Positions 1 to 64,000 of a stretch of 64,000 nucleotides of DNA are shown in pieces. This DNA is from Verrucomicrobiota bacterium (GTDB taxonomy: Bacteria > Verrucomicrobiota > Lentisphaeria > JABSQK01 > JAJFLO01). How positions within the stretch are numbered: position 1 is the stretch's first letter; every line of letters begins with the position of its first letter. The DNA is taken from NCBI GenBank assembly GCA_021772635.1, contig JAJFLP010000059.1, positions 1 through 64,000 on the forward strand. Reading direction: 5' to 3'. The translations under genes were made by a program, and so were the position numbers. Under the pieces are notes generated by a model. It was not told where the DNA came from. It made no database searches and saw only the letters and a program-made list of their open reading frames with translations.

Positions 1-191
1 AGGAAACTCTGATTGGGCGATCGGCCAGAGTAGCATAGGCATTCCTGCCTGTGCTTAATGACGCGACTTTTACAGCCTCAAAACCGTTTAAGTTTCAGAA
101 GAGAGTGTGCCAGGGAGCACGTCAGCCGCCGGGGAATTAAACCCACTGGTGGGATTAGAACGGACATCACAATTATCGGAGGAAGACCATC
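1..191. other. Non-coding window start
   Basis: I see no convincing gene here. A 12-bp perfect palindrome, CCCACTGGTGGG, lies at 142-153. The same 12-mer occurs at 26852-26863 in the fumC-ilvD gap, also beside a GGGTT/AATCCC context. GGAGG at 178-182 is the ribosome binding site of the following gene. Confidence 0.5.
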
Positions 192-623
192 ATGGACTCG
201 ATCAAAGCACTTATGCAGAAAATTTTCATTTTTTTCCTTTCTAAGGAGAAAAAGGAAGTAATGAAAACGTTACAGGATTACGCTGATGCCTTCATGACCT
301 TTCAACCTGTAAACGTCCTCGGTTATTTCGACGGCACCCTAACATTTCTCAACGACTCCGGTATGGAAATATACCAGAGCGACGAAGAGATAACCAAATT
401 TCTCCAGGATTACATGGCAGATCTGAAGTCCAAGGAGTACGTCAAAGACGACCTTTCGAAATTTAGCCTGAAAACGTTGACGTCGAATGTCGCGGTAACC
501 TCGTTTAATCTCGTCCGCTTCAACAAATCCGGACAAGCCTTTGGAGATTTTTCTGCCATGTACACCTGGCGCAAAACCGATGGTAGTTGGAAGGTCGTCA
601 TTGGTGTTCTTCTAACCAACTAA
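192..623 (+). CDS. SnoaL-like / NTF2-fold protein
   Basis: A small protein of 143 residues whose part from about residue 24 reads as an NTF2/SnoaL-like alpha+beta domain: an N-terminal helix (TLQDYADAFMTF), then strands ending in a YTWRKTDGSWKVV motif typical of the fold. Such domains bind small hydrophobic ligands or act as isomerases or cyclases; the role here is unknown. Two starts are possible. ATG 192 follows GGAGG with 9-nt spacing. ATG 261 follows AAGGA and would drop a hydrophobic and basic 23-residue leader. It ends 13 nt before the di-heme cytochrome gene, so the two are probably co-transcribed with the P450 and patatin. Catalytic residues cannot be assigned. Confidence 0.7.
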   Translation: MDSIKALMQKIFIFFLSKEKKEVMKTLQDYADAFMTFQPVNVLGYFDGTLTFLNDSGMEIYQSDEEITKFLQDYMADLKSKEYVKDDLSKFSLKTLTSNVAVTSFNLVRFNKSGQAFGDFSAMYTWRKTDGSWKVVIGVLLTN

Positions 624-636
624 TTTTGGGACAGCC

Positions 637-2592
637 ATGATCAATCCTCGAATGACATTGTTGAAATTTTTTTTATTTCAGGGCGCACTATTGTTTGCCG
701 TCATCCACGTGGGTGTCTTCGTTATAACGAGGAGTATAACGCTACCGCCTCACCGCGTAGCTGATGAGGTTGTCTTTCAGGAAGAGCAGAACTGGACTGC
801 CGATGAGCGCCAGTGGTTTTACCATGAGACTCAGGGCGGTGCACTTGAACTTATTATCCCGTACAAGTGGCTGATGGCATTGGAACAGCCACGGATTCCA
901 TTTTCAATTGTCGGCCGTGTCGAGAAGTTCATGCACGTGAATTACATCTCTCGATTCGGATTTCTCCCGGACCCACTCAAGTCTTACAATCCGGATAACA
1001 CACAAAAAATTAAGTGGGCGGAATTTTTGGATCACCCGCCCACGCCGGATGAGCCGGGGAACAACCCGGATCAGCTTCCTGTGGGTTTCGTCCGTACAAG
1101 TGATTATCTTGATTATCAAGATCTGGCCGAAGATGGCGAGCCGAGGGTGAAGGACGTTGTCGGATTTACCTGTGCGGCATGCCATACGGGGCAGGTAAAC
1201 TACGAGGACGACGCCGGTAAATACTGGGGATTTCGAGTGGAGGGAGGACCCGCCATGACGAATCTGACCAAGTTCAAAACGGCAATCGGGATATCGATTG
1301 CTCTGACGACCTATCTGCCGCAGCGTTTTGACCGGTTTGCGGACGAAGTCGGGGGTGACCGTCATGAACTCAAGGATCAGTTAAAAAAGCTCATTAAAAA
1401 GGGCAAGGCGTTAAAGGAGGAAGCTGACAAGGTTTATACAACGGTAGACGGGTTTGGTCGCCTGGATGCCCTCGGGCGTATCGGGAATTTTGTTTTTGCA
1501 CAGGAGATCAATCCGAAAAACTGGTACATTGGCAATGCCCCGGTCAATTTTCCGCCGATCTGGGATACTCCATGGTTTGATTGGGCACAGTACAATGCGT
1601 CCATTAAGCAACCCATGGTCCGTAATGCAGGTGAGGCGATGGGCGTTTTTGCGCGGGTTAATTTCACTGCATACGACGATCCGGATAAGTTATTTAAGTC
1701 GACGGCGCGTTTTGACAACCTGTACGAAATCGAATCGCTCCTCAGGGGAAAGAAACCGTTCGATGGCTTACGCTCGCCAAAGTGGCCTTCAAACGTGTTC
1801 GGCGCACCCGATCGCGCTGCGGTTGCGAGAGGGCGGGCGTTGTATATAGAGAATTGTCGGGGGTGCCATTTACCGGCGCCGGAGGAGGATTCCGGGTTTT
1901 ATGATTTTAACGACCGCACGGTTTGGACCGAACCGGATGAGGTCCACGGACTCCAGTATTTGAATTTGAGGCTGATCAATCTTTATGAGATCGGCACTGA
2001 TCCGCTGACAGCGGTCAATTTTGCCCAGCGCATAGTTGAGCTAGGTCCAATCGGTGAGATGTTTAAATATTCGTCAGCCGTCGCCGGAGTGGCTACCATG
2101 GGCGATGCTCTCCCGTTCGTCGTAGAGAAGGTTAAAAATAAACGTTATGACGAGCTTGGTCTGACTCGTAAACAACGGGAGGAGTGGAACGGATATCGCC
2201 CGAACGATACACGGGCGCCTCTTGCCTATAAAGCGCGACCACACAATGGAATCTGGGCGACCGCTCCATACTTGCACAATGGCTCGGTGCCGACACTCAT
2301 GCAGTTGCTGGGCCCTTACGAAGAAAGGGATAAAACCTTCTGGGTGGGGACAAAGGACTACGATCCCGTCAACGTCGGGTTCGTTACCGGCAAAGTCAAG
2401 GGAGCGTTTAAATTTGATACATCACTTCCGGGCAATTCAAACTTCGGCCATCTGTTTAATGGCGACTTTGACCATAGTGCATCGGATTGGGAGCAGAAGA
2501 TGGACTGGTCGGTTGTTCCCAGCGGTACTATCGGACGAAAATTGGAGGTGCAGGAACGGAAGGATATTATCGAATTTCTCAAAACACTTTGA
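637..2592 (+). CDS. RoxA-like di-heme cytochrome c (oxygenase/peroxidase family)
   Basis: A 651-residue protein with an N-terminal hydrophobic segment (about residues 8-31) that should export or anchor it in the periplasm. It has two c-type heme sites, CAACH at 179-183 and CRGCH at 407-411. A GIWATAPYLHNGSVPTL motif near residue 546 is typical of the di-heme peroxidase superfamily. Length and heme spacing fit the branch that includes rubber oxygenase RoxA, which cleaves polyisoprene, better than the roughly 350-residue cytochrome c peroxidases. Substrate cannot be read from the sequence. It lies between the SnoaL-like gene (13 nt) and the P450 gene (27 nt), suggesting an operon for oxidation of a lipid or isoprenoid. 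A divergent di-heme peroxidase remains possible. Confidence 0.8.
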   Translation: MINPRMTLLKFFLFQGALLFAVIHVGVFVITRSITLPPHRVADEVVFQEEQNWTADERQWFYHETQGGALELIIPYKWLMALEQPRIPFSIVGRVEKFMHVNYISRFGFLPDPLKSYNPDNTQKIKWAEFLDHPPTPDEPGNNPDQLPVGFVRTSDYLDYQDLAEDGEPRVKDVVGFTCAACHTGQVNYEDDAGKYWGFRVEGGPAMTNLTKFKTAIGISIALTTYLPQRFDRFADEVGGDRHELKDQLKKLIKKGKALKEEADKVYTTVDGFGRLDALGRIGNFVFAQEINPKNWYIGNAPVNFPPIWDTPWFDWAQYNASIKQPMVRNAGEAMGVFARVNFTAYDDPDKLFKSTARFDNLYEIESLLRGKKPFDGLRSPKWPSNVFGAPDRAAVARGRALYIENCRGCHLPAPEEDSGFYDFNDRTVWTEPDEVHGLQYLNLRLINLYEIGTDPLTAVNFAQRIVELGPIGEMFKYSSAVAGVATMGDALPFVVEKVKNKRYDELGLTRKQREEWNGYRPNDTRAPLAYKARPHNGIWATAPYLHNGSVPTLMQLLGPYEERDKTFWVGTKDYDPVNVGFVTGKVKGAFKFDTSLPGNSNFGHLFNGDFDHSASDWEQKMDWSVVPSGTIGRKLEVQERKDIIEFLKTL

Positions 2593-2619
2593 ACGAACAA
2601 ATTTAATCAGGAACCTATC

Positions 2620-3903
2620 ATGGCAACCGACTCGACGCATTCAGAACTTGATCCAACCTGGCCGCCTAGCGAACCCCCAAAGGGAAAGTTTGCCGAGCTA
2701 CTTGGCTATTGGATCCAGTGGAAGAACGATCAGTTTTTCGGATTTCTGAGATTCTGGAAACCCATCCTGGGTTTACCTAAAGGCGGGCCGGTAATTGTAA
2801 CTCGGTTTAAGGACGTCCATGAGATCCTTCATCATCCGGAGATTTTTCGCGTGACCTATGCGCCGATGATGGATGTTTCTGTGGGTAAGTTTATGCTTGG
2901 TCACGATGGGACGGTATACAATCAGCGAGACAAAGGAATCATGCGCGCGCTGATTCAGGCAGATGACTTACCGAACATTCGGGCGTTGGTTGGGAAGATT
3001 GCGACTAAGTGCATTGATGAGGGGAAATCCAATGGGACGCTGGAAGTCGTATCAAATTTATCCCGCAAAGCGCCGATCCTCCTGAATGGCGAATATTTCG
3101 GATTCCCGGGCCCGGACCTGGAGACGATGATGCGATGGGGACGGGATACGCAATACGACATGTTTCATAATCAGACTATGTCCGGGATGATTCACGACAA
3201 CAATATTCGCGCTACTCAGGAAATGCGTGAGTACATCAAGAATGATTTACTCCCGAAGAAACGACGCGAGCTTGAGAAAGATCCGGACCGGGACGACATC
3301 GTCTCAAGGCTTCTCAAGATGAAATGTCCACATGCGATTGGATGGGATGAGCATCAGATGATTACCAATATCATGGGGCTTCTGGTTGGTCATGTTGAAA
3401 CCAGCAGTGCCGCTATCGTTCAGATTCTGGATCAGCTCCTGAGTCGACCAGATCAATTATACCACGCACGGCAAGCAGCGTTGCACAATGATGATCCAAA
3501 ATTATTCAGGATCTGTTGGGAGGCACTTCGTTTTAATCCCGTCAATCCGATCGTAGTCAGGAAGTGCGCTAAGGACTATCGTCTCGCTGCCGGTACGTTT
3601 CGGAACAAAGTTATTAAGGCCGGCACCGTAGTGGTTGTTGGGACCCGGTCTGCGATGAAGGATCCGCGCGAGCTGCCGAGCCCGAAAAAGTTCAAAAGTG
3701 ACCGTCCCGAATATCATTATCTTCACCTGGGACTCGGACTTCACCGATGCCTTGGAGATGATGTGAGCAAAGTTCAGGTCCCTGAAGCTATCCAGATGCT
3801 CCTCTTGAAGAAAAACCTCCGGCGCGCACCGGGACAGGCCGGGCAAATTGACTATAACGGTGGACCATTCCCTGAGAGCTTTTCGGTAGCTTTTGACGAC
3901 TAG
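2620..3903 (+). CDS. Cytochrome P450
   Basis: A soluble bacterial P450 of 427 residues. The heme-thiolate loop is HLGLGLHRCLGDD with Cys377. The ExxR pair of helix K is Glu301-Arg304 (EALR), and an I-helix segment with VGHVETSSAA supplies the oxygen-activation threonine region. The ATG follows AGGAA with 6-nt spacing. It should monooxygenate a hydrophobic substrate using electrons from a partner not encoded nearby: no ferredoxin or reductase gene is in the window. Its neighbours are a di-heme oxygenase-like protein upstream and a patatin downstream. The stop codon TAG (3901-3903) is the first three bases of a palindromic repeat. Confidence 0.9.
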   Translation: MATDSTHSELDPTWPPSEPPKGKFAELLGYWIQWKNDQFFGFLRFWKPILGLPKGGPVIVTRFKDVHEILHHPEIFRVTYAPMMDVSVGKFMLGHDGTVYNQRDKGIMRALIQADDLPNIRALVGKIATKCIDEGKSNGTLEVVSNLSRKAPILLNGEYFGFPGPDLETMMRWGRDTQYDMFHNQTMSGMIHDNNIRATQEMREYIKNDLLPKKRRELEKDPDRDDIVSRLLKMKCPHAIGWDEHQMITNIMGLLVGHVETSSAAIVQILDQLLSRPDQLYHARQAALHNDDPKLFRICWEALRFNPVNPIVVRKCAKDYRLAAGTFRNKVIKAGTVVVVGTRSAMKDPRELPSPKKFKSDRPEYHYLHLGLGLHRCLGDDVSKVQVPEAIQMLLLKKNLRRAPGQAGQIDYNGGPFPESFSVAFDD

Positions 3904-4068
3904 ACTGCAAGCAGTCGAATTTTTGATCCCGCATGCGGTCACGGCAGACAAAGATATTAGAAATCCTGTCGATATGCGTCGCGCCACGTGCAGTCGCGTT
4001 ACGCTTCTAACGCGGTCACGCGATCCTCGCCGCGGCGAATCACGCGAAAACCTGACTGGAGTTAGTAT
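3901..4068 (+). repeat. Palindrome-headed repeat, long form (copy A)
   Basis: It begins at the P450 stop codon: TAG then ACTGCAAGCAGTC, with the palindrome GACTGCAAGCAGTC at 3903-3916, then GAATTTTTGATCCCG. It ends in CGCGAAAACCTGAC near 4046-4060. The reverse complement of 12670-12789 matches it along most of its length, and 6279-6422 is a third long copy. It fills the gap before the patatin gene. Confidence 0.85.
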
Positions 4069-4073
4069 AGTCC

Positions 4074-6281
4074 ATGGCAAACGAGACGCCACCACCGGTA
4101 AGTAGCGTCAGTGTCACGGATCTCGCCGAAGCGCGGTCTGAAGGCCGATTGGATTCCGGAGTCGCATCGGTTTTGGGTGCTGAACTGGCATATATTGACG
4201 CACTCCGCGCGAAACGGGATCGACCGGGCAGAGATCAGATAGGTCTTTCAGGTTTGTGCATTTCCGGAGGCGGAATCCGGTCGGCCACATTCGCTACGGG
4301 CGTGCTGCAGGCGCTGGCGGCCGGCGGCAAACTTAAAGACTTCGATTACCTGTCGTCTGTCTCCGGAGGAGGATACATTGCGTCATCGGTCACCTGGCTT
4401 CTGAGTAAAATGGGACAGGGGACCTCAAGCGAGAATCCCCAGTTCGGAGTGGATCCCCGGAATTTTCCGTACGGAACAGAGAATCCAAATCCCTCGGCGA
4501 GCGGCGATTTGATCCACCGCGATACAGTGGATCAGATAAAAATGTATCAATACCTGAAGAGCCACGGTCAATACCTGACTCCTGGCAAAGGGATCACTCT
4601 CATGTCCCTTCTCGCCGTCATTATTCGGGCTATGTTCCTCAGCTTGATAGTGGCTATTCCCATTACGGCCGCCGTTTATACTTTCCTTCAAGTCTTGCCT
4701 GAACGCCTTATCGAAGCCTTTACGCCCGAGCTAGACGTTGATATTTTTGTGTATCTGAGAGCGATGTCGTATGTCACGATTGTGCTTCTCGCAGTTGCGA
4801 GTGTGATATACTCCCTCGTCATTCCTGATTCAAAATCGCACGAAGAGACACCGATAAAATATAGACTGAGACGTCTTTACGATCGTTATTCAGGGCTTCT
4901 ATTGACGATTGCTGCGACCACATTCGCAGTCAGCTTAGTACCCATGATTAAAAGTTCTATTGGCGGCGCCGCATTGCTTTCCGGCTTGGTTCTCGGCGGC
5001 CTTATTTTTATCTTTACAAGCATCGGGAAGACGAGCCCTGTTCCAATGAAAATTTTCACTTCCCTGGCAGCCTGTCTTTTTCTGTATGGGCTTTTTGTCG
5101 TGTCACACAGGGTCGGAGGTTGGGCGAGTAATACGATCACAGGGACGATTGTGGAACGGGAATATGCACTTCCGCTCGGTGAATTCTGGCCTTTTTGGAT
5201 CCCATATGTCGGTCTCTCTGTGGCATTGCTTTGCGGTCGTTTTATTAACCTGAATTACATCTCCATCAGTCGATACTATCGTGACCGGTTAATGGAAACA
5301 TTCATGCCTGATATTAATTCGGCTATGCACGACGTGACAGGGCCCTCGCATACGGCTAACTCAGCTCGCCTATGCGATCTGATCTCCGTTGAGAATCCCA
5401 ACGGTCCTTATCATATTTTGAACACAAATCTAAATCTGTCCGGGGCCGATTCGCGTTTGAGGCGCAATCGGGGTGGTGACAATTTTATTCTATCTCCATT
5501 TTATTGCGGGAGCAGCGAAACAGGATGGCGTTCAACAAAAGAATTCTTAAATGGTGGTCTAACATTGGCGACTGCTACGGCGGTTTCCGGAGCAGCGGCA
5601 GCGCCTAATTCCGGGGTCGGTGGCAAAGGGGTAACGAGAGACGCCAGCGTCTCCATTATTATGACCCTGCTCAACCTGACGCTTGGATTCTGGATTCCCC
5701 ATCCCATGCGGAAACAGAAGCGGTTCACATTCCCGAATCACTTTAATCCCGTACTGCTCTCGCTTCTGGTAAATACATACAACGTAAATCGGAAGTTTCT
5801 GGAGCTTGGGGACGGGGGGTTTTTCGAGAATCTATCTCTGTATGAGATGATTCGTCGCCGCATGCGATTGATCGTTGTCAGTGATGCGGGAGCAGATCCC
5901 GACTACAGATTCGACGATTTATTGAATGCGATGCAGAAAGTCCAAGTCGATTTCGGTGTAAAGATCGGTTTTGAAGTGAATGGCAGTCCGATCAACCCGC
6001 AGAACTACTTTAAATCCGACAATAGTACCATGCCTGAATTCGGACATCTGGCCGGTACAATTAACTATTCGGACGGGAGTAAGGGGGTGATTATTTTGAT
6101 CAAAGCATCGATAATCAAGGACCTTGACCTGCATATAATGGCATACAAGGACAAGAATCCCGAATTTCCACATCAGAGCACGGCCGACCAGTCCTTTACG
6201 GACGATCAGGTCGATGCCTACAGGCGGCTCGGATACGAGATCACCAGAAGGATGATCGCTGCCGAGAACGAAAGACTGTAG
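4074..6281 (+). CDS. Membrane-bound patatin-like phospholipase
   Basis: A 735-residue patatin family protein. The oxyanion-hole motif SGGGIRS spans 64-70, the nucleophile is Ser97 in SVSGGGY, and the dyad Asp580 lies in LGDGGFFENL. Patatins hydrolyse acyl esters with this Ser-Asp dyad. Unlike soluble RssA-type proteins, the two halves of the domain are separated by about 450 residues containing several strongly hydrophobic segments (roughly 175-205, 225-245, 275-365 and 375-395), so it is probably an integral inner-membrane lipase. A repeat of about 165 bp separates it from the P450 gene, so co-transcription is less certain. Its TAG stop (6279-6281) opens another copy of the same repeat. Confidence 0.85.
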   Translation: MANETPPPVSSVSVTDLAEARSEGRLDSGVASVLGAELAYIDALRAKRDRPGRDQIGLSGLCISGGGIRSATFATGVLQALAAGGKLKDFDYLSSVSGGGYIASSVTWLLSKMGQGTSSENPQFGVDPRNFPYGTENPNPSASGDLIHRDTVDQIKMYQYLKSHGQYLTPGKGITLMSLLAVIIRAMFLSLIVAIPITAAVYTFLQVLPERLIEAFTPELDVDIFVYLRAMSYVTIVLLAVASVIYSLVIPDSKSHEETPIKYRLRRLYDRYSGLLLTIAATTFAVSLVPMIKSSIGGAALLSGLVLGGLIFIFTSIGKTSPVPMKIFTSLAACLFLYGLFVVSHRVGGWASNTITGTIVEREYALPLGEFWPFWIPYVGLSVALLCGRFINLNYISISRYYRDRLMETFMPDINSAMHDVTGPSHTANSARLCDLISVENPNGPYHILNTNLNLSGADSRLRRNRGGDNFILSPFYCGSSETGWRSTKEFLNGGLTLATATAVSGAAAAPNSGVGGKGVTRDASVSIIMTLLNLTLGFWIPHPMRKQKRFTFPNHFNPVLLSLLVNTYNVNRKFLELGDGGFFENLSLYEMIRRRMRLIVVSDAGADPDYRFDDLLNAMQKVQVDFGVKIGFEVNGSPINPQNYFKSDNSTMPEFGHLAGTINYSDGSKGVIILIKASIIKDLDLHIMAYKDKNPEFPHQSTADQSFTDDQVDAYRRLGYEITRRMIAAENERL

Positions 6282-6422
6282 ACTGCAAGTTTACCGCCTC
6301 TGGCGGCGCCACAGGCGACCACGGCAGTCGAGTTTTCGACGATCTCTTGTCGTGGCAGGCAAAGATTTTAGAAAACTTGTCCCCGCAGTCGCGGAGCGCG
6401 GACGCGAAAACCTGACCGACAT
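6279..6422 (+). repeat. Palindrome-headed repeat, long form (copy B)
   Basis: It starts with the patatin stop codon, TAG then ACTGCAAG; the right half of the palindrome is disrupted. It continues with GGCAGGCAAAGATTTTAGAA and ends in CGCGAAAACCTGACC, matching copy A at both ends. Confidence 0.8.
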
Positions 6423-6517
6423 CCGCTCCCAATGCGGGCCGCCATACCTTTTCGAACCGGGTCTGGTTAGACCCCAATGTCAGGCAATTAAGGATTCGCA
6501 TATATGATCGAGACCCG

Positions 6518-6585
6518 TTGGAGTTCACACTTTAGTGTGCTTCAAGTGCTAATCCTCGGCAGACACACTAAAGTGCGAACTCCAA
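6518..6585. repeat. 22-bp near-perfect inverted repeat
   Basis: Arms at 6518-6539 (TTGGAGTTCACACTTTAGTG plus TG) and 6564-6585 are reverse complements with one mismatch, separated by 24 nt. It lies between the convergent 3' ends of the patatin and receiver-kinase genes. It may act as a bidirectional terminator or be a tiny non-autonomous element; there is no T-run. Confidence 0.75.
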
Positions 6586-6649
6586 CATGCGCCTTGAACA
6601 TGTCTGTGTTCTTAATTGAGTGACATCGATTCCGGCGACTCCTAAGTCG

Positions 6650-7924
6650 TTAAAAGAATTCCGGGAGTAGTATCTTACGAAAGGATTGCAGGTTTGTCCC
6701 GGTTTGGGCACTTAATCGCCCAAGCGTCGATACGACGTCGCCTATCGTCGGCCGATCCTCCGGTTTCTTCGCCAGCATATCATCGATCAGATCAGAGAAA
6801 CTCTGGTTAGCCTCCGGGATCTGCGTGCTAATTGATGGTAGCACTTCTGAAAGATGCTTCTTTACCACCTCTTTTTCATCAACATCGTCAAAAGGGAGAA
6901 CGTCCGTACACATCGCGTACATTGTCGCTGCCAAAGAGAAAATATCGCTTCGTATATCCACTCGGCGTTTTCCGGAAATGCATTCGGGTGAGGCAAAATG
7001 TATGGTCCCTTTGATATTCTTCGAGGCGGTAATTGAGCTCTCGTCTATGTTCTTGGCTAAACCAAAATCGACGAGTTTTGCCTTTCCATCGTAGTTTATT
7101 ATAATATTTTTAGGCGTCACATCACGATGTATAAGTCGCTCCTGATTCAAATAGCGTAAGGCGTCTGCGATTTGGTAAGTAATGGCAATTACCGCATCAA
7201 CGGGAAGCCGACCCCGACGCCTCTGTATTGTTGCGAGATCCAGTCCTTGTACGTACTCCATGACCAGATAGTGAATCAAGTTCTCGTGCCCGAAACTGAT
7301 AAGCTTGACTATATTCGGGTGATCCAGTTTGGAAAGTCCATAGGCTTCGCGCAAGAACAATGGAAGAAAATGGTCGTTATTCGAGTTCCCGAATGTGGAT
7401 TCAAAGATCTTTATTGCCACCTCCGTTGGCGGGTCCAAGGTGATGTCTTTGCCATAATATACGTTACTTGAGCCACCCCTCCCTATTTTGCTTAGGAGTT
7501 TGTAACGTCCAGAAAAAATGCTGCCGACGGCGATTCCCATATTTCTGCTCGTCGACCTTCGCTTTTTGAGGATAGCTGAGATTTTGGCCAATAATTCGGG
7601 AGGACGAAAGGACTTTACGATGTAATCATCCGCACCTGCCATCAAACCATTTACGATATCTTCTTCGCTATCCCGCCCCGAAACCATTATGATTGGGACA
7701 GTAAAGCTGTCGGCGCCCTGTCGTAGTTCCCGACATACTTCTACACCCGATTTTACAGGCATATCAACATCAAGAATCAGGATATCAGCCGGTTTTTCGC
7801 GGAACGATTTTAATGCTGTGTTACCATCTGGAAACAAGCGGACTTCATAACCCCTCGAACGCAGTACGCCACCATAGATATCCAGTATGTCGGCATCATC
7901 ATCGGCGCAGATCACTGAGTACAT
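6650..7924 (-). CDS. Receiver domain-Ser/Thr protein kinase fusion
   Basis: A 424-residue protein joining a response-regulator receiver (residues 1-120, acidic cluster DDD at 8-10, phospho-acceptor Asp52 in LDVDMP) to a Hanks-type kinase. The kinase part has the glycine loop IGRGGSSNVYYG, catalytic HRDVTPKNI, DFGLA and a PECISG-type activation-segment end. The start at 7924 is chosen because AGAGGAG sits 6 nt upstream and the receiver begins at once (MYSVICADD). No DNA-binding output is present, so phosphorelay input probably controls Ser/Thr phosphorylation directly. It is divergent from a paralogue at 8473, with a 548-bp gap. Confidence 0.9.
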   Translation of the reverse strand: MYSVICADDDADILDIYGGVLRSRGYEVRLFPDGNTALKSFREKPADILILDVDMPVKSGVEVCRELRQGADSFTVPIIMVSGRDSEEDIVNGLMAGADDYIVKSFRPPELLAKISAILKKRRSTSRNMGIAVGSIFSGRYKLLSKIGRGGSSNVYYGKDITLDPPTEVAIKIFESTFGNSNNDHFLPLFLREAYGLSKLDHPNIVKLISFGHENLIHYLVMEYVQGLDLATIQRRRGRLPVDAVIAITYQIADALRYLNQERLIHRDVTPKNIIINYDGKAKLVDFGLAKNIDESSITASKNIKGTIHFASPECISGKRRVDIRSDIFSLAATMYAMCTDVLPFDDVDEKEVVKKHLSEVLPSISTQIPEANQSFSDLIDDMLAKKPEDRPTIGDVVSTLGRLSAQTGTNLQSFRKILLPEFF

Positions 7925-8240
7925 CGTAACTCCTCTAATCTTGGCATAGATTCTAACGGATTCCTGTTTCAATACGGGGGGGGGACACGGTGCACAACCC
8001 CTGCTTCCAAACGCAGTATACCGTTCGATACGTTGGTGAACAAGTTCGCGGTCTTCCGTAAAACGGCGAAGATCCTGTTCGTATCTATCCGATCGAACTC
8101 ATATATTAGCACTGCGATTCGTAATTGTACCGTCGATGAGTGAGTGCCTTTTGACGCCCACGACAAGTTGACGGGAAATGACAATCTTCGCTTTGTAACA
8201 CTCACTGTTGGTGACCGCGTGCTTGAGACGCGCGTTCATA
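7925..8240. other. Intergenic region between divergent receiver-kinase genes
   Basis: I find no gene in this part of the 548-bp gap. A run of G (7978-7984 on the plus strand) lies just upstream of the leftward gene. Promoters for both divergent genes must lie in the gap, but I cannot place -10/-35 boxes with confidence. Confidence 0.4.
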
Positions 8241-8455
8241 TAGACTGCAAGCAGTCGAATTTTCGGACGACTTTGAATTTATCAGCTATAAGATATCGAA
8301 CGGAAATCCTAAAACAATACGTTAAAGGTCGTTTCCGCAAAAGCGGTCCGGATAGCCGTACCGCACCAGCGTGGATCCTGTGCGTACGCGACGACTCTTC
8401 CCGCTCATGCGGAGAGTCCGTCTATACGGAGCAAAATATTACTGTTTGCGGTATA
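8241..8455. repeat. Composite inverted pair of palindrome-headed repeats (copy C)
   Basis: The forward head TAGACTGCAAGCAGTC is at 8241-8256, followed by an 80-bp body with tail ATATCGAACGGAAATCC near 8303-8319. A diverged head in reverse, TACTGTTTGCGGTA, is at 8440-8453, 19 nt before the ATG at 8473. The two heads point inwards like the ends of a small transposable element. Confidence 0.75.
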
Positions 8456-8472
8456 TCTGAGATTATTCCGTT

Positions 8473-9720
8473 ATGACTTCAATTATATGTGCCGATGACG
8501 ATCAATATATGCGCAATCTGTATCGGGCATTGTTCTCAACCGACAAGTATTCGCTACGAACCTTCAGTAATGGCGTCGAGGTTCTGGACGCGTATAGAGA
8601 TGATACAGCGAATCTGTTGATACTGGATATCGACATGCCAGGCCGATCCGGGTTGGACGTGTGCCGGGAATTACGACGATCCACTGACGGTTTCAAAGTC
8701 CCCATAATCCTGGTGTCGGGTAAAGACAGTGAAGAAGATATTCTACGCGGGTTGAACGCTGGGGCGAACGATTACATCGTTAAACCCTTTAAGCCGCCGG
8801 AATTGCTGGCTAAGACAGCAACATTGCTGTGCCGGCAGGAAACGCCGAGTGCTATGGAACTTGGATTACCGCTAGGATCTCGATTTGTCGGTCGCTACGA
8901 GATCGTCCGAAGGATCGGAAAAGGCGGATTCAGCACCGTCTACTACGCCAACGATGTAAGCGTCGAACCCCTTAAAAGTACAGCTTTGAAAGTATTCCAT
9001 CTGACTCCATCTAAACAGAATAACGAGGAGTTCGTTGCGTTATTCTTGCGAGAAGCACGGGAGCACTCGAAACTGGGTCATCCGAATATTGTTACCCTGT
9101 ACGACTTTGGATCTTCTGAGATTTACTACTATCTGGCGATGGAATTCTTGACCGGCGAAACACTGCAGGACATCATCACTCGGGAAAGGAAATTAACTGA
9201 AATCGAAGTGGTGGAAATCGGCTATGGCGTAGCAAAAGCATTGGAGTACCTTGCATCTTCCGAAATGACCCATCGTGATATTAAGCCGGCGAACATCATG
9301 CGGACAAACGACGGTACCGTCAAGCTCCTGGATTTCGGGTTGGCGCGACATAATAAAAAGCAGACAGTACCAATGGATACAATATTCAGAGGAACTCTGG
9401 ATTTTGCCGCCCCGGAAAGCTTAAGACTGCATTCAGAGATCGACATCTCCGCGGATATATTTTCTTTGGGTGCGGCGCTATACTATTCACTGACCGGAAT
9501 CAAACCGTTCAGACGCAATTCAATGATAGAACTTTGCAACTCACCGATCGAAGAGCAACCGACTTCGGGTTGTGATATTGACAGGTCAATCAACCCGACG
9601 CTTTCCGGCTTAATTGACAATATGCTTGCTCCAGCACCCCTGGACCGGCCGTTTATTGCCGAAATTCGGTCGACATTGGAAAATTTATTACAATGCGGGT
9701 CTCCGAATATTCGGAGATGA
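8473..9720 (+). CDS. Receiver domain-Ser/Thr protein kinase fusion (paralogue)
   Basis: A 415-residue paralogue of the divergent gene ending at 6650. The receiver (1-120) has DDD at 8-10, Asp52 in LDIDMP and the conserved lysine motif IVKPFKPPELL. The kinase from about residue 142 has IGKGGFSTVYYA, ALKVF, HRDIKPANI, DFGLARH and APESL. All catalytic residues are present, so it should be active. There are no membrane segments, so it is cytosolic. It probably receives phosphate from a histidine kinase such as the one encoded at 10056 and passes the signal on to Ser/Thr targets. No clear Shine-Dalgarno precedes the ATG, and a repeat palindrome ends 19 nt upstream. Confidence 0.9.
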   Translation: MTSIICADDDQYMRNLYRALFSTDKYSLRTFSNGVEVLDAYRDDTANLLILDIDMPGRSGLDVCRELRRSTDGFKVPIILVSGKDSEEDILRGLNAGANDYIVKPFKPPELLAKTATLLCRQETPSAMELGLPLGSRFVGRYEIVRRIGKGGFSTVYYANDVSVEPLKSTALKVFHLTPSKQNNEEFVALFLREAREHSKLGHPNIVTLYDFGSSEIYYYLAMEFLTGETLQDIITRERKLTEIEVVEIGYGVAKALEYLASSEMTHRDIKPANIMRTNDGTVKLLDFGLARHNKKQTVPMDTIFRGTLDFAAPESLRLHSEIDISADIFSLGAALYYSLTGIKPFRRNSMIELCNSPIEEQPTSGCDIDRSINPTLSGLIDNMLAPAPLDRPFIAEIRSTLENLLQCGSPNIRR

Positions 9721-9726
9721 GACGAG

Positions 9727-9749
9727 CTAGCCTGATCTATGCAGGCTAG
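9727..9749 (+). terminator. Hairpin after receiver-kinase gene
   Basis: A perfect 8-bp stem, CTAGCCTG (9727-9734) with CAGGCTAG (9742-9749), and a 7-nt loop, starting 6 nt after the TGA stop. There is no T-run, so intrinsic termination is uncertain. Its right arm is shared with the left arm of the larger structure at 9744-10027. Confidence 0.4.
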
Positions 9750-10027
9750 TGTGCCGTAACAAAAATTCCTATACATTTGACGAGATGTATATTGGTGCCT
9801 CAGTTGCATTAAAATGAAAAAAGCGATGCAGAGCATCGTTGTTTCATTTTAATGTTTACTGTGCGCCAAAAAACACTCGCCCCGAAGGGGTTGCACTTAT
9901 TTGACCGCTGGACGGCGTTAGCGAAAAGGTCCGTACCTACGGGTATGAACGCCTTTTTCGCTGCCTACCCCAGCAGCAAAATAAGAGCAATCAAATGTAA
10001 AGGAATTTCTGTTACGGTACGCTAGGC
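9744..10027. repeat. 284-bp multi-hairpin element with 37-bp inverted ends
   Basis: End arms 9744-9780 and 9991-10027 are reverse complements at 32 of 37 positions, sharing CCGTAACA and TACATTTGA; two mismatches would be G-U pairs in RNA. Inside are three more stem-loops: ATTAAAATGAAA (9808-9819) with TTTCATTTTAAT (9842-9853) enclosing CGATGC/GCATCG; CCCC (9880-9883) with GGGG (9887-9890); and a long stem including AGCGAAAAGG (9920-9929) with CCTTTTTCGCT (9952-9962) closed by GCTGG/CCAGC. No coding potential is seen. It could be a structured leader RNA for the gene at 10056 or a non-autonomous mobile element. Confidence 0.75.
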
Positions 10028-10055
10028 ATAAAATTGAAGCGAGGGCTATTCAGCA

Positions 10056-11453
10056 GTGGAAAATGAGAAGAATATGAATGATAAAGTCGTCTATGCAGAG
10101 GCCACCACTGAAGAGCGGGGTCCCACCGTAGGCGCCTGGAAGATTCTGATCGTCGACGACGAACACGAAGTCCATGACGTCACGAAGCTGGCTCTCGCCG
10201 ACGTGGTATTCGACGGCAAGCCGATTGAATTCATCGACGCGTATTCGGGCAAGGAGGCTGAAGAACTAATCCTCACTCATCCGGATCTGGCGATCATACT
10301 GCTGGATGTAGTAATGGAAGATGATGAAACGGGACTTAGGGTCGTGGAATTTATACGCAAAACGGCGAATCGTCACTGTGTTCGAATTATTCTGCGAACG
10401 GGTCAACCCGGCCATGCTCCTGAGCGTAATGTAGTGATCAACTATGACATCAACGATTATAAAGCGAAGACGGAGCTGACAGCTCAGAAACTTCTGACAT
10501 CAATCATTTCTGCACTGCGCGCCTACGATCATTTAAACATCATTGAGGCCAACCAGGTAGAGATCCGTGGTCTATATTCTGAACTGACAGAGTATAGTGG
10601 AAATTTGGAGAAAATGGTAGAAGATCGAACTCAGGAGCTGGTGGATTTGAACGCGAATCTGGAAAGGCTGGTTCAAGAGAAAAGCAAACTTTTGGTCAGG
10701 CAGGAGAAGTCAGCCATCGTCGGTCGCCTGCTACAGGGATTCGTGCACAACTTACGATCGCCATTGACCGCTATCCGTGGAATAAGTTATTTGATACACG
10801 TGGAGGCTGCACGCAGGTCCGACGAGGTGATTAACGAACGGAGTTTAAAGATAGACGAAATTTGCAAGGGCATGAATGCAATGATGGAACGGCTGATGGC
10901 TAAGAGTCGAATGGACCAGGTGGACCTCCGAAAGCCGATTAACATCAATAATTTGATTAAAAATGAATTGGAATTGTTGGAAGCCCACTCAGTGTTTAAA
11001 AATCAAATTCACAAGGAATACATATTCGACGAATCACTACCCGATATTCCACTCGTATACTCCGATATTTCACAGGTTCTTCACAATTTAATTCACAATG
11101 CGATGGACGCGATGTTCGGCATCGATAACCCGAAGCTTACGATACGAACCCGGCAGAATGAGACGTTGGTGTATATTGATGTCGTGGATACTGGTTGCGG
11201 TATTACGGAGAATGAAATCGAATTGATTTTCGATCCGTTTTATACCACTAAACCGGCTGAGGGCGATGGGGGCGAAGAAACTGACAAACCAACCGGCACC
11301 GGTCTCGGGTTGCATACATGCTTGGGGTTATTGAAATCCGTGGGCGGCCGAATCACCGTAGAGAGTCAATCGGATCACGGGAGCGTCTTCACCGTTAACT
11401 TACCGAAAGTCGATAGTGGTTTAGGGACGGAATCGGGCGGGCCTGATTTCTAA
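10056..11453 (+). CDS. Receiver-histidine kinase
   Basis: A 465-residue cytosolic protein. The receiver (about 29-150, Asp84 in LLDVVMED) continues into the RTGQPG and YDINDYKAKTEL motif shared with the two receiver-DUF3369 proteins downstream. A coiled coil follows (about 170-215), then a HisKA-like segment with His231 in VHNLRSPL and an HATPase domain with N-box HNLIHNAMDAM and G-boxes DTGCGI and GTGLGL. It is the only histidine kinase in the island, so it may autophosphorylate and serve the four orphan receivers around it. The start is ambiguous: GTG 10056 after GAGGG, or ATG 10074 after GAGAAG. No transmembrane sensor is present, so an upstream partner probably gives the signal. Confidence 0.88.
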   Translation: MENEKNMNDKVVYAEATTEERGPTVGAWKILIVDDEHEVHDVTKLALADVVFDGKPIEFIDAYSGKEAEELILTHPDLAIILLDVVMEDDETGLRVVEFIRKTANRHCVRIILRTGQPGHAPERNVVINYDINDYKAKTELTAQKLLTSIISALRAYDHLNIIEANQVEIRGLYSELTEYSGNLEKMVEDRTQELVDLNANLERLVQEKSKLLVRQEKSAIVGRLLQGFVHNLRSPLTAIRGISYLIHVEAARRSDEVINERSLKIDEICKGMNAMMERLMAKSRMDQVDLRKPININNLIKNELELLEAHSVFKNQIHKEYIFDESLPDIPLVYSDISQVLHNLIHNAMDAMFGIDNPKLTIRTRQNETLVYIDVVDTGCGITENEIELIFDPFYTTKPAEGDGGEETDKPTGTGLGLHTCLGLLKSVGGRITVESQSDHGSVFTVNLPKVDSGLGTESGGPDF

Positions 11454-11550
11454 TTGGGACGGCGGAATTATCAGGAAGGAACGAAATGGCAAGGCTGAGT
11501 CTAAAACATATAACGAAAGCCCGACAGACTCCTGATTCTTATACAAGGTT

Positions 11551-12591
11551 TCAATGAAAATGAAGATTTTCTAAGGCGACATTGATATTCTTAGAGAATA
11601 ACTCCAATAGATATTTGTCACATTTCGTCAATCGCGGCGTTTTTTCGAGGTAGATAATATTGTAACCACTGTCCTTCGTATGGAAATATATAATGCAACG
11701 GTCATCCAGGAAGAGGCTGCACTTTGCATTCACAACGGATGCCAGCTCTTTCATTGTGTCTTCCGATGCGACATTGATTACTTTGTCATTAATCTTCCCG
11801 GCATAAACACCTGTACCTGCGATAATTTTTAAGTCCCCTTCGGAAAAGCGGGTCGCGAAACCCGTGGTTTGACAGTACATCGAACTCTCGTTCAAGTCGA
11901 GAAGAACAACGAGTTGGGTAAGGACTCCTGATATGAAATTTTCCAGGGATTGCAGCTTATACAACGACGAAAACGCTTCGATTATCTTTTCCAATCCCCG
12001 GCGACTGGCGTCGATGTTAAGTAAATGTTGGTAAGATCGCAATGACGCGACGAGTGTTGTAAAAAGTTTTTGGTTTGTAAGTTCAGTCTTTGCCTTGTAG
12101 TCATTGATATCGTAATCGACAATGATGCGTCGCTCAGGTGCCTGTCCCGGTTGTCCGGTGCGTAGAATGATCCGTACAATATCATTCCCAAGTTCTTCCC
12201 GAATGTACCTGGCAACATCCAGCCCCGAGCTATCCTCTTCCATAATTACGTCCAGAAAAATGACTGCCGTATCAGGGTGGTCATTGATCATCTGGCGGGC
12301 TTGACGGCCTGAGAAAGCACTGATGATATCCAATCCTTTCTCGCCGTAGCTGAAATCCTGAAGAGCAAGACGGGTTACATTGTGGATTTCCTGTTCATCG
12401 TCCACAACCATTATCTTCCAACAGTTTTTCTCATCGCTAGCTGATTCCTCGACTTCATCGTTGAATATCAACTCGTCTTGATCTATCGCATCATCGTCGA
12501 TGTCAGTTTTAATTTTAAAATTCTCCTTACTATCGATTATACTATACTGCAAGCAGTACAATTTTGGGATAACCTCAAATTTTTCAGCCAA
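11551..12591 (-). CDS. Receiver-DUF3369 response regulator, uncertain start
   Basis: The receiver (about residues 58-190 of the longest reading) has VVDDE and phospho-acceptor Asp in FLDVIMEED, followed by RTGQPGQAPER, DYDINDYKAKTEL and a DUF3369 region to the end. DUF3369 regulators often carry an HD-GYP or other output; none follows here, so this may be a phosphate sink or adaptor. The start is problematic. The open frame begins at TTG 12591 with no strong ribosome site, and codons for KLYCLQYS come from a palindromic repeat at 12541-12570. An AAGGAG (12523-12528) precedes an in-frame ATT at 12513, which would give a repeat-free N-terminus. The paralogue at 12915 has a comparable short acidic leader. 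Confidence 0.85.
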   Translation of the reverse strand: MAEKFEVIPKLYCLQYSIIDSKENFKIKTDIDDDAIDQDELIFNDEVEESASDEKNCWKIMVVDDEQEIHNVTRLALQDFSYGEKGLDIISAFSGRQARQMINDHPDTAVIFLDVIMEEDSSGLDVARYIREELGNDIVRIILRTGQPGQAPERRIIVDYDINDYKAKTELTNQKLFTTLVASLRSYQHLLNIDASRRGLEKIIEAFSSLYKLQSLENFISGVLTQLVVLLDLNESSMYCQTTGFATRFSEGDLKIIAGTGVYAGKINDKVINVASEDTMKELASVVNAKCSLFLDDRCIIYFHTKDSGYNIIYLEKTPRLTKCDKYLLELFSKNINVALENLHFH

Positions 12592-12789
12592 GAATTTCCC
12601 AACGATATTTTTTTATCGGCATAGTCACACGGACAATGCCTGGCCGAAAACTCCATGATGTTCGTTATAACTTCAGACAGGTTTTCGCGTGATTCGTCGC
12701 GGCGAAAATCGCGATGCACGTGGACAAGTTTTCTAAAATCTTTACCCACCGTGATCGAGCATGCGGGGATCGAAAATTCGACTGCTTGT
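12541..12789. repeat. Inverted pair of palindrome-headed repeats (copies D and E)
   Basis: Copy D is forward, with head TACTGCAAGCAGTA at 12545-12558 followed by CAATTTTGGGATAACC. Copy E is a long-form copy in reverse at 12670-12789, from AGGTTTTCGCGTGATTCG to GAAAATTCGACTGCTTG; its reverse complement matches 3901-4068. D overlaps the apparent 5' end of the leftward gene ending at 11551. Confidence 0.85.
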
Positions 12790-12914
12790 TTCCTAATCCC
12801 GATTCAGGATGTCCGCGACTCTCTTCCCGCATGAGCGAGGATCCCGATAGTGCGGGACGCCTATGCGGTCCGCACGAGCGGACTCCGAGAATACGGAGAG
12901 AGATCGTGGGTAGT
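12790..12914. other. Palindrome-rich intergenic spacer
   Basis: It contains short inverted motifs such as CCCGCATGAGCG, CCCGATAGTGCGGG and CTCCGAGAATACGGAG. Similar words (GACTCTTCCCGC, CCGTCTATACGGAG) occur at 8392-8430, next to another copy of the repeat family, so it is probably part of a larger decayed element. No gene is seen. Confidence 0.4.
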
Positions 12915-13964
12915 CTAAATGTCCAGATCCTTATTCAAAAAACGATTTCGTTCTACTGACTTTAGTTCGCGTTTCATCTGCTCGAATTCGTAGACGTTTT
13001 CGAACGCGATGCCAATATTGTCACGGAACAATTCCAGTAATTCCTTATCCCACTCAATGGTACTTGAATCACCTTCAAGATAAATCATATGATCCCCGCT
13101 ATCCAACGTGTGGAAATACAGAACACATCGGTCATCGTAATAGACACTTTGATCTGACTGTACCGCTTCCTTTAAGTCCTCTAAAATTCTCTGTGGAACA
13201 ACTTCGCTTACGTTCTTGTTAACCTGTTCTTTAAATACGCCGGTAGCCGTAAGAATAGTCGGGTCCTCTTTGCTAAACGCGGTTTGGAAGCCGGAAGTTT
13301 GGCAGTAGAGAGAATTCTTACTTAGTTGAAGAACGGTAACCAATTGATCCAATACACCCGTAACGAACTTTTCTAACGAGCGCATTTTGAAGATCGACGA
13401 GGACGCTTCGATAATCTTTATAAGTCCATTACGGCTATTATCTATGGATGTGATGTAACTGTACGATCTCAAGGAAGAGACGACGGTGGTAAATAGTTTC
13501 TGCCGGGTTAGCTCCGTCTTTTCCTTATAATCATTGATATCATACGCAACGATTACTTTCTCCTCAGGTGCCACACCTGGCTGACCGGTTCGCAAGACGA
13601 TGCGAGTCATCCTGTTACCCAAATCTTCGCGAATATACTTGGCTACCCGCAACCCCGCGTCATCCGTTTCCATAACTACGTCCAGGAGGATCACCGATAC
13701 ATCCGGATTTTCCTTGATCAACAACATCGCTTCTTCGGCATTATAAGCACTGATAAAAGTAAGTCCCCTACCGTCAAAGATAAATTCCGACAACGCGAGT
13801 TTTGTTACATCATGAATCTCGTGCTCGTCATCGACGAGCATGATTTTCCAGCCATCGCTGACGACATCATCGCGTGATCCCGCCTCCGCGAACGAAATCT
13901 CCTCTTCTGCGTAGACGACTTCTTCATTATCGCCAATAAGAACCTCTTTCCCTTTACTTTCCAT
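12915..13964 (-). CDS. Receiver-DUF3369 response regulator (paralogue)
   Basis: A paralogue of the gene at 11551, about 349 residues from this start. The receiver has LVDDEHEIHDVTKLAL and acceptor Asp in LLDVVMETDD, then RTGQPG, YDINDYKEKTELTRQKLF and a DUF3369 domain with RSLEKFVTGVLDQL. No HD-GYP, GGDEF or DNA-binding domain follows. I prefer ATG 13964 (AGG 6 nt upstream, acidic leader as in the paralogue); the frame stays open to 14066 with a second ATG at 13979. Three receivers sharing the YDINDYK motif within 4 kb suggest one signalling set in which this protein competes for, or relays, phosphate from the histidine kinase at 10056. Confidence 0.88.
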   Translation of the reverse strand: MESKGKEVLIGDNEEVVYAEEEISFAEAGSRDDVVSDGWKIMLVDDEHEIHDVTKLALSEFIFDGRGLTFISAYNAEEAMLLIKENPDVSVILLDVVMETDDAGLRVAKYIREDLGNRMTRIVLRTGQPGVAPEEKVIVAYDINDYKEKTELTRQKLFTTVVSSLRSYSYITSIDNSRNGLIKIIEASSSIFKMRSLEKFVTGVLDQLVTVLQLSKNSLYCQTSGFQTAFSKEDPTILTATGVFKEQVNKNVSEVVPQRILEDLKEAVQSDQSVYYDDRCVLYFHTLDSGDHMIYLEGDSSTIEWDKELLELFRDNIGIAFENVYEFEQMKRELKSVERNRFLNKDLDI

Positions 13965-14066
13965 ACTACCTATGTCCATTCGAAATATTCGTTTGACGTA
14001 AATTAAGCTATCACGGTGAGTTTTTTGAATATCTGAATCATTTGCGTCCAAAGAGGCGGGTGGCAT

Positions 14067-14954
14067 CCAAGGCAGACACTGCGATCTTAAGCAAATCCGA
14101 ACCCCCTTATTGCCATCCCATATAGCCGCTTATTCGGCTAAGGTATATCTAGCGTTCTTGGAATGCCAGACGCCCCGGAGCGACTCGATCCAGAATCCTC
14201 TAAATCGTGTTATTATGAACGAGTTAAGTTCTCTCGCGACGAATCGCGTGAATTAATCAGGCTAAATAACGAATATCCAATGTCGAAAATGGCGAGATGA
14301 AGGAAAGAAGAAACTTCAGCCCTGGATATTCGAGTTGTCGTTTCGCTCCGCTACACTCCGAACCTTGGTTCGGCCGTCTCGTCGACACTCGGCTGTTCGA
14401 AATTCATAATTCGCCTTTTAAGGGGAAAGATTGGAGAAATTGATTTACATAATATGCTCAGATTAGGTTTTTATTAAGGAGTGTTCATTGATCGGCACTT
14501 CCGTAACTGCCGTTATTGTGCTACTTCTTTATTCGGTCTATACTGCAAGCAGTACAACTTTGGGTCCGGATAGCTGAGACTCCGCTCGTGCCAGCGTATA
14601 CGATTCCGAACGACAGATTTTTAACCGGCATTCTGCTGACCAGCAGAATGCCGGGTCGAAAACCCGATGATGATGGGTATATTATACCGTGTGCCAATCA
14701 ACACAGGAGTCAACTGTTATATCCAGTGGAACATTTTCGGATAGTAACGCTGACATAAAAATGTTCCGGAACTGAATATTAGAGACTACAGGCCCGATCT
14801 TCTTAAATGAATTATTTCAATCGGATAGACCGATCCCCGAACAAAAGGTCAGAAAATCAAAGATTATGTTTACGATCCGGAGCACGAATAAAGAGAATTT
14901 CAGACCGATCAATATTTTCAAGAAACAGAGACCCCAAACCCGAAAGGAACGAAC
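14067..14954. other. Long intergenic region with repeats
   Basis: No supported gene in nearly 0.9 kb. A 10-bp inverted repeat, CGAATATCCA (14270-14279) and TGGATATTCG (14323-14332), encloses AGGAAAGAAGAAACTTCAG. A head of the palindromic family is at 14541-14554. GGCATTCTGCTGA followed by TCAGCAGAATGCC (about 14628-14652) forms a near-contiguous hairpin that could act as a terminator or element end. The promoter of the DUF1579 gene should lie near the right end. Confidence 0.5.
14539..14566 (+). repeat. Palindrome-headed repeat, head only (copy F)
   Basis: TACTGCAAGCAGTA at 14541-14554 followed by CAACTTTGGG, close to copies D and J. The body after it (GGTCCGGATAGC) resembles copy G read in reverse. 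No tail is recognisable. Confidence 0.7.
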
Positions 14955-15695
14955 ATGAAAACGTCAATCTCAACCACTACCATCCTATCTGCCGCTGTAA
15001 TATTCACCCTGAATCATTCATCGTTGCAATCCGCCTATGCTGACCATCACGAGGGGGCTCATAAACACTCGGAAGGATCTCATAAAAAACATGCAGAAGG
15101 ATCTCATAAGAAACACTCGGAAGGATCGCACAAAAAACATGCAGAGGGCTCGCATAGTGGCGACAACGCAGATGCGGCAAAAGCAGCACAGGATGCGATG
15201 ATGGCGAAGTGGCATCAGTACGCAACTCCGGCCGAGAATCACAAAACCCTTGACGCTTTTGTCGGCTCATGGAAATACAAAGTGTCTATGCGCATGTCAC
15301 CGGACGCGAAACCTGAGATCTCAGAAGGCACGAGTGAAAGTAAGTGGATACTTGGCGGTCGTTTCGTTCAGCAATCCGTTTCTGGAGTATCCATGGGGCA
15401 GCAGTTCGAAGGAATAGGAATCATCGGGTATGACAATGCCAAAGGCGAGTACGATTCGATGTGGATTGACAGTATGGGAACTGGCATGATGCGTGGAACC
15501 GGCACATTCGATACGAAATCGAAAACGCTAACGGAGAAAGGGACATTCTCATGTCCATTCCGCGGCGGCGAGTCGAAATTCCGTACGAATACTATCATTA
15601 CAAATGCTAACAGCTACACCATGGAGATGTACGGCCCGGATATAGCGACTGGCGAAGAGTTCAAGTCAATGGAAATAACCTACACGCGGAAATAA
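14955..15695 (+). CDS. Exported DUF1579 protein with His-rich repeats
   Basis: A 246-residue exported protein with a signal peptide (about 1-29, cleavage likely after SAYA). Residues 31-67 are a His-rich stretch made of the 8-residue unit KHxEGSHK repeated about four times. The rest (from about residue 88) is a DUF1579-type domain, recognised by KTLDAFVGSWKY, WILGGRFVQQ and GIIGYDNAKGEYDSMWID, a lipocalin-like beta-barrel family of unknown function. The repeat could bind zinc, copper or nickel; this is inference. A TlpA-like gene follows 44 nt downstream on the same strand, suggesting a shared periplasmic redox or metal role. Confidence 0.85.
   Translation: MKTSISTTTILSAAVIFTLNHSSLQSAYADHHEGAHKHSEGSHKKHAEGSHKKHSEGSHKKHAEGSHSGDNADAAKAAQDAMMAKWHQYATPAENHKTLDAFVGSWKYKVSMRMSPDAKPEISEGTSESKWILGGRFVQQSVSGVSMGQQFEGIGIIGYDNAKGEYDSMWIDSMGTGMMRGTGTFDTKSKTLTEKGTFSCPFRGGESKFRTNTIITNANSYTMEMYGPDIATGEEFKSMEITYTRK
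15045..15155 (+). repeat. 24-nt tandem coding repeat (KHxEGSHK)
   Basis: In-frame tandem copies alternate GSHKKHAE and GSHKKHSE, with about four units of 24 nt. The near-identical DNA of the units suggests slippage, so copy number probably varies between strains. Confidence 0.8.
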
Positions 15696-15739
15696 AACCA
15701 TGCCGGCTGCGGAAGCCAATATGTGAACAGGAACTTAGC

Positions 15740-16294
15740 ATGACTGATTTTGGCAGGAAAATAGTTGTGTTGTGCGTCATTGCTCAGCTAGCGGCGGTGT
15801 ACGATATCGATGCTGCACCCCACGCATTGATTGGGGCGCAAGCGCCAGAGCTTCGAGTAAAGGAATGGTATAACCTTAAGTCAGGGGAGAAAACGCCAAG
15901 AATAAGCGATTATAGCGGTAAAGTCGTTTATATCTTTTGTTATCAGAGTTGGTGCCCAGGCTGTCATAGTCGAGGATTCCCGGCAGTAAAGAAAGTCAGT
16001 GACGCGTTTGAAGGGAGTGACGACATTGTATTCCTTGTCGTTCAAACTGTCTTTGAGGGGTTCGGAACGAACACTGCTGACAAGATCGAAAAAACCCGAA
16101 GCGACTATGCCCTTGACCTTCCATTCGGGCATGACGACGGTGGCGGAAAGGGATCTTTATTGATGCGTGACTATCGATCACGTGGAACCCCTTGGCATAT
16201 TATCATCGACGCATCGGGTAAGATCATTTTCTGCGACTTCCATATTGATGCGGATAAAACTATTTCGGTCTTGAAAAATATGATCCCCGGATAG
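15740..16294 (+). CDS. Periplasmic TlpA-like thioredoxin-fold protein
   Basis: A 184-residue protein with a signal peptide (about 1-26, ending DAAP). The redoxin domain carries the active-site CPGC (Cys72-Cys75) in QSWCPGCHSRG and a cis-Pro loop RGTPWHIIIDASGK. The fold and motif fit TlpA/ResA-like thiol-disulfide oxidoreductases or AhpC/TSA-like redoxins of the periplasm. It follows the His-rich DUF1579 gene by 44 nt, and the two are probably co-transcribed. The CPGC centre differs from the common CxxC of TlpA (often CPPC or CEPC), so its redox potential cannot be guessed. Confidence 0.85.
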   Translation: MTDFGRKIVVLCVIAQLAAVYDIDAAPHALIGAQAPELRVKEWYNLKSGEKTPRISDYSGKVVYIFCYQSWCPGCHSRGFPAVKKVSDAFEGSDDIVFLVVQTVFEGFGTNTADKIEKTRSDYALDLPFGHDDGGGKGSLLMRDYRSRGTPWHIIIDASGKIIFCDFHIDADKTISVLKNMIPG

Positions 16295-16416
16295 ATCTTC
16301 GACAGTATCCCGCTGACTCGAGAAAGATCAGATTGGCACTTCGAAGATCTTTACACGCGTTGCCCCTGAAATTCCGCTCGCAGTGTACCTACGCTCCGCT
16401 TCTAAACTGACAAGAC

Positions 16417-18498
16417 ATGGCCGTGATTAAGCTGGTTAGAATCCCCTTCGACCTCATTCTTTTTTCCTTCGATTACCTGCGCGTTCTATTGTGGCATTTC
16501 ACTACCACGTTCAAGGACATGTTCGATTTAGCGGATATCGGCTGGTCGCCGTTCAAATACTTTGTCCGTGAGACTGCCGGTGGACGCCGGATTTGTCTTC
16601 CTGCGACGCGATACGGTAATCCGATCCTGTTTAAGTTCTTATACCCCCACCTTGAAGCCGATGAAATTGAGAATTGCTATCGTCTCGACGATGGCGCGGA
16701 TCAAGATGGTAACTGGGAGCTGTCGTGGGGGCGAATGATCGTAATCGGGGTACTGGGGTGTTGTGTTTGGGGAGGGGTTGGCTATGGAGTCTTTCTCTGC
16801 CTAAAAAAATACACGCCGGATTCGATCAAAGCACCCGTGTATGCAGCTCTCTACGGTAGCGATAACCGATTACTTGAAAATCGTCAGTCTGTTTCGCCAG
16901 ACAAGAAGAAACAAGCCGAGGCGTTCATCTCCCGCGGGGATGAGTTAGCGAGGCAGAGCAAGTATCAGGAAGCGCTATTGGAGTACAGTAACGCCGTGAG
17001 GCGGGACCCCGGTAACTCGAAGGGCCACTTTGGTCGTGGCGTCAGTCTCCTTAAGTTGGGAAACCATGAACTTGACGCACGGACCGCGTTTTTACGAACA
17101 ATTTTAATAGATGCCCAAAGTCATGAGGCATTTCTGCATCTAGCAAAGCTCGCGCAACGGTCGAAGAATATTGAGAAAGCGATCGAGTTTGCCGAGAAAG
17201 CGCGTGACCTCAAGAAGGAGCTTCCCGAAGCGTATTTAATCTTAAGCTATTGTTATTTCACGTCAAAGCGGTTTGAGGATGGCAGTAATGCATTAACTGT
17301 TGCCGTAAGCTTACTGCTTACAACCGTCGAGCACTTCTTAATGGCGGCGCATTGTTATGCGCTCATTAATGATGTCCGTGGTGCAGAAACCTATTTTCGG
17401 AAAGCACTGGACGCCGACCCGGATAATAACGGTGCCCGAATTGGATTAGCGAATGTCCTTGCTGCCGTGAATGACTGGGAATCTTCCATAAGTCAGTTGA
17501 ACAGAATTTTCGAGAAAGATGAGGAGAATCTGGGTGCACACGTTTCGCTTGCCGAACTTTATGTCCAAAAAGGGGACAATGACGCGGCTCTCGAGCAATA
17601 CAGAAAGATTATTAAGCTCCGTCCACCAAGTATCTATGTAAGAACCCGTATGGCGATGTTACTCATCGATTCGGGTAAATCAGACGAGGCTGCGGAGCTG
17701 CTGAAGAAGGTGCTGGCCGACGCCCCGAATTACCTCGAGGCACGAATTTACCTCGCAAAGACGTACTATTTTCATCGCCTATATTCACTGGCCGTCGCTG
17801 AAGCACGCAAGGTGCTGGACAAAGTTCCGAAACACATCCCTACTGCCTATATTCTTGCTGGGGCATTATCGGCTCAGAAGAATTATGACGCCGCATTGAG
17901 GGTAGGGGAGGAGATGTTGGAGCATTCCCCGGATTCATTGCGGATAAAACTATTTATCGTCGACCAATACTCAAAGATGAATCGAAATAGCGAGGCGATT
18001 TCGATGTGCAAATCAGCTTCCCGTGAACACTCTAATTCGGCTGTCCCATGGCTAAAACTGAGTGAATTGTACAAGGCCGACAGCGATGTTGCCGCCGCGA
18101 TTTCTTGTCTGCGGAAGGCGATTCAGATTGAACAGCGAAACCCGGTTTTAATAAGTGCACTGGCTATGCTACTGATTAAAGCGTCCGAATACACAGAGGC
18201 TTTTGAGTTGGCGAAAGAAGCACACGCGCTGTTTCCAGACAACGTCGTTGCCGCCGATGCATTCGCATGGGCACTCTATCACCGGGACGAATACGAACTT
18301 GCGCGGAACATTTTGGAGGAATCGGTAGAGCGGGACAACAGGTCTCCTATCCTCTACTATCATCTAGGGAAGGTATTGATGGAATTGAATGACGAGGTTC
18401 GTGCAAAGGAGGTGTTTAAGACTGCATTGCTCCTTTCAAACCGATTCGATGGAGCCATGGACGCACAAGCGATAATTGTGGAATTGGGGCAGAATTAG
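16417..18498 (+). CDS. Membrane-anchored TPR protein (copy 1)
   Basis: A 693-residue protein. The first 95 residues form a conserved domain (IRIPFDLIL-like amphipathic start, LPATRYGNPILFKFLYPH), followed by one membrane segment at about 107-129. From residue 164 there are roughly 14 TPR-like helix pairs (EALLEYSNAVRRDPGN, AETYFRKALDADPDN and others). It is clearly paralogous to the leftward gene at 22045, sharing the whole architecture and the N-terminal motif. In both copies it is next to a PEP-CTERM metalloprotease and a QLEY-family unknown protein. TPR proteins accompany exosortase/exopolysaccharide systems in other bacteria, but no exosortase gene is in the window. A scaffold for envelope assembly is the best inference. 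Confidence 0.85.
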   Translation: MAVIKLVRIPFDLILFSFDYLRVLLWHFTTTFKDMFDLADIGWSPFKYFVRETAGGRRICLPATRYGNPILFKFLYPHLEADEIENCYRLDDGADQDGNWELSWGRMIVIGVLGCCVWGGVGYGVFLCLKKYTPDSIKAPVYAALYGSDNRLLENRQSVSPDKKKQAEAFISRGDELARQSKYQEALLEYSNAVRRDPGNSKGHFGRGVSLLKLGNHELDARTAFLRTILIDAQSHEAFLHLAKLAQRSKNIEKAIEFAEKARDLKKELPEAYLILSYCYFTSKRFEDGSNALTVAVSLLLTTVEHFLMAAHCYALINDVRGAETYFRKALDADPDNNGARIGLANVLAAVNDWESSISQLNRIFEKDEENLGAHVSLAELYVQKGDNDAALEQYRKIIKLRPPSIYVRTRMAMLLIDSGKSDEAAELLKKVLADAPNYLEARIYLAKTYYFHRLYSLAVAEARKVLDKVPKHIPTAYILAGALSAQKNYDAALRVGEEMLEHSPDSLRIKLFIVDQYSKMNRNSEAISMCKSASREHSNSAVPWLKLSELYKADSDVAAAISCLRKAIQIEQRNPVLISALAMLLIKASEYTEAFELAKEAHALFPDNVVAADAFAWALYHRDEYELARNILEESVERDNRSPILYYHLGKVLMELNDEVRAKEVFKTALLLSNRFDGAMDAQAIIVELGQN

Positions 18499-18584
18499 GG
18501 CTAACCTGAATAATTCATGCCGTATTCTGCTGCGAGCCCTAATCTCTGCTCAAATAAACCGATTGACGTTGGACGGGTAATCCG

Positions 18585-18612
18585 GACCGAAAATTGTACC
18601 GCTTGCGGTATA
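18585..18612 (-). repeat. Palindrome-headed repeat, head (copy G)
   Basis: A reverse copy whose head is TACCGCTTGCGGTA (18597-18610). Compensating changes keep the palindrome intact (CGC/GCG in place of TGC/GCA), which argues that the hairpin or dyad itself is selected. It is preceded by GACCGAAAATTG, the reverse of CAATTTTCGGTC. Confidence 0.75.
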
Positions 18613-18713
18613 CTTAAATTTTGCAAGGTTGCGCTTGATCCTACGGCAGATCTATTCAATAGTAAGGAGTTGCCTTTCGGATGATTTGCAAGCAAAAAAG
18701 TATAAAGGCTTAA

Positions 18714-19757
18714 ATGGTTTCTTTCATGCCACTTCCTAATAAAAGCTTTCCATTCTCCCTCAGTTTGGCGCTACGTGTAGTAAAGACACGAATGGCGCTG
18801 GTCTCCGTTGCGCTTAGTCTCGTCTTCTTAGCAGAACCGCCAACAGCCACTGCTGAGGTTGCGTTTAATGTCACGTATCTGGATGTCACCAATACGACTG
18901 GGAACGGGTTCAATGACGCTACTCTTGGCGCAACACGCCAGTCGACGTTTGAGTCAGTTTTCACTTACATCAATACGGTGGTCGACCATTCAGGAACGGT
19001 CGAAGTGGAGGTGAAAGAGTCACAAACGGACGGCGATGGTTTTCTTGCAGCGGCCGGAGCCGCGTATCCTACCAGTCCCCCGGGATTCGAGAACGGCGAA
19101 GTTTTTCGCGGGGCCAATGGAACTGGGCTGTTTACCGGTTCGGACATGGGCGTAACCTTTGACTTCGGCTTCAACTGGAATTCCGATACGTCAGCGCCAA
19201 GCGGGTCAGAGTTCGACTTGTTTACTGTCGCGCTCCATGAAATTACCCATGGCATGGGATTCTCCAGCCTTGTGACTTCAACTGGAATCAGTGGGATCGG
19301 GGAGCCGGGGACGAATCCCGGGATTTTTTCCGTATACGACACTTTTCTGGAATTAGGTAATGGAACGCCGTTATTTTCAGCAGGCGGAAACTTTGACGGA
19401 TCGACCGGAGACTTAATCAGCGACGATATTTTCTTTGACGGGACAAACGCTCGCCAGGGTAATGGCGGGCAACCGATAAAAATTTTTGCACCGGGATCGT
19501 TTCAAGAGGGATCGAGCATCTCTCATATTGATTCCAGTTTGTCAACTGCTGTCATGAATCCTACGGTTGGGACTGGAGTATCCAAACGCGAGTATACAAC
19601 GGCGGACCTTGGGATCCTCGCGGATATCGGGTGGAATCTAAGCGCGTCCGCTTCGGCATCGCTGAACGTCCCTGAGCCGTCAACATGGGCCCTGGCGGTT
19701 TTGACGTTCTGCAGTATATTTGCCGTTCGCCGTAAGGCATCCGGCAGAAGTTCTTAG
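18714..19757 (+). CDS. PEP-CTERM zinc metalloprotease (copy 1)
   Basis: A 347-residue exported protein. The signal peptide runs to about residue 47. The zinc motif HEITH (175-179) is followed by GMGFSS; a later SHID (His271) and AVMNP resemble the third ligand and Met-turn of metzincin-like enzymes. The C-terminus has a PEP-CTERM sorting signal: VPEPSTWALAVL at 319-330, a hydrophobic helix, then RRK. The family resembles NF038122-type PEP-CTERM metalloproteases. An exosortase should cleave the signal and place the protein at the cell surface. The paralogue is on the other strand at 20841. It lies between the TPR gene and the QLEY-family gene. Confidence 0.88.
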   Translation: MVSFMPLPNKSFPFSLSLALRVVKTRMALVSVALSLVFLAEPPTATAEVAFNVTYLDVTNTTGNGFNDATLGATRQSTFESVFTYINTVVDHSGTVEVEVKESQTDGDGFLAAAGAAYPTSPPGFENGEVFRGANGTGLFTGSDMGVTFDFGFNWNSDTSAPSGSEFDLFTVALHEITHGMGFSSLVTSTGISGIGEPGTNPGIFSVYDTFLELGNGTPLFSAGGNFDGSTGDLISDDIFFDGTNARQGNGGQPIKIFAPGSFQEGSSISHIDSSLSTAVMNPTVGTGVSKREYTTADLGILADIGWNLSASASASLNVPEPSTWALAVLTFCSIFAVRRKASGRSS

Positions 19758-19828
19758 AGCCGCACATATCTTTGCTGAGTGTAGCCGATATCTTTCCTTA
19801 TAATATCTCGCTGTGGTTCTGTACTGTC

Positions 19829-20443
19829 ATGAAAACCGACTTTTCTACTTTTTGTCATAGTGTTATTCTTGTCTTGGCCGTTTCCGGACTAATAAGCGTC
19901 AATATCGCATGTGGACAGTCTTCCGCTTCGCGAAAGGCTCTCCCCAGAATCCTGATTCAGCTGGAATACGATGCGCCGATGATTGCGGACCAGGACACGA
20001 CCCCACTTCTCCGCGTTTACGTAAACGGGCAGGTACTTGTTCATTATCCGGACTACACCGTCAGGGCAGGCGATTATGGCGTACAGTTAAACGAGAAGGA
20101 GCTTGCGGAAATTCGAGGTTGGATGAAGGCGAGTGATCTCGGGAGCAGCTTACAAGATTCAATTATAACCCAGAAGCAGATCGCTATGCTGGCCCGCAAG
20201 TCCGCCGGGGTCAAGCCGACTGCTATGCGCAGGGTACTCGATGGAGCGACGACTGTCATTAAATATCGTCGGGCATCGGTCGGCGACGTCGATTTCCTGA
20301 TGCCGGCTAAAATTAGCTGGTACGACCTTCAGAATGAGGCGAGCCATTATCCAGAGGTCACTGCGCTGGTAAAGCTTGCGGAACTTGAAAAGAAGTTACT
20401 GACGCTGACGAAAAGGAATGACCTTCGGCAAGTAGTGAAGTGA
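19829..20443 (+). CDS. Exported protein of unknown function, QLEY family (copy 1)
   Basis: I do not recognise the family. From ATG 19829 it is 204 residues with a signal peptide ending near NIACGQ, a weak lipobox. An in-frame TTG at 19772 would add 19 residues but gives a poorer signal sequence. Conserved blocks shared with the paralogue at 24372 are QLEYD, LLRVYVNGQVLVH, AGDYGVQLNEKEL and a C-terminal LAELEKKLLTLTKR helix. It starts 71 nt after the PEP-CTERM protease stop. Its stop TGA (20441-20443) opens a GTGTTGCG repeat. Confidence 0.75.
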   Translation: MKTDFSTFCHSVILVLAVSGLISVNIACGQSSASRKALPRILIQLEYDAPMIADQDTTPLLRVYVNGQVLVHYPDYTVRAGDYGVQLNEKELAEIRGWMKASDLGSSLQDSIITQKQIAMLARKSAGVKPTAMRRVLDGATTVIKYRRASVGDVDFLMPAKISWYDLQNEASHYPEVTALVKLAELEKKLLTLTKRNDLRQVVK

Positions 20444-20580
20444 TTCGTGTTGCGTGCTACGTGTTGCGTGGTTCGTATGACGTGAAGGCGTGTTGCGTGT
20501 TTAGCAGTTTACGGTCGATCAGAGTTCAATCTGAGAGGGGATATGTAATCGGGGTTGCATTTTGAACGCGCGCACACTTT
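20441..20580 (+). repeat. GTGTTGCG repeat block (copy 1)
   Basis: It begins with the stop codon of the upstream gene, TGA then TTCGTGTTGCGTG. It continues through GTGTTTAGCAGTTTACGGT, CAGAGTTCAATCTGAG and GGGGTTGCATTTTGAACGCG. An almost identical block follows the paralogous gene at 25023. The core from GTGTTGCGTG to AACGCGCGC (about 85 nt) differs at only about two positions between the copies. Confidence 0.9.
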
Positions 20581-20584
20581 TCCT

Positions 20585-20650
20585 TATACTGCAAACAGTA
20601 CAATTAAAGGCTGTCAGTCGGGTGGTTTGGAACGATATTTCGTCCCGCAT
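20585..20650 (+). repeat. Palindrome-headed repeat (copy H)
   Basis: Head TACTGCAAACAGTA (20587-20600, one base off a perfect palindrome), then CAATTAAAGG and the tail fragment GGAACGATATTTCG. It directly follows the GTGTTGCG block, so two repeat families are stacked downstream of one gene. Confidence 0.75.
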
Positions 20651-20840
20651 GCGGAACCAAGGCGATGAGTATGTAAAATTTATAACGGAGACGGATTTCT
20701 TGGCTACCGGGTGGAGGTTTTAGGCGCACTGCTCTAAATACGGTAACTCGATAAGTCAGGATCCGAATATCGCGACGTTTCCTGACCGAGGAGATGCTTC
20801 AAGGGCTTATTTGTGATGGCAAGAAGTCGGAGGTATTATC
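20651..20840. other. Intergenic spacer
   Basis: It lies between convergent genes. CCCGCATGCGG at 20645-20655 is another small palindrome, also present in copy A at 3928-3938. Nothing else is recognised. Confidence 0.4.
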
Positions 20841-21923
20841 TTACGCTTGGGTAGCAGGTGCGCATTTGGAGGTACATGCGCCGGTCGATTTTCGGCGGTT
20901 GTACGCATAGATGCCGGAAATCATCGCTAGAAATAAAACGTAAGTACTTGGCTCCGGAATAACACTCAGACTGAAGCCGATATCTTTGAATATCCCCTCT
21001 TCGATAGCGCTGAAGTTTCGTGGTCCCGGTCCGGTATCGGTAGCGGCGAGCATCAAAAGCCCGGACAGCATCGCGTTTTGGTCGTCGAGATGACTGCCAC
21101 TACTTCCTTGCTCCCAAGGATTAGGACTGTAAATGCCAACACGGTTTCCGCCGTTAGCAGCGTTGGTATTCGGGCCATCGAAAAATAATCCACCTGTCGG
21201 CGAGGCTCCGCCGACGCTTGCGGTGGTCCAGAGGCTGGAATTGATATCGAAAGATCCGTCATCGATAATGGGTGTGCCGTTTACGTCGGTGATAAAATTA
21301 TCAAACGGCCGCCAACGACCGTTCGTGGTGTTACCGAACCCGTCCGTGCCAGCCTCTAAAATATCACTGGCAAATCCGAGGGTATGGGCCAGTTCATGTA
21401 TCATCGTTGACTTGAAGTCGAACTTACTGCCGTCTATATCGTCATCCAAATCCCATGGCTGTCCGAAGTTGACGTTAACTGTCCCATCCGCTGTTGACCC
21501 GTTGAGGTCTGTCGCACCGTTGGTAATCGCTTTAGTGCCGACGACGCCGCGCTCGTTAAAGCCGGGATCACTGGGATCCCCGAATTGGGTACCCGCGCTA
21601 GCCAATGTGTCACTCATATCGTTGAACGACGTCACGGAGATGTCAATGGTCGCAGTATGGGTGAAAAAGCCGCCAAGTGTGAGGGCCGCGGATTCAAGAG
21701 AGTCCCGACGAGCTTGCCCCTCCGTTGCGTCCTCGAATCCCCCCGCCGCGCTCCCGATAGCACCCGGATAGATGAAGTTGAATGATAATGCGGCGGACGC
21801 TTCCGGGTGTAGGGTTAAACTTATAACTGCGAGTACGATAACTGTCGCAGACGTGATTAATCGGGTGAGGACAGAAGTCCTTGATTTCGAAGAAAGAGTA
21901 GCAGCGCGGTTCGTTGGTGTCAT
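20841..21923 (-). CDS. PEP-CTERM zinc metalloprotease (copy 2)
   Basis: A 360-residue paralogue of the protein at 18714. The signal peptide runs to about residue 45. The zinc motif HELAH (176-180) is followed by TLGFAS, and a SHLD (277-280) lies upstream of GLLMLAA. PEP-CTERM is at IPEPSTYVLFLAM (322-334) followed by YNRRK. Unusually, about 16 residues follow the basic cluster, including two cysteines (GACTSKCAP); sorting signals of this type normally end within a few residues of the basic patch. AAGGAAA sits 5 nt before the ATG. It is followed on the same strand by the paralogous TPR gene's region, mirroring copy 1. Confidence 0.88.
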   Translation of the reverse strand: MTPTNRAATLSSKSRTSVLTRLITSATVIVLAVISLTLHPEASAALSFNFIYPGAIGSAAGGFEDATEGQARRDSLESAALTLGGFFTHTATIDISVTSFNDMSDTLASAGTQFGDPSDPGFNERGVVGTKAITNGATDLNGSTADGTVNVNFGQPWDLDDDIDGSKFDFKSTMIHELAHTLGFASDILEAGTDGFGNTTNGRWRPFDNFITDVNGTPIIDDGSFDINSSLWTTASVGGASPTGGLFFDGPNTNAANGGNRVGIYSPNPWEQGSSGSHLDDQNAMLSGLLMLAATDTGPGPRNFSAIEEGIFKDIGFSLSVIPEPSTYVLFLAMISGIYAYNRRKSTGACTSKCAPATQA

Positions 21924-22044
21924 GGCGGTTTCCTTAATACGGACTGGAATTTAACGGTTCGTAGAATCGTCTATATGTGGAATAACAGTAACAAACGTAC
22001 TCTAACTAAAAATCTCACCGGGTCAAAATGAAAACCGGAAAAGA

Positions 22045-24144
22045 TCAATCTTTTTCTTCGCGGGTTATAATTTTTGCCAATAATAATTTTGCCTTGTCTG
22101 CACCTTCAAAATCCTGAGAGAGTGACAGGGCATTCCTGAGAGCGATCTCAGCGGCGGTGGGATCGCCAAGCTGATACAATGATTGTGCGAGGTGATAATG
22201 CACGATCGGATTTCGTGGATTTCTGGTGATAGACGTGGAGAACATCTCTTGTGAGCCTCTATAGTCTTCCTGTCCGTAAAGAGCGCATCCAAGGGTGTCC
22301 GCATAAAGGGGGCTGTCGGGATAACGGGTCAAAAGATTTTTCGCAAGGTTAAGAGCTTCTTCTGAAACTCCATTCTTTTCGAGGAGAAACATTGCCAGAT
22401 CATTCGCGATTATTGGATCACTCGGGAATTTTTTTAATGCGCCGCGATAAATGGCAATCGCATTATCCAAGTCCCCATAAAACCGATAGAGAAGCCCCAG
22501 TTGCCTTTCCGGGTGGGGCGACTCCGGGTGTGCGATTGATGCGGCCTTATAGATAGCAATCGCTTCGTCCTTCAATCCGAGTTTTTGGTGACAGGCTGCC
22601 ATCACCATCTGCATCTCGAGCAGGTTAGGGCGTAGTCTTAATATTTCTTCGATCTGTGCGATTGCCTCGTGGTAATTCTCCATGGCCACATACGCGCGAG
22701 CGATTATAACCCTCGACTCAACATGATCTTTGTCAGTGTTAATTACTGATTTTGCATATTTAATGGCTGGAGAGTACAACCTGAGCTGGAGATGCATGCC
22801 AGCTAGAATTAGGTTGGCTTTCAGATTGCCCGGGTATTCCTCGACCACCGATTTAAACATTTCCATTGCGTCATTTGTTAGACCTTTGTTATAGAGAATC
22901 TCAGCCAACCGCACTTTCGCAGTCGGCGACGAGGAATACGCTTTGATGCGTTTCTTGTATATCTCGATTGCCCTGTCAGACTCGCCTTTAAGAATGAGTA
23001 TTTCTGCCAGACATGACAAAGCCAAAGGGTTGCTCGGGTCGATGTCAAACACGCTTTCAAGCTGCTGCTCGGCTAATTCATACTCTTTGCGAATACCGTG
23101 CAACGATGCCAACCCAATTCTGGCTTCCACGGATTTCTGATTGACGTCGAGCGCTTTGCGGTAGTATGTCTCCGCTGTCTCCGGGACGTTAAGTGTGAAA
23201 TAAAGCGTAGCCGCCAGAATGAAGTTTTCTTCCCCGTTAATGGATAAGTTGACCGCGGTATCAAGCGCGTTCCGGGCATCGTCACGCTTCCTTTCGGTGT
23301 TGTAACACAATGCCTTAACCAAGTGCGGTTCCGCCATTTTCGGAGCCAGTTTTTCGGCCTCGATGGCATGGGACATTGCTTGCTGGTAGTTGCTGAGTTT
23401 TACGAGGAGCATCGCCAAACCTGAATGCGCCTCTGCCGATTTAGGATTGAGTTCAACCGCTTTACGAAACGCGTCTGATGCCGGGAGTGTATGTTTTAGC
23501 TCGGCGAGACATTTTCCGCGTCCGAGATATGCCGATGCGTTCGTCGGGGCATTCCTGATCGCGTTACTGTACTCAAGAAGCGCTTCCTGATAGTTACCAA
23601 GGGCGAAAAGCCGATTCGCGTTCGCGAGAAACGTTTTAATTTTTACTTGGGGATCCTTCGCAGGCGTCTTCGGTTGACCCGGTTTCGTTGAAGCGTTCGG
23701 CGGCATCCACGTTGCCCTAAGTTCGGATTTAACCGTAGCCGGGAGGTACGTACGCAAGGCCGAGAGAGTAGCGTAGCCGGGTACCGCCCATAAAGCGATC
23801 AAGGCAGCTCCAGCAATAATCTGGCGCTTCCAGGAACCGATCCAGTCGCTGTCGGAAGATGCGTCGGTGTCAAGGCAATAGCATTTCACCTGTGCGTTGT
23901 ATTCGATATGCGGGTATAGCAACTTAAACAAAACCGGGTTGCCGTATTTCGTTGCCGGTACGCAAATCTTAAGATCTGGCCCGACACTCTCCCGGAAAGG
24001 AGAAAATGGCGAATCCCTTTTGTCAGGTAGTTCGAACATGTCCTTGAGCGTATAACTTATTTGCCAAATCAGGATCCTGAAAAAATGGAGCGTTAGTAAG
24101 ATTAAATCGAAAGGGAGTCGGACTATTTTTATGACGGTAGACAT
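22045..24144 (-). CDS. Membrane-anchored TPR protein (copy 2)
   Basis: A 699-residue paralogue of the protein at 16417: the same N-terminal domain (IVRLPFDLILL, VPATKYGNPVLFKLLYPH), one membrane segment at about 106-128 and about 14 TPR-like units from residue 168 (EALLEYSNAIRNAPTN, AETYYRKALDVNQKS). Its order relative to the metalloprotease gene is the same as in copy 1 (TPR gene, then protease), but on the minus strand. The third partner at 24372 is divergent here, so the set was rearranged after duplication. It may scaffold an envelope complex; substrates are unknown. Confidence 0.85.
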   Translation of the reverse strand: MSTVIKIVRLPFDLILLTLHFFRILIWQISYTLKDMFELPDKRDSPFSPFRESVGPDLKICVPATKYGNPVLFKLLYPHIEYNAQVKCYCLDTDASSDSDWIGSWKRQIIAGAALIALWAVPGYATLSALRTYLPATVKSELRATWMPPNASTKPGQPKTPAKDPQVKIKTFLANANRLFALGNYQEALLEYSNAIRNAPTNASAYLGRGKCLAELKHTLPASDAFRKAVELNPKSAEAHSGLAMLLVKLSNYQQAMSHAIEAEKLAPKMAEPHLVKALCYNTERKRDDARNALDTAVNLSINGEENFILAATLYFTLNVPETAETYYRKALDVNQKSVEARIGLASLHGIRKEYELAEQQLESVFDIDPSNPLALSCLAEILILKGESDRAIEIYKKRIKAYSSSPTAKVRLAEILYNKGLTNDAMEMFKSVVEEYPGNLKANLILAGMHLQLRLYSPAIKYAKSVINTDKDHVESRVIIARAYVAMENYHEAIAQIEEILRLRPNLLEMQMVMAACHQKLGLKDEAIAIYKAASIAHPESPHPERQLGLLYRFYGDLDNAIAIYRGALKKFPSDPIIANDLAMFLLEKNGVSEEALNLAKNLLTRYPDSPLYADTLGCALYGQEDYRGSQEMFSTSITRNPRNPIVHYHLAQSLYQLGDPTAAEIALRNALSLSQDFEGADKAKLLLAKIITREEKD

Positions 24145-24371
24145 AGAGACGTGGTTTATCGTTGCGGTGGTGAATGAAAAGAATACGCAGGGGCATTAAA
24201 AGCAGACGAAGTGTTAAAAGAGTAACTCAGGTAAAGCTGGACTACAAGTAAACCTGGTATTCGCTCTGAGGTTCCCCAAGAATTATATTTCTGTAAGCCT
24301 CCTTCTCTGCTGCGGGTGGTTGATTTTCTGACTTCCAACGCCTTTTTTCAGGCATCTTTCGGAGGTTTCTG

Positions 24372-25025
24372 GTGTCAGACAGTGATATGAATGTCGTTAA
24401 ACATAGATACGTGTTTCCGGTTATTTTCGGGATAATAGCCCTAGTATGCCTTGTTAGCGTGAACCGGGGAGAGAACGATCAGACCAACTCTTCGTCAACT
24501 GAATCGTCTATCACTAATGCTATCGGCAGCATTCTTTTGCAGCTTGAATATGAGTCCGGGCGTATCAAGAACAAGGATCCAATACCGCCGTTGCGAATCT
24601 ATGAGGACGGCCTGGTACTTGTTCACTTTCCGCAGTACACAATCAAAGCAGGAGACTACCGTCTACAGCTTAAAGAAGAGGAACTGGAGGAAGTTCGTGG
24701 TTGGATGCGAGATAGCGACCTGCGAGAGGGGTTAGAGGAGTCGATCAGGAGCCAGAGACATATTGCCGTGCAGGCACGCAGAGCCGCTTCCGTCAAACCA
24801 GTCGCCTTTCGAACGATACTCGATAGATCCACCACTGTCATTAAGTATCGTCTCGCCGCAGCGGAGGAGGCCAGGATTTCAGGTTTAGAGAAAGTTAGCT
24901 GCTACGACCTTCGGAATGAGGCGGCTCAGTTTCCGGAGATAACTGCACTCGCAAAGCTTGCAGAACTTGAGAAGAAGTTGCAGGGCATTACGAAGCGTGA
25001 CGATTTGGTGAAGATAGTGGAGTGA
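24372..25025 (+). CDS. Exported protein of unknown function, QLEY family (copy 2)
   Basis: A 217-residue paralogue of the protein at 19829. GTG start with GGAGG 6 nt upstream. The N-terminal hydrophobic segment (about 14-28) is a signal anchor or signal peptide. Shared blocks are LLQLEYESG, LRIYEDGLVLVHFPQ, AGDYRLQLKEEELEEVRGWM and LAELEKKLQGITKRDDL. No known domain is recognised. It is divergent from the TPR gene. Its stop TGA (25023-25025) is the first part of the GTGTTGCG repeat block. Confidence 0.75.
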   Translation: MSDSDMNVVKHRYVFPVIFGIIALVCLVSVNRGENDQTNSSSTESSITNAIGSILLQLEYESGRIKNKDPIPPLRIYEDGLVLVHFPQYTIKAGDYRLQLKEEELEEVRGWMRDSDLREGLEESIRSQRHIAVQARRAASVKPVAFRTILDRSTTVIKYRLAAAEEARISGLEKVSCYDLRNEAAQFPEITALAKLAELEKKLQGITKRDDLVKIVE

Positions 25026-25247
25026 TTCGTGTTGCGTGGTTCCTGTTGCGTGTTGCGTGATTCGTGTGACGTGAAGACGTGAAGACGTGTTGCGTGTTTA
25101 GCAGTTTACGGTAGATCAGAGTTCAATCTGAGAGAGGATATGTAATCGGGGTTGCATTTTGAACGCGCGCGCACGATTTTTCTTAACACGCAACACGCAA
25201 CACGCAACACGCAACACGCAACACGACCCACGTAACACGAATCACTC
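25021..25247. repeat. Inverted GTGTTGCG repeat joining two convergent stop codons (copy 2)
   Basis: The left arm starts AGTGATTCGTGTTGCGTGG at 25021 and includes the stop of the upstream gene. The right arm, read on the minus strand from 25247, starts GAGTGATTCGTGTTACGTGG and includes the fumC stop. The right arm contains at least five tandem ACACGCA heptamers (about 25185-25225). The middle carries the conserved block also found at 20441-20580. It may act as a bidirectional terminator. Confidence 0.9.
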
Positions 25248-26627
25248 TTCTGGACGGACCATCTCCTCCGGACGTACCCAGTCGTCGAATTCATCCTCAG
25301 TCAGGAACTCTAAGTCCAATGCGGCTTCTTTGAGTGTTGTGTCCTCGCGCCAGGCTTTCAGGGCGATCTTCGCAGCCTTGTCGTATCCGATATGCTTATT
25401 CAAAGCGGTTACGAGCATTAATGAGTTATTTAGATTCTCATCGATATTCTTCCTGTTCGCTTCGATACCGGCGACGCAGTTGACAGTGAAAGAATTACAT
25501 GCGTCTGTTAGTAGATTAATCGATTGAATGATTGTATAAGCAAGTAACGGCTTGAATACGTTTAATTCGAAATTCCCCATCGCGCCCGCCATGCCGATAG
25601 TCGTATCATTCCCGTAGATTTGGCATGCGACCATGGTGACCATCTCGCATTGTGTGGGGTTAACTTTACCGGGCATAATTGAACTTCCGGGTTCATTCGC
25701 CGGCAGATTGATCTCGCCCAAACCGCTGCGGGGCCCGCTTCCAAGCCAGCGAACATCATTCGCAATCTTCATCAGCGCTGCCGCCAAGGTTTTAAGTGCG
25801 CCCGAGGCTTCGACAACTGCGTCGTGTGCAGCCATGGCAGCGAATTTATTCGGCGCTGTTCGAAATTCGTGACCGGTCAACTTCGAGATCTCGGCAGCCA
25901 TTTTCTCTGCATATCCGGCTTTCGTATTAATGCCTGTTCCGACCGCTGTCCCGCCGACACAAAGTTCACTCAGATGGTCCAGTGAATTTCCGATAGCCGC
26001 TTTCGCGTGCCGTAGTTGCGCAACGTACCCGCCGAATTCCTGGCCCAAGGTTAACGGGGTAGCGTCCTGCAGATGTGTTCGGCCGATTTTTACAATTTCG
26101 GCGAACTCGTTCGCTTTCATTTCTAACATATCCGCTAATCGATCGATTGCGGGTAACAGGCTTTCATTGATAGCCACTACCGCAGAAATGTGTATCGATG
26201 TTGGGACAGTGTCATTCGTTGACTGCGCCATGTTCACATGGTCGTTCGGGTGCACAGGTGATTTTGAGCCCATATCGCCGCCGAGCATTTCGATTCCGCG
26301 ATTCGCGATTACCTCGTTGACATTCATATTTGACTGCGTCCCGCTACCACTTTGCCAGATAACGAGTGGAAAATGATCGTCCAGCTTTCCTTGAATCACT
26401 TCGTCCGCTGCAGCTCGAATCGTATCGGCAAGTTTCTCATCCAGTGACCCGAGTTCGCAGTTCACCGTTGCGGCCGCTTTTTTTACGAGTGCATGGGCGA
26501 CAATGAATTCTTTCGGCAGACGTTGGTCACCGACCTTGAAGTTCTCGTATGCCCGCTGAGTTTGGGCACCGAAATATTTATCTTCCGGAACGAGGACTTC
26601 CCCAAGTGCATCCTTTTCCTTACGCAT
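25242..26627 (-). CDS. fumC: Fumarate hydratase, class II
   Basis: It interconverts fumarate and malate in the TCA cycle, in the cytosol. At 461 residues it has the usual class II length. The fumarase/aspartase signature [15 protein letters not shown] is present, along with [26 protein letters not shown] and GTAVGTGIN. Start 26627 is chosen because [11 protein letters not shown] matches the family N-terminus and GGGAG lies upstream; a longer frame to 26696 would add residues coded partly by a repeat hairpin. The C-terminus ends with VRPEE occurring twice in quick succession. The stop TGA is the tip of the GTGTTGCG repeat. Confidence 0.95.
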
Positions 26628-26673
26628 AGAAAATTTTCTCCCTTGAAACTTCGTGGATTTGACTGATGTTTTC

Positions 26674-26749
26674 ACCATGAAGGACATGAAGAGCATGAAG
26701 TAAAGACTTTATATATTTTCCCCTTCATGCTCTTCATGTCCTTCATGGT
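26674..26749. repeat. Perfect 27-bp inverted repeat of CATGAAG units
   Basis: Arms 26674-26700 (ACCATGAAGGACATGAAGAG and on) and 26723-26749 are exact reverse complements with a 22-nt AT-rich loop. Each arm contains CATGAAG-type units. It lies 46 nt upstream of the fumC start and could form a strong hairpin in the leader, or be a repeat of the same general class as the GTGTTGCG blocks. Confidence 0.9.
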
Positions 26750-27103
26750 TGTAAAGCATTTTTGGTTGGCAGGTTGCTCCTCTGAAACTTGGCGGAAATC
26801 TTCGATATTGTGAGCCCGTTTCGTATTGTAAAATGTGGGTTAAAAAGGAATCCCACTGGTGGGCTCGTCTGAACCTTAAGGAATTTTCGATTTTCGATCC
26901 GCCGTCGCCTATGCGGCTGAGGCGAGACAGGCTTTTGAAATTCGATTTGATATATTTCGGTATTTTACTAGGTAAGCTACGGCCTTAAAAGCTCCGATTT
27001 TTCCAAAATACACCAAAGACTGGTTTGATTAACTGCTTTCCAGATAGTGCCTCGAACACTCTGAGCCAAATCGCAATTCGCAAATCGAAAATCGAAAATC
27101 CCC
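26750..27103. other. fumC-ilvD intergenic region
   Basis: No gene is seen. CCCACTGGTGGG is at 26852-26863, as at 142-153. ATTTTCGATTTTCGATCC at about 26883-26900 and AATCGCAATTCGCAAATCG with AAAATCGAAAATC at 27069-27101 are two inverted copies of an ATTTTCG-type repeat flanking about 170 bp. The right copy ends at the ilvD stop codon. Confidence 0.55.
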
Positions 27104-28774
27104 TCACTCATCAGTTACACATCCTTCTGAGGCGGATGAGACGGTCTTGATATACTTGTACAGGACCCCTTTAGAGGCTTTTAACCCAGGTGCGGTCCAC
27201 TGCGAAAGCCGATCCTCAAGTTCCTGTTCTGAGATATTCAGATCCATCGTATGGTTATCAACGTCAATGGTGATCTGGTCGCCATTTTTAATAACCGCTA
27301 TAGCCCCGCCCAATTGGGCCTCTGGTGTAACGTGCCCGACGACAAAACCGTGGGTTCCACCGGAAAAGCGACCATCAGTGATTAACGCCACCGATTTCCC
27401 TAGCCCCGCGCCCATTATCGCCGCTGTAATAGATAACATCTCACGCATTCCCGGGCCGCCTTTAGGGCCTTCATAGCGTATTATTACGACGTCGCCTGAA
27501 GCGACTTTTCCGTCTTCAATTGCCTTCAGGCAAGCTTCTTCGGAGTCAAACACTTTGGCAGGTCCCGAAAAATGGGTCCCTTCTTTACCTGTAATCTTTG
27601 CGACGGCGCCTTCCCGAGCAAGGTTTCCGTATAAGATCTGCAAGTGTCCCGTTTTCTTTATAGGGTTCGACACCGGGAATATAACGGTTTGCCCCTCCAT
27701 CAGACCGGGTAGCGCGTCTATGTTTTCTGCCAGCGAGTTTCCGGTTACCGTTAGGCATGAGCCGTCGATAAGCTGCTCTTTCAGGAGCAATTTTTGCACA
27801 GCTGGTACGCCGCCCACTTTATGCAGCTCTTCCATTACATACTTCCCGCTAGGCTTGAGGTCTGCGAGGTACGGTGTGCGGTTGCTAATTGTTTGAAAGT
27901 CGTCTATTGTCAAGACAACATCAACCGCCTTCGCCATCGCGATCAAATGCATAACAGCATTGGTCGAACCGCCGAGAGCGATGATGACTGCGATTGCATT
28001 TTCGAATGCCTGTCGCGTCATTACGTCTTTTGGTTTAATGTCTTTCTCAAGAATCGTGCGTATCGCGTTTCCTATGCTTTGGCACTCTCGCTGCTTTTCG
28101 TCGCTAATCGCTGGATTTGATGAACTGTACGGCAGTGACATGCCAAGTGTCTCGATCGCCGACGCCATGGTATTGGCGGTGTACATGCCGCCACAGGCTC
28201 CCGCACCGGGGCATGCATGCTTGAGAACGTTCTTCAGATCTTTCAAATCGGTTTCTTTGGCGACAAACTGGCCGTAACTCTCAAACGCCGAAACAATGTC
28301 AAGTTTCCGACCGTTGTGAAATCCCGGGTGGATTGTGCCGCCATAAACCATAATGCTCGGCCGATTAAGACGTCCCATCGCGATTACAGACCCTGGCATG
28401 TTCTTATCGCAACCAACTACTGATATGTTCGCGTCATACCATTGGGCACGCATAACTGTTTCTATTGAGTCGGCGATAATATCGCGGGATGGAAGCGAGT
28501 AGTTCATTCCTTCGGTACCCATGGATATCCCGTCACTCACGCCTATGGTGTGAAAGATCAGTCCGATCAGATCAGCGGCCTGCACGCTCTTCTTAACTTC
28601 AACCGCCAGGTCGTTTAGATGCATATTACAGGTATTCCCTTCCCATCCGGTGCTGGCAATACCCACTTGTGCCTTATTCATGTCCGCTTCAGTCAGGCCC
28701 ACGCCATAAAGCATCGCTTGAGATCCGACCTGAGAACGTTGCTGAGTTAACTTTGAACTGTATTTATTTAACAT
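27104..28774 (-). CDS. ilvD: Dihydroxy-acid dehydratase
   Basis: It catalyses the third step of valine and isoleucine synthesis, dehydrating 2,3-dihydroxy acids to 2-keto acids with an Fe-S cluster. At 556 residues it has the standard family length. Hallmarks are [38 protein letters not shown] and [15 protein letters not shown], which include the cluster cysteines. No other ilv gene is in the window, so it stands alone. The stop TGA (27104-27106) is followed at once, on the minus strand, by GGGGATTTTCGATTTTCG, an intergenic repeat. Confidence 0.96.
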
Positions 28775-29229
28775 GATGATCGTAGTTCCTTTGTTAGACG
28801 ATCCTGAAGAATTTCTTAAACTGCTTTATTTCAATGTTCTAAGAGATGGATAACGAGCATTAACACAACTGCGTACTTTTCTTACTCGTAATTTCACTCG
28901 TACTCATAATCGGTGTCATACCGATGCCCCCCAAGTTAAGGGTCTTTTGACCTCAACAATGAGTAATTTTTCGGAGGCTGCGTTGCAGGCGGTCTGTTTC
29001 TGAATGTGGGTGGCGCTGTCCCCAGCGCCGACTGTCCTTAGACAGTTTTCTTTCTAGCTTAATCGCCGCTGGGGACAGCGCCTCCGACATTCAGAAACAG
29101 CGTTCCGCGATTCAATGGTGAAAATCGGAGTTCAGGCTTAACTTGGGGGTATTTGTGTCATACCTCTCTGCCTGTTCGTATAGACGGTTGTCAGAGGTTG
29201 ATCTGATGAGCCAACTATACCCAACGCAC
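28775..29229. repeat. Nested inverted-repeat region upstream of ilvD
   Basis: No gene is seen. Outer arms CCCCCAAGTTAAG (28928-28940) and CTTAACTTGGGGG (29137-29149) are perfect 13-bp inverted repeats, each near GTGTCATACC. Inner arms 28994-29027 and 29067-29100 pair over 34 nt except for one 4-nt bulge; they contain GGCGCTGTCCCCAGCG and its complement. A third word, TTACTCGTAATTTCACTCG at about 28880, recurs in variant form at 53120-53195. The region may be a decayed or non-autonomous element. Confidence 0.7.
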
Positions 29230-29341
29230 TCAGGTTTTCGAAATATCGTTCGATATCTCTTCGGTGGTTAAAATAAAGATGTCCAAAAATTCAACTGCTT
29301 GCAGTTTAACATGCAAACGATAGAATATACTGCCTGCAGTA
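29230..29341 (-). repeat. Palindrome-headed repeat plus second head (copy I)
   Basis: In reverse: tail AGGTTTTCGAAATATCG at 29232-29248, body, then head AACTGCTTGCAGTT at 29293-29306. A second head, TACTGCCTGCAGTA, is at 29328-29341, one base from the stop codon of the DUF255 gene. The 80-bp body aligns with copies J and K. Confidence 0.85.
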
Positions 29342-29342
29342 T

Positions 29343-31634
29343 CTATTTCTTCCGTGCCAGTAGATTTTCCAATGTTTTGAGATCACTTGTCGGCAGCTGG
29401 CAGACATAGTTTTCACACACGTATGCCGTCGGCCTATCATCTATCATCTTTAAATTCTTGACGAATTCAAGATGGTTCTCGAGATACCCCGCGCCTTTTT
29501 TCCTGTCCACGACTAAAAGTATCTTATTTGGAATAAACCGACTATGGATCGAGCGCAGCATCTCCCTTGTCCTCGGATCATCGACCGCTCCGGCAATGAC
29601 AATCTGCTTAGGCGTGTCCATGAAGAATTCGATTGCAGCGAGCATCTGAGGCATGGCGCTTGGCGTGTTTTTTAACCGACTTCCGAATCCCTTAATTGTC
29701 GCCTCAGCCATGGTTCGGTACTCTGTATTATCAGTCATTTGCGCGAGCCGCAGAAGATTCGTCAATGCGATAGAGTTCGCCGACGGCTCAGCACCGTCGT
29801 AGTCGTTCTTTAATCGCATGAGAATGCTTGAATCTTTCCCCGATGTACTGAAAAATCCCCCGTTGTCTTCGTCCCAGAACAACGCGTTTTGTTGCCCTTG
29901 CAGGTCGCTCGCCCATTCTAGATGCGAAATATCGAACGTCGCTTCATAGACATCCAATAACCCCTGAATAAGGTACGCGTAGTCATCTAAGTAACCATCT
30001 ATAGCGGACTCTCCGTCACGATAACGGCGGGTCAAGATACCGGTGTCGGAATCGTAAAGTTCACGTCGGATAAAGCTAACAGCCTTGAGCGCGGCATCTC
30101 TATATTTTTCATTCTCAAGTACCTGATAGGCGCGGGCGAATCCGGAAATAATCAAACCATTCCATGAGGTTAAGACCTTGTCATCCAGATGCGGCCGTGG
30201 TCGTTGTTCCCGAATGTTAAAGAGTTTATCCCTGGAACTCTGAAGTTTGTCCTCTATCTCCCCGGGTGAACTCCCGAACTTGTCGGCGGCCTCTTTTAAC
30301 GTGTGGACAACAATTAGCGTATTTTTCTTCTTGAACTCGCCATGTGGATCACTTCGAGCGTTCCCGCTTTTTTTAACCTCGTAGATGTAATTAAATATTT
30401 TTGCGTCCTCTGCGCCAAGAACGGCTTTGATCTGGTCGTATTCCCATACGTAAAAAGCACCTTCTGCCTGTTCGCCGGGATTTTCAGGGATCGGACTGTC
30501 CGCGTCTTCCGCGGAATAAAAAGCACCGTCCTTTGCGGTCATATCCCGGATAACATACTGAAGGATATCGTCGCAAACTCTCGAGTACGATTTATCCTTA
30601 GTAATCTGGTATGCCTCAAGATAAGACCACACAAGTTGTGCCTGGTCATAGAGCATTTTTTCGAAATGCGGGATATGCCAACGATCATCGGTCGAGTATC
30701 GATGGAAACCGCCGCCCAAGTGGTCATGCATCCCCCCGTCGGCCATTTTCTGGAGCGTGAAGAGTGTCATATCCAAGGCGTCCTGAGTGCGGGTCCGGTG
30801 ATAGTAGCGCAGCATGAAATTATAAGACACTGGCCGCGGGAATTTTGGTGCACTTCCGAATCCACCAAATCGGGGTTCGTAGGATGCCTTTATTTGGCTG
30901 TATCCGGTATCGAGAAGAGTCTTGCTTGGACTGAAGTCTTCGGCTTTTTTAATTACAAAATATTGTTCGAGTTGCGCTGTAACACCCTCGCTCGAGTTAA
31001 TTACATTTTGCTTGTTACTCTTCCAACCGTCAGCGAGCTGTTTGAGAATGCTTGCGAACCCTGGACGACCCCATTTGTCCTCGGGTGGGTAATAGGTGCC
31101 GCCGTAAAACGGTTTAAGGTTCGGCGTGAGCCAAACACTCATCGGCCAGCCACCCCCGCCCGTTGTTGCCTGGACGAAATTCATGTAGACTTTATCTACA
31201 TCCGGCCGCTCCTCCCTGTCGACTTTGATACAAACGAAATGCTCATTCATAATCGCAGCGATTTCTTTACTCTCGAAGGACTCGTGCTCCATGACGTGAC
31301 ACCAGTGGCAGGTTGAATAACCGACCGAGAGGAAAATCGGTTTGTCCTCGGCTTTCGCTTTTGCGAATGCTTCCTCGCCCCACGGATACCAATCTACGGG
31401 ATTGCGAGCGTGTTGCAGTAGATAGGGGCTTTTTTCGTGAACAAGACGATTGAATTTTTCACCGCCGTCAGCAGATAACTTCATTACTTCCTCTTTCTGG
31501 GGTAGGGGTTGTCGTGCCTGCATCCTCTCCGCTTTCTCACCAGCGTTTAACACCGATAGTTCCCGCCCAGCCAGGATACAAATACTGACTACAGCGACTG
31601 ATAATACAGCAGTTTTCAGTTTACGGGACATCAT
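29343..31634 (-). CDS. Exported DUF255 (YyaL/Spermatogenesis-associated protein 20-like) protein
   Basis: A 763-residue protein with an N-terminal thioredoxin-like domain and a C-terminal alpha/alpha toroid resembling glycoside-processing enzymes ([25 protein letters not shown] with CHWC at 109-112, [23 protein letters not shown]). The family is widespread but of uncertain function. Most members are cytosolic and about 680-700 residues; this one has an extra 60 residues starting with a signal peptide ([19 protein letters not shown]), suggesting periplasmic location. The stop TAG (29343-29345) lies one base from a palindromic repeat head. Confidence 0.9.
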
Positions 31635-32059
31635 AAAAGGAGCTTTTGCTTGATTGTTATCAAATCTCGATTGAATCTCTTAGTTCGATTAGGTAAGTAG
31701 ACGCGTCGGCCCGACGTGCTACTCAATTCGGAACGTCGATCGGCTTGAAGGTGCGTGCTTCGGATACTTTAGGTGTGGCATGCTTTATGTCAATGGGTTG
31801 GCCAAAGGCAGGGATTAGAAGGAAAAACGTAATTTCTCAAATTTAATAATTTCTTAACAAACCATTAATTTTTCCTTAACGGCTTAAGTTTATACTAGGT
31901 AAAATAAGAAAACGGTATGAATCTAAATTTCGACATTTGAGGGAGGGTACACACCTATGATATCGGGATAACCGCAAGGCAGCGGCACCAAAATAGATAT
32001 CTAAACGATAAACCAATGGAGCAGTTCAAATTTAACCAATTCTAAAGGAGAAGAAAGAA
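31635..32059. other. Porin upstream region
   Basis: No gene is seen. It holds a likely Pho box and -10 element (separate entry) and an untranslated leader of roughly 150 nt. AAGGAGAAG at 32045-32053 is the ribosome binding site for the porin gene. Confidence 0.6.
31842..31896 (+). promoter_or_regulatory. Putative Pho box and -10 element for porin gene
   Basis: Four 8-bp half-sites repeat every 11 bp: TTTAATAA (31842-31849), CTTAACAA (31853-31860), ATTAATTT (31864-31871) and CTTAACGG (31875-31882). TATACT at 31891-31896 is a good -10 with its upstream edge 8 bp from the last half-site. This matches the 8+3 direct-repeat architecture of PhoB/PhoP sites in other bacteria, with the box replacing the -35. 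Binding by the PhoB encoded at 40743 is inferred. Confidence 0.65.
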
Positions 32060-33499
32060 ATGAAATTCAGGAAATTATTTAATACCATAGTGCTCGCGGG
32101 CTTTGCCTGTTCAATCAGCCACGCGGCTGAAATTTTGGAGAGTGATTTAATCGATATCATTAAACAGCTCCAAGAACAAGTAACTCAGCAGCAAGAGGAG
32201 ATCCAATCCTTGCGATCAATGGTTGAGAGTAATCGCGATGAAATTCAACGCGAAGTTCGTTCGACGACGGCGCAGCGAGACCTGAATTCGGTTCACGGCC
32301 TGTCTTCGGATCGTAAGCTAATTGCTGACGAGGATGACTTTGACCGTATTCCCGGAAGCCATGCAGCGATAAAGGAAGTCGCTGGCGTTAAACTCGGGAA
32401 GCTCATCGACGGTCTCACTATCAAGGGAGATGCTCGTTTTCGCTATGAAGCCCAGGAGAAAACTGCGGCGGGGTCCAGCAAAGAACAGTCTCGTGATCGT
32501 TATCGTGTTCGACTCCGCATCGGTGGAACCTGGCATAATGTCGAGGACAACTGGGAAGTTGGCGTGGGTATTGCGACGGGCGATGCGAACAAAGCAGGGT
32601 CCTCGACCAGTACCAATCAGTCGTTCTCAAAAACCGGGGTATTTCAGACCAACGATATTAACCTGGATTACGTCTATGCTCGACACAGTTGGGATTTGGA
32701 GTCGGGAGATCTTGATCTGATCCTGGGGCAGCAGAAGAATCCATGGGAGGAAACGACGACATTTATGATGTGGGACGGCGATGTGCGCCCAGTCGGTGTT
32801 ACGGCAGATTATGACGCGGGATGCTTCTTCCTCACGGGCGGTGTTTACGATGTTCTCGGCGCTGAAAGCTCTAGCGCCGGAAACGAGAACGCTGAGGTAT
32901 TCATGGTTGGCGGTCAGGCGGGTTATAGAATCAAGGGCGATGACGGCGGACTGATAGTAGCGATCGGATACCAAGATTACAACGATCAGGCGTACGAGGC
33001 TGTAAATTCGGAAATTGAGGTGGATGGCGCAGCTCTGGCTTTGACGAATCGTGCTGAGTTCAGCATTGGCGAGCTGTTCGCGAAGTTTGATACGAAAACC
33101 GAAAGCGCGGCGTTTCGCTTGCACGGGCACTGGGCGAGGAATTTTGCAGCGGACAATCTTGGTGGCAGCCAGGGTGGTCGCGGCTTGAGGGCAGAGGACG
33201 AGGATACAGCTTGGTTGATTGGCGGTAAGGTCAAATGCGGCAAAGTCGAATTGGGTATCGACTACGCCCATATTGAAGCTGACTCAGTATTCGGTCCGAT
33301 CAAAGATAGTGACTTCGGCGATACTGCAGGTGTCAGTGTTACGAATATAGAAGGATTAAAGCTGTCGGTAAAATATATGCTTGCCGAGACGATTTCGCTA
33401 AACGGCACCTTCCTGGATGTTGAAGAAATTGAGAAAGGCACTTTATCGAGCGAAGGCGAAGGAGAGTTATATCAACTTGACCTCGTCTACAAATTCTAG
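32060..33499 (+). CDS. Outer-membrane porin, phosphate-locus type (copy 1)
   Basis: A 479-residue porin with a signal peptide (1-22, ending SHA), a short coiled coil (LIDIIKQLQEQVTQQQEEI) that probably forms the trimeric periplasmic stalk, and a beta-rich barrel of alternating strands ending in YKF, the terminal aromatic used for outer-membrane assembly. Motifs include LTIKGDARFRYEAQ, RDRYRVRLRIGG, LDYVYARHSWD and LILGQQKNPWE. It resembles the putative porin families found beside phosphate or anion uptake genes. It is highly similar to the porin at 43775 on the other side of pst-pho. A Pho box-like promoter precedes it. Confidence 0.88.
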   Translation: MKFRKLFNTIVLAGFACSISHAAEILESDLIDIIKQLQEQVTQQQEEIQSLRSMVESNRDEIQREVRSTTAQRDLNSVHGLSSDRKLIADEDDFDRIPGSHAAIKEVAGVKLGKLIDGLTIKGDARFRYEAQEKTAAGSSKEQSRDRYRVRLRIGGTWHNVEDNWEVGVGIATGDANKAGSSTSTNQSFSKTGVFQTNDINLDYVYARHSWDLESGDLDLILGQQKNPWEETTTFMMWDGDVRPVGVTADYDAGCFFLTGGVYDVLGAESSSAGNENAEVFMVGGQAGYRIKGDDGGLIVAIGYQDYNDQAYEAVNSEIEVDGAALALTNRAEFSIGELFAKFDTKTESAAFRLHGHWARNFAADNLGGSQGGRGLRAEDEDTAWLIGGKVKCGKVELGIDYAHIEADSVFGPIKDSDFGDTAGVSVTNIEGLKLSVKYMLAETISLNGTFLDVEEIEKGTLSSEGEGELYQLDLVYKF

Positions 33500-33721
33500 A
33501 TCGGAATTCGCGGAAATTATCTACAGCGCTGAGGGATCCGGGCCCCTCTGAAACCTAACGGATTGCCACCGACTGTCTCGCAAGCTCGGCTGAGAGGATT
33601 GCCCCGCAATAGGCGGGGTCCCGCGACTGCGGGAACGATTGTTGGATTGTCGATTTGATTTTTTCGGAATTTTCGCAAAAGATTAATGCTTAACAACTAC
33701 AAACTAAAATTAAGGATCAAA
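33500..33721. other. Porin-pstS intergenic region
   Basis: It contains GC hairpins (CCCCGCAATAGGCGGGG and CCCGCGACTGCGGG near 33601-33640) that could terminate porin transcription, although no T-run follows. AAGGA at 33714-33718 is the pstS ribosome site. I found no convincing second Pho box; only single words such as CTTAACAA (33689-33696) are present. Confidence 0.5.
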
Positions 33722-34687
33722 ATGAAAATATTTCTCAACATTCTATTCGGATTCTCAGTTGCATTATGGACACTTAATTCGTATTCACAGACAGTAACCG
33801 TTGACCCCGATATCAGGACCTATGAGAAGGTTTCGGGCGTTTCAGGAAGCCTAAACAGTATCGGTTCCGACACGTTGAATAACCTGATGACCCTTTGGGC
33901 AGAGAGTTTCGCTGAGATTTATCCGAACGTAAAGGTTCAGATCGAGGGGAAGGGGTCGTCGACAGCGCCGCCGGCCTTAATTGAAGGGACGGCGCAACTC
34001 GGTCCGATGAGCCGACAGATGAAATCGGAGGAGATCGACAAGTTCGAAGCGCGCTTCGGTTACAGGCCGACACCGGTAAAAGTTGCAATTGATGCACTGG
34101 CCGTTTTCGTTCACAAAGATAATCCTATACCCGGGTTAACGCTGAAACAGGTTGACTCCATCTTTTCGAGCACGCGCAAATTCGGTGGTCTCGACATCGT
34201 GAAATGGGGAGACGCGGGGCTTTCTGGACAATGGAGTAACAGTCCCATCACCATATACGGCCGCAACAGTGCCTCCGGGACTTATGGATACTTCAAGAAA
34301 GTCGCGATGAAGAAAGGCGACTACAAGATCACTGTCAAAGAGCAGCCGGGCTCTTCGGCGGTTGTTCAGGGGGTTGCCAGTGAACTCGGGGGTATCGGCT
34401 ATTCGGGAATTGGGTATAAGACTTCCGGGGTTCGAACGGTTCCACTGGGGAAAAAAGAATCAGCGATTTTCGAGCCGACCATGACCAACTGCCTAACTGG
34501 AGATTATCCGCTTGCCCGCTTTCTTTACGTGTATATAAACAAGAAGCCCGGCGAGGCGATTGATAAGTTAACCGTCGAATTTCTAAAGTTCGTCGCGTCG
34601 AAGGCCGGGCAGGAGATCGTCTTAAAAGACGGTTATTACCCGCTCCCCGCGTCCGTATGTGACGAAGTTTCGTCGTTGATTCAATAG
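33722..34687 (+). CDS. pstS: Phosphate ABC transporter, substrate-binding protein
   Basis: Periplasmic phosphate-binding protein, 321 residues from ATG 33722 (AAGGA upstream; the frame stays open 12 codons further but the signal peptide starts here: [16 protein letters not shown]). Conserved phosphate-pocket elements are [30 protein letters not shown] and [12 protein letters not shown]. It is the first gene of the pst cluster, 12 nt before pstC. It delivers periplasmic phosphate to the PstCA channel. Confidence 0.93.
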
Positions 34688-34699
34688 ATATCCTGCAAT

Positions 34700-36985
34700 A
34701 TGCCTATACAGCAAAAAAACATTTCTGTGAAATTGGATGCGCGGTTTTCCGTATCTACGACTGTAAAGGTCATTGACTACGTCATGGAGCGGTTTATTAA
34801 GATCGGCGGTATTGGTGTGATTGCTGCGGTCAGCGGGATATTCGTTTTTATTTTTCTGGAAATACTGCCCCTGTTTCAGTGGCCAGAAGTCAAAGAAATC
34901 GGGGTGGTGAGCATGCCGCAGCGGGAGTATTTGGAAATGGGTGTCGATCAATGGGGGAAGAAGCCGTTTTTCCTGGATACAGAGTCCAACTTTCATTTCC
35001 TTACGCTAGATACCGGTCAAATCACAACAATTCCGGCGCAGCTCCCCGACAGCGTCAGAGTCACTGCTTATGATTACAGTCAAGAAGGGGGGACGCTTGT
35101 TTGTGGATTTGATGATGGACGCTTTTGTCTATTCAATGTCGAATATTCGGAACGATTTATTGATGGGGTCCGAGAACTCGAGCCATCGATCAAACGAAGT
35201 GAAATTTATCGCATCGGTCGAACGGGACATCCTATTGAGTCTATTACCTATGCGGACTCAGGAGATCAGAAAATAATTGCTGTCGTGCAGGATACTGGGG
35301 CAAGGGCGACCGTTTCTCTCGTGCGGCTAATGCAAGAACAAACATTGCTTGGTTCCGGTGCAGTGACAATCGACGAAGAATATGATCTAACTAATCAATT
35401 CGAAGGTACTCCAGTTCTACTACTAGCAGGAACTCAAGCTGACGCCTTACTGATTGCGACGGATGAAGGCAGAATTTCGTACTTCAACATCGACGATGAA
35501 GACTGTGAATTGATGCAGGTTTTTCAACCGTTCGCAGACTTAGCGGATCCGGCGATCAATACGTTGGACTACCTTTTTGGCGGCGTATCTATCGTTATAA
35601 CCGCCGCGACTGGTGAGAATCGTGTTTTCAGTCTATTTATTCCAGCGAACGGTACCAGTCGCCTATTCGGCCACACCAAGTCGTTCCCGAATTTCACCGA
35701 ACCGGTCACTAATTACTCTCCGAGTCTTCGCAATAAGGCGTTCCTACTAAGTAGTGATCGTACATTGAGTTTACGGTTCGCCACCAACAGTTCGATCAGG
35801 TGGGAGGCGCAACTTGATTATAACATTCGTGATACGGTAATAAGTAGCAAGTACGATCGATTGATGGTTTTAAGCGATGATAGCAACCTTCACGTTTACA
35901 ATCTGCATGATCCACATCCAACGAGCGGAATTTCCGCGTTTTTTTCACGGCAATGGTTCGAGGGATCACCGTTTCCAAAGTTCGAATGGCAGTCTACCGG
36001 TGCATCGGATGACTACGAGCCGAAACTCTCAATGATTCCGTTGATTATCGGAACGCTTAAGGGGACTTTCTACGCAATGCTGTTTGCGACACCACTCGCA
36101 TTATCGGCGGCTCTCTATACGTCACAGTTTCTTGACCGGCGAATCCGGACAATTGTTAAACCGACTATGGAGACCATGGCCTCGCTCCCTTCCGTGGTGC
36201 TGGGATTTCTCGGTGCCCTGTGGTTAGCGCCGTTGATAGAAACGCGGTTGGTTTTTATTTTTTTGCTCATCGTATTATTACCAGTCGGCGCAATTCTGAC
36301 CGGCTATTGCTGGTCAAGATTGCCGATGAAAATTCAGCGCGGCGTACCGGCCGGTAACGAATTCCTCGTAATGCTCGGAATATTCGTGATCGGGTTTGTC
36401 GCCTGCTGGTATCTTGCACCAACTGTTGAACGCCGGTTTTTTTCCGTCGTCGATCCCGTCAATGGTCAAGTAGTCTCTGATTTCAGAGAGTGGTGGCGTC
36501 TTACCACCAATACTCCGTTCGAACAGCGGAATTCTCTAATTGTTGGATTTGTGATGGGGTTTGCGGTAATCCCGATCGTTTTCTCGATCGCGGAGGAATC
36601 GTTGTCAAATGTGCCGACGGCGCTGAGTTCAGGCGCTCTTGCGTTGGGTGCCAGCCGCTGGCAAACAGCGGTTCGAATCGTTATTCCGACTGCATCTGCG
36701 GGGATTTTCTCAGCGTTGATGATGGGGTTAGGCCGTGCCGTCGGGGAAACAATGATTGTACTCATGGTAACCGGAAATACACCCGTTCTCGATTTCAACA
36801 TGTTTACGGGAATGCGAACACTTTCGGCTAATATCGCCGTCGAATTACCGGAGGCACCGCACGGCGGGACGCTTTATCGAACTCTTTTTCTGGGTGCACT
36901 GATTCTATTCATTTTTACATTCTTTATCAATACTCTCGCGGTCACACTGCGGGAACATCTCAGGTCCCGATTTAAAACAGTTTGA
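34700..36985 (+). CDS. pstC: Phosphate ABC transporter permease, long form
   Basis: Inner-membrane subunit of the phosphate importer. At 761 residues it is far longer than E. coli PstC (about 320). One membrane segment (about 34-57) is followed by a roughly 380-residue extra domain with beta-propeller-like strands (GKKPFFLDTESNFHF, CGFDDGRFCLFN), then the ABC permease domain from about residue 445, with the loop EESLSNVPTALSSGALALGA that contacts PstB. Such long PstC proteins are known in gammaproteobacteria. The extra domain may sense or dock a partner. It starts 12 nt after pstS. Confidence 0.92.
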   Translation: MPIQQKNISVKLDARFSVSTTVKVIDYVMERFIKIGGIGVIAAVSGIFVFIFLEILPLFQWPEVKEIGVVSMPQREYLEMGVDQWGKKPFFLDTESNFHFLTLDTGQITTIPAQLPDSVRVTAYDYSQEGGTLVCGFDDGRFCLFNVEYSERFIDGVRELEPSIKRSEIYRIGRTGHPIESITYADSGDQKIIAVVQDTGARATVSLVRLMQEQTLLGSGAVTIDEEYDLTNQFEGTPVLLLAGTQADALLIATDEGRISYFNIDDEDCELMQVFQPFADLADPAINTLDYLFGGVSIVITAATGENRVFSLFIPANGTSRLFGHTKSFPNFTEPVTNYSPSLRNKAFLLSSDRTLSLRFATNSSIRWEAQLDYNIRDTVISSKYDRLMVLSDDSNLHVYNLHDPHPTSGISAFFSRQWFEGSPFPKFEWQSTGASDDYEPKLSMIPLIIGTLKGTFYAMLFATPLALSAALYTSQFLDRRIRTIVKPTMETMASLPSVVLGFLGALWLAPLIETRLVFIFLLIVLLPVGAILTGYCWSRLPMKIQRGVPAGNEFLVMLGIFVIGFVACWYLAPTVERRFFSVVDPVNGQVVSDFREWWRLTTNTPFEQRNSLIVGFVMGFAVIPIVFSIAEESLSNVPTALSSGALALGASRWQTAVRIVIPTASAGIFSALMMGLGRAVGETMIVLMVTGNTPVLDFNMFTGMRTLSANIAVELPEAPHGGTLYRTLFLGALILFIFTFFINTLAVTLREHLRSRFKTV

Positions 36986-37033
36986 GGCGGGCAAAATTAT
37001 GGTTATAAGTCGAATGAAATCGTAGGCACCTGT

Positions 37034-38722
37034 ATGGAACCCAAAAGAAAGAAAATATCTTCTATTCGATCGACACCGGCTGGAGAGGTTTTTATCTGGT
37101 TGAATGCGATGGGATTAGCTGTTGGTTTAATTATGATTTCAGGTATCCTTCTGCTAGTCGTCTACCAGGGGATAATTTCATTCTGGCCCAAGGATGTTCT
37201 TGAATTACATGTAGAACCTTCCTCGGTCGGAAGTCTCCCGAATTCCAGAGTAGTCAGTGGAGAGATCGCAAAAAAGCAGAACAAAAAGGTTCGCCGAACA
37301 CCGTCGCAAGGCGACGATCCGGACATTGAGTGGCAATTATTCGTTGGTAATAAAGACGTATTCGGATTCTCATTCGTGTATGTTGACTACAACTCTATAA
37401 CGAAAGTCGCGAAACCGGCGGATATTATAGTACTTGAACGGCAAGAATACGGTCGTGCGATCGGTTACGCGATCGCATTGAACAAAGGGAATGTCCGCGT
37501 CGTTGAGGCAGGTGCTCGCGAATTTGATCAGACGCTAAATGATAAGCTAAGGCAGACAGAGGAGCGTCGACGTGAGATTAATCGCATTGAAAGAGTAGAA
37601 ATTGGTCGAGTCAATGCCGCGATGGAGTCGATTCGGTTAAAATTGAAGCGGGCTGCTTCCGATGGAAAATTGGATTTATCCGAAGAATCTGGTGACATTC
37701 AGATTTTACGCGAGACCAGCGCTGAATTGACTGTTGAATATGGAGTATTGGAACAGCGTGCACGAGAGTTGAGGGCGCAACAGGACGAATTTCAGCTTCG
37801 CTATCGGCTTTCATCCGGAGAAGAGCGCGATATTTCTGTCGGTGAAATTATTGATTATACCTACCCGAATCGATTGGGGCCGCTCCAGAAAATCGGGTTG
37901 CTGTTCCAACGTAGTTATCGATTTGCGGTGGAATATCCACGGGAAGCAAACACCGAGGGCGGAATATATCCGGCAATTTTCGGGACGTTTGTGATGACCT
38001 TAATTATGAGCCTGATCGTCACGCCCTTCGGAGTGATGGCCGCGATTTATCTAAGTGAATACGCGAAGAACGGACTGTTCGTTCGATTGGTCAGAATAGC
38101 GGTCAACAACCTTGCCGGCGTTCCATCGATTGTATTCGGTGTATTCGGGCTGGGATTCTTTGTTTATTTCGTTGGCGGAAATATTGATCAGATTTTTTTC
38201 TCGGATAGACTGCCAACGCCAACGTTTGGAACAGGTGGGGTTTTGTGGGCATCATTGACGCTTGCATTACTGACCGTGCCCGTGGTGGTTGTTGCGACCG
38301 AGGAGGGGCTCGCTGCCGTGTCAAGGGGTATGCGGGAAGCTGGTTTGGCTTGTGGTGCGTCGAAGTGGCAATGTATACAAAGGATTGTGCTTCCAGCAGC
38401 CGCTCCCGGAATCCTGACTGGGATAATCCTAGCCGTAGCGCGTGGTGCCGGTGAGGTCGCACCGTTGATGCTTGTCGGTGTCGTTAAGTCGGCTCCTACC
38501 CTTCCGATTAACGCTACATTTCCCTATCTACACTTTGAACAAAAGTTTATGCACCTCGGATTTCACATTTACGACCTGGGATTTCAATCTCCAGACTCAG
38601 AAGCTGCGAAACCGGTCGTTTTTGCGACTACTTTCCTTTTGATCATGTTGGTTATCGGACTAAACTTAATTGCGATTTACTTACGTGAAAAGCTTCGGGG
38701 AAAACTTGAGGCGACGCATTGA
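37034..38722 (+). CDS. pstA: Phosphate ABC transporter permease, long form
   Basis: Second channel subunit, 562 residues against about 300 in E. coli. A membrane helix (about 26-46) is followed by an insert with a coiled coil (about 180-262, rich in Glu and Arg) and then the permease domain with the EAA-type loop EEGLAAVSRGMREAGLACGA. Both permeases carry large N-terminal inserts, so the inserts probably face each other on the periplasmic side. It is separated from pstC by 48 nt. It pairs with PstC and PstB. Confidence 0.92.
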   Translation: MEPKRKKISSIRSTPAGEVFIWLNAMGLAVGLIMISGILLLVVYQGIISFWPKDVLELHVEPSSVGSLPNSRVVSGEIAKKQNKKVRRTPSQGDDPDIEWQLFVGNKDVFGFSFVYVDYNSITKVAKPADIIVLERQEYGRAIGYAIALNKGNVRVVEAGAREFDQTLNDKLRQTEERRREINRIERVEIGRVNAAMESIRLKLKRAASDGKLDLSEESGDIQILRETSAELTVEYGVLEQRARELRAQQDEFQLRYRLSSGEERDISVGEIIDYTYPNRLGPLQKIGLLFQRSYRFAVEYPREANTEGGIYPAIFGTFVMTLIMSLIVTPFGVMAAIYLSEYAKNGLFVRLVRIAVNNLAGVPSIVFGVFGLGFFVYFVGGNIDQIFFSDRLPTPTFGTGGVLWASLTLALLTVPVVVVATEEGLAAVSRGMREAGLACGASKWQCIQRIVLPAAAPGILTGIILAVARGAGEVAPLMLVGVVKSAPTLPINATFPYLHFEQKFMHLGFHIYDLGFQSPDSEAAKPVVFATTFLLIMLVIGLNLIAIYLREKLRGKLEATH

Positions 38723-38883
38723 GACAGAAAGTTCACCTGCCGCGCCAGTGGACGGACAAGGCTACGGCGGTCCGGTTGGATGGCCTCCGCTCGCGCGGAG
38801 TGCCACTGCCGACGGGTTGCTGCCGGCTTAGGTGGAGAAGAGACTTGAACACGATCGATTCGTAAGAAATAGCGAGTTAAGCA
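38723..38883. other. pstA-pstB spacer
   Basis: About 160 nt without a gene. CCTCCGCTCGCGCGGAG (about 38781-38797) forms a GC-rich hairpin that could attenuate transcription into pstB or stabilise mRNA ends. No T-run is present. Confidence 0.4.
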
Positions 38884-39708
38884 ATGCAAACAGTTAATAA
38901 TGTAGCCGAACCTTCAATGACTTCCGAGGGAGACGTGTCGAATCGCACCGGGCAACAGCCTGTTATTTCGATTCGTGATTTCGATTTTTCATACGGCGGC
39001 AATCAAGTGCTTTTTAATATTAACCTTCAGGTTCCCGAGAAGGAGATCGTCGCGTTCATCGGCCCCTCGGGATGTGGAAAATCTACGCTCTTGCGCAGTA
39101 TTAATCGGATGAACGATTTGATCGCGGGCATCAGTTATTGCGGTGACGTACGAATTAATGACCAAAGCATATTTGACCCGACCCTCGATGTTATTTCTCT
39201 AAGAAAGAAAGTGGGGATGGTTTTTCAAAAATCGAACCCCTTCCCGAAATCAATTTATGAAAACGTCGTATTCGGCCTCCGGATAGCGGGGCGCAATAAA
39301 CGGGAAGAACTTGACGCTGTAGCCGAGGAAAGTCTTAAGCGGGCAGCTCTTTGGGATGAAGTCAAGGACAGGTTGGATAGTAGCGCCTTCGGGCTATCAG
39401 GCGGCCAAATGCAGCGCCTTTGTATCGCTCGGGCAATCGCGAACGAGCCTGAGATTATTCTCATGGACGAGCCGTGCTCGGCGCTTGACCCTGTCGCGAC
39501 TAGCAAAATCGAGGAAATGATCCTTCAACTCAAGGAGAATTACACGATAGTGATTGTCACACACAATATGCAGCAAGCATCACGAATCTCGGACCGAACG
39601 GCTTTCTTTTATCTGGGCGAGTTGATCGAGTACAACGAAACGCATGCCCTCTACAGCCGGCCTCGCGAAAAACGCACAGAGGACTACATCACCGGCCGAA
39701 TCGGTTAG
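38884..39708 (+). CDS. pstB: Phosphate ABC transporter ATPase
   Basis: A 274-residue ATPase that powers phosphate import. Walker [13 protein letters not shown]-loop [14 protein letters not shown], signature [14 protein letters not shown], Walker [14 protein letters not shown] and H-loop VTHNMQQA are all intact. The first 25 residues are an unstructured extension compared with E. coli PstB. phoU follows 65 nt downstream. Confidence 0.96.
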
Positions 39709-39773
39709 CTGTTGACGTAACCGGAACGAGCAGCGGCGGCATCAATCCTTCACTAGAAACAAGGTATTTAAGA

Positions 39774-40430
39774 ATGGAAACACATTTACAGCGCGAAATC
39801 AGCAACCTTAAGCAGCATCTTCTCTCACTCGGCGGCGAAGTGGAGGTGAGTATTGATAACGCCTACAAGGCATTAAAAGGAGTAAAAGTCGACCTGGCGC
39901 AACAGATTATCGAGAACGACACGGAAATTGACCAGCGAGAAGTTGATATCGAAGAGGAGTGTCTGAAAATTATGGCGCTTTACCAGCCGGTCGCGAGTGA
40001 TTTACGCATGGTAATCGGGTTGCTGAAGATGAATAACGATCTCGAAAGAATGGGCGATCTCGCTGCGAATATAGCCGAATACGTCATAGAAATTTCAAAG
40101 GGGCCCAGAGTCGTCGTTTCCGACAAATTTGACGAGATTTTTAACGAAGCCCGAAAAATGTTACGCGACAGCCTCGATGCTTTAGTCAATCAGGATTACA
40201 CATTGGCCCGAAGGGTTTGTGAATCAGACGACATTGTTGACAGACTAAATGTCGATATTATTGAGGAAGTTCAGGCTGAAATACGTAAAGATCCCGAAAG
40301 ACTTCGCTCCCTAATGTTTCTGATTTCGATTTCTCGAAGTGTCGAGCGAATTGCAGACAGTGCTACGAATATATCGGAAGACGTTATTTATATGCGCGAT
40401 GGGGAGATTGTGCGACACCATTTGCTGTAG
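39774..40430 (+). CDS. phoU: Phosphate uptake regulator
   Basis: A 218-residue all-alpha protein of two PhoU repeats, each with a metal-binding-type motif: E(I/V)D..E....E (IDQREVDIEEECLKI) in the first and DDIVDRLNVDIIEEV in the second, with LLKMNNDLERMGDLAANIAEY and SISRSVERIADSATNISED. PhoU links Pst transport state to PhoR, keeping the regulon off in phosphate excess. It lies directly after pstB, with a repeat element separating it from phoB. Confidence 0.94.
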   Translation: METHLQREISNLKQHLLSLGGEVEVSIDNAYKALKGVKVDLAQQIIENDTEIDQREVDIEEECLKIMALYQPVASDLRMVIGLLKMNNDLERMGDLAANIAEYVIEISKGPRVVVSDKFDEIFNEARKMLRDSLDALVNQDYTLARRVCESDDIVDRLNVDIIEEVQAEIRKDPERLRSLMFLISISRSVERIADSATNISEDVIYMRDGEIVRHHLL

Positions 40431-40462
40431 TGATTGATGCTGAATTTATGCGGGACGAAACC

Positions 40463-40732
40463 TATACTGCAAGCAGTGCAATTTTGGGATAACTCTCAAC
40501 TAACCGCGCAAGAGAATTCGAACGATATTTCGAAAACCTGACAATTTTTGGCATATTTTACGGCGCGGTTATTATTTTGAGCCGGTCGAAGGTTTAACAT
40601 TTAGTTATACTGATCGTCTTCGAGTCTTCGACCAAGCGTCGTCTGAATAACTATACGGGTTAAAAAATATCGTTCGAAATTGCTTAGGTAGAAACTTGAA
40701 AGTCATCCAAAAATCGTACTGCTTGCAGTATA
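40463..40732. mobile_element. MITE- or REPIN-like inverted pair between phoU and phoB (copies J, K)
   Basis: Two 80-bp arms face each other. The left arm starts TATACTGCAAGCAGTG (40463-40478); the right arm, in reverse, starts TATACTGCAAGCAGTA (40732 down to 40717). Both continue with ATTTTNGGAT and reach a tail TTCGAACGATATTT. The centre of about 110 bp is unrelated to other copies. It splits the phosphate regulon: phoBR must be transcribed either through it or from a promoter inside it. Confidence 0.8.
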
Positions 40733-40742
40733 GATACCGGCT

Positions 40743-41444
40743 ATGAGTAAAGATAAAATTCTGTTGGTCGATGATGAGGTGGATATACTCGAAATGCTTA
40801 AGTATCCACTTGAGAGAGAGGGATACGATATTTCTACGGCACTCGATGGAGAGCGCGCCTTGGCTATGTGCAGCGAAATCGTCCCTGACCTGATTATCCT
40901 TGACATCATGCTCCCTGGAATCGACGGCCATCAGGTGTGTTATCGGCTCAAGACAGACGAAAGATATAAGCATATCCCAATCATTCTCCTGACCGCTAAG
41001 TCCGACGAAACTGACCAGGTTGTCGGACTGAAAATTGGTGCAGACGATTATGTGACAAAACCTTTTAGCCCCAGAGTTCTCGTCGCCCGGGTTGGAGCGA
41101 TTTTACGACGCGTTCGACAACGACTAGAGGATGCGGACGGGGGCGATGAGATTCTTATCTACGGCGATCTGATTGTTGATCTACGCCGTCACCGGGTGTC
41201 TATCGGTGAGCGAAAGTTGACGATAACATCAGTCGAATTTCAAATCTTGTGTTTATTGATCCGGCGATCCGGTCGGGTATATAATCGAAATCAAATTATC
41301 GAAGCCGTTCGTGGCGGCGATGTCTATATCTCTAAACGTACTGTAGACGTACATATAGCCGCACTTCGCAAGAAAATGGGGGCCCTGTCGTCGTTGATAG
41401 AAACCGTTCACGGTGTTGGCTATCGATTTCGGGAGAGGCCGTGA
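40743..41444 (+). CDS. phoB: Phosphate response regulator
   Basis: A 233-residue OmpR/PhoB-family regulator. The receiver has DDE (10-12), phospho-acceptor Asp54 in LDIMLPG and Lys in YVTKPFSPR. The C-terminal winged helix contains SVEFQILCLLIRRSGRVYNRNQII and RTVDVHIAALRKKMG. Activated by PhoR, it should bind Pho boxes such as the one at 31842. No Shine-Dalgarno is visible; the palindromic head TACTGCTTGCAGTA ends 12 nt before the ATG. It overlaps phoR by 4 nt. Confidence 0.93.
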   Translation: MSKDKILLVDDEVDILEMLKYPLEREGYDISTALDGERALAMCSEIVPDLIILDIMLPGIDGHQVCYRLKTDERYKHIPIILLTAKSDETDQVVGLKIGADDYVTKPFSPRVLVARVGAILRRVRQRLEDADGGDEILIYGDLIVDLRRHRVSIGERKLTITSVEFQILCLLIRRSGRVYNRNQIIEAVRGGDVYISKRTVDVHIAALRKKMGALSSLIETVHGVGYRFRERP

Positions 41445-43234
41445 GGGGGATGAAATTATTCTGGTGGACTTTCGGCTGTCTCAGTATTTCCATGACACTA
41501 GGGGTTCTTATTTTTTCATACTACCAATTCCAAATCTACCATAGGCTCGAATCTCTGTCGCAATCCGAAAGGCTAAAAGAATATGGAAATTTGTCTCGTC
41601 GCGTCATTACGGCTCAGTTCCAACGAATAAAGAAGTCGCGTTCCGCGGGGAACGATATATGCCGGGACCTCGCATTGAGAAGTCGATCTCGTGTAACACT
41701 AATTACCGAGGAGGGAATAGTCCTAGGCGATTCGCTGTACGGGTCCAACTATCGCGTGGATGAAATGACCCTTTCACAGGAGTATTCGACCAAATTTGAT
41801 CCATCGACCGGCGGTGAGATAATGAGTCACTCGACTCTGATTTCCGGGCCGGAAGGTATGAAGAAGGTATATCTGCGCCTTTCGCGCCCAATTATCGGTG
41901 ACAGGGAGAAGATAAAGATCTTCTTTCAAGAGTCGGGACTGGCGGTTCTGTCATTCGTGTGTTTGATCATACTTTGCTCAGCAATCATCTCGAGCAAAAT
42001 CGACGGCGCTATATCTCGCGTCGTTACCTCCGTGATAAAGTTCCAATCGGGCGACCTGCGGCACCGAATTCCAAGCTCCGAATTCATGGAGATCCAATAT
42101 TTAGGCGATGCCCTGACAAGGATGGCTGAAACCCTGAAAAATAACCGGGAAATACTTCAGCAGAACATGAATCAGTGGGAGGGGATTTTCGCCAGTATGC
42201 GAGAAGGCGTCCTGGTCCTTGATTATGATTACAAACTTCGTATTCTAAATGACGCCGCGATCGAGTATTTGGGGTTAACGGCAAGAAGAGATTATCTCGG
42301 CGTATCCTTGTTGGACGTAATTAGACATCCGGAGTTAAATGCCATCATCAGAAGTCTTTCAGAAGGGGATCAATACGAAGAATCCGATATAGAAATAGAC
42401 ACAGGAGATAAGAGCTACTACGTTATTTCCGGAACGCGTTTGAAGGTTAACCCAGAACAGCCAATGGGCTATTTACTCGTACTTCGTGACATTACTCGAA
42501 TACGTAAGCTAGAGCGGGTGAGAAAAGATTTTGTAGCGAATGTCTCTCATGAACTGAAGACACCGATAACGGTAATTAAGGGAGTTGTGGAGTCTTTATC
42601 CGACTGTATACAGGACGACCCTGCGCGGGCCGCAAATTTTGTCGATACTATCGACAGGAACACCGACAGAATAAATAGAATCATTGATGATTTGTTATGT
42701 CTGGCAAATCTGGAACAGGACGACTCCCAGAGCAGAGACGAATTTTATAGCCGGGGGATTGCCGAGACTGTGGCAGATGCGGTTGCGGCCTGTAAAACGA
42801 CGTTGAGCCAAAAAGAAATAGAGGTGAAAATTAAAATAGAGGACGAAGTAATTTTAGGAAATCATCGTCTTCTCGAGCAGGCACTCTCGAACCTGATCGA
42901 TAACGCAGCCAAATACAGTAAAAGGAATTCGATTATTTCGTTGGAATCAAGGATAGTAGATAACTCACTGGAGCTTCGAGTGCAAGATGCGGGAATTGGT
43001 ATAGCAGCATCCCACCAACGACGAATCTTTCAGCGCTTCTACCGTGCTGATTCCTCACGTGACCGAAGCACAGGAGGAAGCGGTTTGGGATTAGCTATTG
43101 CAAAGCATATAATCCAAGTGCATGGCGGTACAATCGGGGTCGAAAGTACCCCAGGTAAAGGCAGTTGTTTTTTCGTTCGTCTCCCTATAGCAGTAGACGA
43201 TCCCAGAATAGACCAACCAGTGTTATCTGCTTGA
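41441..43234 (+). CDS. phoR: Phosphate sensor histidine kinase
   Basis: A 597-residue sensor kinase. Two membrane helices (about 6-28 and 167-188) enclose a periplasmic-size domain of about 140 residues, followed by HAMP, PAS (GIFASMREGVLVLDYDYKL), HisKA with His370 in VSHELKTP and an HATPase domain (N-box NLIDNAAKYS, G-boxes DAGIGI and GSGLGLAI). E. coli PhoR lacks the large periplasmic domain; this layout resembles Bacillus PhoR. The GTG start overlaps the phoB stop; ATG 41450 is an alternative. It controls PhoB phosphorylation under PhoU/Pst input. Confidence 0.93.
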   Translation: MRGMKLFWWTFGCLSISMTLGVLIFSYYQFQIYHRLESLSQSERLKEYGNLSRRVITAQFQRIKKSRSAGNDICRDLALRSRSRVTLITEEGIVLGDSLYGSNYRVDEMTLSQEYSTKFDPSTGGEIMSHSTLISGPEGMKKVYLRLSRPIIGDREKIKIFFQESGLAVLSFVCLIILCSAIISSKIDGAISRVVTSVIKFQSGDLRHRIPSSEFMEIQYLGDALTRMAETLKNNREILQQNMNQWEGIFASMREGVLVLDYDYKLRILNDAAIEYLGLTARRDYLGVSLLDVIRHPELNAIIRSLSEGDQYEESDIEIDTGDKSYYVISGTRLKVNPEQPMGYLLVLRDITRIRKLERVRKDFVANVSHELKTPITVIKGVVESLSDCIQDDPARAANFVDTIDRNTDRINRIIDDLLCLANLEQDDSQSRDEFYSRGIAETVADAVAACKTTLSQKEIEVKIKIEDEVILGNHRLLEQALSNLIDNAAKYSKRNSIISLESRIVDNSLELRVQDAGIGIAASHQRRIFQRFYRADSSRDRSTGGSGLGLAIAKHIIQVHGGTIGVESTPGKGSCFFVRLPIAVDDPRIDQPVLSA

Positions 43235-43774
43235 CCGACTTCTCTCCTTTCCGCCCCGGATACATTGCTTTTTCCGAGGCTTCCAGTTGTTAGTTTCTCT
43301 TACCCTCTTGCTTCTTTCTTATTCCTACAGTTTCTATATCGCGTGTATAATCGTACAACCAATGTGCACAGGCTTAAACGGTTGATTGCATAGAGTTGAC
43401 CTTCACGCGGCATTCTAATTGACGAATTTTTTATCCAGGGGCCGGAGCGTGATCGGGAGTTTCCTTAAATAACTATGATAATTAAATCGGGATTGGAATA
43501 AAATTACCGCGGGGTAATTTTACCAATAGAATGAGTGCGAGGATTCAGTGTATTCTCCCCGGGGGCTTATCTCGGCACCAATGCCCCGCCTGATTCCGCA
43601 TCTCAATTCATGCTTTCATTTGCACCGCAATGGGGCCGAATCAGAAGGGGAGGGGCTCAGTGGTGGCATGACGAAATTGGAAAACGCGGGTGGGAATATC
43701 TTCGAGGTGATTTCAAAATCAATTATCAGAGTGGGACCACGCAAGCAATGCAAATAATAAGGAGAACGCAGGGA
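43235..43774. promoter_or_regulatory. phoR-porin 2 intergenic region with hairpin
   Basis: A stem AAAATTACC (43500-43508) with GGTAATTTT (43513-43521) around a 4-nt loop lies about 255 nt before the porin start. It could be an operator or a leader hairpin. A CTTAAATA word at 43464-43471 is not repeated at 11-bp spacing, so no Pho box is claimed. The porin frame is open through much of this region, but I regard that as non-coding. Confidence 0.45.
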
Positions 43775-45223
43775 ATGAAATCCACGAATAGGAATGGTCT
43801 GGTACTATTCATTTTTCTCAGTACTTGTATCGGTTACGCGGCCGAAATAAATGAGGGCGAGCTGATACGGCTTATTCGGAACCTTCAAGAGCAAGTGAAT
43901 CAACAGCAGAAAGAGATTCAGTCCTTGCGGGCGTTAGTCGAGAATAAGGGTGTGGAAGGAATCGACGAAATGGAACCGGTAACAGCGCAAAGGACGTTTA
44001 ATTCGCTACCGGCGGTCGGGTTTCCCGCCGGCTCGTCTCATGACGACGCGGATCTTGATCGTATTCCAGACAGTCACGCAGCGATCAAAGAAACCGCCGG
44101 GGTTCAACTCGGAAAAATGATTGATGGCTTATCGATTAAAGGGGACCTCCGATTACGCTACGAGGCGCAAGAGAGGACGCTCGCAGGTTCAACGGTTGAG
44201 CAGTCACGTGATCGCTACCGTGTCCGGTTGCGCATCGGCGGAGTCTGGCACAACGTAGACGATAGCTGGGAGATCGGCGTCGGTCTTGCGACGGGCAGTT
44301 CAGGCCCGAGATCTTCGACTAGCACGAATCAGTCGTTCTCGAACAACGGGGTGTTTCAATCGAATGAAATAAATCTGGACTATGTCTACGCCCGTCACAG
44401 CTGGGACCTGGAAGCCGGGGAACTTGATTTAGTCCTGGGGCAACAAATTCATCCATGGGAGAAAACGACTACATTCATGGTCTGGGACAACGATGTGCGC
44501 CCGGTCGGGATCACCGGAGACTATAAAGTTGAGGGTTTCTTTATAAAGGGTGGTGTCTACGACGTCTTAGGCGCCGAAAGCGCAAGTGCCGGCGGCGAGA
44601 ACGCCGAGGTTTTCATGGTCGGCGGGCAAGCGGGGTTTCAATTTGATAACGACGATAGTGGAGTCATACTGGCTGTCGGATACCAAGACTACAATAGTCA
44701 GGCCTATGAAGCCGTCAATTCGGAAGTAACGGTAGACGGGGCGGCTCTCACGTTGACGAATAAGGCGGACTTCAATCTCGGCGAGTTGTTTGCCAAAATT
44801 CACACAAAAACCGAGAACACAAAATTAAGCCTTCATGGTCACTGGGTGAAAAACTTCGGAGCAGACGATCTCGGCGGGAGCCAGGGGGGGCGCGGTTTGA
44901 GGGCAGAAGACGAAGATACTGCGTGGTTGGTTGGTGGTACAGTTAAATGGGGCAAAACCGAATTCGGCGTTGATTATGCGCATATTGAAGCCGACTCAGT
45001 GTTCGCTCCGGTCAAGGATGGCGCTTTCGGTGATGGCGCAGGTACGAGCATCACTAACATAGAAGGATTAAGGATTTCAGCGACGTATAATTTCACTAAA
45101 ACAATGTTGCTCCAAGGGATCTTGATGGACGTTGAGGAAATCGAACGCGGAATCGGCGGTGCCGCGCAGAGTAGTGAAGGCGATGGAAAACTGTACCAGC
45201 TTGACGTGGTCTACAAATTCTAG
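43775..45223 (+). CDS. Outer-membrane porin, phosphate-locus type (copy 2)
   Basis: A 482-residue paralogue of the porin at 32060, with the same signal peptide, coiled coil (LIRNLQEQVNQQQKEIQ), RDRYRVRLRIGGVWHNV, LDYVYARHSWD, LVLGQQIHPWEK and terminal YKF. The ATG at 43775 is chosen because AAGGAG lies 9 nt upstream and a signal peptide begins there (KSTNRNGLVLFIFLS). The two porins bracket the pst-pho genes; divergence in the strands facing the pore could give different anion selectivity or phage susceptibility. Confidence 0.88.
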   Translation: MKSTNRNGLVLFIFLSTCIGYAAEINEGELIRLIRNLQEQVNQQQKEIQSLRALVENKGVEGIDEMEPVTAQRTFNSLPAVGFPAGSSHDDADLDRIPDSHAAIKETAGVQLGKMIDGLSIKGDLRLRYEAQERTLAGSTVEQSRDRYRVRLRIGGVWHNVDDSWEIGVGLATGSSGPRSSTSTNQSFSNNGVFQSNEINLDYVYARHSWDLEAGELDLVLGQQIHPWEKTTTFMVWDNDVRPVGITGDYKVEGFFIKGGVYDVLGAESASAGGENAEVFMVGGQAGFQFDNDDSGVILAVGYQDYNSQAYEAVNSEVTVDGAALTLTNKADFNLGELFAKIHTKTENTKLSLHGHWVKNFGADDLGGSQGGRGLRAEDEDTAWLVGGTVKWGKTEFGVDYAHIEADSVFAPVKDGAFGDGAGTSITNIEGLRISATYNFTKTMLLQGILMDVEEIERGIGGAAQSSEGDGKLYQLDVVYKF

Positions 45224-45348
45224 AGGGCACAGTCGTCGGTTGAAGAAAGTGATTATTTGAACATCATTGTACGTTGCGAGAACGCAAATCGAATGACCGT
45301 CGGGGCAATGATTACTACTCCATGTCAAGCATGACGCCTCATGATTGA

Positions 45349-45798
45349 TCAATTGGGCAAATCATTGCGGTAGATCTCAATATCGGGGATATGCTGGTAT
45401 ACAGCGAAGATATACGAGTACGGGCGATTTAAGACGGTTCCGTTCGCATCACGGGCCTGTGCCCACTGGTACTCTGGCCGGAACTCTATGATGACTTCCT
45501 GGTCATCAACACGGTCCGTGAATTTTCCTCCGTCCTTACCTAACCGCTTGTGGAGTTCTGAATACGGATAAATTCGGCGGATTTGTTTTCCCATGCTTAT
45601 TCCGAGCACGCGTTCTTTCGGGTGGAATCCAACCTTTTCAGCATCGTAGAGTTTTCGTAAAGCAGGTTTCTTGTGGCCGATGCCCTGTTTTTCCGTTGTC
45701 TCATAATCGCCGTACGGATTTCCGCTGCGATATATTCCTGGTCGGAGGACCAGAGTTCCCCGGAAGTGTTCGAGAATACCGCGATCGGATAACTTCAA
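45349..45798 (-). pseudogene. Truncated DUF3179-like gene
   Basis: The 149-residue reading matches the C-terminal part of DUF3179 proteins (RSGNPYGDYETTE, HPKERVLGISMGKQIRRIYPYSEL, VYQHIPDIEIYR), which are normally about 300-350 residues. The N-terminal half is missing. The only start is TTG 45798 without a ribosome site, and its first codons overlap a palindromic-family repeat (45787-45840). The gene was probably cut by insertion or deletion at the repeat. It may be non-functional. Confidence 0.55.
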
Positions 45799-45840
45799 AC
45801 CAAGTACGCAAGAAATATCGAACGATTTTCCGAAAACTCT
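45787..45840 (+). repeat. Palindrome-family repeat, headless (body and tail)
   Basis: GGATAACTTCAAACC, then CGCAAGAAATATCGAACG and TTTTCCGAAAACTCT. It aligns with copy J from GGATAACTC through GAACGATATTTCGAAAACC but lacks the palindromic head. Its left end meets the truncated DUF3179 frame. Confidence 0.7.
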
Positions 45841-45938
45841 AAGGCGTTCGGTATACTATAATCGCTACACCTGTTTGCTTGCTACGGCAGACTTTGCTTA
45901 TTAGAACTGATGACTGACTGTTTAATGGAGTTACTCCT

Positions 45939-48900
45939 ATGTCCTCATGTCCCTCGTGTGATTGTGACTTAACTCAGAGAGAATTGCCAGATAGTTTGTG
46001 CCCCGAGTGCGGCAATTCGTTAGCTGCGTTGCATGATACCGTTACGATGCCAGCGGACGCCAGTAACCTCTGGGATAAGCTTCTAACGACCTGGGCAATG
46101 CCCGAGGGTGATGCCGCTGCCATCGAGAGCCACACAGATTTGGGCTCTCGAATCGCTGTGAAGTCACGGGCTTTATCCGATATAGATGAGACAGGTTCTG
46201 ACGACACCGACTTTGAATTGATCCGGGTGTTGGGAAAAGGCGGTATGGGAACGGTATACGAGGCCCGTCAGACCTCTGTCGATCGAATAATTGCGCTGAA
46301 GATGATGAAGCCTGATCTGGCGAGGAGTGCGAAGGTTCGCGCGAAGTTTCTGTCAGAGGCGGTCGTAACAGGCGATCTGGATCATCCTAATATTGTTCCG
46401 ATATACGACGTCGGCGTGAATGATGACGGCCGACTTTTCTACGCGATGAAATACGTCAAGGGCGTTCCTTGGAAAGACGTTATGCAGAAAAGGTCGGTCG
46501 TCGAGAATATCGAGATCCTGCTTCGTGTAGCCGACGCGGTCGCGTTTGCCCACTCCCGGACAATTATCCACCGGGACCTCAAGCCAGAAAACGTTATGCT
46601 TGGAGACTATGGCGAGGTCCTTGTTATGGACTGGGGAATGGCGGTATCGACTGTTGGCCGCGGCAAAGCAGAAAGTCTCGGAAATATAGAGAGCATAGGC
46701 GGAACCCCCGCCTATATGCCGCCGGAAATGGCCAAAGGAGATGTCTCGAAAATAGGGCCGGGGAGTGACATTTATTTACTTGGCGCGATTCTTTATGAGA
46801 TTCTTACCGGCAGACCTCCGCACGACGGTACTACCGTGTCAGAGTATCTCCAGTCTGCAGTAGACAACGAAGTTCAATCGGTCGACACCGACTTGGAAGG
46901 CGTTGGCGAACTCGTCAACGTTGCATTGACATCACTAAAAACAAACGTCGACGAGCGCTTTGAGAACGTGCAGGCATTTCAAACTGCCGTCCGCCGCTAC
47001 CTTTCTCATGCGGAGAGTATAATCCGGACTAATCGTGCAACGAAAGATTTGGCGCGTGCAAAGGCAAGTCGCGAGTATGATGATTTCGTACTTACGCTTT
47101 TCGGGTTTCGCGAGGCGTTGTCGCTTTGGACTGGGAATCGGGAAGCTGAGACCGGGGAACTGGAAGCGAGATACGCCTACGCCGAGTGTGCTTATCGAAA
47201 GGGAGACTATGATTTAGCGAGCACATTGTTGTCGGCCGACGATGGGCAGCACGCTAAGCTACTGAAGAAAATCACCAAAGCCCGCGACGTTCAGCGGGCA
47301 CGAAAAAATCGGCTTAGTTTAATTTTGCGGCTCGTACGTGGCCTTGTATTCCTGATTCTACTTACTCTCACGATCGCGATTTTCTGGATAAAACAGGAAA
47401 AGAACAAAGCGGATGCTGCGCGAATCGTCTCTGAAAACGCTAGAAACGCCGAGGTTATCCACCGACGCAATGCAGAGCATGAAAAGGAAAAGGCGATTGC
47501 AGCGCGGATCGCTGAAGAAGAGCAACGCAAGCGAGCAGAAGAACAACGACGACTGGCGGAAGCGCAGCGCGTACGTGCCGAGCAAGAAACCGAGAAAGCG
47601 CTGGCGGCACAGTTATCCGAAATTCGACAACGCGAAAAGACGAAGATCGCCGAGCACGCGATCGAGGAAGCTCGGGATACCCTTACCAGGCAGAGTTTGA
47701 AAACGCTGTCCGCGGAGGCACGCGCGGCTGAAGCTCAACGCCAGAACCTCGATGCTATCTATATAGCGACCCTCGCGCTTATCAATAATAAGATTAAGGA
47801 GTCGGCGTTCTACGAGGCAGAGAAGCTCTTATCGGAGTGTCCAAAGGAAGTAAGAAATTGGGAGTGGGGCCGTTTTCGATATTTGTGTCGACCGCGCGCG
47901 GTTGAGTTGTCCGGGCATATAGACAAAATAACGGCGGTGAATTTTAGTGAAAACGACAGCAAAATCATCACCGCAAGTTTAGATAATACGGTTAAGCTGT
48001 GGGATGCGACTACCGGCGATATGTTGGGATCCGTGCGAGTGGAAAGCGAGGGAGTTAGGTCCGCAGTGTTTGTGCGCGACGGGAACCAACTCGTTGTTGC
48101 GGGGGGTGACGGGAGCGTAAATATTTGGGATGCGAAGTCGGGGGATCAGCTCTCTGAAATAACCGGTCCTAATCCCAGAATCTCTGCTATGTCGATTTCG
48201 CCAGACGGAGAGTTCTGTATAGCCGGATACGGGAGTGGGGATAGTGAAATTTGGAGGATTCATTCCCGCACACGTCCTATAAGACTACCCGGCCACCGCG
48301 GAGCCGTCACATCAGTCAGTTGTTCGGCGGATAAGAGGACTATTGTCACAGGAAGCAGGGATCGCCGGGTGAGAGTCTGGGAGACCCCAATCGTGATGAG
48401 GACCGCTGAAATCTATCTTGAGACTAACGGTATTAATGCAGCGGTTGAAGCTAACGTAGACAATATTTCCCCGATTCAAGAGCGGCGTGAACTCGCAAAC
48501 CCGCGGGTGCCCGGGGTCGTTGGAATGGGGAATATTGAAATTACTTACCGTGAAAACACACAACGAGCTGCGACCAAAAACATATTCGATTACACCGCAG
48601 TGGTTACAGCTGTAACTTTGTCGCCACGCGGCGATCGTATTTTTGCGGCCGGCGAGGATAACATGGGCCGCATGTGGGACACGGCAACGGGCGAATTACT
48701 GCTATCACTTACCGGACACACTGGTGGAATTCGGGCCGCTGTGATTTCGCCCAATGGACGGCGGATATTAACGGGGAGCGATGACGGTACTGCTCGAGTT
48801 TGGGAAACGACATATGGTAAAACAATCATGGTGCTGCCTGTTACAGGGGAAAACGTTACGGCAGTCGGATTCTCCGCGACCGGCAATTCGTTCCTGACGG

Positions 48901-49700
48901 GTGATCGGGTTGGTCGCGCAATTTTATGGTCAATGCCAATAAACGAAGTTGAGAAATTACTTGGAGGACACACGTCGCGAGTCACGGCTACCGCATTTTT
49001 CCGGGATGGGCGCAGGGTCATAACGGGATGCAATGATGGTACTCTGCGAATATGGGATTATCAAACAGGTCGAAAATCGAGAACCATTCGAGGCGTGGAG
49101 GAGTCGGTTGTTGCCGTATTCGTCGCCACGAACTCCAGTTTGATATGCAGTGTGAATTCAGATCGATCTGTAAACTTTTGGGATAGTGGATCGGGGGCCT
49201 TTTTATACAGATTAAACGGGCTTGGCGATATAAGCAGTGTCGACAGGATTCCCGAAAAAGTTCGGGAGGTCGCCGTAAGCAGGAACAATGAGATATTGCA
49301 AGCGTTAGCGTTGATAGACAGTATTCCTGAGTCCGGCAAAGATGGCCGAAAACTAAAACCAACTTACTCGCCCGATGGAAGCCAAGTGCTGATCAATACA
49401 TCAGATCGGCAGATACAATTATGGGATGCCCTGAATGGGAACGAACTATTCTCTCTGGAAGGCCACACTGACGAGGTTGTCCATGCAACATTTTCCCCGG
49501 ATGGGAGAAGGATTTTGACTGCTGGAAAGGACAAGACCGCGAAACTATGGAGTACACAAACTGGGTTAGAGCTCGTGACACTCAACCACGGAGACGCGGT
49601 TCACTATGCTGAGTTTTCATCGAATGGACGGTATATTATAAGTAGTAGCGATGACGGGAATTGCATGGTATGGCAAGCGGACAACTGGGATTCGCAGTGA
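45939..49700 (+). CDS. Zinc-ribbon Ser/Thr kinase with WD40 propeller
   Basis: 1253 residues. N-terminal zinc ribbon (CPSC at 4-7, CPEC at 21-24), Hanks kinase (about 92-355: GKGGMGTVYEA, Lys121, HRDLKPENVM with Asp213, DWG at 231-233 in place of DFG, PPEMAKG), one membrane helix (about 458-484), a long basic and Glu-rich coiled coil (490-600), and from about 653 around 12 WD40 repeats in the periplasm or cytosol depending on topology. One blade is interrupted by an insert of about 70 residues near 820-890. Planctomycete-style kinases share this build. It precedes the ECF-like sigma and FHA genes, a likely phospho-signalling set. Confidence 0.9.
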   Translation: MSSCPSCDCDLTQRELPDSLCPECGNSLAALHDTVTMPADASNLWDKLLTTWAMPEGDAAAIESHTDLGSRIAVKSRALSDIDETGSDDTDFELIRVLGKGGMGTVYEARQTSVDRIIALKMMKPDLARSAKVRAKFLSEAVVTGDLDHPNIVPIYDVGVNDDGRLFYAMKYVKGVPWKDVMQKRSVVENIEILLRVADAVAFAHSRTIIHRDLKPENVMLGDYGEVLVMDWGMAVSTVGRGKAESLGNIESIGGTPAYMPPEMAKGDVSKIGPGSDIYLLGAILYEILTGRPPHDGTTVSEYLQSAVDNEVQSVDTDLEGVGELVNVALTSLKTNVDERFENVQAFQTAVRRYLSHAESIIRTNRATKDLARAKASREYDDFVLTLFGFREALSLWTGNREAETGELEARYAYAECAYRKGDYDLASTLLSADDGQHAKLLKKITKARDVQRARKNRLSLILRLVRGLVFLILLTLTIAIFWIKQEKNKADAARIVSENARNAEVIHRRNAEHEKEKAIAARIAEEEQRKRAEEQRRLAEAQRVRAEQETEKALAAQLSEIRQREKTKIAEHAIEEARDTLTRQSLKTLSAEARAAEAQRQNLDAIYIATLALINNKIKESAFYEAEKLLSECPKEVRNWEWGRFRYLCRPRAVELSGHIDKITAVNFSENDSKIITASLDNTVKLWDATTGDMLGSVRVESEGVRSAVFVRDGNQLVVAGGDGSVNIWDAKSGDQLSEITGPNPRISAMSISPDGEFCIAGYGSGDSEIWRIHSRTRPIRLPGHRGAVTSVSCSADKRTIVTGSRDRRVRVWETPIVMRTAEIYLETNGINAAVEANVDNISPIQERRELANPRVPGVVGMGNIEITYRENTQRAATKNIFDYTAVVTAVTLSPRGDRIFAAGEDNMGRMWDTATGELLLSLTGHTGGIRAAVISPNGRRILTGSDDGTARVWETTYGKTIMVLPVTGENVTAVGFSATGNSFLTGDRVGRAILWSMPINEVEKLLGGHTSRVTATAFFRDGRRVITGCNDGTLRIWDYQTGRKSRTIRGVEESVVAVFVATNSSLICSVNSDRSVNFWDSGSGAFLYRLNGLGDISSVDRIPEKVREVAVSRNNEILQALALIDSIPESGKDGRKLKPTYSPDGSQVLINTSDRQIQLWDALNGNELFSLEGHTDEVVHATFSPDGRRILTAGKDKTAKLWSTQTGLELVTLNHGDAVHYAEFSSNGRYIISSSDDGNCMVWQADNWDSQ

Positions 49701-49784
49701 CGATATTTTTCCGATATTCAGGTCGTAACAAAGCCCTCATAGGGAGCGTATCCGAGACTATGCTTTTCGCGACTCATTCGCGAT

Positions 49785-49811
49785 CCCCAAAATTGTACTG
49801 CTTGCAGTATG
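49785..49811 (-). repeat. Palindrome-headed repeat, head (copy L)
   Basis: Reverse head TACTGCTTGCAGTA at 49796-49809, preceded by CCCCAAAATTG. It ends 12 nt before the GTG start of the sigma gene, the same distance seen between the head and phoB. Confidence 0.8.
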
Positions 49812-49821
49812 AAATATTGGA

Positions 49822-50541
49822 GTGAGCCATTCCGAAAACGGCAGCAATGCCAATATAAGCGCTGTCCGCAGTAGAGAGGATGGACTGTCTACTCAGGCAC
49901 GGCGCGAAGTAATGAAGACTATGACAACAGTACATCATCAGGTTACACACGAAAGTCTCCTCTTACGGCTGAAAGATGTCCACGACGGACGTGCATGGGA
50001 CAGGTTTTATAACACGTACAAAGGCTTAATCCTTAGCTATGCGAGGCGCAAGGGATGTACGGAGCAGATGGCACAGGACGTTCTTCAGGAAACATTCATT
50101 ACTCTTACAAAGAAAATGCCATCGTTTGAATACGACAGACTAAAAGGAAAGTTTCGCGGATTTCTGCTCGTAATCGTAAAAAGCCGGATCGTGGATGCCT
50201 ATAGACGCGAGAATAAACATACGAAACTTGGCCGAATTATACCAGACGGGTTGCCTGGCATGGATTTATCAGAATGTGCCACCTCGACAAATGACTGGGA
50301 GGCGGAATGGGATAGGGAATGGGAGAATAACCTCCTTTTGGAGGCACTCAAGAAGGTTAAGGAGCGTGTAAAGCCCCATATCTACAATTCGTTTCGAATG
50401 TACGTCTTGGAGAAGCGTTCAGCAGATGAAGTCTCCAGGTCTCTGAATATCCCCAAGGACAATATATATGAACATCGACGTCGACTCACTGAATTATTGC
50501 AGAAAGAAGTGGCGCTATTACGTAACGAGTGGGGAGAATAA
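49822..50541 (+). CDS. ECF-like RNA polymerase sigma factor
   Basis: 239 residues from GTG 49822; ATG 49912 is an alternative start that would drop 30 residues. Region 2 includes WDRFYNTYKGLILSYARRKG, DVLQETFITLTKKM and GKFRGFLLVIVKSRIVDAYRR; region 4 includes EVSRSLNIPKDNIYEHRRRL. This fits the sigma families encoded next to Ser/Thr kinases in planctomycetes. Its neighbours are the WD40 kinase (121 nt upstream) and the FHA protein (2-nt gap), so phosphorylation probably controls its activity. Confidence 0.85.
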   Translation: MSHSENGSNANISAVRSREDGLSTQARREVMKTMTTVHHQVTHESLLLRLKDVHDGRAWDRFYNTYKGLILSYARRKGCTEQMAQDVLQETFITLTKKMPSFEYDRLKGKFRGFLLVIVKSRIVDAYRRENKHTKLGRIIPDGLPGMDLSECATSTNDWEAEWDREWENNLLLEALKKVKERVKPHIYNSFRMYVLEKRSADEVSRSLNIPKDNIYEHRRRLTELLQKEVALLRNEWGE

Positions 50542-50543
50542 GC

Positions 50544-50981
50544 GTGAAACGTAAACTTGAAAGCGATCTGGTTGATGCCTATAGCGCCCGTGAAACCATT
50601 GCTCCTATTACCTTCAACAAAACTCGCCTTGACAAAACACGAAAGCTGCTAATCGCAAATGCGCCGCCGCAACAGGCCGGAGGATTTCTTTTGGTCGTCA
50701 GTATGAGCGAGCAACCTTACTGGTATCATCTTAGTGATAAGACAATCATTGGTCGTACAGAAGAGGCTGATCTCGTACTTGGCCACCCCTGGGTATCAAA
50801 GAAACATTGTATTATTGAGTTTGACGGTACCGATTGGGAAGTTCGAGACACTGGGTCGCGAAATGGGGTGTTCATTAACAGCGAGAGGAAAGAATATCAC
50901 TATTTAAAGGAAGGTGACGCAGTTCAAATCGGGAGTTTTCTTGTAATTTTCGTACAGGGCTCTGCCGCGGTGACCACTTGA
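50544..50981 (+). CDS. FHA-domain protein
   Basis: A 145-residue protein from GTG 50544 (GGGGAG upstream; the frame also opens at GTG 50529, inside the sigma gene). The FHA domain covers the second half: IIGRTEEADLVLGHP, SKKHC and GSRNGVFIN carry the Arg, Ser-His and Asn used for phosphothreonine binding. The N-terminal half is basic and unassigned. It should read Thr phosphorylation by the neighbouring kinase. It lies 2 nt after the sigma gene. Confidence 0.9.
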   Translation: MKRKLESDLVDAYSARETIAPITFNKTRLDKTRKLLIANAPPQQAGGFLLVVSMSEQPYWYHLSDKTIIGRTEEADLVLGHPWVSKKHCIIEFDGTDWEVRDTGSRNGVFINSERKEYHYLKEGDAVQIGSFLVIFVQGSAAVTT

Positions 50982-51289
50982 ACAGTAAAGCGAAACGGAC
51001 TTAAGGCCGACGTAGTGAGTTGAATTTCGGGGGGAGGGGGTTTAGTCCTGTTAACTTGGGATTAGTACCTGTACTCTTAACTTGCGTGCGTTAAGAATTT
51101 GCAGGGTAGCCTACATTATGCATAAAATTTCTATTGCGAATACGTATCTTATTTCATCTAAAAGAGTTATGAAGAACGTCGGATCTCGAAATATTTCAAT
51201 ATTTTTTCACCCCGACAACCTCCATGACTCATTAACCTAAAACAAGCTATGTATTCTCATGACGAAATTTGTGCATAATATAGGCTAGC
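50982..51289. repeat. Intergenic region with imperfect inverted repeat
   Basis: Arms 51107-51130 (TAGCCTACATTATGCATAAA and on) and 51265-51287 are inverted with about three differences, spaced by 134 bp. The right arm stops 2 nt from the stop codon of the leftward gene. Runs of G near 51030-51040 are also seen. No gene is recognised. A small non-autonomous element is possible. Confidence 0.5.
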
Positions 51290-51892
51290 CTACTTCCAGT
51301 ATTTCGAATGAATTTGATCCTGGGGTACTGTTGAAATATGCTCGTTTATATTAAACGGCTTCAGTAGTAAGAGCCGGGCAAAATCGCGTACAACGATTCC
51401 TGTCCACTCCACGGGCACCTGTGCTGCGTCGAAAACCAATAGTACTTCAGCTAGCATTGAAGCTGCTCCGGTAAAAAGGTTGCGATCGCGAACCACATTG
51501 TGCGCGGATAATTTTCGCCCGACTTCACTTATACCGTGTCCGATCCAATATGGACTCGTAATCACAACGTCTACGGGATAGTGCCAGACTCGCCACGGAT
51601 ATTTCAACTTCGGCTTAAGGAAGTTCCACCAATGAACGGTTGGGTGTCTACTGAAGTACACGACTTCTTCGCCAACGGTTTCAACGTCGACCAAGACCGC
51701 TGTCACGGGGAAGAAAACGACTTTCATCGTCTTAACACCCAAGCTTTCTGTGTCTTCCAGATAGTGTTCACCGTCGATGACCACGTATTGAGCATCTGCA
51801 ACGTCAATAGCAGACGTCGTGTCAGAATAGCTGAATACCAGCAACGCGGCGGTAAAAAAACAAGCGGTACCCCTTCTACTTAAACTACCCAT
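51290..51892 (-). CDS. Exported protein of unknown function
   Basis: A 200-residue protein with a signal peptide (1-28, ending TTSA). It has hydrophobic patches and the motifs KVVFFPVTAVLVDVE, HWWNFLKPKLKYPWRVWHYPVD and SPYWIGHGISEVGRKL. I do not recognise a family; the aromatic-rich middle suggests an envelope-associated protein. It is convergent with the FHA gene. The ATG is preceded by GAGGAGACG, a fair ribosome site. Confidence 0.7.
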   Translation of the reverse strand: MGSLSRRGTACFFTAALLVFSYSDTTSAIDVADAQYVVIDGEHYLEDTESLGVKTMKVVFFPVTAVLVDVETVGEEVVYFSRHPTVHWWNFLKPKLKYPWRVWHYPVDVVITSPYWIGHGISEVGRKLSAHNVVRDRNLFTGAASMLAEVLLVFDAAQVPVEWTGIVVRDFARLLLLKPFNINEHISTVPQDQIHSKYWK

Positions 51893-52246
51893 CGTCTCCT
51901 CGTAAATTTCAGTTCCAGCTGGTACAAATTTCAGAGTTGATTAAAATACAGCGATCCGGCGATTAATCAACAGAGTCTGCCGAAGACATGATTGACCGAA
52001 CGTTTTATAATTCGACTGTTGAGTTCCGTTTCTCACGAACCGTCGTAGCCGGACGGTATTCCTATCGCTGACGAGTTGTACTATCCTGAACGTCGTGAAA
52101 TTCGGACTGCTGAGGGGGGGACTGATATTTACTCCAAGAGTTACTATCGGCAACAATCAGTTTGCCTTTCTTGACTGTCCCCAGGCGAGTTACTACCGTA
52201 TGGCCGTTGTCGTCTATGATTTTAACACTAGAACCCGAGGAAGCAA
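51893..52246. other. Intergenic region between divergent genes
   Basis: 354 nt with no gene and no clear promoter. It separates the exported unknown (leftward) from the MscS gene (rightward). Confidence 0.4.
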
Positions 52247-53092
52247 ATGAATGATTTTGGTTTGGGAGATGTTATAAAGCTCCAAAAGTTGGCGGATATT
52301 TTGATCGAGTTCGGCGTGAACTACAGTTTTCAGCTCTTCGGGGCCCTGATTGTACTGATTGTTGGGATATTTATCGCAGTGTTCGTATCGAAGTTCGCGC
52401 TGAAGCTATGTGAGAAGCACAATGTCGACGTGACGCTCCGGAATTTTATAGCTGGCATCGTGAGGTTAATTATCCTTGGTTTTGTTATTATTATCAGCCT
52501 GGGAAAAATCGGCATAACGGTGACCCCGTTCATTGCCGCGATCGGCGCTTTAACGTTTGGTGCGGGCCTGGCAATTCAGGGGCTGTTGTCCAATTATGGT
52601 GCCGGTATAACCATTATTATCACCCGCCCATTTATCGTAGGTAATACGATCCGTGTCCTGGGCGTGTCCGGCGTCGTGACTGAGATCAAGTTGAGTTGGA
52701 CGATATTAACAAACGAAGATGACGAAGTAATAACAATACCAAACAAACATATCATCGGCGAAATTTTGCATAATTCATTCGAGAACCGCATAGCTGAAGC
52801 TACGATCGGGATTGACTATTCGAGCAGCCCGGAAAAGGCGATAGAAGTGATAAAAGCGGTGCTCGCGGAATTCTCCGAGATTGGGGGCTCTCCAGGTGCA
52901 CAGGTTGGAATAGAGGAATTCGGCGACTCATCTATAAATATTGGTGTGCGCTATTGGGTTCCGACTCAGAAATTTCACCAAACACAATACAAAGTAAATC
53001 TAGCTGTGTTTAACGCACTTCTTGAAGCGGGAATATCGATACCATATCCGCGACGGGATATAACGATATTGAAGGGGGAGTCTGTAGTTTAG
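52247..53092 (+). CDS. mscS: MscS-family mechanosensitive channel
   Basis: A 281-residue small-conductance channel. Three membrane helices: about 22-50, 62-85 and the pore-lining helix 95-125 (GALTFGAGLAIQGLLSNYGA), whose small residues match TM3. The cytoplasmic beta domain has FIVGNTIRV and VITIPNKHIIGEILHN. It opens on osmotic downshock and releases solutes. Length and layout match E. coli MscS. It is monocistronic, convergent with purQ. Confidence 0.92.
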   Translation: MNDFGLGDVIKLQKLADILIEFGVNYSFQLFGALIVLIVGIFIAVFVSKFALKLCEKHNVDVTLRNFIAGIVRLIILGFVIIISLGKIGITVTPFIAAIGALTFGAGLAIQGLLSNYGAGITIIITRPFIVGNTIRVLGVSGVVTEIKLSWTILTNEDDEVITIPNKHIIGEILHNSFENRIAEATIGIDYSSSPEKAIEVIKAVLAEFSEIGGSPGAQVGIEEFGDSSINIGVRYWVPTQKFHQTQYKVNLAVFNALLEAGISIPYPRRDITILKGESVV

Positions 53093-53227
53093 ACCTAAAA
53101 TAAGCGGACATTCCGATTCGTAATCTTACTCGTGATTTTTCTGATTTTTGAGGAGAGATTTGAAAGGGTTTACGATTATGATTACGAGTACGAAGAAAAT
53201 CCAACGAAAAGTTCGCTGGGCTTGGGC
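53093..53227. other. Spacer with TACTCG-type repeat
   Basis: Words TTCGTAATCTTACTCG and GATTATGATTACGAGTACG are partly inverted and resemble a sequence at about 28880-28910. They belong to a low-complexity intergenic repeat class. No gene is seen. Confidence 0.4.
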
Positions 53228-54040
53228 CTAGACTAAGTTGTCCTTTGCGAAATTTACGGCGTTATCGAATATCTGCTTTCCCGAACCGTCGGGCGGCAGT
53301 GTCCCATCTATCTTCTGACGGCCCCAATGGGGGTGATTGTATGGAGATAAATACGCCTCTGGATGTGGCATTAAGCCGAATATACGACCGGAGGAATTGC
53401 AAATACCGGCGATCGCATTTTCAGACCCATTCGGGTTATCCGGAAACTCAGTTGCGATTTTTGTAGTGTCAGCTGAGGCATAACGCAGAGCAACCAGTTT
53501 TTTTTCTTCCAGTTTTTCGATCGTAGCCGTATTCTTTGCTACGAACTTACCTTCACCATGTCGAATCGGTAAAGAAATTTTATCGATGCCTTTCGTGAAT
53601 ACGCAAGGCGAGGCCGGATCGCACTTAAGATTTACCCACGCGTCGCGAAAAGTCCCTTGACTATTCGTCGTTAAAGCTACCTCTGACTCGAAATCCCCGG
53701 CTCCCAGAGCCGGGACGAGCCCCATTCGTGTTATCGTTTGGAATCCATTGCAAATTCCAATAATCAGTTTTCCATCATTTATGAATTCCGTCAGAGGCGC
53801 TCCCAGGCGGTACTTCGTCCGATTGGCGAGAACTGTACCTGCGCCCAAGTGGTCGCCAAAAGAAAATCCCCCCACGAATGCGAGGATGTGATGCTCGCGT
53901 AGCTTCCCGGAGTCCGCGACAAGATCTTTAAAATGGATCTTTGTCGTTGTGGCACCGCAAATTTCAAATCCTATTGAGGTTTCGTTCTCGCAGTTAAGCC
54001 CGTACCCCGTAATGATGATGACTTTTACTTTGCTACTCAT
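53228..54040 (-). CDS. purQ: Phosphoribosylformylglycinamidine synthase, glutaminase subunit
   Basis: A class I glutamine amidotransferase supplying ammonia to the FGAM synthetase in purine synthesis. 270 residues: nucleophile Cys97 in GICNGFQ, and His226 and Glu228 in GLMPHPEA complete the triad. It is somewhat longer than B. subtilis PurQ (about 227). It lies 23 nt after the PurS-PurL gene and is co-transcribed with it. Confidence 0.95.
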   Translation of the reverse strand: MSSKVKVIIITGYGLNCENETSIGFEICGATTTKIHFKDLVADSGKLREHHILAFVGGFSFGDHLGAGTVLANRTKYRLGAPLTEFINDGKLIIGICNGFQTITRMGLVPALGAGDFESEVALTTNSQGTFRDAWVNLKCDPASPCVFTKGIDKISLPIRHGEGKFVAKNTATIEKLEEKKLVALRYASADTTKIATEFPDNPNGSENAIAGICNSSGRIFGLMPHPEAYLSPYNHPHWGRQKIDGTLPPDGSGKQIFDNAVNFAKDNLV

Positions 54041-54063
54041 ACATTAATATCCATTTTCCACGG

Positions 54064-57042
54064 TCACCGCGAGTCGAGTGTAGTTTTATATGATTTAATC
54101 ATGTCACTGATCTGTAATGAGACGACCAGGTCTCTGTTTCGAACAAACATAAGCTTTTCATCGCCGACCACCTCGCCGACACACGCGATCTTCGTGTCCG
54201 CCATAACGGTCTCGAACCGACTCTGGTTTCGTGGCGGTATAGTGACGATAAAGCGGCTGTTGCTCTCCGAGAATAACAATTCAATCAAATTCAAGGTCTC
54301 TGATACGGGAATGGCATCGACATTGATCCGAAGTCCGAGGCGCCCGGCTATCGCGACCTTCGCGAATCCGGCAGCTAAACCGCCTATTGCCGGAGTATGA
54401 ATAGAATGACACAGTTCTTCAGTCGTTGCGCTTGAAAGCGCCTTATACGTCCTAATCGCTGAGATCGCGTCTACGCCGGGCACCGCTCCGCTCGTCAGAT
54501 CGCACATGGCGTGGTACTCGCTGCCACCCATTTCCCGGCCGGTCGTTCCGATGATATAGACAAGGTCTCCAACTTTCTTCGCATCCAAGGTGACGGCAAG
54601 AGAGACATCGTTCATTTTTCCGACCGTCGAAAATAACAGCGTGGGTGGCACTGATATTTTTACGCCGCCCTTTGTGCTGTCATTCTTCATGCTGTCCTTG
54701 CCTGAAATACAAGGGACGTTATAGAGTTTTGTAAAGTCGTATAATGCCTTATTCGCGCGGACAAGTTGCGCCAATTTATATTCGCCATCAGGATTTCCAG
54801 CCGCCTTAACGGGATCCGGCCAACAGAAATTATCGATCGCTGCGATTCTATCTAAACTACCACCGACTGCTATGATCCGGCGCACAGCAAGGTCTATAAC
54901 GGACGCGGCCATATGATATGTGTCGATATCTGAATACCTTGGCAGGACGCCGTGAGCAAGGACAATGCCTTCTTTCGACAACGGCGCGATCATATTCACT
55001 GTCGCATCTGACACGACATCGCAGGCAACTCCGACAAATGGCTTAATGATACTTAACGCCTTTACTTCATGATCGTATTGACGAGCTTTGAACTCGTTAG
55101 AACAAATATTCAAGCGCGCTAAGAGGTTCAAAATCAGCTGTTCTAAATTTGATTCTGGCACAGTATCAGTAGTCGCCGGGTCGTTAAGTTGAGGACAGTC
55201 CCACTTGGCGGTTAATTGCATTCGCGGGCACCCTTCGTGCATGAACTCAAGATCCAGGTATGCGATCGTCTGCTCTTTGTACACGACGTGAAACTTACCG
55301 GTATCCGTAAACTCGCCGAGGACACTGATCTCGACATCGCGGCTTTTCGCTAAAGCACTGAATTCCTCAATCTTATCGGTGGGTACAGCAAGAGACATTC
55401 TTTCCTGGGACTCGGACAATAAAATTTCCCAAGGTTGAAGGCCCGGATATTTAAGCGGAGCGTTGCTGAGATCGAGCTTACAGCCATTGCTAACCGCTGA
55501 AATTTCGCCGATGCTTGAAGATAAACCACCGGCGCCGTTATCGGTAATAAATCTATACAACCCCAAATCTCGCGCTTCAATGATAAAATCTGAGAGCATC
55601 TTTTGCGTAATCGGATCTCCGATCTGGACCGCTTGCGATGGCGACTCCTGAGTAAGTACTTCGCTGGAGAATGTTGCACCGTGAATTCCATCTTTCCCGA
55701 TGCGTCCGCCAGCCATCACTATAAGATCGCCTGGCAGGATGTCCTTTTCGTAGCCGAGACTTCCATTGATTCGTTTGGGCAAGGTCCCTACAGTTCCGCA
55801 GAAGACGAGTGGTTTTCCGATAAAACGTTCATCGAAATACTCCCATCCCAAAGCGTATGGAATCCCGCTTTGATTGCCGCCTTCAATGACTCCCTGGTGA
55901 ACGCCATCACGTATACGCTCTGGATGAAGCAGGCCAGCGGGAACTTCCTCAGACGCTGTAAAAGGCGAACCGAAACAATAACCCCAAACGTTCAATAACA
56001 GATTAGCGCCCATTCCGGTCCCGAGTGGATCCCTGTTTACTCCAACGATTCCGGTCATCGCACCGCCGTAAGGGTCGAGTGCAGACGGACTGTTGTGGGT
56101 CTCGACTTTGTAGACCAAATCCAGGTCGTCATTAAATGCGATAACCCCGGCATTGTCTTTGAAGACTGATAGTAGCCAGTCCACGGTGTCCGCGATTTCA
56201 AAGGTGCTTTTCTTAATGTACGTTTTGTACAAACTGTCGATGATCTCTTTATTGCCATTCTCGTCAACGTACTCAATAACAGCGTCGAAAATTTTATGTT
56301 TACAGTGTTCGGACCAGGTTTGGGCCAGCACTTCCAGTTCAACGTCCGTTGCGCGCTTATCGAGTCCGACTGATTGGCGTCCAGCGGTATCGCCAATCCG
56401 CATTAGATAGTCCCGTATTGCTTTCATTTCGCCTAATGACAATGCCCACTGGCGGTCGGCGCTGAGACTTCTGAGACAGTCATCGTCAGTATCCAGATTA
56501 ATTTTCTCTACATTTGTCTCCGTTGAAATGATGTATTCTGGTTGATTGACCGGAAATCCCTTGCTTGTACACTCGTCCCGAGGCAGGCAAAGAATTGAAT
56601 TAATCAACGGGTTGGCGAGTAGTCCGGTTGCGATCGACTCAACTTTCGGTCGATCGAGGTCCGTTCCGTAAAACAAATACTCCATCGAACTATAGATCCG
56701 AGTTACATCCTGCGCGTCTTTTCCGAGTATGTCACCGAGGGCAACCAACGCGGTATTTGATACATTATCTGTTACGCCTGGCAGAAAACCAATAACTATT
56801 GCCCAAGTCCATTGATTGTCGCTAACCTCACCCAAATTAACTTTCTCGGTGACTGAATTTACGATCTCCTCACCAAACTTTCGGGCGTCAGGTTCTAGAA
56901 TATCCGAATAAAGGGAGTATACCGTTCGAGTCGCGACCCTTTGGATTGCGATACCAAGGATGGTAGAGATTTTTTTCGCGACCTTCTTGCCGGTGATATC
57001 GAGATCCTGGGTCAAAGGTATGATTTCAATTCTATAGTGCAT
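54064..57042 (-). CDS. purL: Phosphoribosylformylglycinamidine synthase, PurS-PurL fusion
   Basis: A 992-residue ATP-dependent FGAM synthetase. About 150 N-terminal residues contain two PurS-like segments (VAKKISTILG at 18-27; PGVTDNVSNTALVALGDILG at about 98-117); small PurL proteins (about 740) lack these and use a separate PurS. The catalytic part shows TWSEHCKHK, HNSPSALDPYGGA, GGNQSGIPY, GGRIGKDGIHGATFSS and GKDSMKND. The glutaminase is the separate PurQ, unlike the 1300-residue enterobacterial enzyme. This intermediate architecture is seen in several non-proteobacterial phyla. Confidence 0.94.
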   Translation of the reverse strand: MHYRIEIIPLTQDLDITGKKVAKKISTILGIAIQRVATRTVYSLYSDILEPDARKFGEEIVNSVTEKVNLGEVSDNQWTWAIVIGFLPGVTDNVSNTALVALGDILGKDAQDVTRIYSSMEYLFYGTDLDRPKVESIATGLLANPLINSILCLPRDECTSKGFPVNQPEYIISTETNVEKINLDTDDDCLRSLSADRQWALSLGEMKAIRDYLMRIGDTAGRQSVGLDKRATDVELEVLAQTWSEHCKHKIFDAVIEYVDENGNKEIIDSLYKTYIKKSTFEIADTVDWLLSVFKDNAGVIAFNDDLDLVYKVETHNSPSALDPYGGAMTGIVGVNRDPLGTGMGANLLLNVWGYCFGSPFTASEEVPAGLLHPERIRDGVHQGVIEGGNQSGIPYALGWEYFDERFIGKPLVFCGTVGTLPKRINGSLGYEKDILPGDLIVMAGGRIGKDGIHGATFSSEVLTQESPSQAVQIGDPITQKMLSDFIIEARDLGLYRFITDNGAGGLSSSIGEISAVSNGCKLDLSNAPLKYPGLQPWEILLSESQERMSLAVPTDKIEEFSALAKSRDVEISVLGEFTDTGKFHVVYKEQTIAYLDLEFMHEGCPRMQLTAKWDCPQLNDPATTDTVPESNLEQLILNLLARLNICSNEFKARQYDHEVKALSIIKPFVGVACDVVSDATVNMIAPLSKEGIVLAHGVLPRYSDIDTYHMAASVIDLAVRRIIAVGGSLDRIAAIDNFCWPDPVKAAGNPDGEYKLAQLVRANKALYDFTKLYNVPCISGKDSMKNDSTKGGVKISVPPTLLFSTVGKMNDVSLAVTLDAKKVGDLVYIIGTTGREMGGSEYHAMCDLTSGAVPGVDAISAIRTYKALSSATTEELCHSIHTPAIGGLAAGFAKVAIAGRLGLRINVDAIPVSETLNLIELLFSESNSRFIVTIPPRNQSRFETVMADTKIACVGEVVGDEKLMFVRNRDLVVSLQISDMIKSYKTTLDSR

Positions 57043-57386
57043 AAATCGAGTTTTTTGAGTGGGAATGACTTTGTTTCTGAAAGCGAAGACTCAGTGTAAA
57101 GAGCAAACTGAAACTTATAGTTTAACCACAGTTTGCCTAGTTGTATATTCCATTTAAAACGTTATTTTTAATGAGCAGGGTAAATGTCATTCCAGTAGCT
57201 ATGGATGTCCCCGGGATTTTGCAGAAGACGGGGATATCCCCGCGGCAAACGGTTGGCATTCCGGTTGACTTCGAATTACTAGTGCAAGATATTCTAAACC
57301 GGCCCTGGCAGCAAGTATAAACCTACCGGCATCGATGAGTCAGAACGATAGTTGTTAACAACAAAAATACTTAATTCCAGATTATA
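57043..57386. other. Intergenic region between divergent genes
   Basis: 344 nt without a gene. A hairpin GGATGTCCCCG (57203-57213) with CGGGGATATCC (57229-57239) is present. Promoters for purL (leftward) and the kinase (rightward) should lie here but are not identified. Confidence 0.45.
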
Positions 57387-60278
57387 ATGAGTACTGAATT
57401 TTCTAATCACAACGACGCCAACCCTTCCGAAGTTCCCGCTTCCGATAACCGCGCCGCATTGGTGGATGGGGGGAAGGTCCTTCCCGATACTCTCGCAAGT
57501 CGCTACAAGATCATTAGAGAAATTGGGGAGGGTACGGTTGGCAGTGTTTATCTTGCACAAGACCAGAAACTCAATCGATATGTGGCGATTAAGCGCTTAG
57601 ATAAGACCAATAGCCGTACGACGGTCGCGATTCAACGTCGTTTTCTGCGCGAGGCACAAATGGTCGCGTCGTTGGGGCATATGCACATCGTAAATATCCA
57701 CGACATAGGCAAGGACGAAACCGCGTACTATATAGCGATGGAATATGTTCCAGGCCCTAAACTTTTAGATGACGTTGAGGACGTTACACCATTGCCGCCG
57801 GTTACGTTACGGGATCTGATCGAAGCGCGTGGTACGATGAATGAGCAGGATGTTAAGGGCATGATAACGAAGATTTCTCGCGCGCTGGAATACGCACACG
57901 CGCGTGGGGTTGTGCATCGTGATCTTAATCCTTCTAATATCCTTTTGGACGAAGAGTTTGAGCCCAAGCTGACTGACTTCGGACTATCCAAGCCTATTGG
58001 GCACGGCGGCAGCGTGGAGATCACCCTGATCAGCGGCATGTCCCGCGCGTCCGAATATATTGCTCCCGAACAATGGACCGATTCCGAGGTCGATGAGCGG
58101 GTTGATATTTATGCATTGGGCGGCGTGATGTGGTTCATGTTGACGGGGAAAACGCCCAAGGAATTCGACGAGGCGATTGTTCCAGCTGATTTACAGAAAC
58201 CCCTGGCCACGGCGTTATGTCACAAGCCGAGCGAGCGATACAGAACGGTTCAGGCCTTTACCGCTGCTTTTGACCCTACAACCCAGGCACAACAGGAACC
58301 AGGATCCGGACCAGATCCGGTGCATGAAGATGAAATAGCGAGCGACAAATGGCAATGTCCTACCTGCAGAAAGGTGAATCCAGATGCCGCGAAATACTGT
58401 GTGAAATGCGGAACGTACGGACTGGAAGCCTGTCCGGTCTGCGAAAGTGAGGTCCGTGTCGGAATCCAGTTTTGCCCCAATTGCGGAATCGATGTCAAGC
58501 AAGCTGAGAAATCAGCCTCGTTCGTCGCGGAGGCGAAGAATTTTGCGGAGTTCAACGAGTATGAGTCGGCGCTTAACGCGGTAAAAGATTTGGATAGTAG
58601 AGCACATCCAGAAGTATCGGACCTGGCGAAAGAGTGGCGCAATATCGTTCTAAACCGCCGCAATCTTTTGACAGAATTTGATTCGGCGATTCGTGTGTAC
58701 AGTATGGAAAAGGCGATAGAGATTCAAGCCGCGATAAAACCACTGATTCCTGAAGAGTGTTTATCCGAAAGTGCGGATTTCGATGTCGTAGTAAAATACT
58801 CATCACTGGTCACCGAGTTGAAAGAGTTATTGCGAGACTCAGCTGCGCGGGCGCAGGACGATTATAATCTTGAAAATTACGCGGACAGCATCGACCAATT
58901 GAATAAGGTTTGCGGTATTGAAGCATGCCTGACGATTAACACAGAACTCCAAAATGTTAACAAAGATCTGGATAAACTGGTAACCAATGCAGGATTGGCG
59001 CTCGGGATGAATTGCATTTCCCGTGCCTATGATATGCTTTTGTCAGCTGCTCCGTGGACAGGAAGTAATTTAGGCAAACGACGGGAAACGATGGTTACTC
59101 ATTGCGAGGAACTACTGGACAAGAGAGAGGAACTGATAGACAACCTCGAGGAAACTATTCGACGAAGCCAGTATTCAGAATCGCTGCAATATATTCGGCA
59201 GACTGAACAGTTTCGGCTGCCGCCCAATTATAGCGAGATGGAGCCGGATCATGACGATTTGGCGGCACACGAACGCATCGTACAGGTAGATAAGCTATTG
59301 ACCCAGAAATTCGAACAACATATTCCTGAGTGGATAGCCAACAATGATTGGGACACAATCGACCAGGCCGTCAATGCGTTAAAGGGCGGCAATGAAGATT
59401 CCGGGACGTGGAAGCGGCTACGTGAGGACTTAAAGAATCGAATTAACAAGAAAATCGCGACGCTGTATAATGACGCTGTTCAGCTTGAAACGAAGGGACG
59501 GCTCGCCCAGGCAAATATGGCTTGGTCCGACTTTCTATCGGTGCCGGAGCACTATTGCCCGTCGCATCTTTGGCAGTACGGCATTGAGTTTCCTAAGCGG
59601 AAACGCCATCTGATCCAGACACGCATGAATAAGCTGATCAAGCGGACACTGATTTTATTGGCTACCGTATGGATTTATCCCGCTTGCAAGACTTCTTTTC
59701 TGATTGTTATCGCGAAAGCTCAGAACCCATCCGACCTTATTGTTCTAGGGGCTGTTAACTTCGCTATTTATACGATCGCAGCGGGGGTCCTTATTATGAA
59801 AAATCGACGAATGAATAAAGCCTTGAAGAGTGGTGACTATACAATTACAGATCGATATACAATGCATATCCTATTTGTACTTATGGCAGGTTCTCCAATT
59901 TCATTTTCATTCTACCAGTTCATCGATTTTATATCCGCGATTTTCTTATTGGAACTACCTCCGATAACAATTTTATTATCTATATCATTCTTTTGGATGG
60001 TAATAGATTTATTGCGCCGTTATCGCTGGCAGTTCGACGGGGTTTTTAGTTTAACAATTTCGTGGATTATTGTTGCAATGGTTGTTACCTCTGCGAAAGG
60101 TTTCGGCCTGGTTAGCTACAAACTGTGGCCTGGCATGGCGATTGCGCACGGCATACTTTTCTTTATTTTGATTCTTCTGGAACGATTAATAACTGGTAAA
60201 GGTAAGCCCGAAAAAGACGTATCCACCCTGCCTCCGGTGGCTCCCAACCAACCGAGTGAAGCTCCTGCCCAGGAGTAA
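57387..60278 (+). CDS. Ser/Thr kinase with double zinc ribbon and membrane domain
   Basis: 963 residues. Hanks kinase (about 40-300: IGEGTVGSVYLA, Lys69, HRDLNPSNIL, DFGLSKPIG, PEQWTD), then two zinc ribbons at about 327-370 (CPTC, CVKC, CPVC, CPNC), a long helical region (about 380-745) and five or six membrane helices (about 752-935) at the C-terminus. The HRDLNPSN loop has Asn for the more usual Lys-Pro in HRDLKPEN. It is likely inner-membrane anchored with the kinase in the cytosol. No sigma or FHA gene adjoins it; an NfeD protease gene follows by 101 nt. Confidence 0.9.
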   Translation: MSTEFSNHNDANPSEVPASDNRAALVDGGKVLPDTLASRYKIIREIGEGTVGSVYLAQDQKLNRYVAIKRLDKTNSRTTVAIQRRFLREAQMVASLGHMHIVNIHDIGKDETAYYIAMEYVPGPKLLDDVEDVTPLPPVTLRDLIEARGTMNEQDVKGMITKISRALEYAHARGVVHRDLNPSNILLDEEFEPKLTDFGLSKPIGHGGSVEITLISGMSRASEYIAPEQWTDSEVDERVDIYALGGVMWFMLTGKTPKEFDEAIVPADLQKPLATALCHKPSERYRTVQAFTAAFDPTTQAQQEPGSGPDPVHEDEIASDKWQCPTCRKVNPDAAKYCVKCGTYGLEACPVCESEVRVGIQFCPNCGIDVKQAEKSASFVAEAKNFAEFNEYESALNAVKDLDSRAHPEVSDLAKEWRNIVLNRRNLLTEFDSAIRVYSMEKAIEIQAAIKPLIPEECLSESADFDVVVKYSSLVTELKELLRDSAARAQDDYNLENYADSIDQLNKVCGIEACLTINTELQNVNKDLDKLVTNAGLALGMNCISRAYDMLLSAAPWTGSNLGKRRETMVTHCEELLDKREELIDNLEETIRRSQYSESLQYIRQTEQFRLPPNYSEMEPDHDDLAAHERIVQVDKLLTQKFEQHIPEWIANNDWDTIDQAVNALKGGNEDSGTWKRLREDLKNRINKKIATLYNDAVQLETKGRLAQANMAWSDFLSVPEHYCPSHLWQYGIEFPKRKRHLIQTRMNKLIKRTLILLATVWIYPACKTSFLIVIAKAQNPSDLIVLGAVNFAIYTIAAGVLIMKNRRMNKALKSGDYTITDRYTMHILFVLMAGSPISFSFYQFIDFISAIFLLELPPITILLSISFFWMVIDLLRRYRWQFDGVFSLTISWIIVAMVVTSAKGFGLVSYKLWPGMAIAHGILFFILILLERLITGKGKPEKDVSTLPPVAPNQPSEAPAQE

Positions 60279-60379
60279 GGCCTCGGCGACGCTACAATGC
60301 TGCATGCATTCTATTTCTCAAAGATCGGCGGATACGGTTTCCGGTCGTTCTCCGAAAATTCTGCGACTAGGTCTAACAC

Positions 60380-61882
60380 ATGGCACCTTTAGGTAGTCAA
60401 TTAAATTCAGCTGCACGTAGTCTCACTGTTTTCGCATCGATTTTAACTTGCGCACTTTTCTGTGTATTACCCGTAACAACGTCCGCAGGCGAAAACGATA
60501 AAGTTCTTATCATTCCCTTAAAAGATCAAATAGATAAGGCACACCTCTATTTCCTGCGTCGCGGTTTTCAGTTAGCGCAGGATACTGCCGGCATAACCGC
60601 AGTTGTAATCGATATGGATACACCCGGCGGGGAGTTGAAGTCGACTGAAGAGATCGTCTCCTGGATGCGCTCCCTCGCTGATAGCGGAATTAAGATTTAT
60701 ACCTTTGTGAATCCTCGAGCTCAAAGTGCCGGCGCGATTATCGGCCTCGCGTCTGAGAAAATATTCATGGCCCCCGGAAGTCGTATTGGTAGCGCCGCCC
60801 CGATTTTAATGGGGCCTGCGGGCGGTGTTCAGGAAGTTCCGGACGACGTGAAAGAAAAAATTCTCTCGGATACCCGTGCATTGGTACGAGGATTAGCCCA
60901 GGAGAACGGATACCTTCCGGAACTGGCTGCAGCCTTCGTTGACGCCAGCGTGGAGGTTAAAGTAGGCGATCGGGTGATTTCGGCTGAAGGCGATCTATTG
61001 AATCTGACGGCCATGGAAGCCGTTGAGATAATTCCACCGATGGAGACTCCGATCCTCGCGCAATCAATCGTTAAGGATATTGCCGAGCTAATGGAGAGCC
61101 AAGGGTTATCCGGGGCAGAGGTCATTCGCATCGAGCCGTTGGGATCGGAACGTTTCGCCCGGTGGATAACAATGCTGGCGCCATTGCTGATGGCAGCGGC
61201 ATTTATCGGGATTTATACGGAGATCAAAACGCCTGGATTCGGGGTTCCCGGTCTTATCGGCGTCGCAAGCTTGGCATTGTTTCTATTCGGCCATTATATA
61301 GCGGGGCTCGCCGGCAAAGTAGACATACTCTTGGTTCTGATCGGCATTATTTTGATCATTGCGGAAGTATTTATAATACCCGGGTTCGGGATTTTCGGGA
61401 TTCTGGGACTCGTCGCGTTCTTTGGTGGCGTATTATTGGCAATGGTCCCGCATTTACCATCAGTTCCTACCTTCCCCGAAGGGACAATGCCCACACTAAA
61501 CCTTCAACCCTTTCTGCACGAAGCCTTTGTTAACTTTACTATTACCGCAGTTATCACAGTGGTCACCTGCTATTTTCTGTCGAAATTTCTGCCGACAACG
61601 GGAATTTACAGGGAATTGATACTTGCGGGAAGCACTAGCACTGCGGACGGTTATATCGCGACCAACGTAGAGAAAAACATGAAGCTCCTTGGTCGTTCGG
61701 GTATCGCGATAACACCTCTTCGACCGGCGGGGATAGCCACCATTGATGATGCACGGGTGGATGTAGTCAGCCTAGGTGACTACATTGATGAGGGGGAAAA
61801 AATCATTGTCCGCGAAGTAAAGGGGCCGCGGGTGGCTGTCGATATTGACACCACTGAAGACGATTCCCCGGAGATGACGTAA
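60380..61882 (+). CDS. nfeD: NfeD-family membrane serine protease
   Basis: A 500-residue protein. Signal peptide (1-36, ending TTSA), ClpP-like domain with nucleophile Ser116 in PRAQSAGAI and GGELKSTEEIVSWM, three or four membrane helices (about 255-410) and a C-terminal NfeD OB-fold (VEKNMKLLGRSGIAITPLRPAGIA). Long NfeD proteins cleave membrane-protein ends and cooperate with SPFH-family flotillin-like proteins, here not adjacent. The catalytic lysine should be near residues 158-160 (VKEK). Confidence 0.9.
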   Translation: MAPLGSQLNSAARSLTVFASILTCALFCVLPVTTSAGENDKVLIIPLKDQIDKAHLYFLRRGFQLAQDTAGITAVVIDMDTPGGELKSTEEIVSWMRSLADSGIKIYTFVNPRAQSAGAIIGLASEKIFMAPGSRIGSAAPILMGPAGGVQEVPDDVKEKILSDTRALVRGLAQENGYLPELAAAFVDASVEVKVGDRVISAEGDLLNLTAMEAVEIIPPMETPILAQSIVKDIAELMESQGLSGAEVIRIEPLGSERFARWITMLAPLLMAAAFIGIYTEIKTPGFGVPGLIGVASLALFLFGHYIAGLAGKVDILLVLIGIILIIAEVFIIPGFGIFGILGLVAFFGGVLLAMVPHLPSVPTFPEGTMPTLNLQPFLHEAFVNFTITAVITVVTCYFLSKFLPTTGIYRELILAGSTSTADGYIATNVEKNMKLLGRSGIAITPLRPAGIATIDDARVDVVSLGDYIDEGEKIIVREVKGPRVAVDIDTTEDDSPEMT

Positions 61883-61917
61883 CCGACATTCAGTTCAATG
61901 CCAGTCATTCGGCCGAG

Positions 61918-62168
61918 CTAGACTAGTTTCTGTCCTGAAATAGAAAAGTAACGCGGTCATTGTCATTCACAGCGTTCATTCTGTCCCGCGGACAGCCCGT
62001 CTCGCCCCGCCTGCGGGGCTCGGCTCCTGACTGCGTGTTTTTTTTTTTACTCAGCTGCCAGCCTGCGCCATAGCGAGGCTTGGCCCCGCGACCGCGGGGG
62101 CCGAGCTACTTTTGACTCGCCAGATCAACACGAATCGGCTATTTCAGGACAGGAACCAGGCTAGACTA
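61918..62168. mobile_element. Non-autonomous element (MITE-like) with 8-bp direct repeat
   Basis: CTAGACTA occurs at 61918-61925 and at 62161-62168, as a target duplication would. Inside, ends TGTCCTGAAATAG (61931-61943) and CTATTTCAGGACA (62139-62151) are inverted, with partial matching outwards over 26 bp. The interior has GC hairpins (CCCCGCCTGCGGGG at about 62015-62028, CCCCGCGACCGCGGGG) and a run of T near 62038-62049. No open reading frame of note is present, so it needs a transposase in trans. Confidence 0.75.
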
Positions 62169-62685
62169 CCTTCTGGTGCGTATTCGGTAATCTATTGAAG
62201 GCACGGCCGTGCCAACTGTTAGTCAAACAAGTCTCCCACATACCACTCCGGAGTTCCCCCAGAATCTGTATACTGGTATTAAAGACCACTGTGCTTGAAT
62301 CTACCTTCCCGGCATCAATAAGTCTCTGAAATTCGACTCGCTCGACGGAGCTGATACCGTCCTTCGGGTTCCGGAAGTAAATCAGATCACAATTAAGACC
62401 GTCGAGTTGGTGATGGTCTCGAATTTCTTTAAGCGCTCGAACGCTCGCGTCGATCGCACACCCCGATATACCTGTGGTGCATTCCCCCGTCAAGATTAGA
62501 AAGCGACTGTATTCTATCGTATGTGCGCCACGAACCTTCGATTGGTGAGACATCCAATTTTCTTCGAAGTTGTTCAGCGCCTTGTTGATTATGTCCGACT
62601 GTGAAGGTGAGAGGTCGGATCTGAACCCGTAAATCCAAATCCGGCAATCATCTGAGAAATCCGTTAGAATATTGGTATTCACCAT
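62161..62685 (-). CDS. Conserved small protein, Bacteroidetes-type 'ABC transporter ATPase' family name
   Basis: 174 residues with the motifs RIWIYGFRSDLSPSQSDII, SGCAIDASVRALKE, EFQRLIDAGKVDSSTVVFN and NSWHGRAF. These match a small conserved family found mainly in Bacteroidetes, misnamed as an ABC transporter ATPase; no Walker motifs are present. Function is unknown. The stop codon TAG (62161-62163) is inside the 8-bp direct repeat of the adjoining element. It precedes the ClpX-like gene's end by 80 nt on the same strand. Confidence 0.7.
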   Translation of the reverse strand: MVNTNILTDFSDDCRIWIYGFRSDLSPSQSDIINKALNNFEENWMSHQSKVRGAHTIEYSRFLILTGECTTGISGCAIDASVRALKEIRDHHQLDGLNCDLIYFRNPKDGISSVERVEFQRLIDAGKVDSSTVVFNTSIQILGELRSGMWETCLTNSWHGRAFNRLPNTHQKVV

Positions 62686-62765
62686 CGATCACCTCAGTAT
62701 ATCTGGGTTGATAATTTGCGGTTAGCAACACCGGTAACGCGGCTGACACGCGCGGTCACGATACC

Positions 62766-63999
62766 TTAGTCACGAAAACTTTCCACAACCCATTTCGAAA
62801 GTTCCGCGTCCGGATTCTCTATAACAGATTTTGTAACCGTGAAAGTAGATTTTTGTCTTTGACCGGCAACCAATCGTAGCCCGAATTCGAAGTCCTTAAA
62901 TTTTTCATCGCATATGCCTTCGATTGTCTTGCCCGTATCGCGAGAAATCTCGGAGATCTTCGCGATTGCTTCATTGTCAAAAACTAATTTGAGCCCGTGC
63001 AGATTGTTGAATCGATCGCAATATTTTTTTACACTAGGTTTGACGTGATCGAGTTCTGTTTTAGCCCCCTTGTTGATCAACTTCTTCAATTCGGCTTCGG
63101 GAGCAAGTATTATCTTTTTAGTAAGCGAGAAGGACTTGATCGAAGTCGATGGTAATTCGAACTTAAAATTTCTAAAAATACCTTCAAGTACTGTCATCAG
63201 TCCCCGCGCGCCCGTATTCTCTTTCTCTGCGAGCTGTGCGATTTCCGAGATGGCGCTCGGCTGCACGTCAAGGTCAATCCCGTATCCGGCAAAGTCCCCC
63301 CGATATTGGCCAAGTATGCTGCCTTCGGACTCCGTCAGAATCTTCTCAAGATCAGCAGCCGTCAACGATGAACAGGCAACGCGAACGGGAAGTCTTCCTA
63401 TAAACTCTGGTTCGAAACCGTAGTCGATTAGATCCTTTGTTTGCACTTGGGTGAGATAACTCGACAGCTCTTTATTCCTCTGCTCTGCGGGTTCGAATCC
63501 AATCTGGCCGCCCTTGACGCGTCGACGAATTAACTCCGATAAATTATCAAATGCACCGCTAACGATAAACAAAATATGTGCCGTATTGATAGTTCGGTTC
63601 TTGTTTGAAGACTTCTTATTCACCATGTCCATCATAGCTTCCATCTGCCCGGCGAAATCCGACTGACTTTGCAGTAAAACCTGTGTGTCCTCCATTAATT
63701 TCAATAGATTTATTTGTACGCCACGACCGGAGACGTCCTTGAAACCACCTGTATTCTTCGCCGCGATCTTGTCAATTTCATCAATATAAATGATCCCGTA
63801 TTGGGCAAGCTCAGTATCGCCATCGGCGAGTTTAACGAGATCGCGAACAAGGTCTTCCACATCATGACCCACATATCCGGTCTCGGAAAACTTTGTTGCA
63901 TCTGCTTTTACAAATGGTACGCCGATCAACTTCGCTATGCAGCGAATCAGGTAGGTCTTGCCGACGCCTGTCGGGCCAAGAAGGATAATGTTCTGTTTA
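62766..63999 (-). CDS. ClpX-like AAA+ ATPase, 5' end outside window
   Basis: The reading continues past 64000, so the N-terminus is missing. Walker [12 protein letters not shown] lies near 63962-63994; Walker [12 protein letters not shown], sensor-like ILFIVSGAF and arginine-finger region [10 protein letters not shown] follow. The pore loop [11 protein letters not shown] is ClpX-like. A long C-terminal part after the AAA+ core (about 150 residues, ending VVESFRD) differs from canonical ClpX. It probably unfolds protein substrates; whether it docks with ClpP cannot be judged here. Confidence 0.85.
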
Positions 64000-64000
64000 T

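Follow-up and report, generated by a model that had tools for sequence, protein, structure and literature searches.

Links between two-component systems and Hanks-type Ser/Thr kinases have mostly been described in the reverse of the direction considered here, in which the response regulator is the substrate of the Ser/Thr kinase. A Hanks-type kinase as the output of a response regulator is the architecture of two proteins in this work; our search of titles and abstracts, mostly of openly available papers, returned no study and no characterized member of the bacterial receiver-Hanks kinase fusions. In cyanobacteria, HstK-type proteins such as Alr2258 and Pkn40/41 combine Ser/Thr kinase, AAA, GAF, and histidine kinase domains in that order (PMC2176072). 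A second described architecture is that of Vibrio cholerae VCA0210, a response regulator in which a receiver (REC) is followed by DUF3369 and an HD-GYP domain (PMC4212101).

Here, we describe an interval of 7.4 kb (positions 6650-14066) in a 64,000-nucleotide stretch of DNA from a Verrucomicrobiota genome, which in its entirety we call the window. The interval encodes five receiver proteins, A through E, that invite comparison with both systems. The histidine kinase domain of HstK-type proteins defines the subfamily to which our candidate donor kinase, on contig C66, belongs, and in several cyanobacteria the HstK-type gene is followed by a gene for a histidine kinase that resembles C and shares its distinct receiver type, which we term RECd. 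Unlike the HstK-type proteins, however, the C66 kinase and its counterpart on contig C80 have no Ser/Thr kinase domain, and the Ser/Thr kinases of this locus are separate fusions with receivers of another class. Likewise, D and E resemble VCA0210 in that DUF3369 follows the receiver, but both proteins stop there and have no HD-GYP output.

We read the interval as two signaling modules placed side by side. In the first, A and B would be receiver-gated Ser/Thr kinases; in the second, C, D, and E would be served in trans by an HstK-type histidine kinase in the membrane. We assign this reading, including its in-trans donor, a probability of roughly one half. It builds on what was observed: the genes and their domains, the two receiver classes, the number of subfamily members, and the gene neighborhoods.

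Five intact receiver proteins in a receiver-rich genome

ORF calling and Pfam searches confirmed that the interval encodes five receiver proteins, all of them intact ORFs, with the domains that an earlier note on this DNA had listed: two proteins with REC and Pkinase domains, one with REC and HATPase_c, and two with REC and DUF3369 but no output domain. The acceptor aspartate is found in all five receivers, and the five genes are distributed over both strands. An Rfam scan of the window found no RNA. In an NCBIfam search, no family rose above its cut-off among the matches listed.

The source genome (G000) is a 3.97-Mb assembly of 130 contigs that is about 91% complete. Family searches gave the genome-wide counts: 150 receiver matches, about 74 histidine-kinase-type ATPase matches, and, from the overlap of family searches, 19 ORFs in which a receiver is fused to a Hanks kinase. 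Under a uniform model, the Poisson probability of five receiver domains in 7.4 kb is 1e-5; since the genome contains eight stretches of 7 kb or less with at least five receivers, however, the receiver density of the interval is not special by itself. The earlier note had counted a single histidine kinase, which is right within the interval but not genome-wide, where there are about 74; its step from this count to C as donor for all four other proteins consequently fails.

A and B resemble receiver-gated Ser/Thr kinases

A (6650-7924, minus strand) and B (8473-9720, plus strand) are divergently transcribed receiver-Hanks Ser/Thr kinase fusions, each with an N-terminal receiver that contains an acceptor aspartate. 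The longest ORF of A spans 6650-7972 and begins with a TTG at 7972; we took as its start the ATG at 7924, which is preceded by a GAGGAG ribosome site. With this start, the previously given numbering of the acceptor as Asp52 is correct for A, as it is for B. The catalytic motifs are complete in B (HRDIKPAN), but in A the lysine of the HRDxKxxN catalytic loop is replaced by threonine (HRDVTPKN), so the claim that all catalytic residues are present is borne out for B and not for A. In an alignment, both receivers are ordinary OmpR/PhoB-like domains that are nearest to those of other such fusions, at least two of which (paralogues on contigs C28 and C44) have no acceptor aspartate.

From these features, both proteins look like Ser/Thr kinases gated by their receivers, in which phosphorylation of Asp52 would switch the attached kinase domain. 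With 19 receiver-Hanks fusions in the genome, they are two members of a large family, and a genome with so many fusions is well suited to studying whether receivers gate kinases of this type. No closely similar full-length fusion was found among 72,556 plasmid records. A histidine kinase lies within 5 kb of 10 of the 19 fusions, compared to 3 of 36 other Ser/Thr kinases (Fisher p = 0.0005) and a random expectation of about 17%. Because the distance cut-offs were set post hoc, paralogues do not count as independent cases, and two-component genes are clustered in any event, this proximity supports a general membership of the fusions in His-Asp signaling rather than any given partner.

C, D, and E share a distinct receiver class

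C (10056-11453, plus strand), D (11551-12591, minus strand), and E (12915-14066, minus strand) possess RECd receivers, which are recognized by the motifs RTGQPGxAPE...YDINDYKxKTEL; A and B lack these motifs. Over the receiver, D and C are 62% and 60% identical to E, respectively. The receivers of C and E score 29.6 and 27.7, slightly below the Pfam cut-off of 30.2, with the key residues present in both. In an alignment, the first receiver helix is nearly identical in C, D, and E (EHEVHDVTKLAL, EQEIHNVTRLAL, and EHEIHDVTKLAL, respectively) and different in A and B. This helix contributes to partner choice in two-component systems, and since it is alike in C, D, and E and unlike in A and B, a shared donor for all five receivers becomes less likely. 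The proposal of one donor for the whole set thus runs against a division of the five receivers into two classes, ordinary in A and B and RECd in C, D, and E.

A scan of named GTDB genomes for RECd yielded 80 retained loci from many phyla, encoding 87 RECd proteins. For 29 of these, the gene of an HstK-type histidine kinase is no more than 700 bp away, and in 10 of the 29 cases the kinase also bears an N-terminal Ser/Thr kinase, giving the HstK-type architecture (checked with Pfam on a Nostoc example). The remaining 58 have no HstK-type kinase within this distance, so that adjacency is a tendency and not a rule. The outputs of RECd proteins vary, and include histidine kinases, nucleotide cyclases, HD-GYP domains, sigma-54 activators, or no output at all. 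RECd is a widespread but poorly described receiver family associated with DUF3369, and the combined analysis of receiver class and neighboring genes gives it a specific, testable partner in the HstK-type histidine kinases.

In cyanobacteria and some proteobacteria, we also noted a recurrent gene order in which an HstK-type gene is followed by one encoding a RECd protein with a histidine kinase or nucleotide cyclase output; loci with an HstK-type/RECd pair are L066, L079-L081, L083, L087, L088, L096, L126, L135, and L137. Among the relatives searched, strong RECd matches are confined to G000 itself and to G002, a member of the same family. In L194 of G002, RECd is fused to a sigma-54 activator domain as judged by Pfam, and L193, at a contig edge, is alike by sequence.

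A candidate donor kinase encoded in trans

Scored against the kinase domain of the Nostoc HstK-type protein, genome G000 has exactly two strong members of the HstK-type subfamily, with 220 and 168 bits, while the next match has 68 bits. These two kinases, on C66 and C80, consist of HAMP and histidine kinase domains only, and a comparison of the PF00069 and PF02518 lists found no ORF in the genome that contains both a Ser/Thr kinase and a histidine kinase. RECd and the HstK-type kinase subfamily co-occur in G000 and G002, and the subfamily was found in none of the 95 other sampled genomes of the phylum (a sample that does not include G002).

The C80 kinase has a RECd-HK-REC protein of its own encoded after it, a pair that is also present in G002. 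The C66 kinase (G000:C66:22444-23097), in contrast, is an orphan with no RECd neighbor. The gene lies in a cluster (locus L191, 5083-12043) whose members share its strand and encode two predicted periplasmic binding proteins and a 1107-amino-acid HEAT-repeat protein with a cyclic-nucleotide-binding domain. The cluster contains no receiver gene and has no physical link to the interval. In trees, the C66 kinase groups with kinases adjacent to receivers that branch close to C, D, and E; the C80 kinase groups with another set, in agreement with its own receiver, with several of the supports being moderate (0.6-0.9). Distance correlations with C, D, and E were 0.45, 0.67, and 0.57 (rho) for the C66 kinase versus 0.09, 0.55, and 0.36 for the C80 kinase; we give this preference no weight because the adjacent C80 pair, which served as positive control, gave a rho of -0.15 and so failed.

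The subfamily counts, neighborhoods, and trees suggest that the donor of the RECd module is probably encoded in trans, and they point to the C66 orphan as the best candidate for this role. Since the assembly is incomplete and fragmented, it could lack another histidine kinase. In our leading reading, the membrane-bound C66 kinase would phosphorylate the RECd receivers of C, D, and E. We infer this partnership, every phosphotransfer step, and the roles of D and E from sequence.

Domain composition of C, D, and E

The histidine kinase core of C contains an HNLRSPL phosphoacceptor box with H231 as the phosphoacceptor, and the H, N, G1, F, and G2 boxes are all present; Pfam matched HATPase_c but not HisKA. 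The nearest paralogue of this core belongs to a receiver-histidine kinase on contig C17 (47% identity over the core), after which all other matches fall below 90 bits. The C17 protein is itself encoded immediately downstream of a 1071-amino-acid protein with a histidine kinase core. Given this close paralogue, C has the appearance of an intermediate kinase in which RECd has taken the place of another receiver. Phosphorylation of RECd would then gate the histidine kinase core, which would hand the signal on.

In D and E, DUF3369 (PF11849) scores 151 and 156 bits against a cut-off of 27.2, and nothing follows it in either protein. An AlphaFold model of E places a GAF-like fold, flanked by long helices, after the receiver; its mean pLDDT is 71, with the structured receiver and DUF3369 parts mostly at 75-95 and the N-terminal 70 residues disordered. 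The best PDB matches of the model are structures of a dual-sensor histidine kinase (6oap, 6oaq, and 6ob8; E-value 8e-12, TM-scores 0.43/0.52). The alignment takes in the receiver as well as the GAF-like domain, but identity is only ~13% and E lacks the kinase domain. Our reading of these entries and of a 331-column alignment is that the matches cover a REC-GAF module, and the model suggests that DUF3369 is GAF-like. In the literature we searched, the domain is mentioned in only two papers. One candidate precedent, ArrS/ArrR (PMC11841396), was set aside because it has a REC-EAL architecture instead of DUF3369. A sample of 289 genomes from the phylum contained no other genome with a strong DUF3369 match, and the domain was not seen in any of four RECd loci of G002 that were compared with D and E.

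Most aligned relatives that combine REC with DUF3369 have HD-GYP at their C-terminus, and E is about 40-45% identical to these forms over the common part. D and E might on this basis be regarded as decaying, functionless remnants of REC-DUF3369-HD-GYP phosphodiesterases that have lost their output. Both ORFs are intact and keep every receiver residue, however, and output-less REC-DUF3369 proteins also occur in Spongiibacter, Anammoxibacter, and Parabeggiatoa, each adjoining an HstK-type histidine kinase. In the receiver tree, D and E cluster with the Spongiibacter and Anammoxibacter proteins (support 0.825), that is, with output-less relatives from two other groups that reside in compact loci with histidine kinases, and we judge decay to be very unlikely. 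Within the in-trans reading of the RECd module, D and E could instead compete as phosphate acceptors or serve as GAF-type co-sensors.

Genomic evidence bearing on a link between the two modules

The layout around A and B is repeated on contig C8 (locus L033, 8241-13777), where a divergent pair of receiver-Ser/Thr kinase fusions is accompanied by a single receiver and by a REC-HK-REC-Hpt protein. In a tree, the plus-strand C8 fusion is the sister of B (0.898). The divergent promoter regions of the A/B and C8 pairs have in common only matches of 8-12 bases, with non-significant E-values. In G002, the closest homologue of B is followed by a GAF-histidine kinase and not by a RECd-histidine kinase. 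Thus, the association of an A/B-type arrangement with a histidine kinase may be meaningful, although the histidine kinases differ. Conservation of gene order had been proposed as a check on the locus; the order of the whole interval is not conserved among the relatives searched, and the C-D-E set has no counterpart in G002, the one family relative with RECd proteins.

B and C are separated by 335 bases, in which we identified a dispersed repeat of 272 bp (9750-10021) with terminal inverted repeats (TGTGCCGTAACAAAAATTCC and GGAATTTCTGTTACGGTACG), CTAG at either side, and a very stable fold; the gap as a whole folds 14 standard deviations more stably than its shuffles (z-score -14). A genome search listed 42 matches to the repeat, itself included, with 40 of 168 candidates scored, and several copies have identical ends. 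The element has no Rfam match and, by its sequence features, looks like a MITE. The gap also contains a terminator-like hairpin with a T-run, which is weak evidence by itself because a terminator scan found fewer sites than in shuffled sequence. Together, the MITE-like element and the hairpin make a B-C operon doubtful.

These findings bear on the proposal that C autophosphorylates and serves as common donor to the other four proteins, at Asp52 in the case of A and B, so that a His-Asp signal would be converted into phosphorylation on Ser/Thr. In favor of it, the interval contains no histidine kinase besides C, whose gene lies just downstream of B on the same strand. On C8, too, a receiver-containing histidine kinase comes after a divergent fusion pair, and the fusion there is a sister of B; more generally, receiver-kinase fusions cluster with histidine kinases. 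The RECd class of C, D, and E nonetheless sets them apart from A and B, RECd proteins elsewhere pair with a different histidine kinase subfamily from that of C, the MITE-like element with its terminator-like hairpin interrupts the stretch from B to C, and the neighbor of the nearest B homologue in G002 is of another type. Overall, we consider C an unlikely common donor. What stands of the earlier relay interpretation is that A and B look receiver-gated and that such fusions often lie near histidine kinases. For A and B specifically, C may tentatively be taken as the first local candidate donor, and a His-to-Ser/Thr relay through C is possible, ranking behind our leading reading.

Alternatively, the two modules could be unconnected chance neighbors, with A and B served by unlinked histidine kinases and C signaling to a receiver elsewhere. 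RECd is rare in the phylum and receiver-kinase fusions are common in the lineage, 9 of the 19 fusions have no nearby histidine kinase, both strands are used, a mobile-type repeat lies between B and C, and receiver-dense stretches are common in this genome, all of which are compatible with a fortuitous juxtaposition. On the other side, a degree of functional coupling is favored by the C8 island, which has the same layout, and by how often histidine kinases lie close to fusions. We regard this account as possible rather than probable.

Our leading reading of two adjacent modules could be extended to a single chain, in which a signal would pass from the periplasmic binding proteins to the C66 kinase, to RECd and then the histidine kinase core of C, and on to Asp52 of A and B, leading to Ser/Thr phosphorylation of targets, with D and E as REC-GAF competitors. 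Such a complete relay strikes us as quite improbable. If true, it would cross phosphorylation chemistries and amount to a version of the cyanobacterial HstK dual kinases that is split over separate genes.

Some contigs of the assembly terminate inside copies of the 272-bp repeat. Upstream of the interval, the plus strand of the window (637-6281) encodes a RoxA-like cytochrome c protein, a cytochrome P450, and a patatin-domain protein. The window also encodes additional Hanks kinases at 45939-49700 and 57387-60278, one with a long WD40 repeat region and one in which the kinase is followed by a double zinc ribbon.
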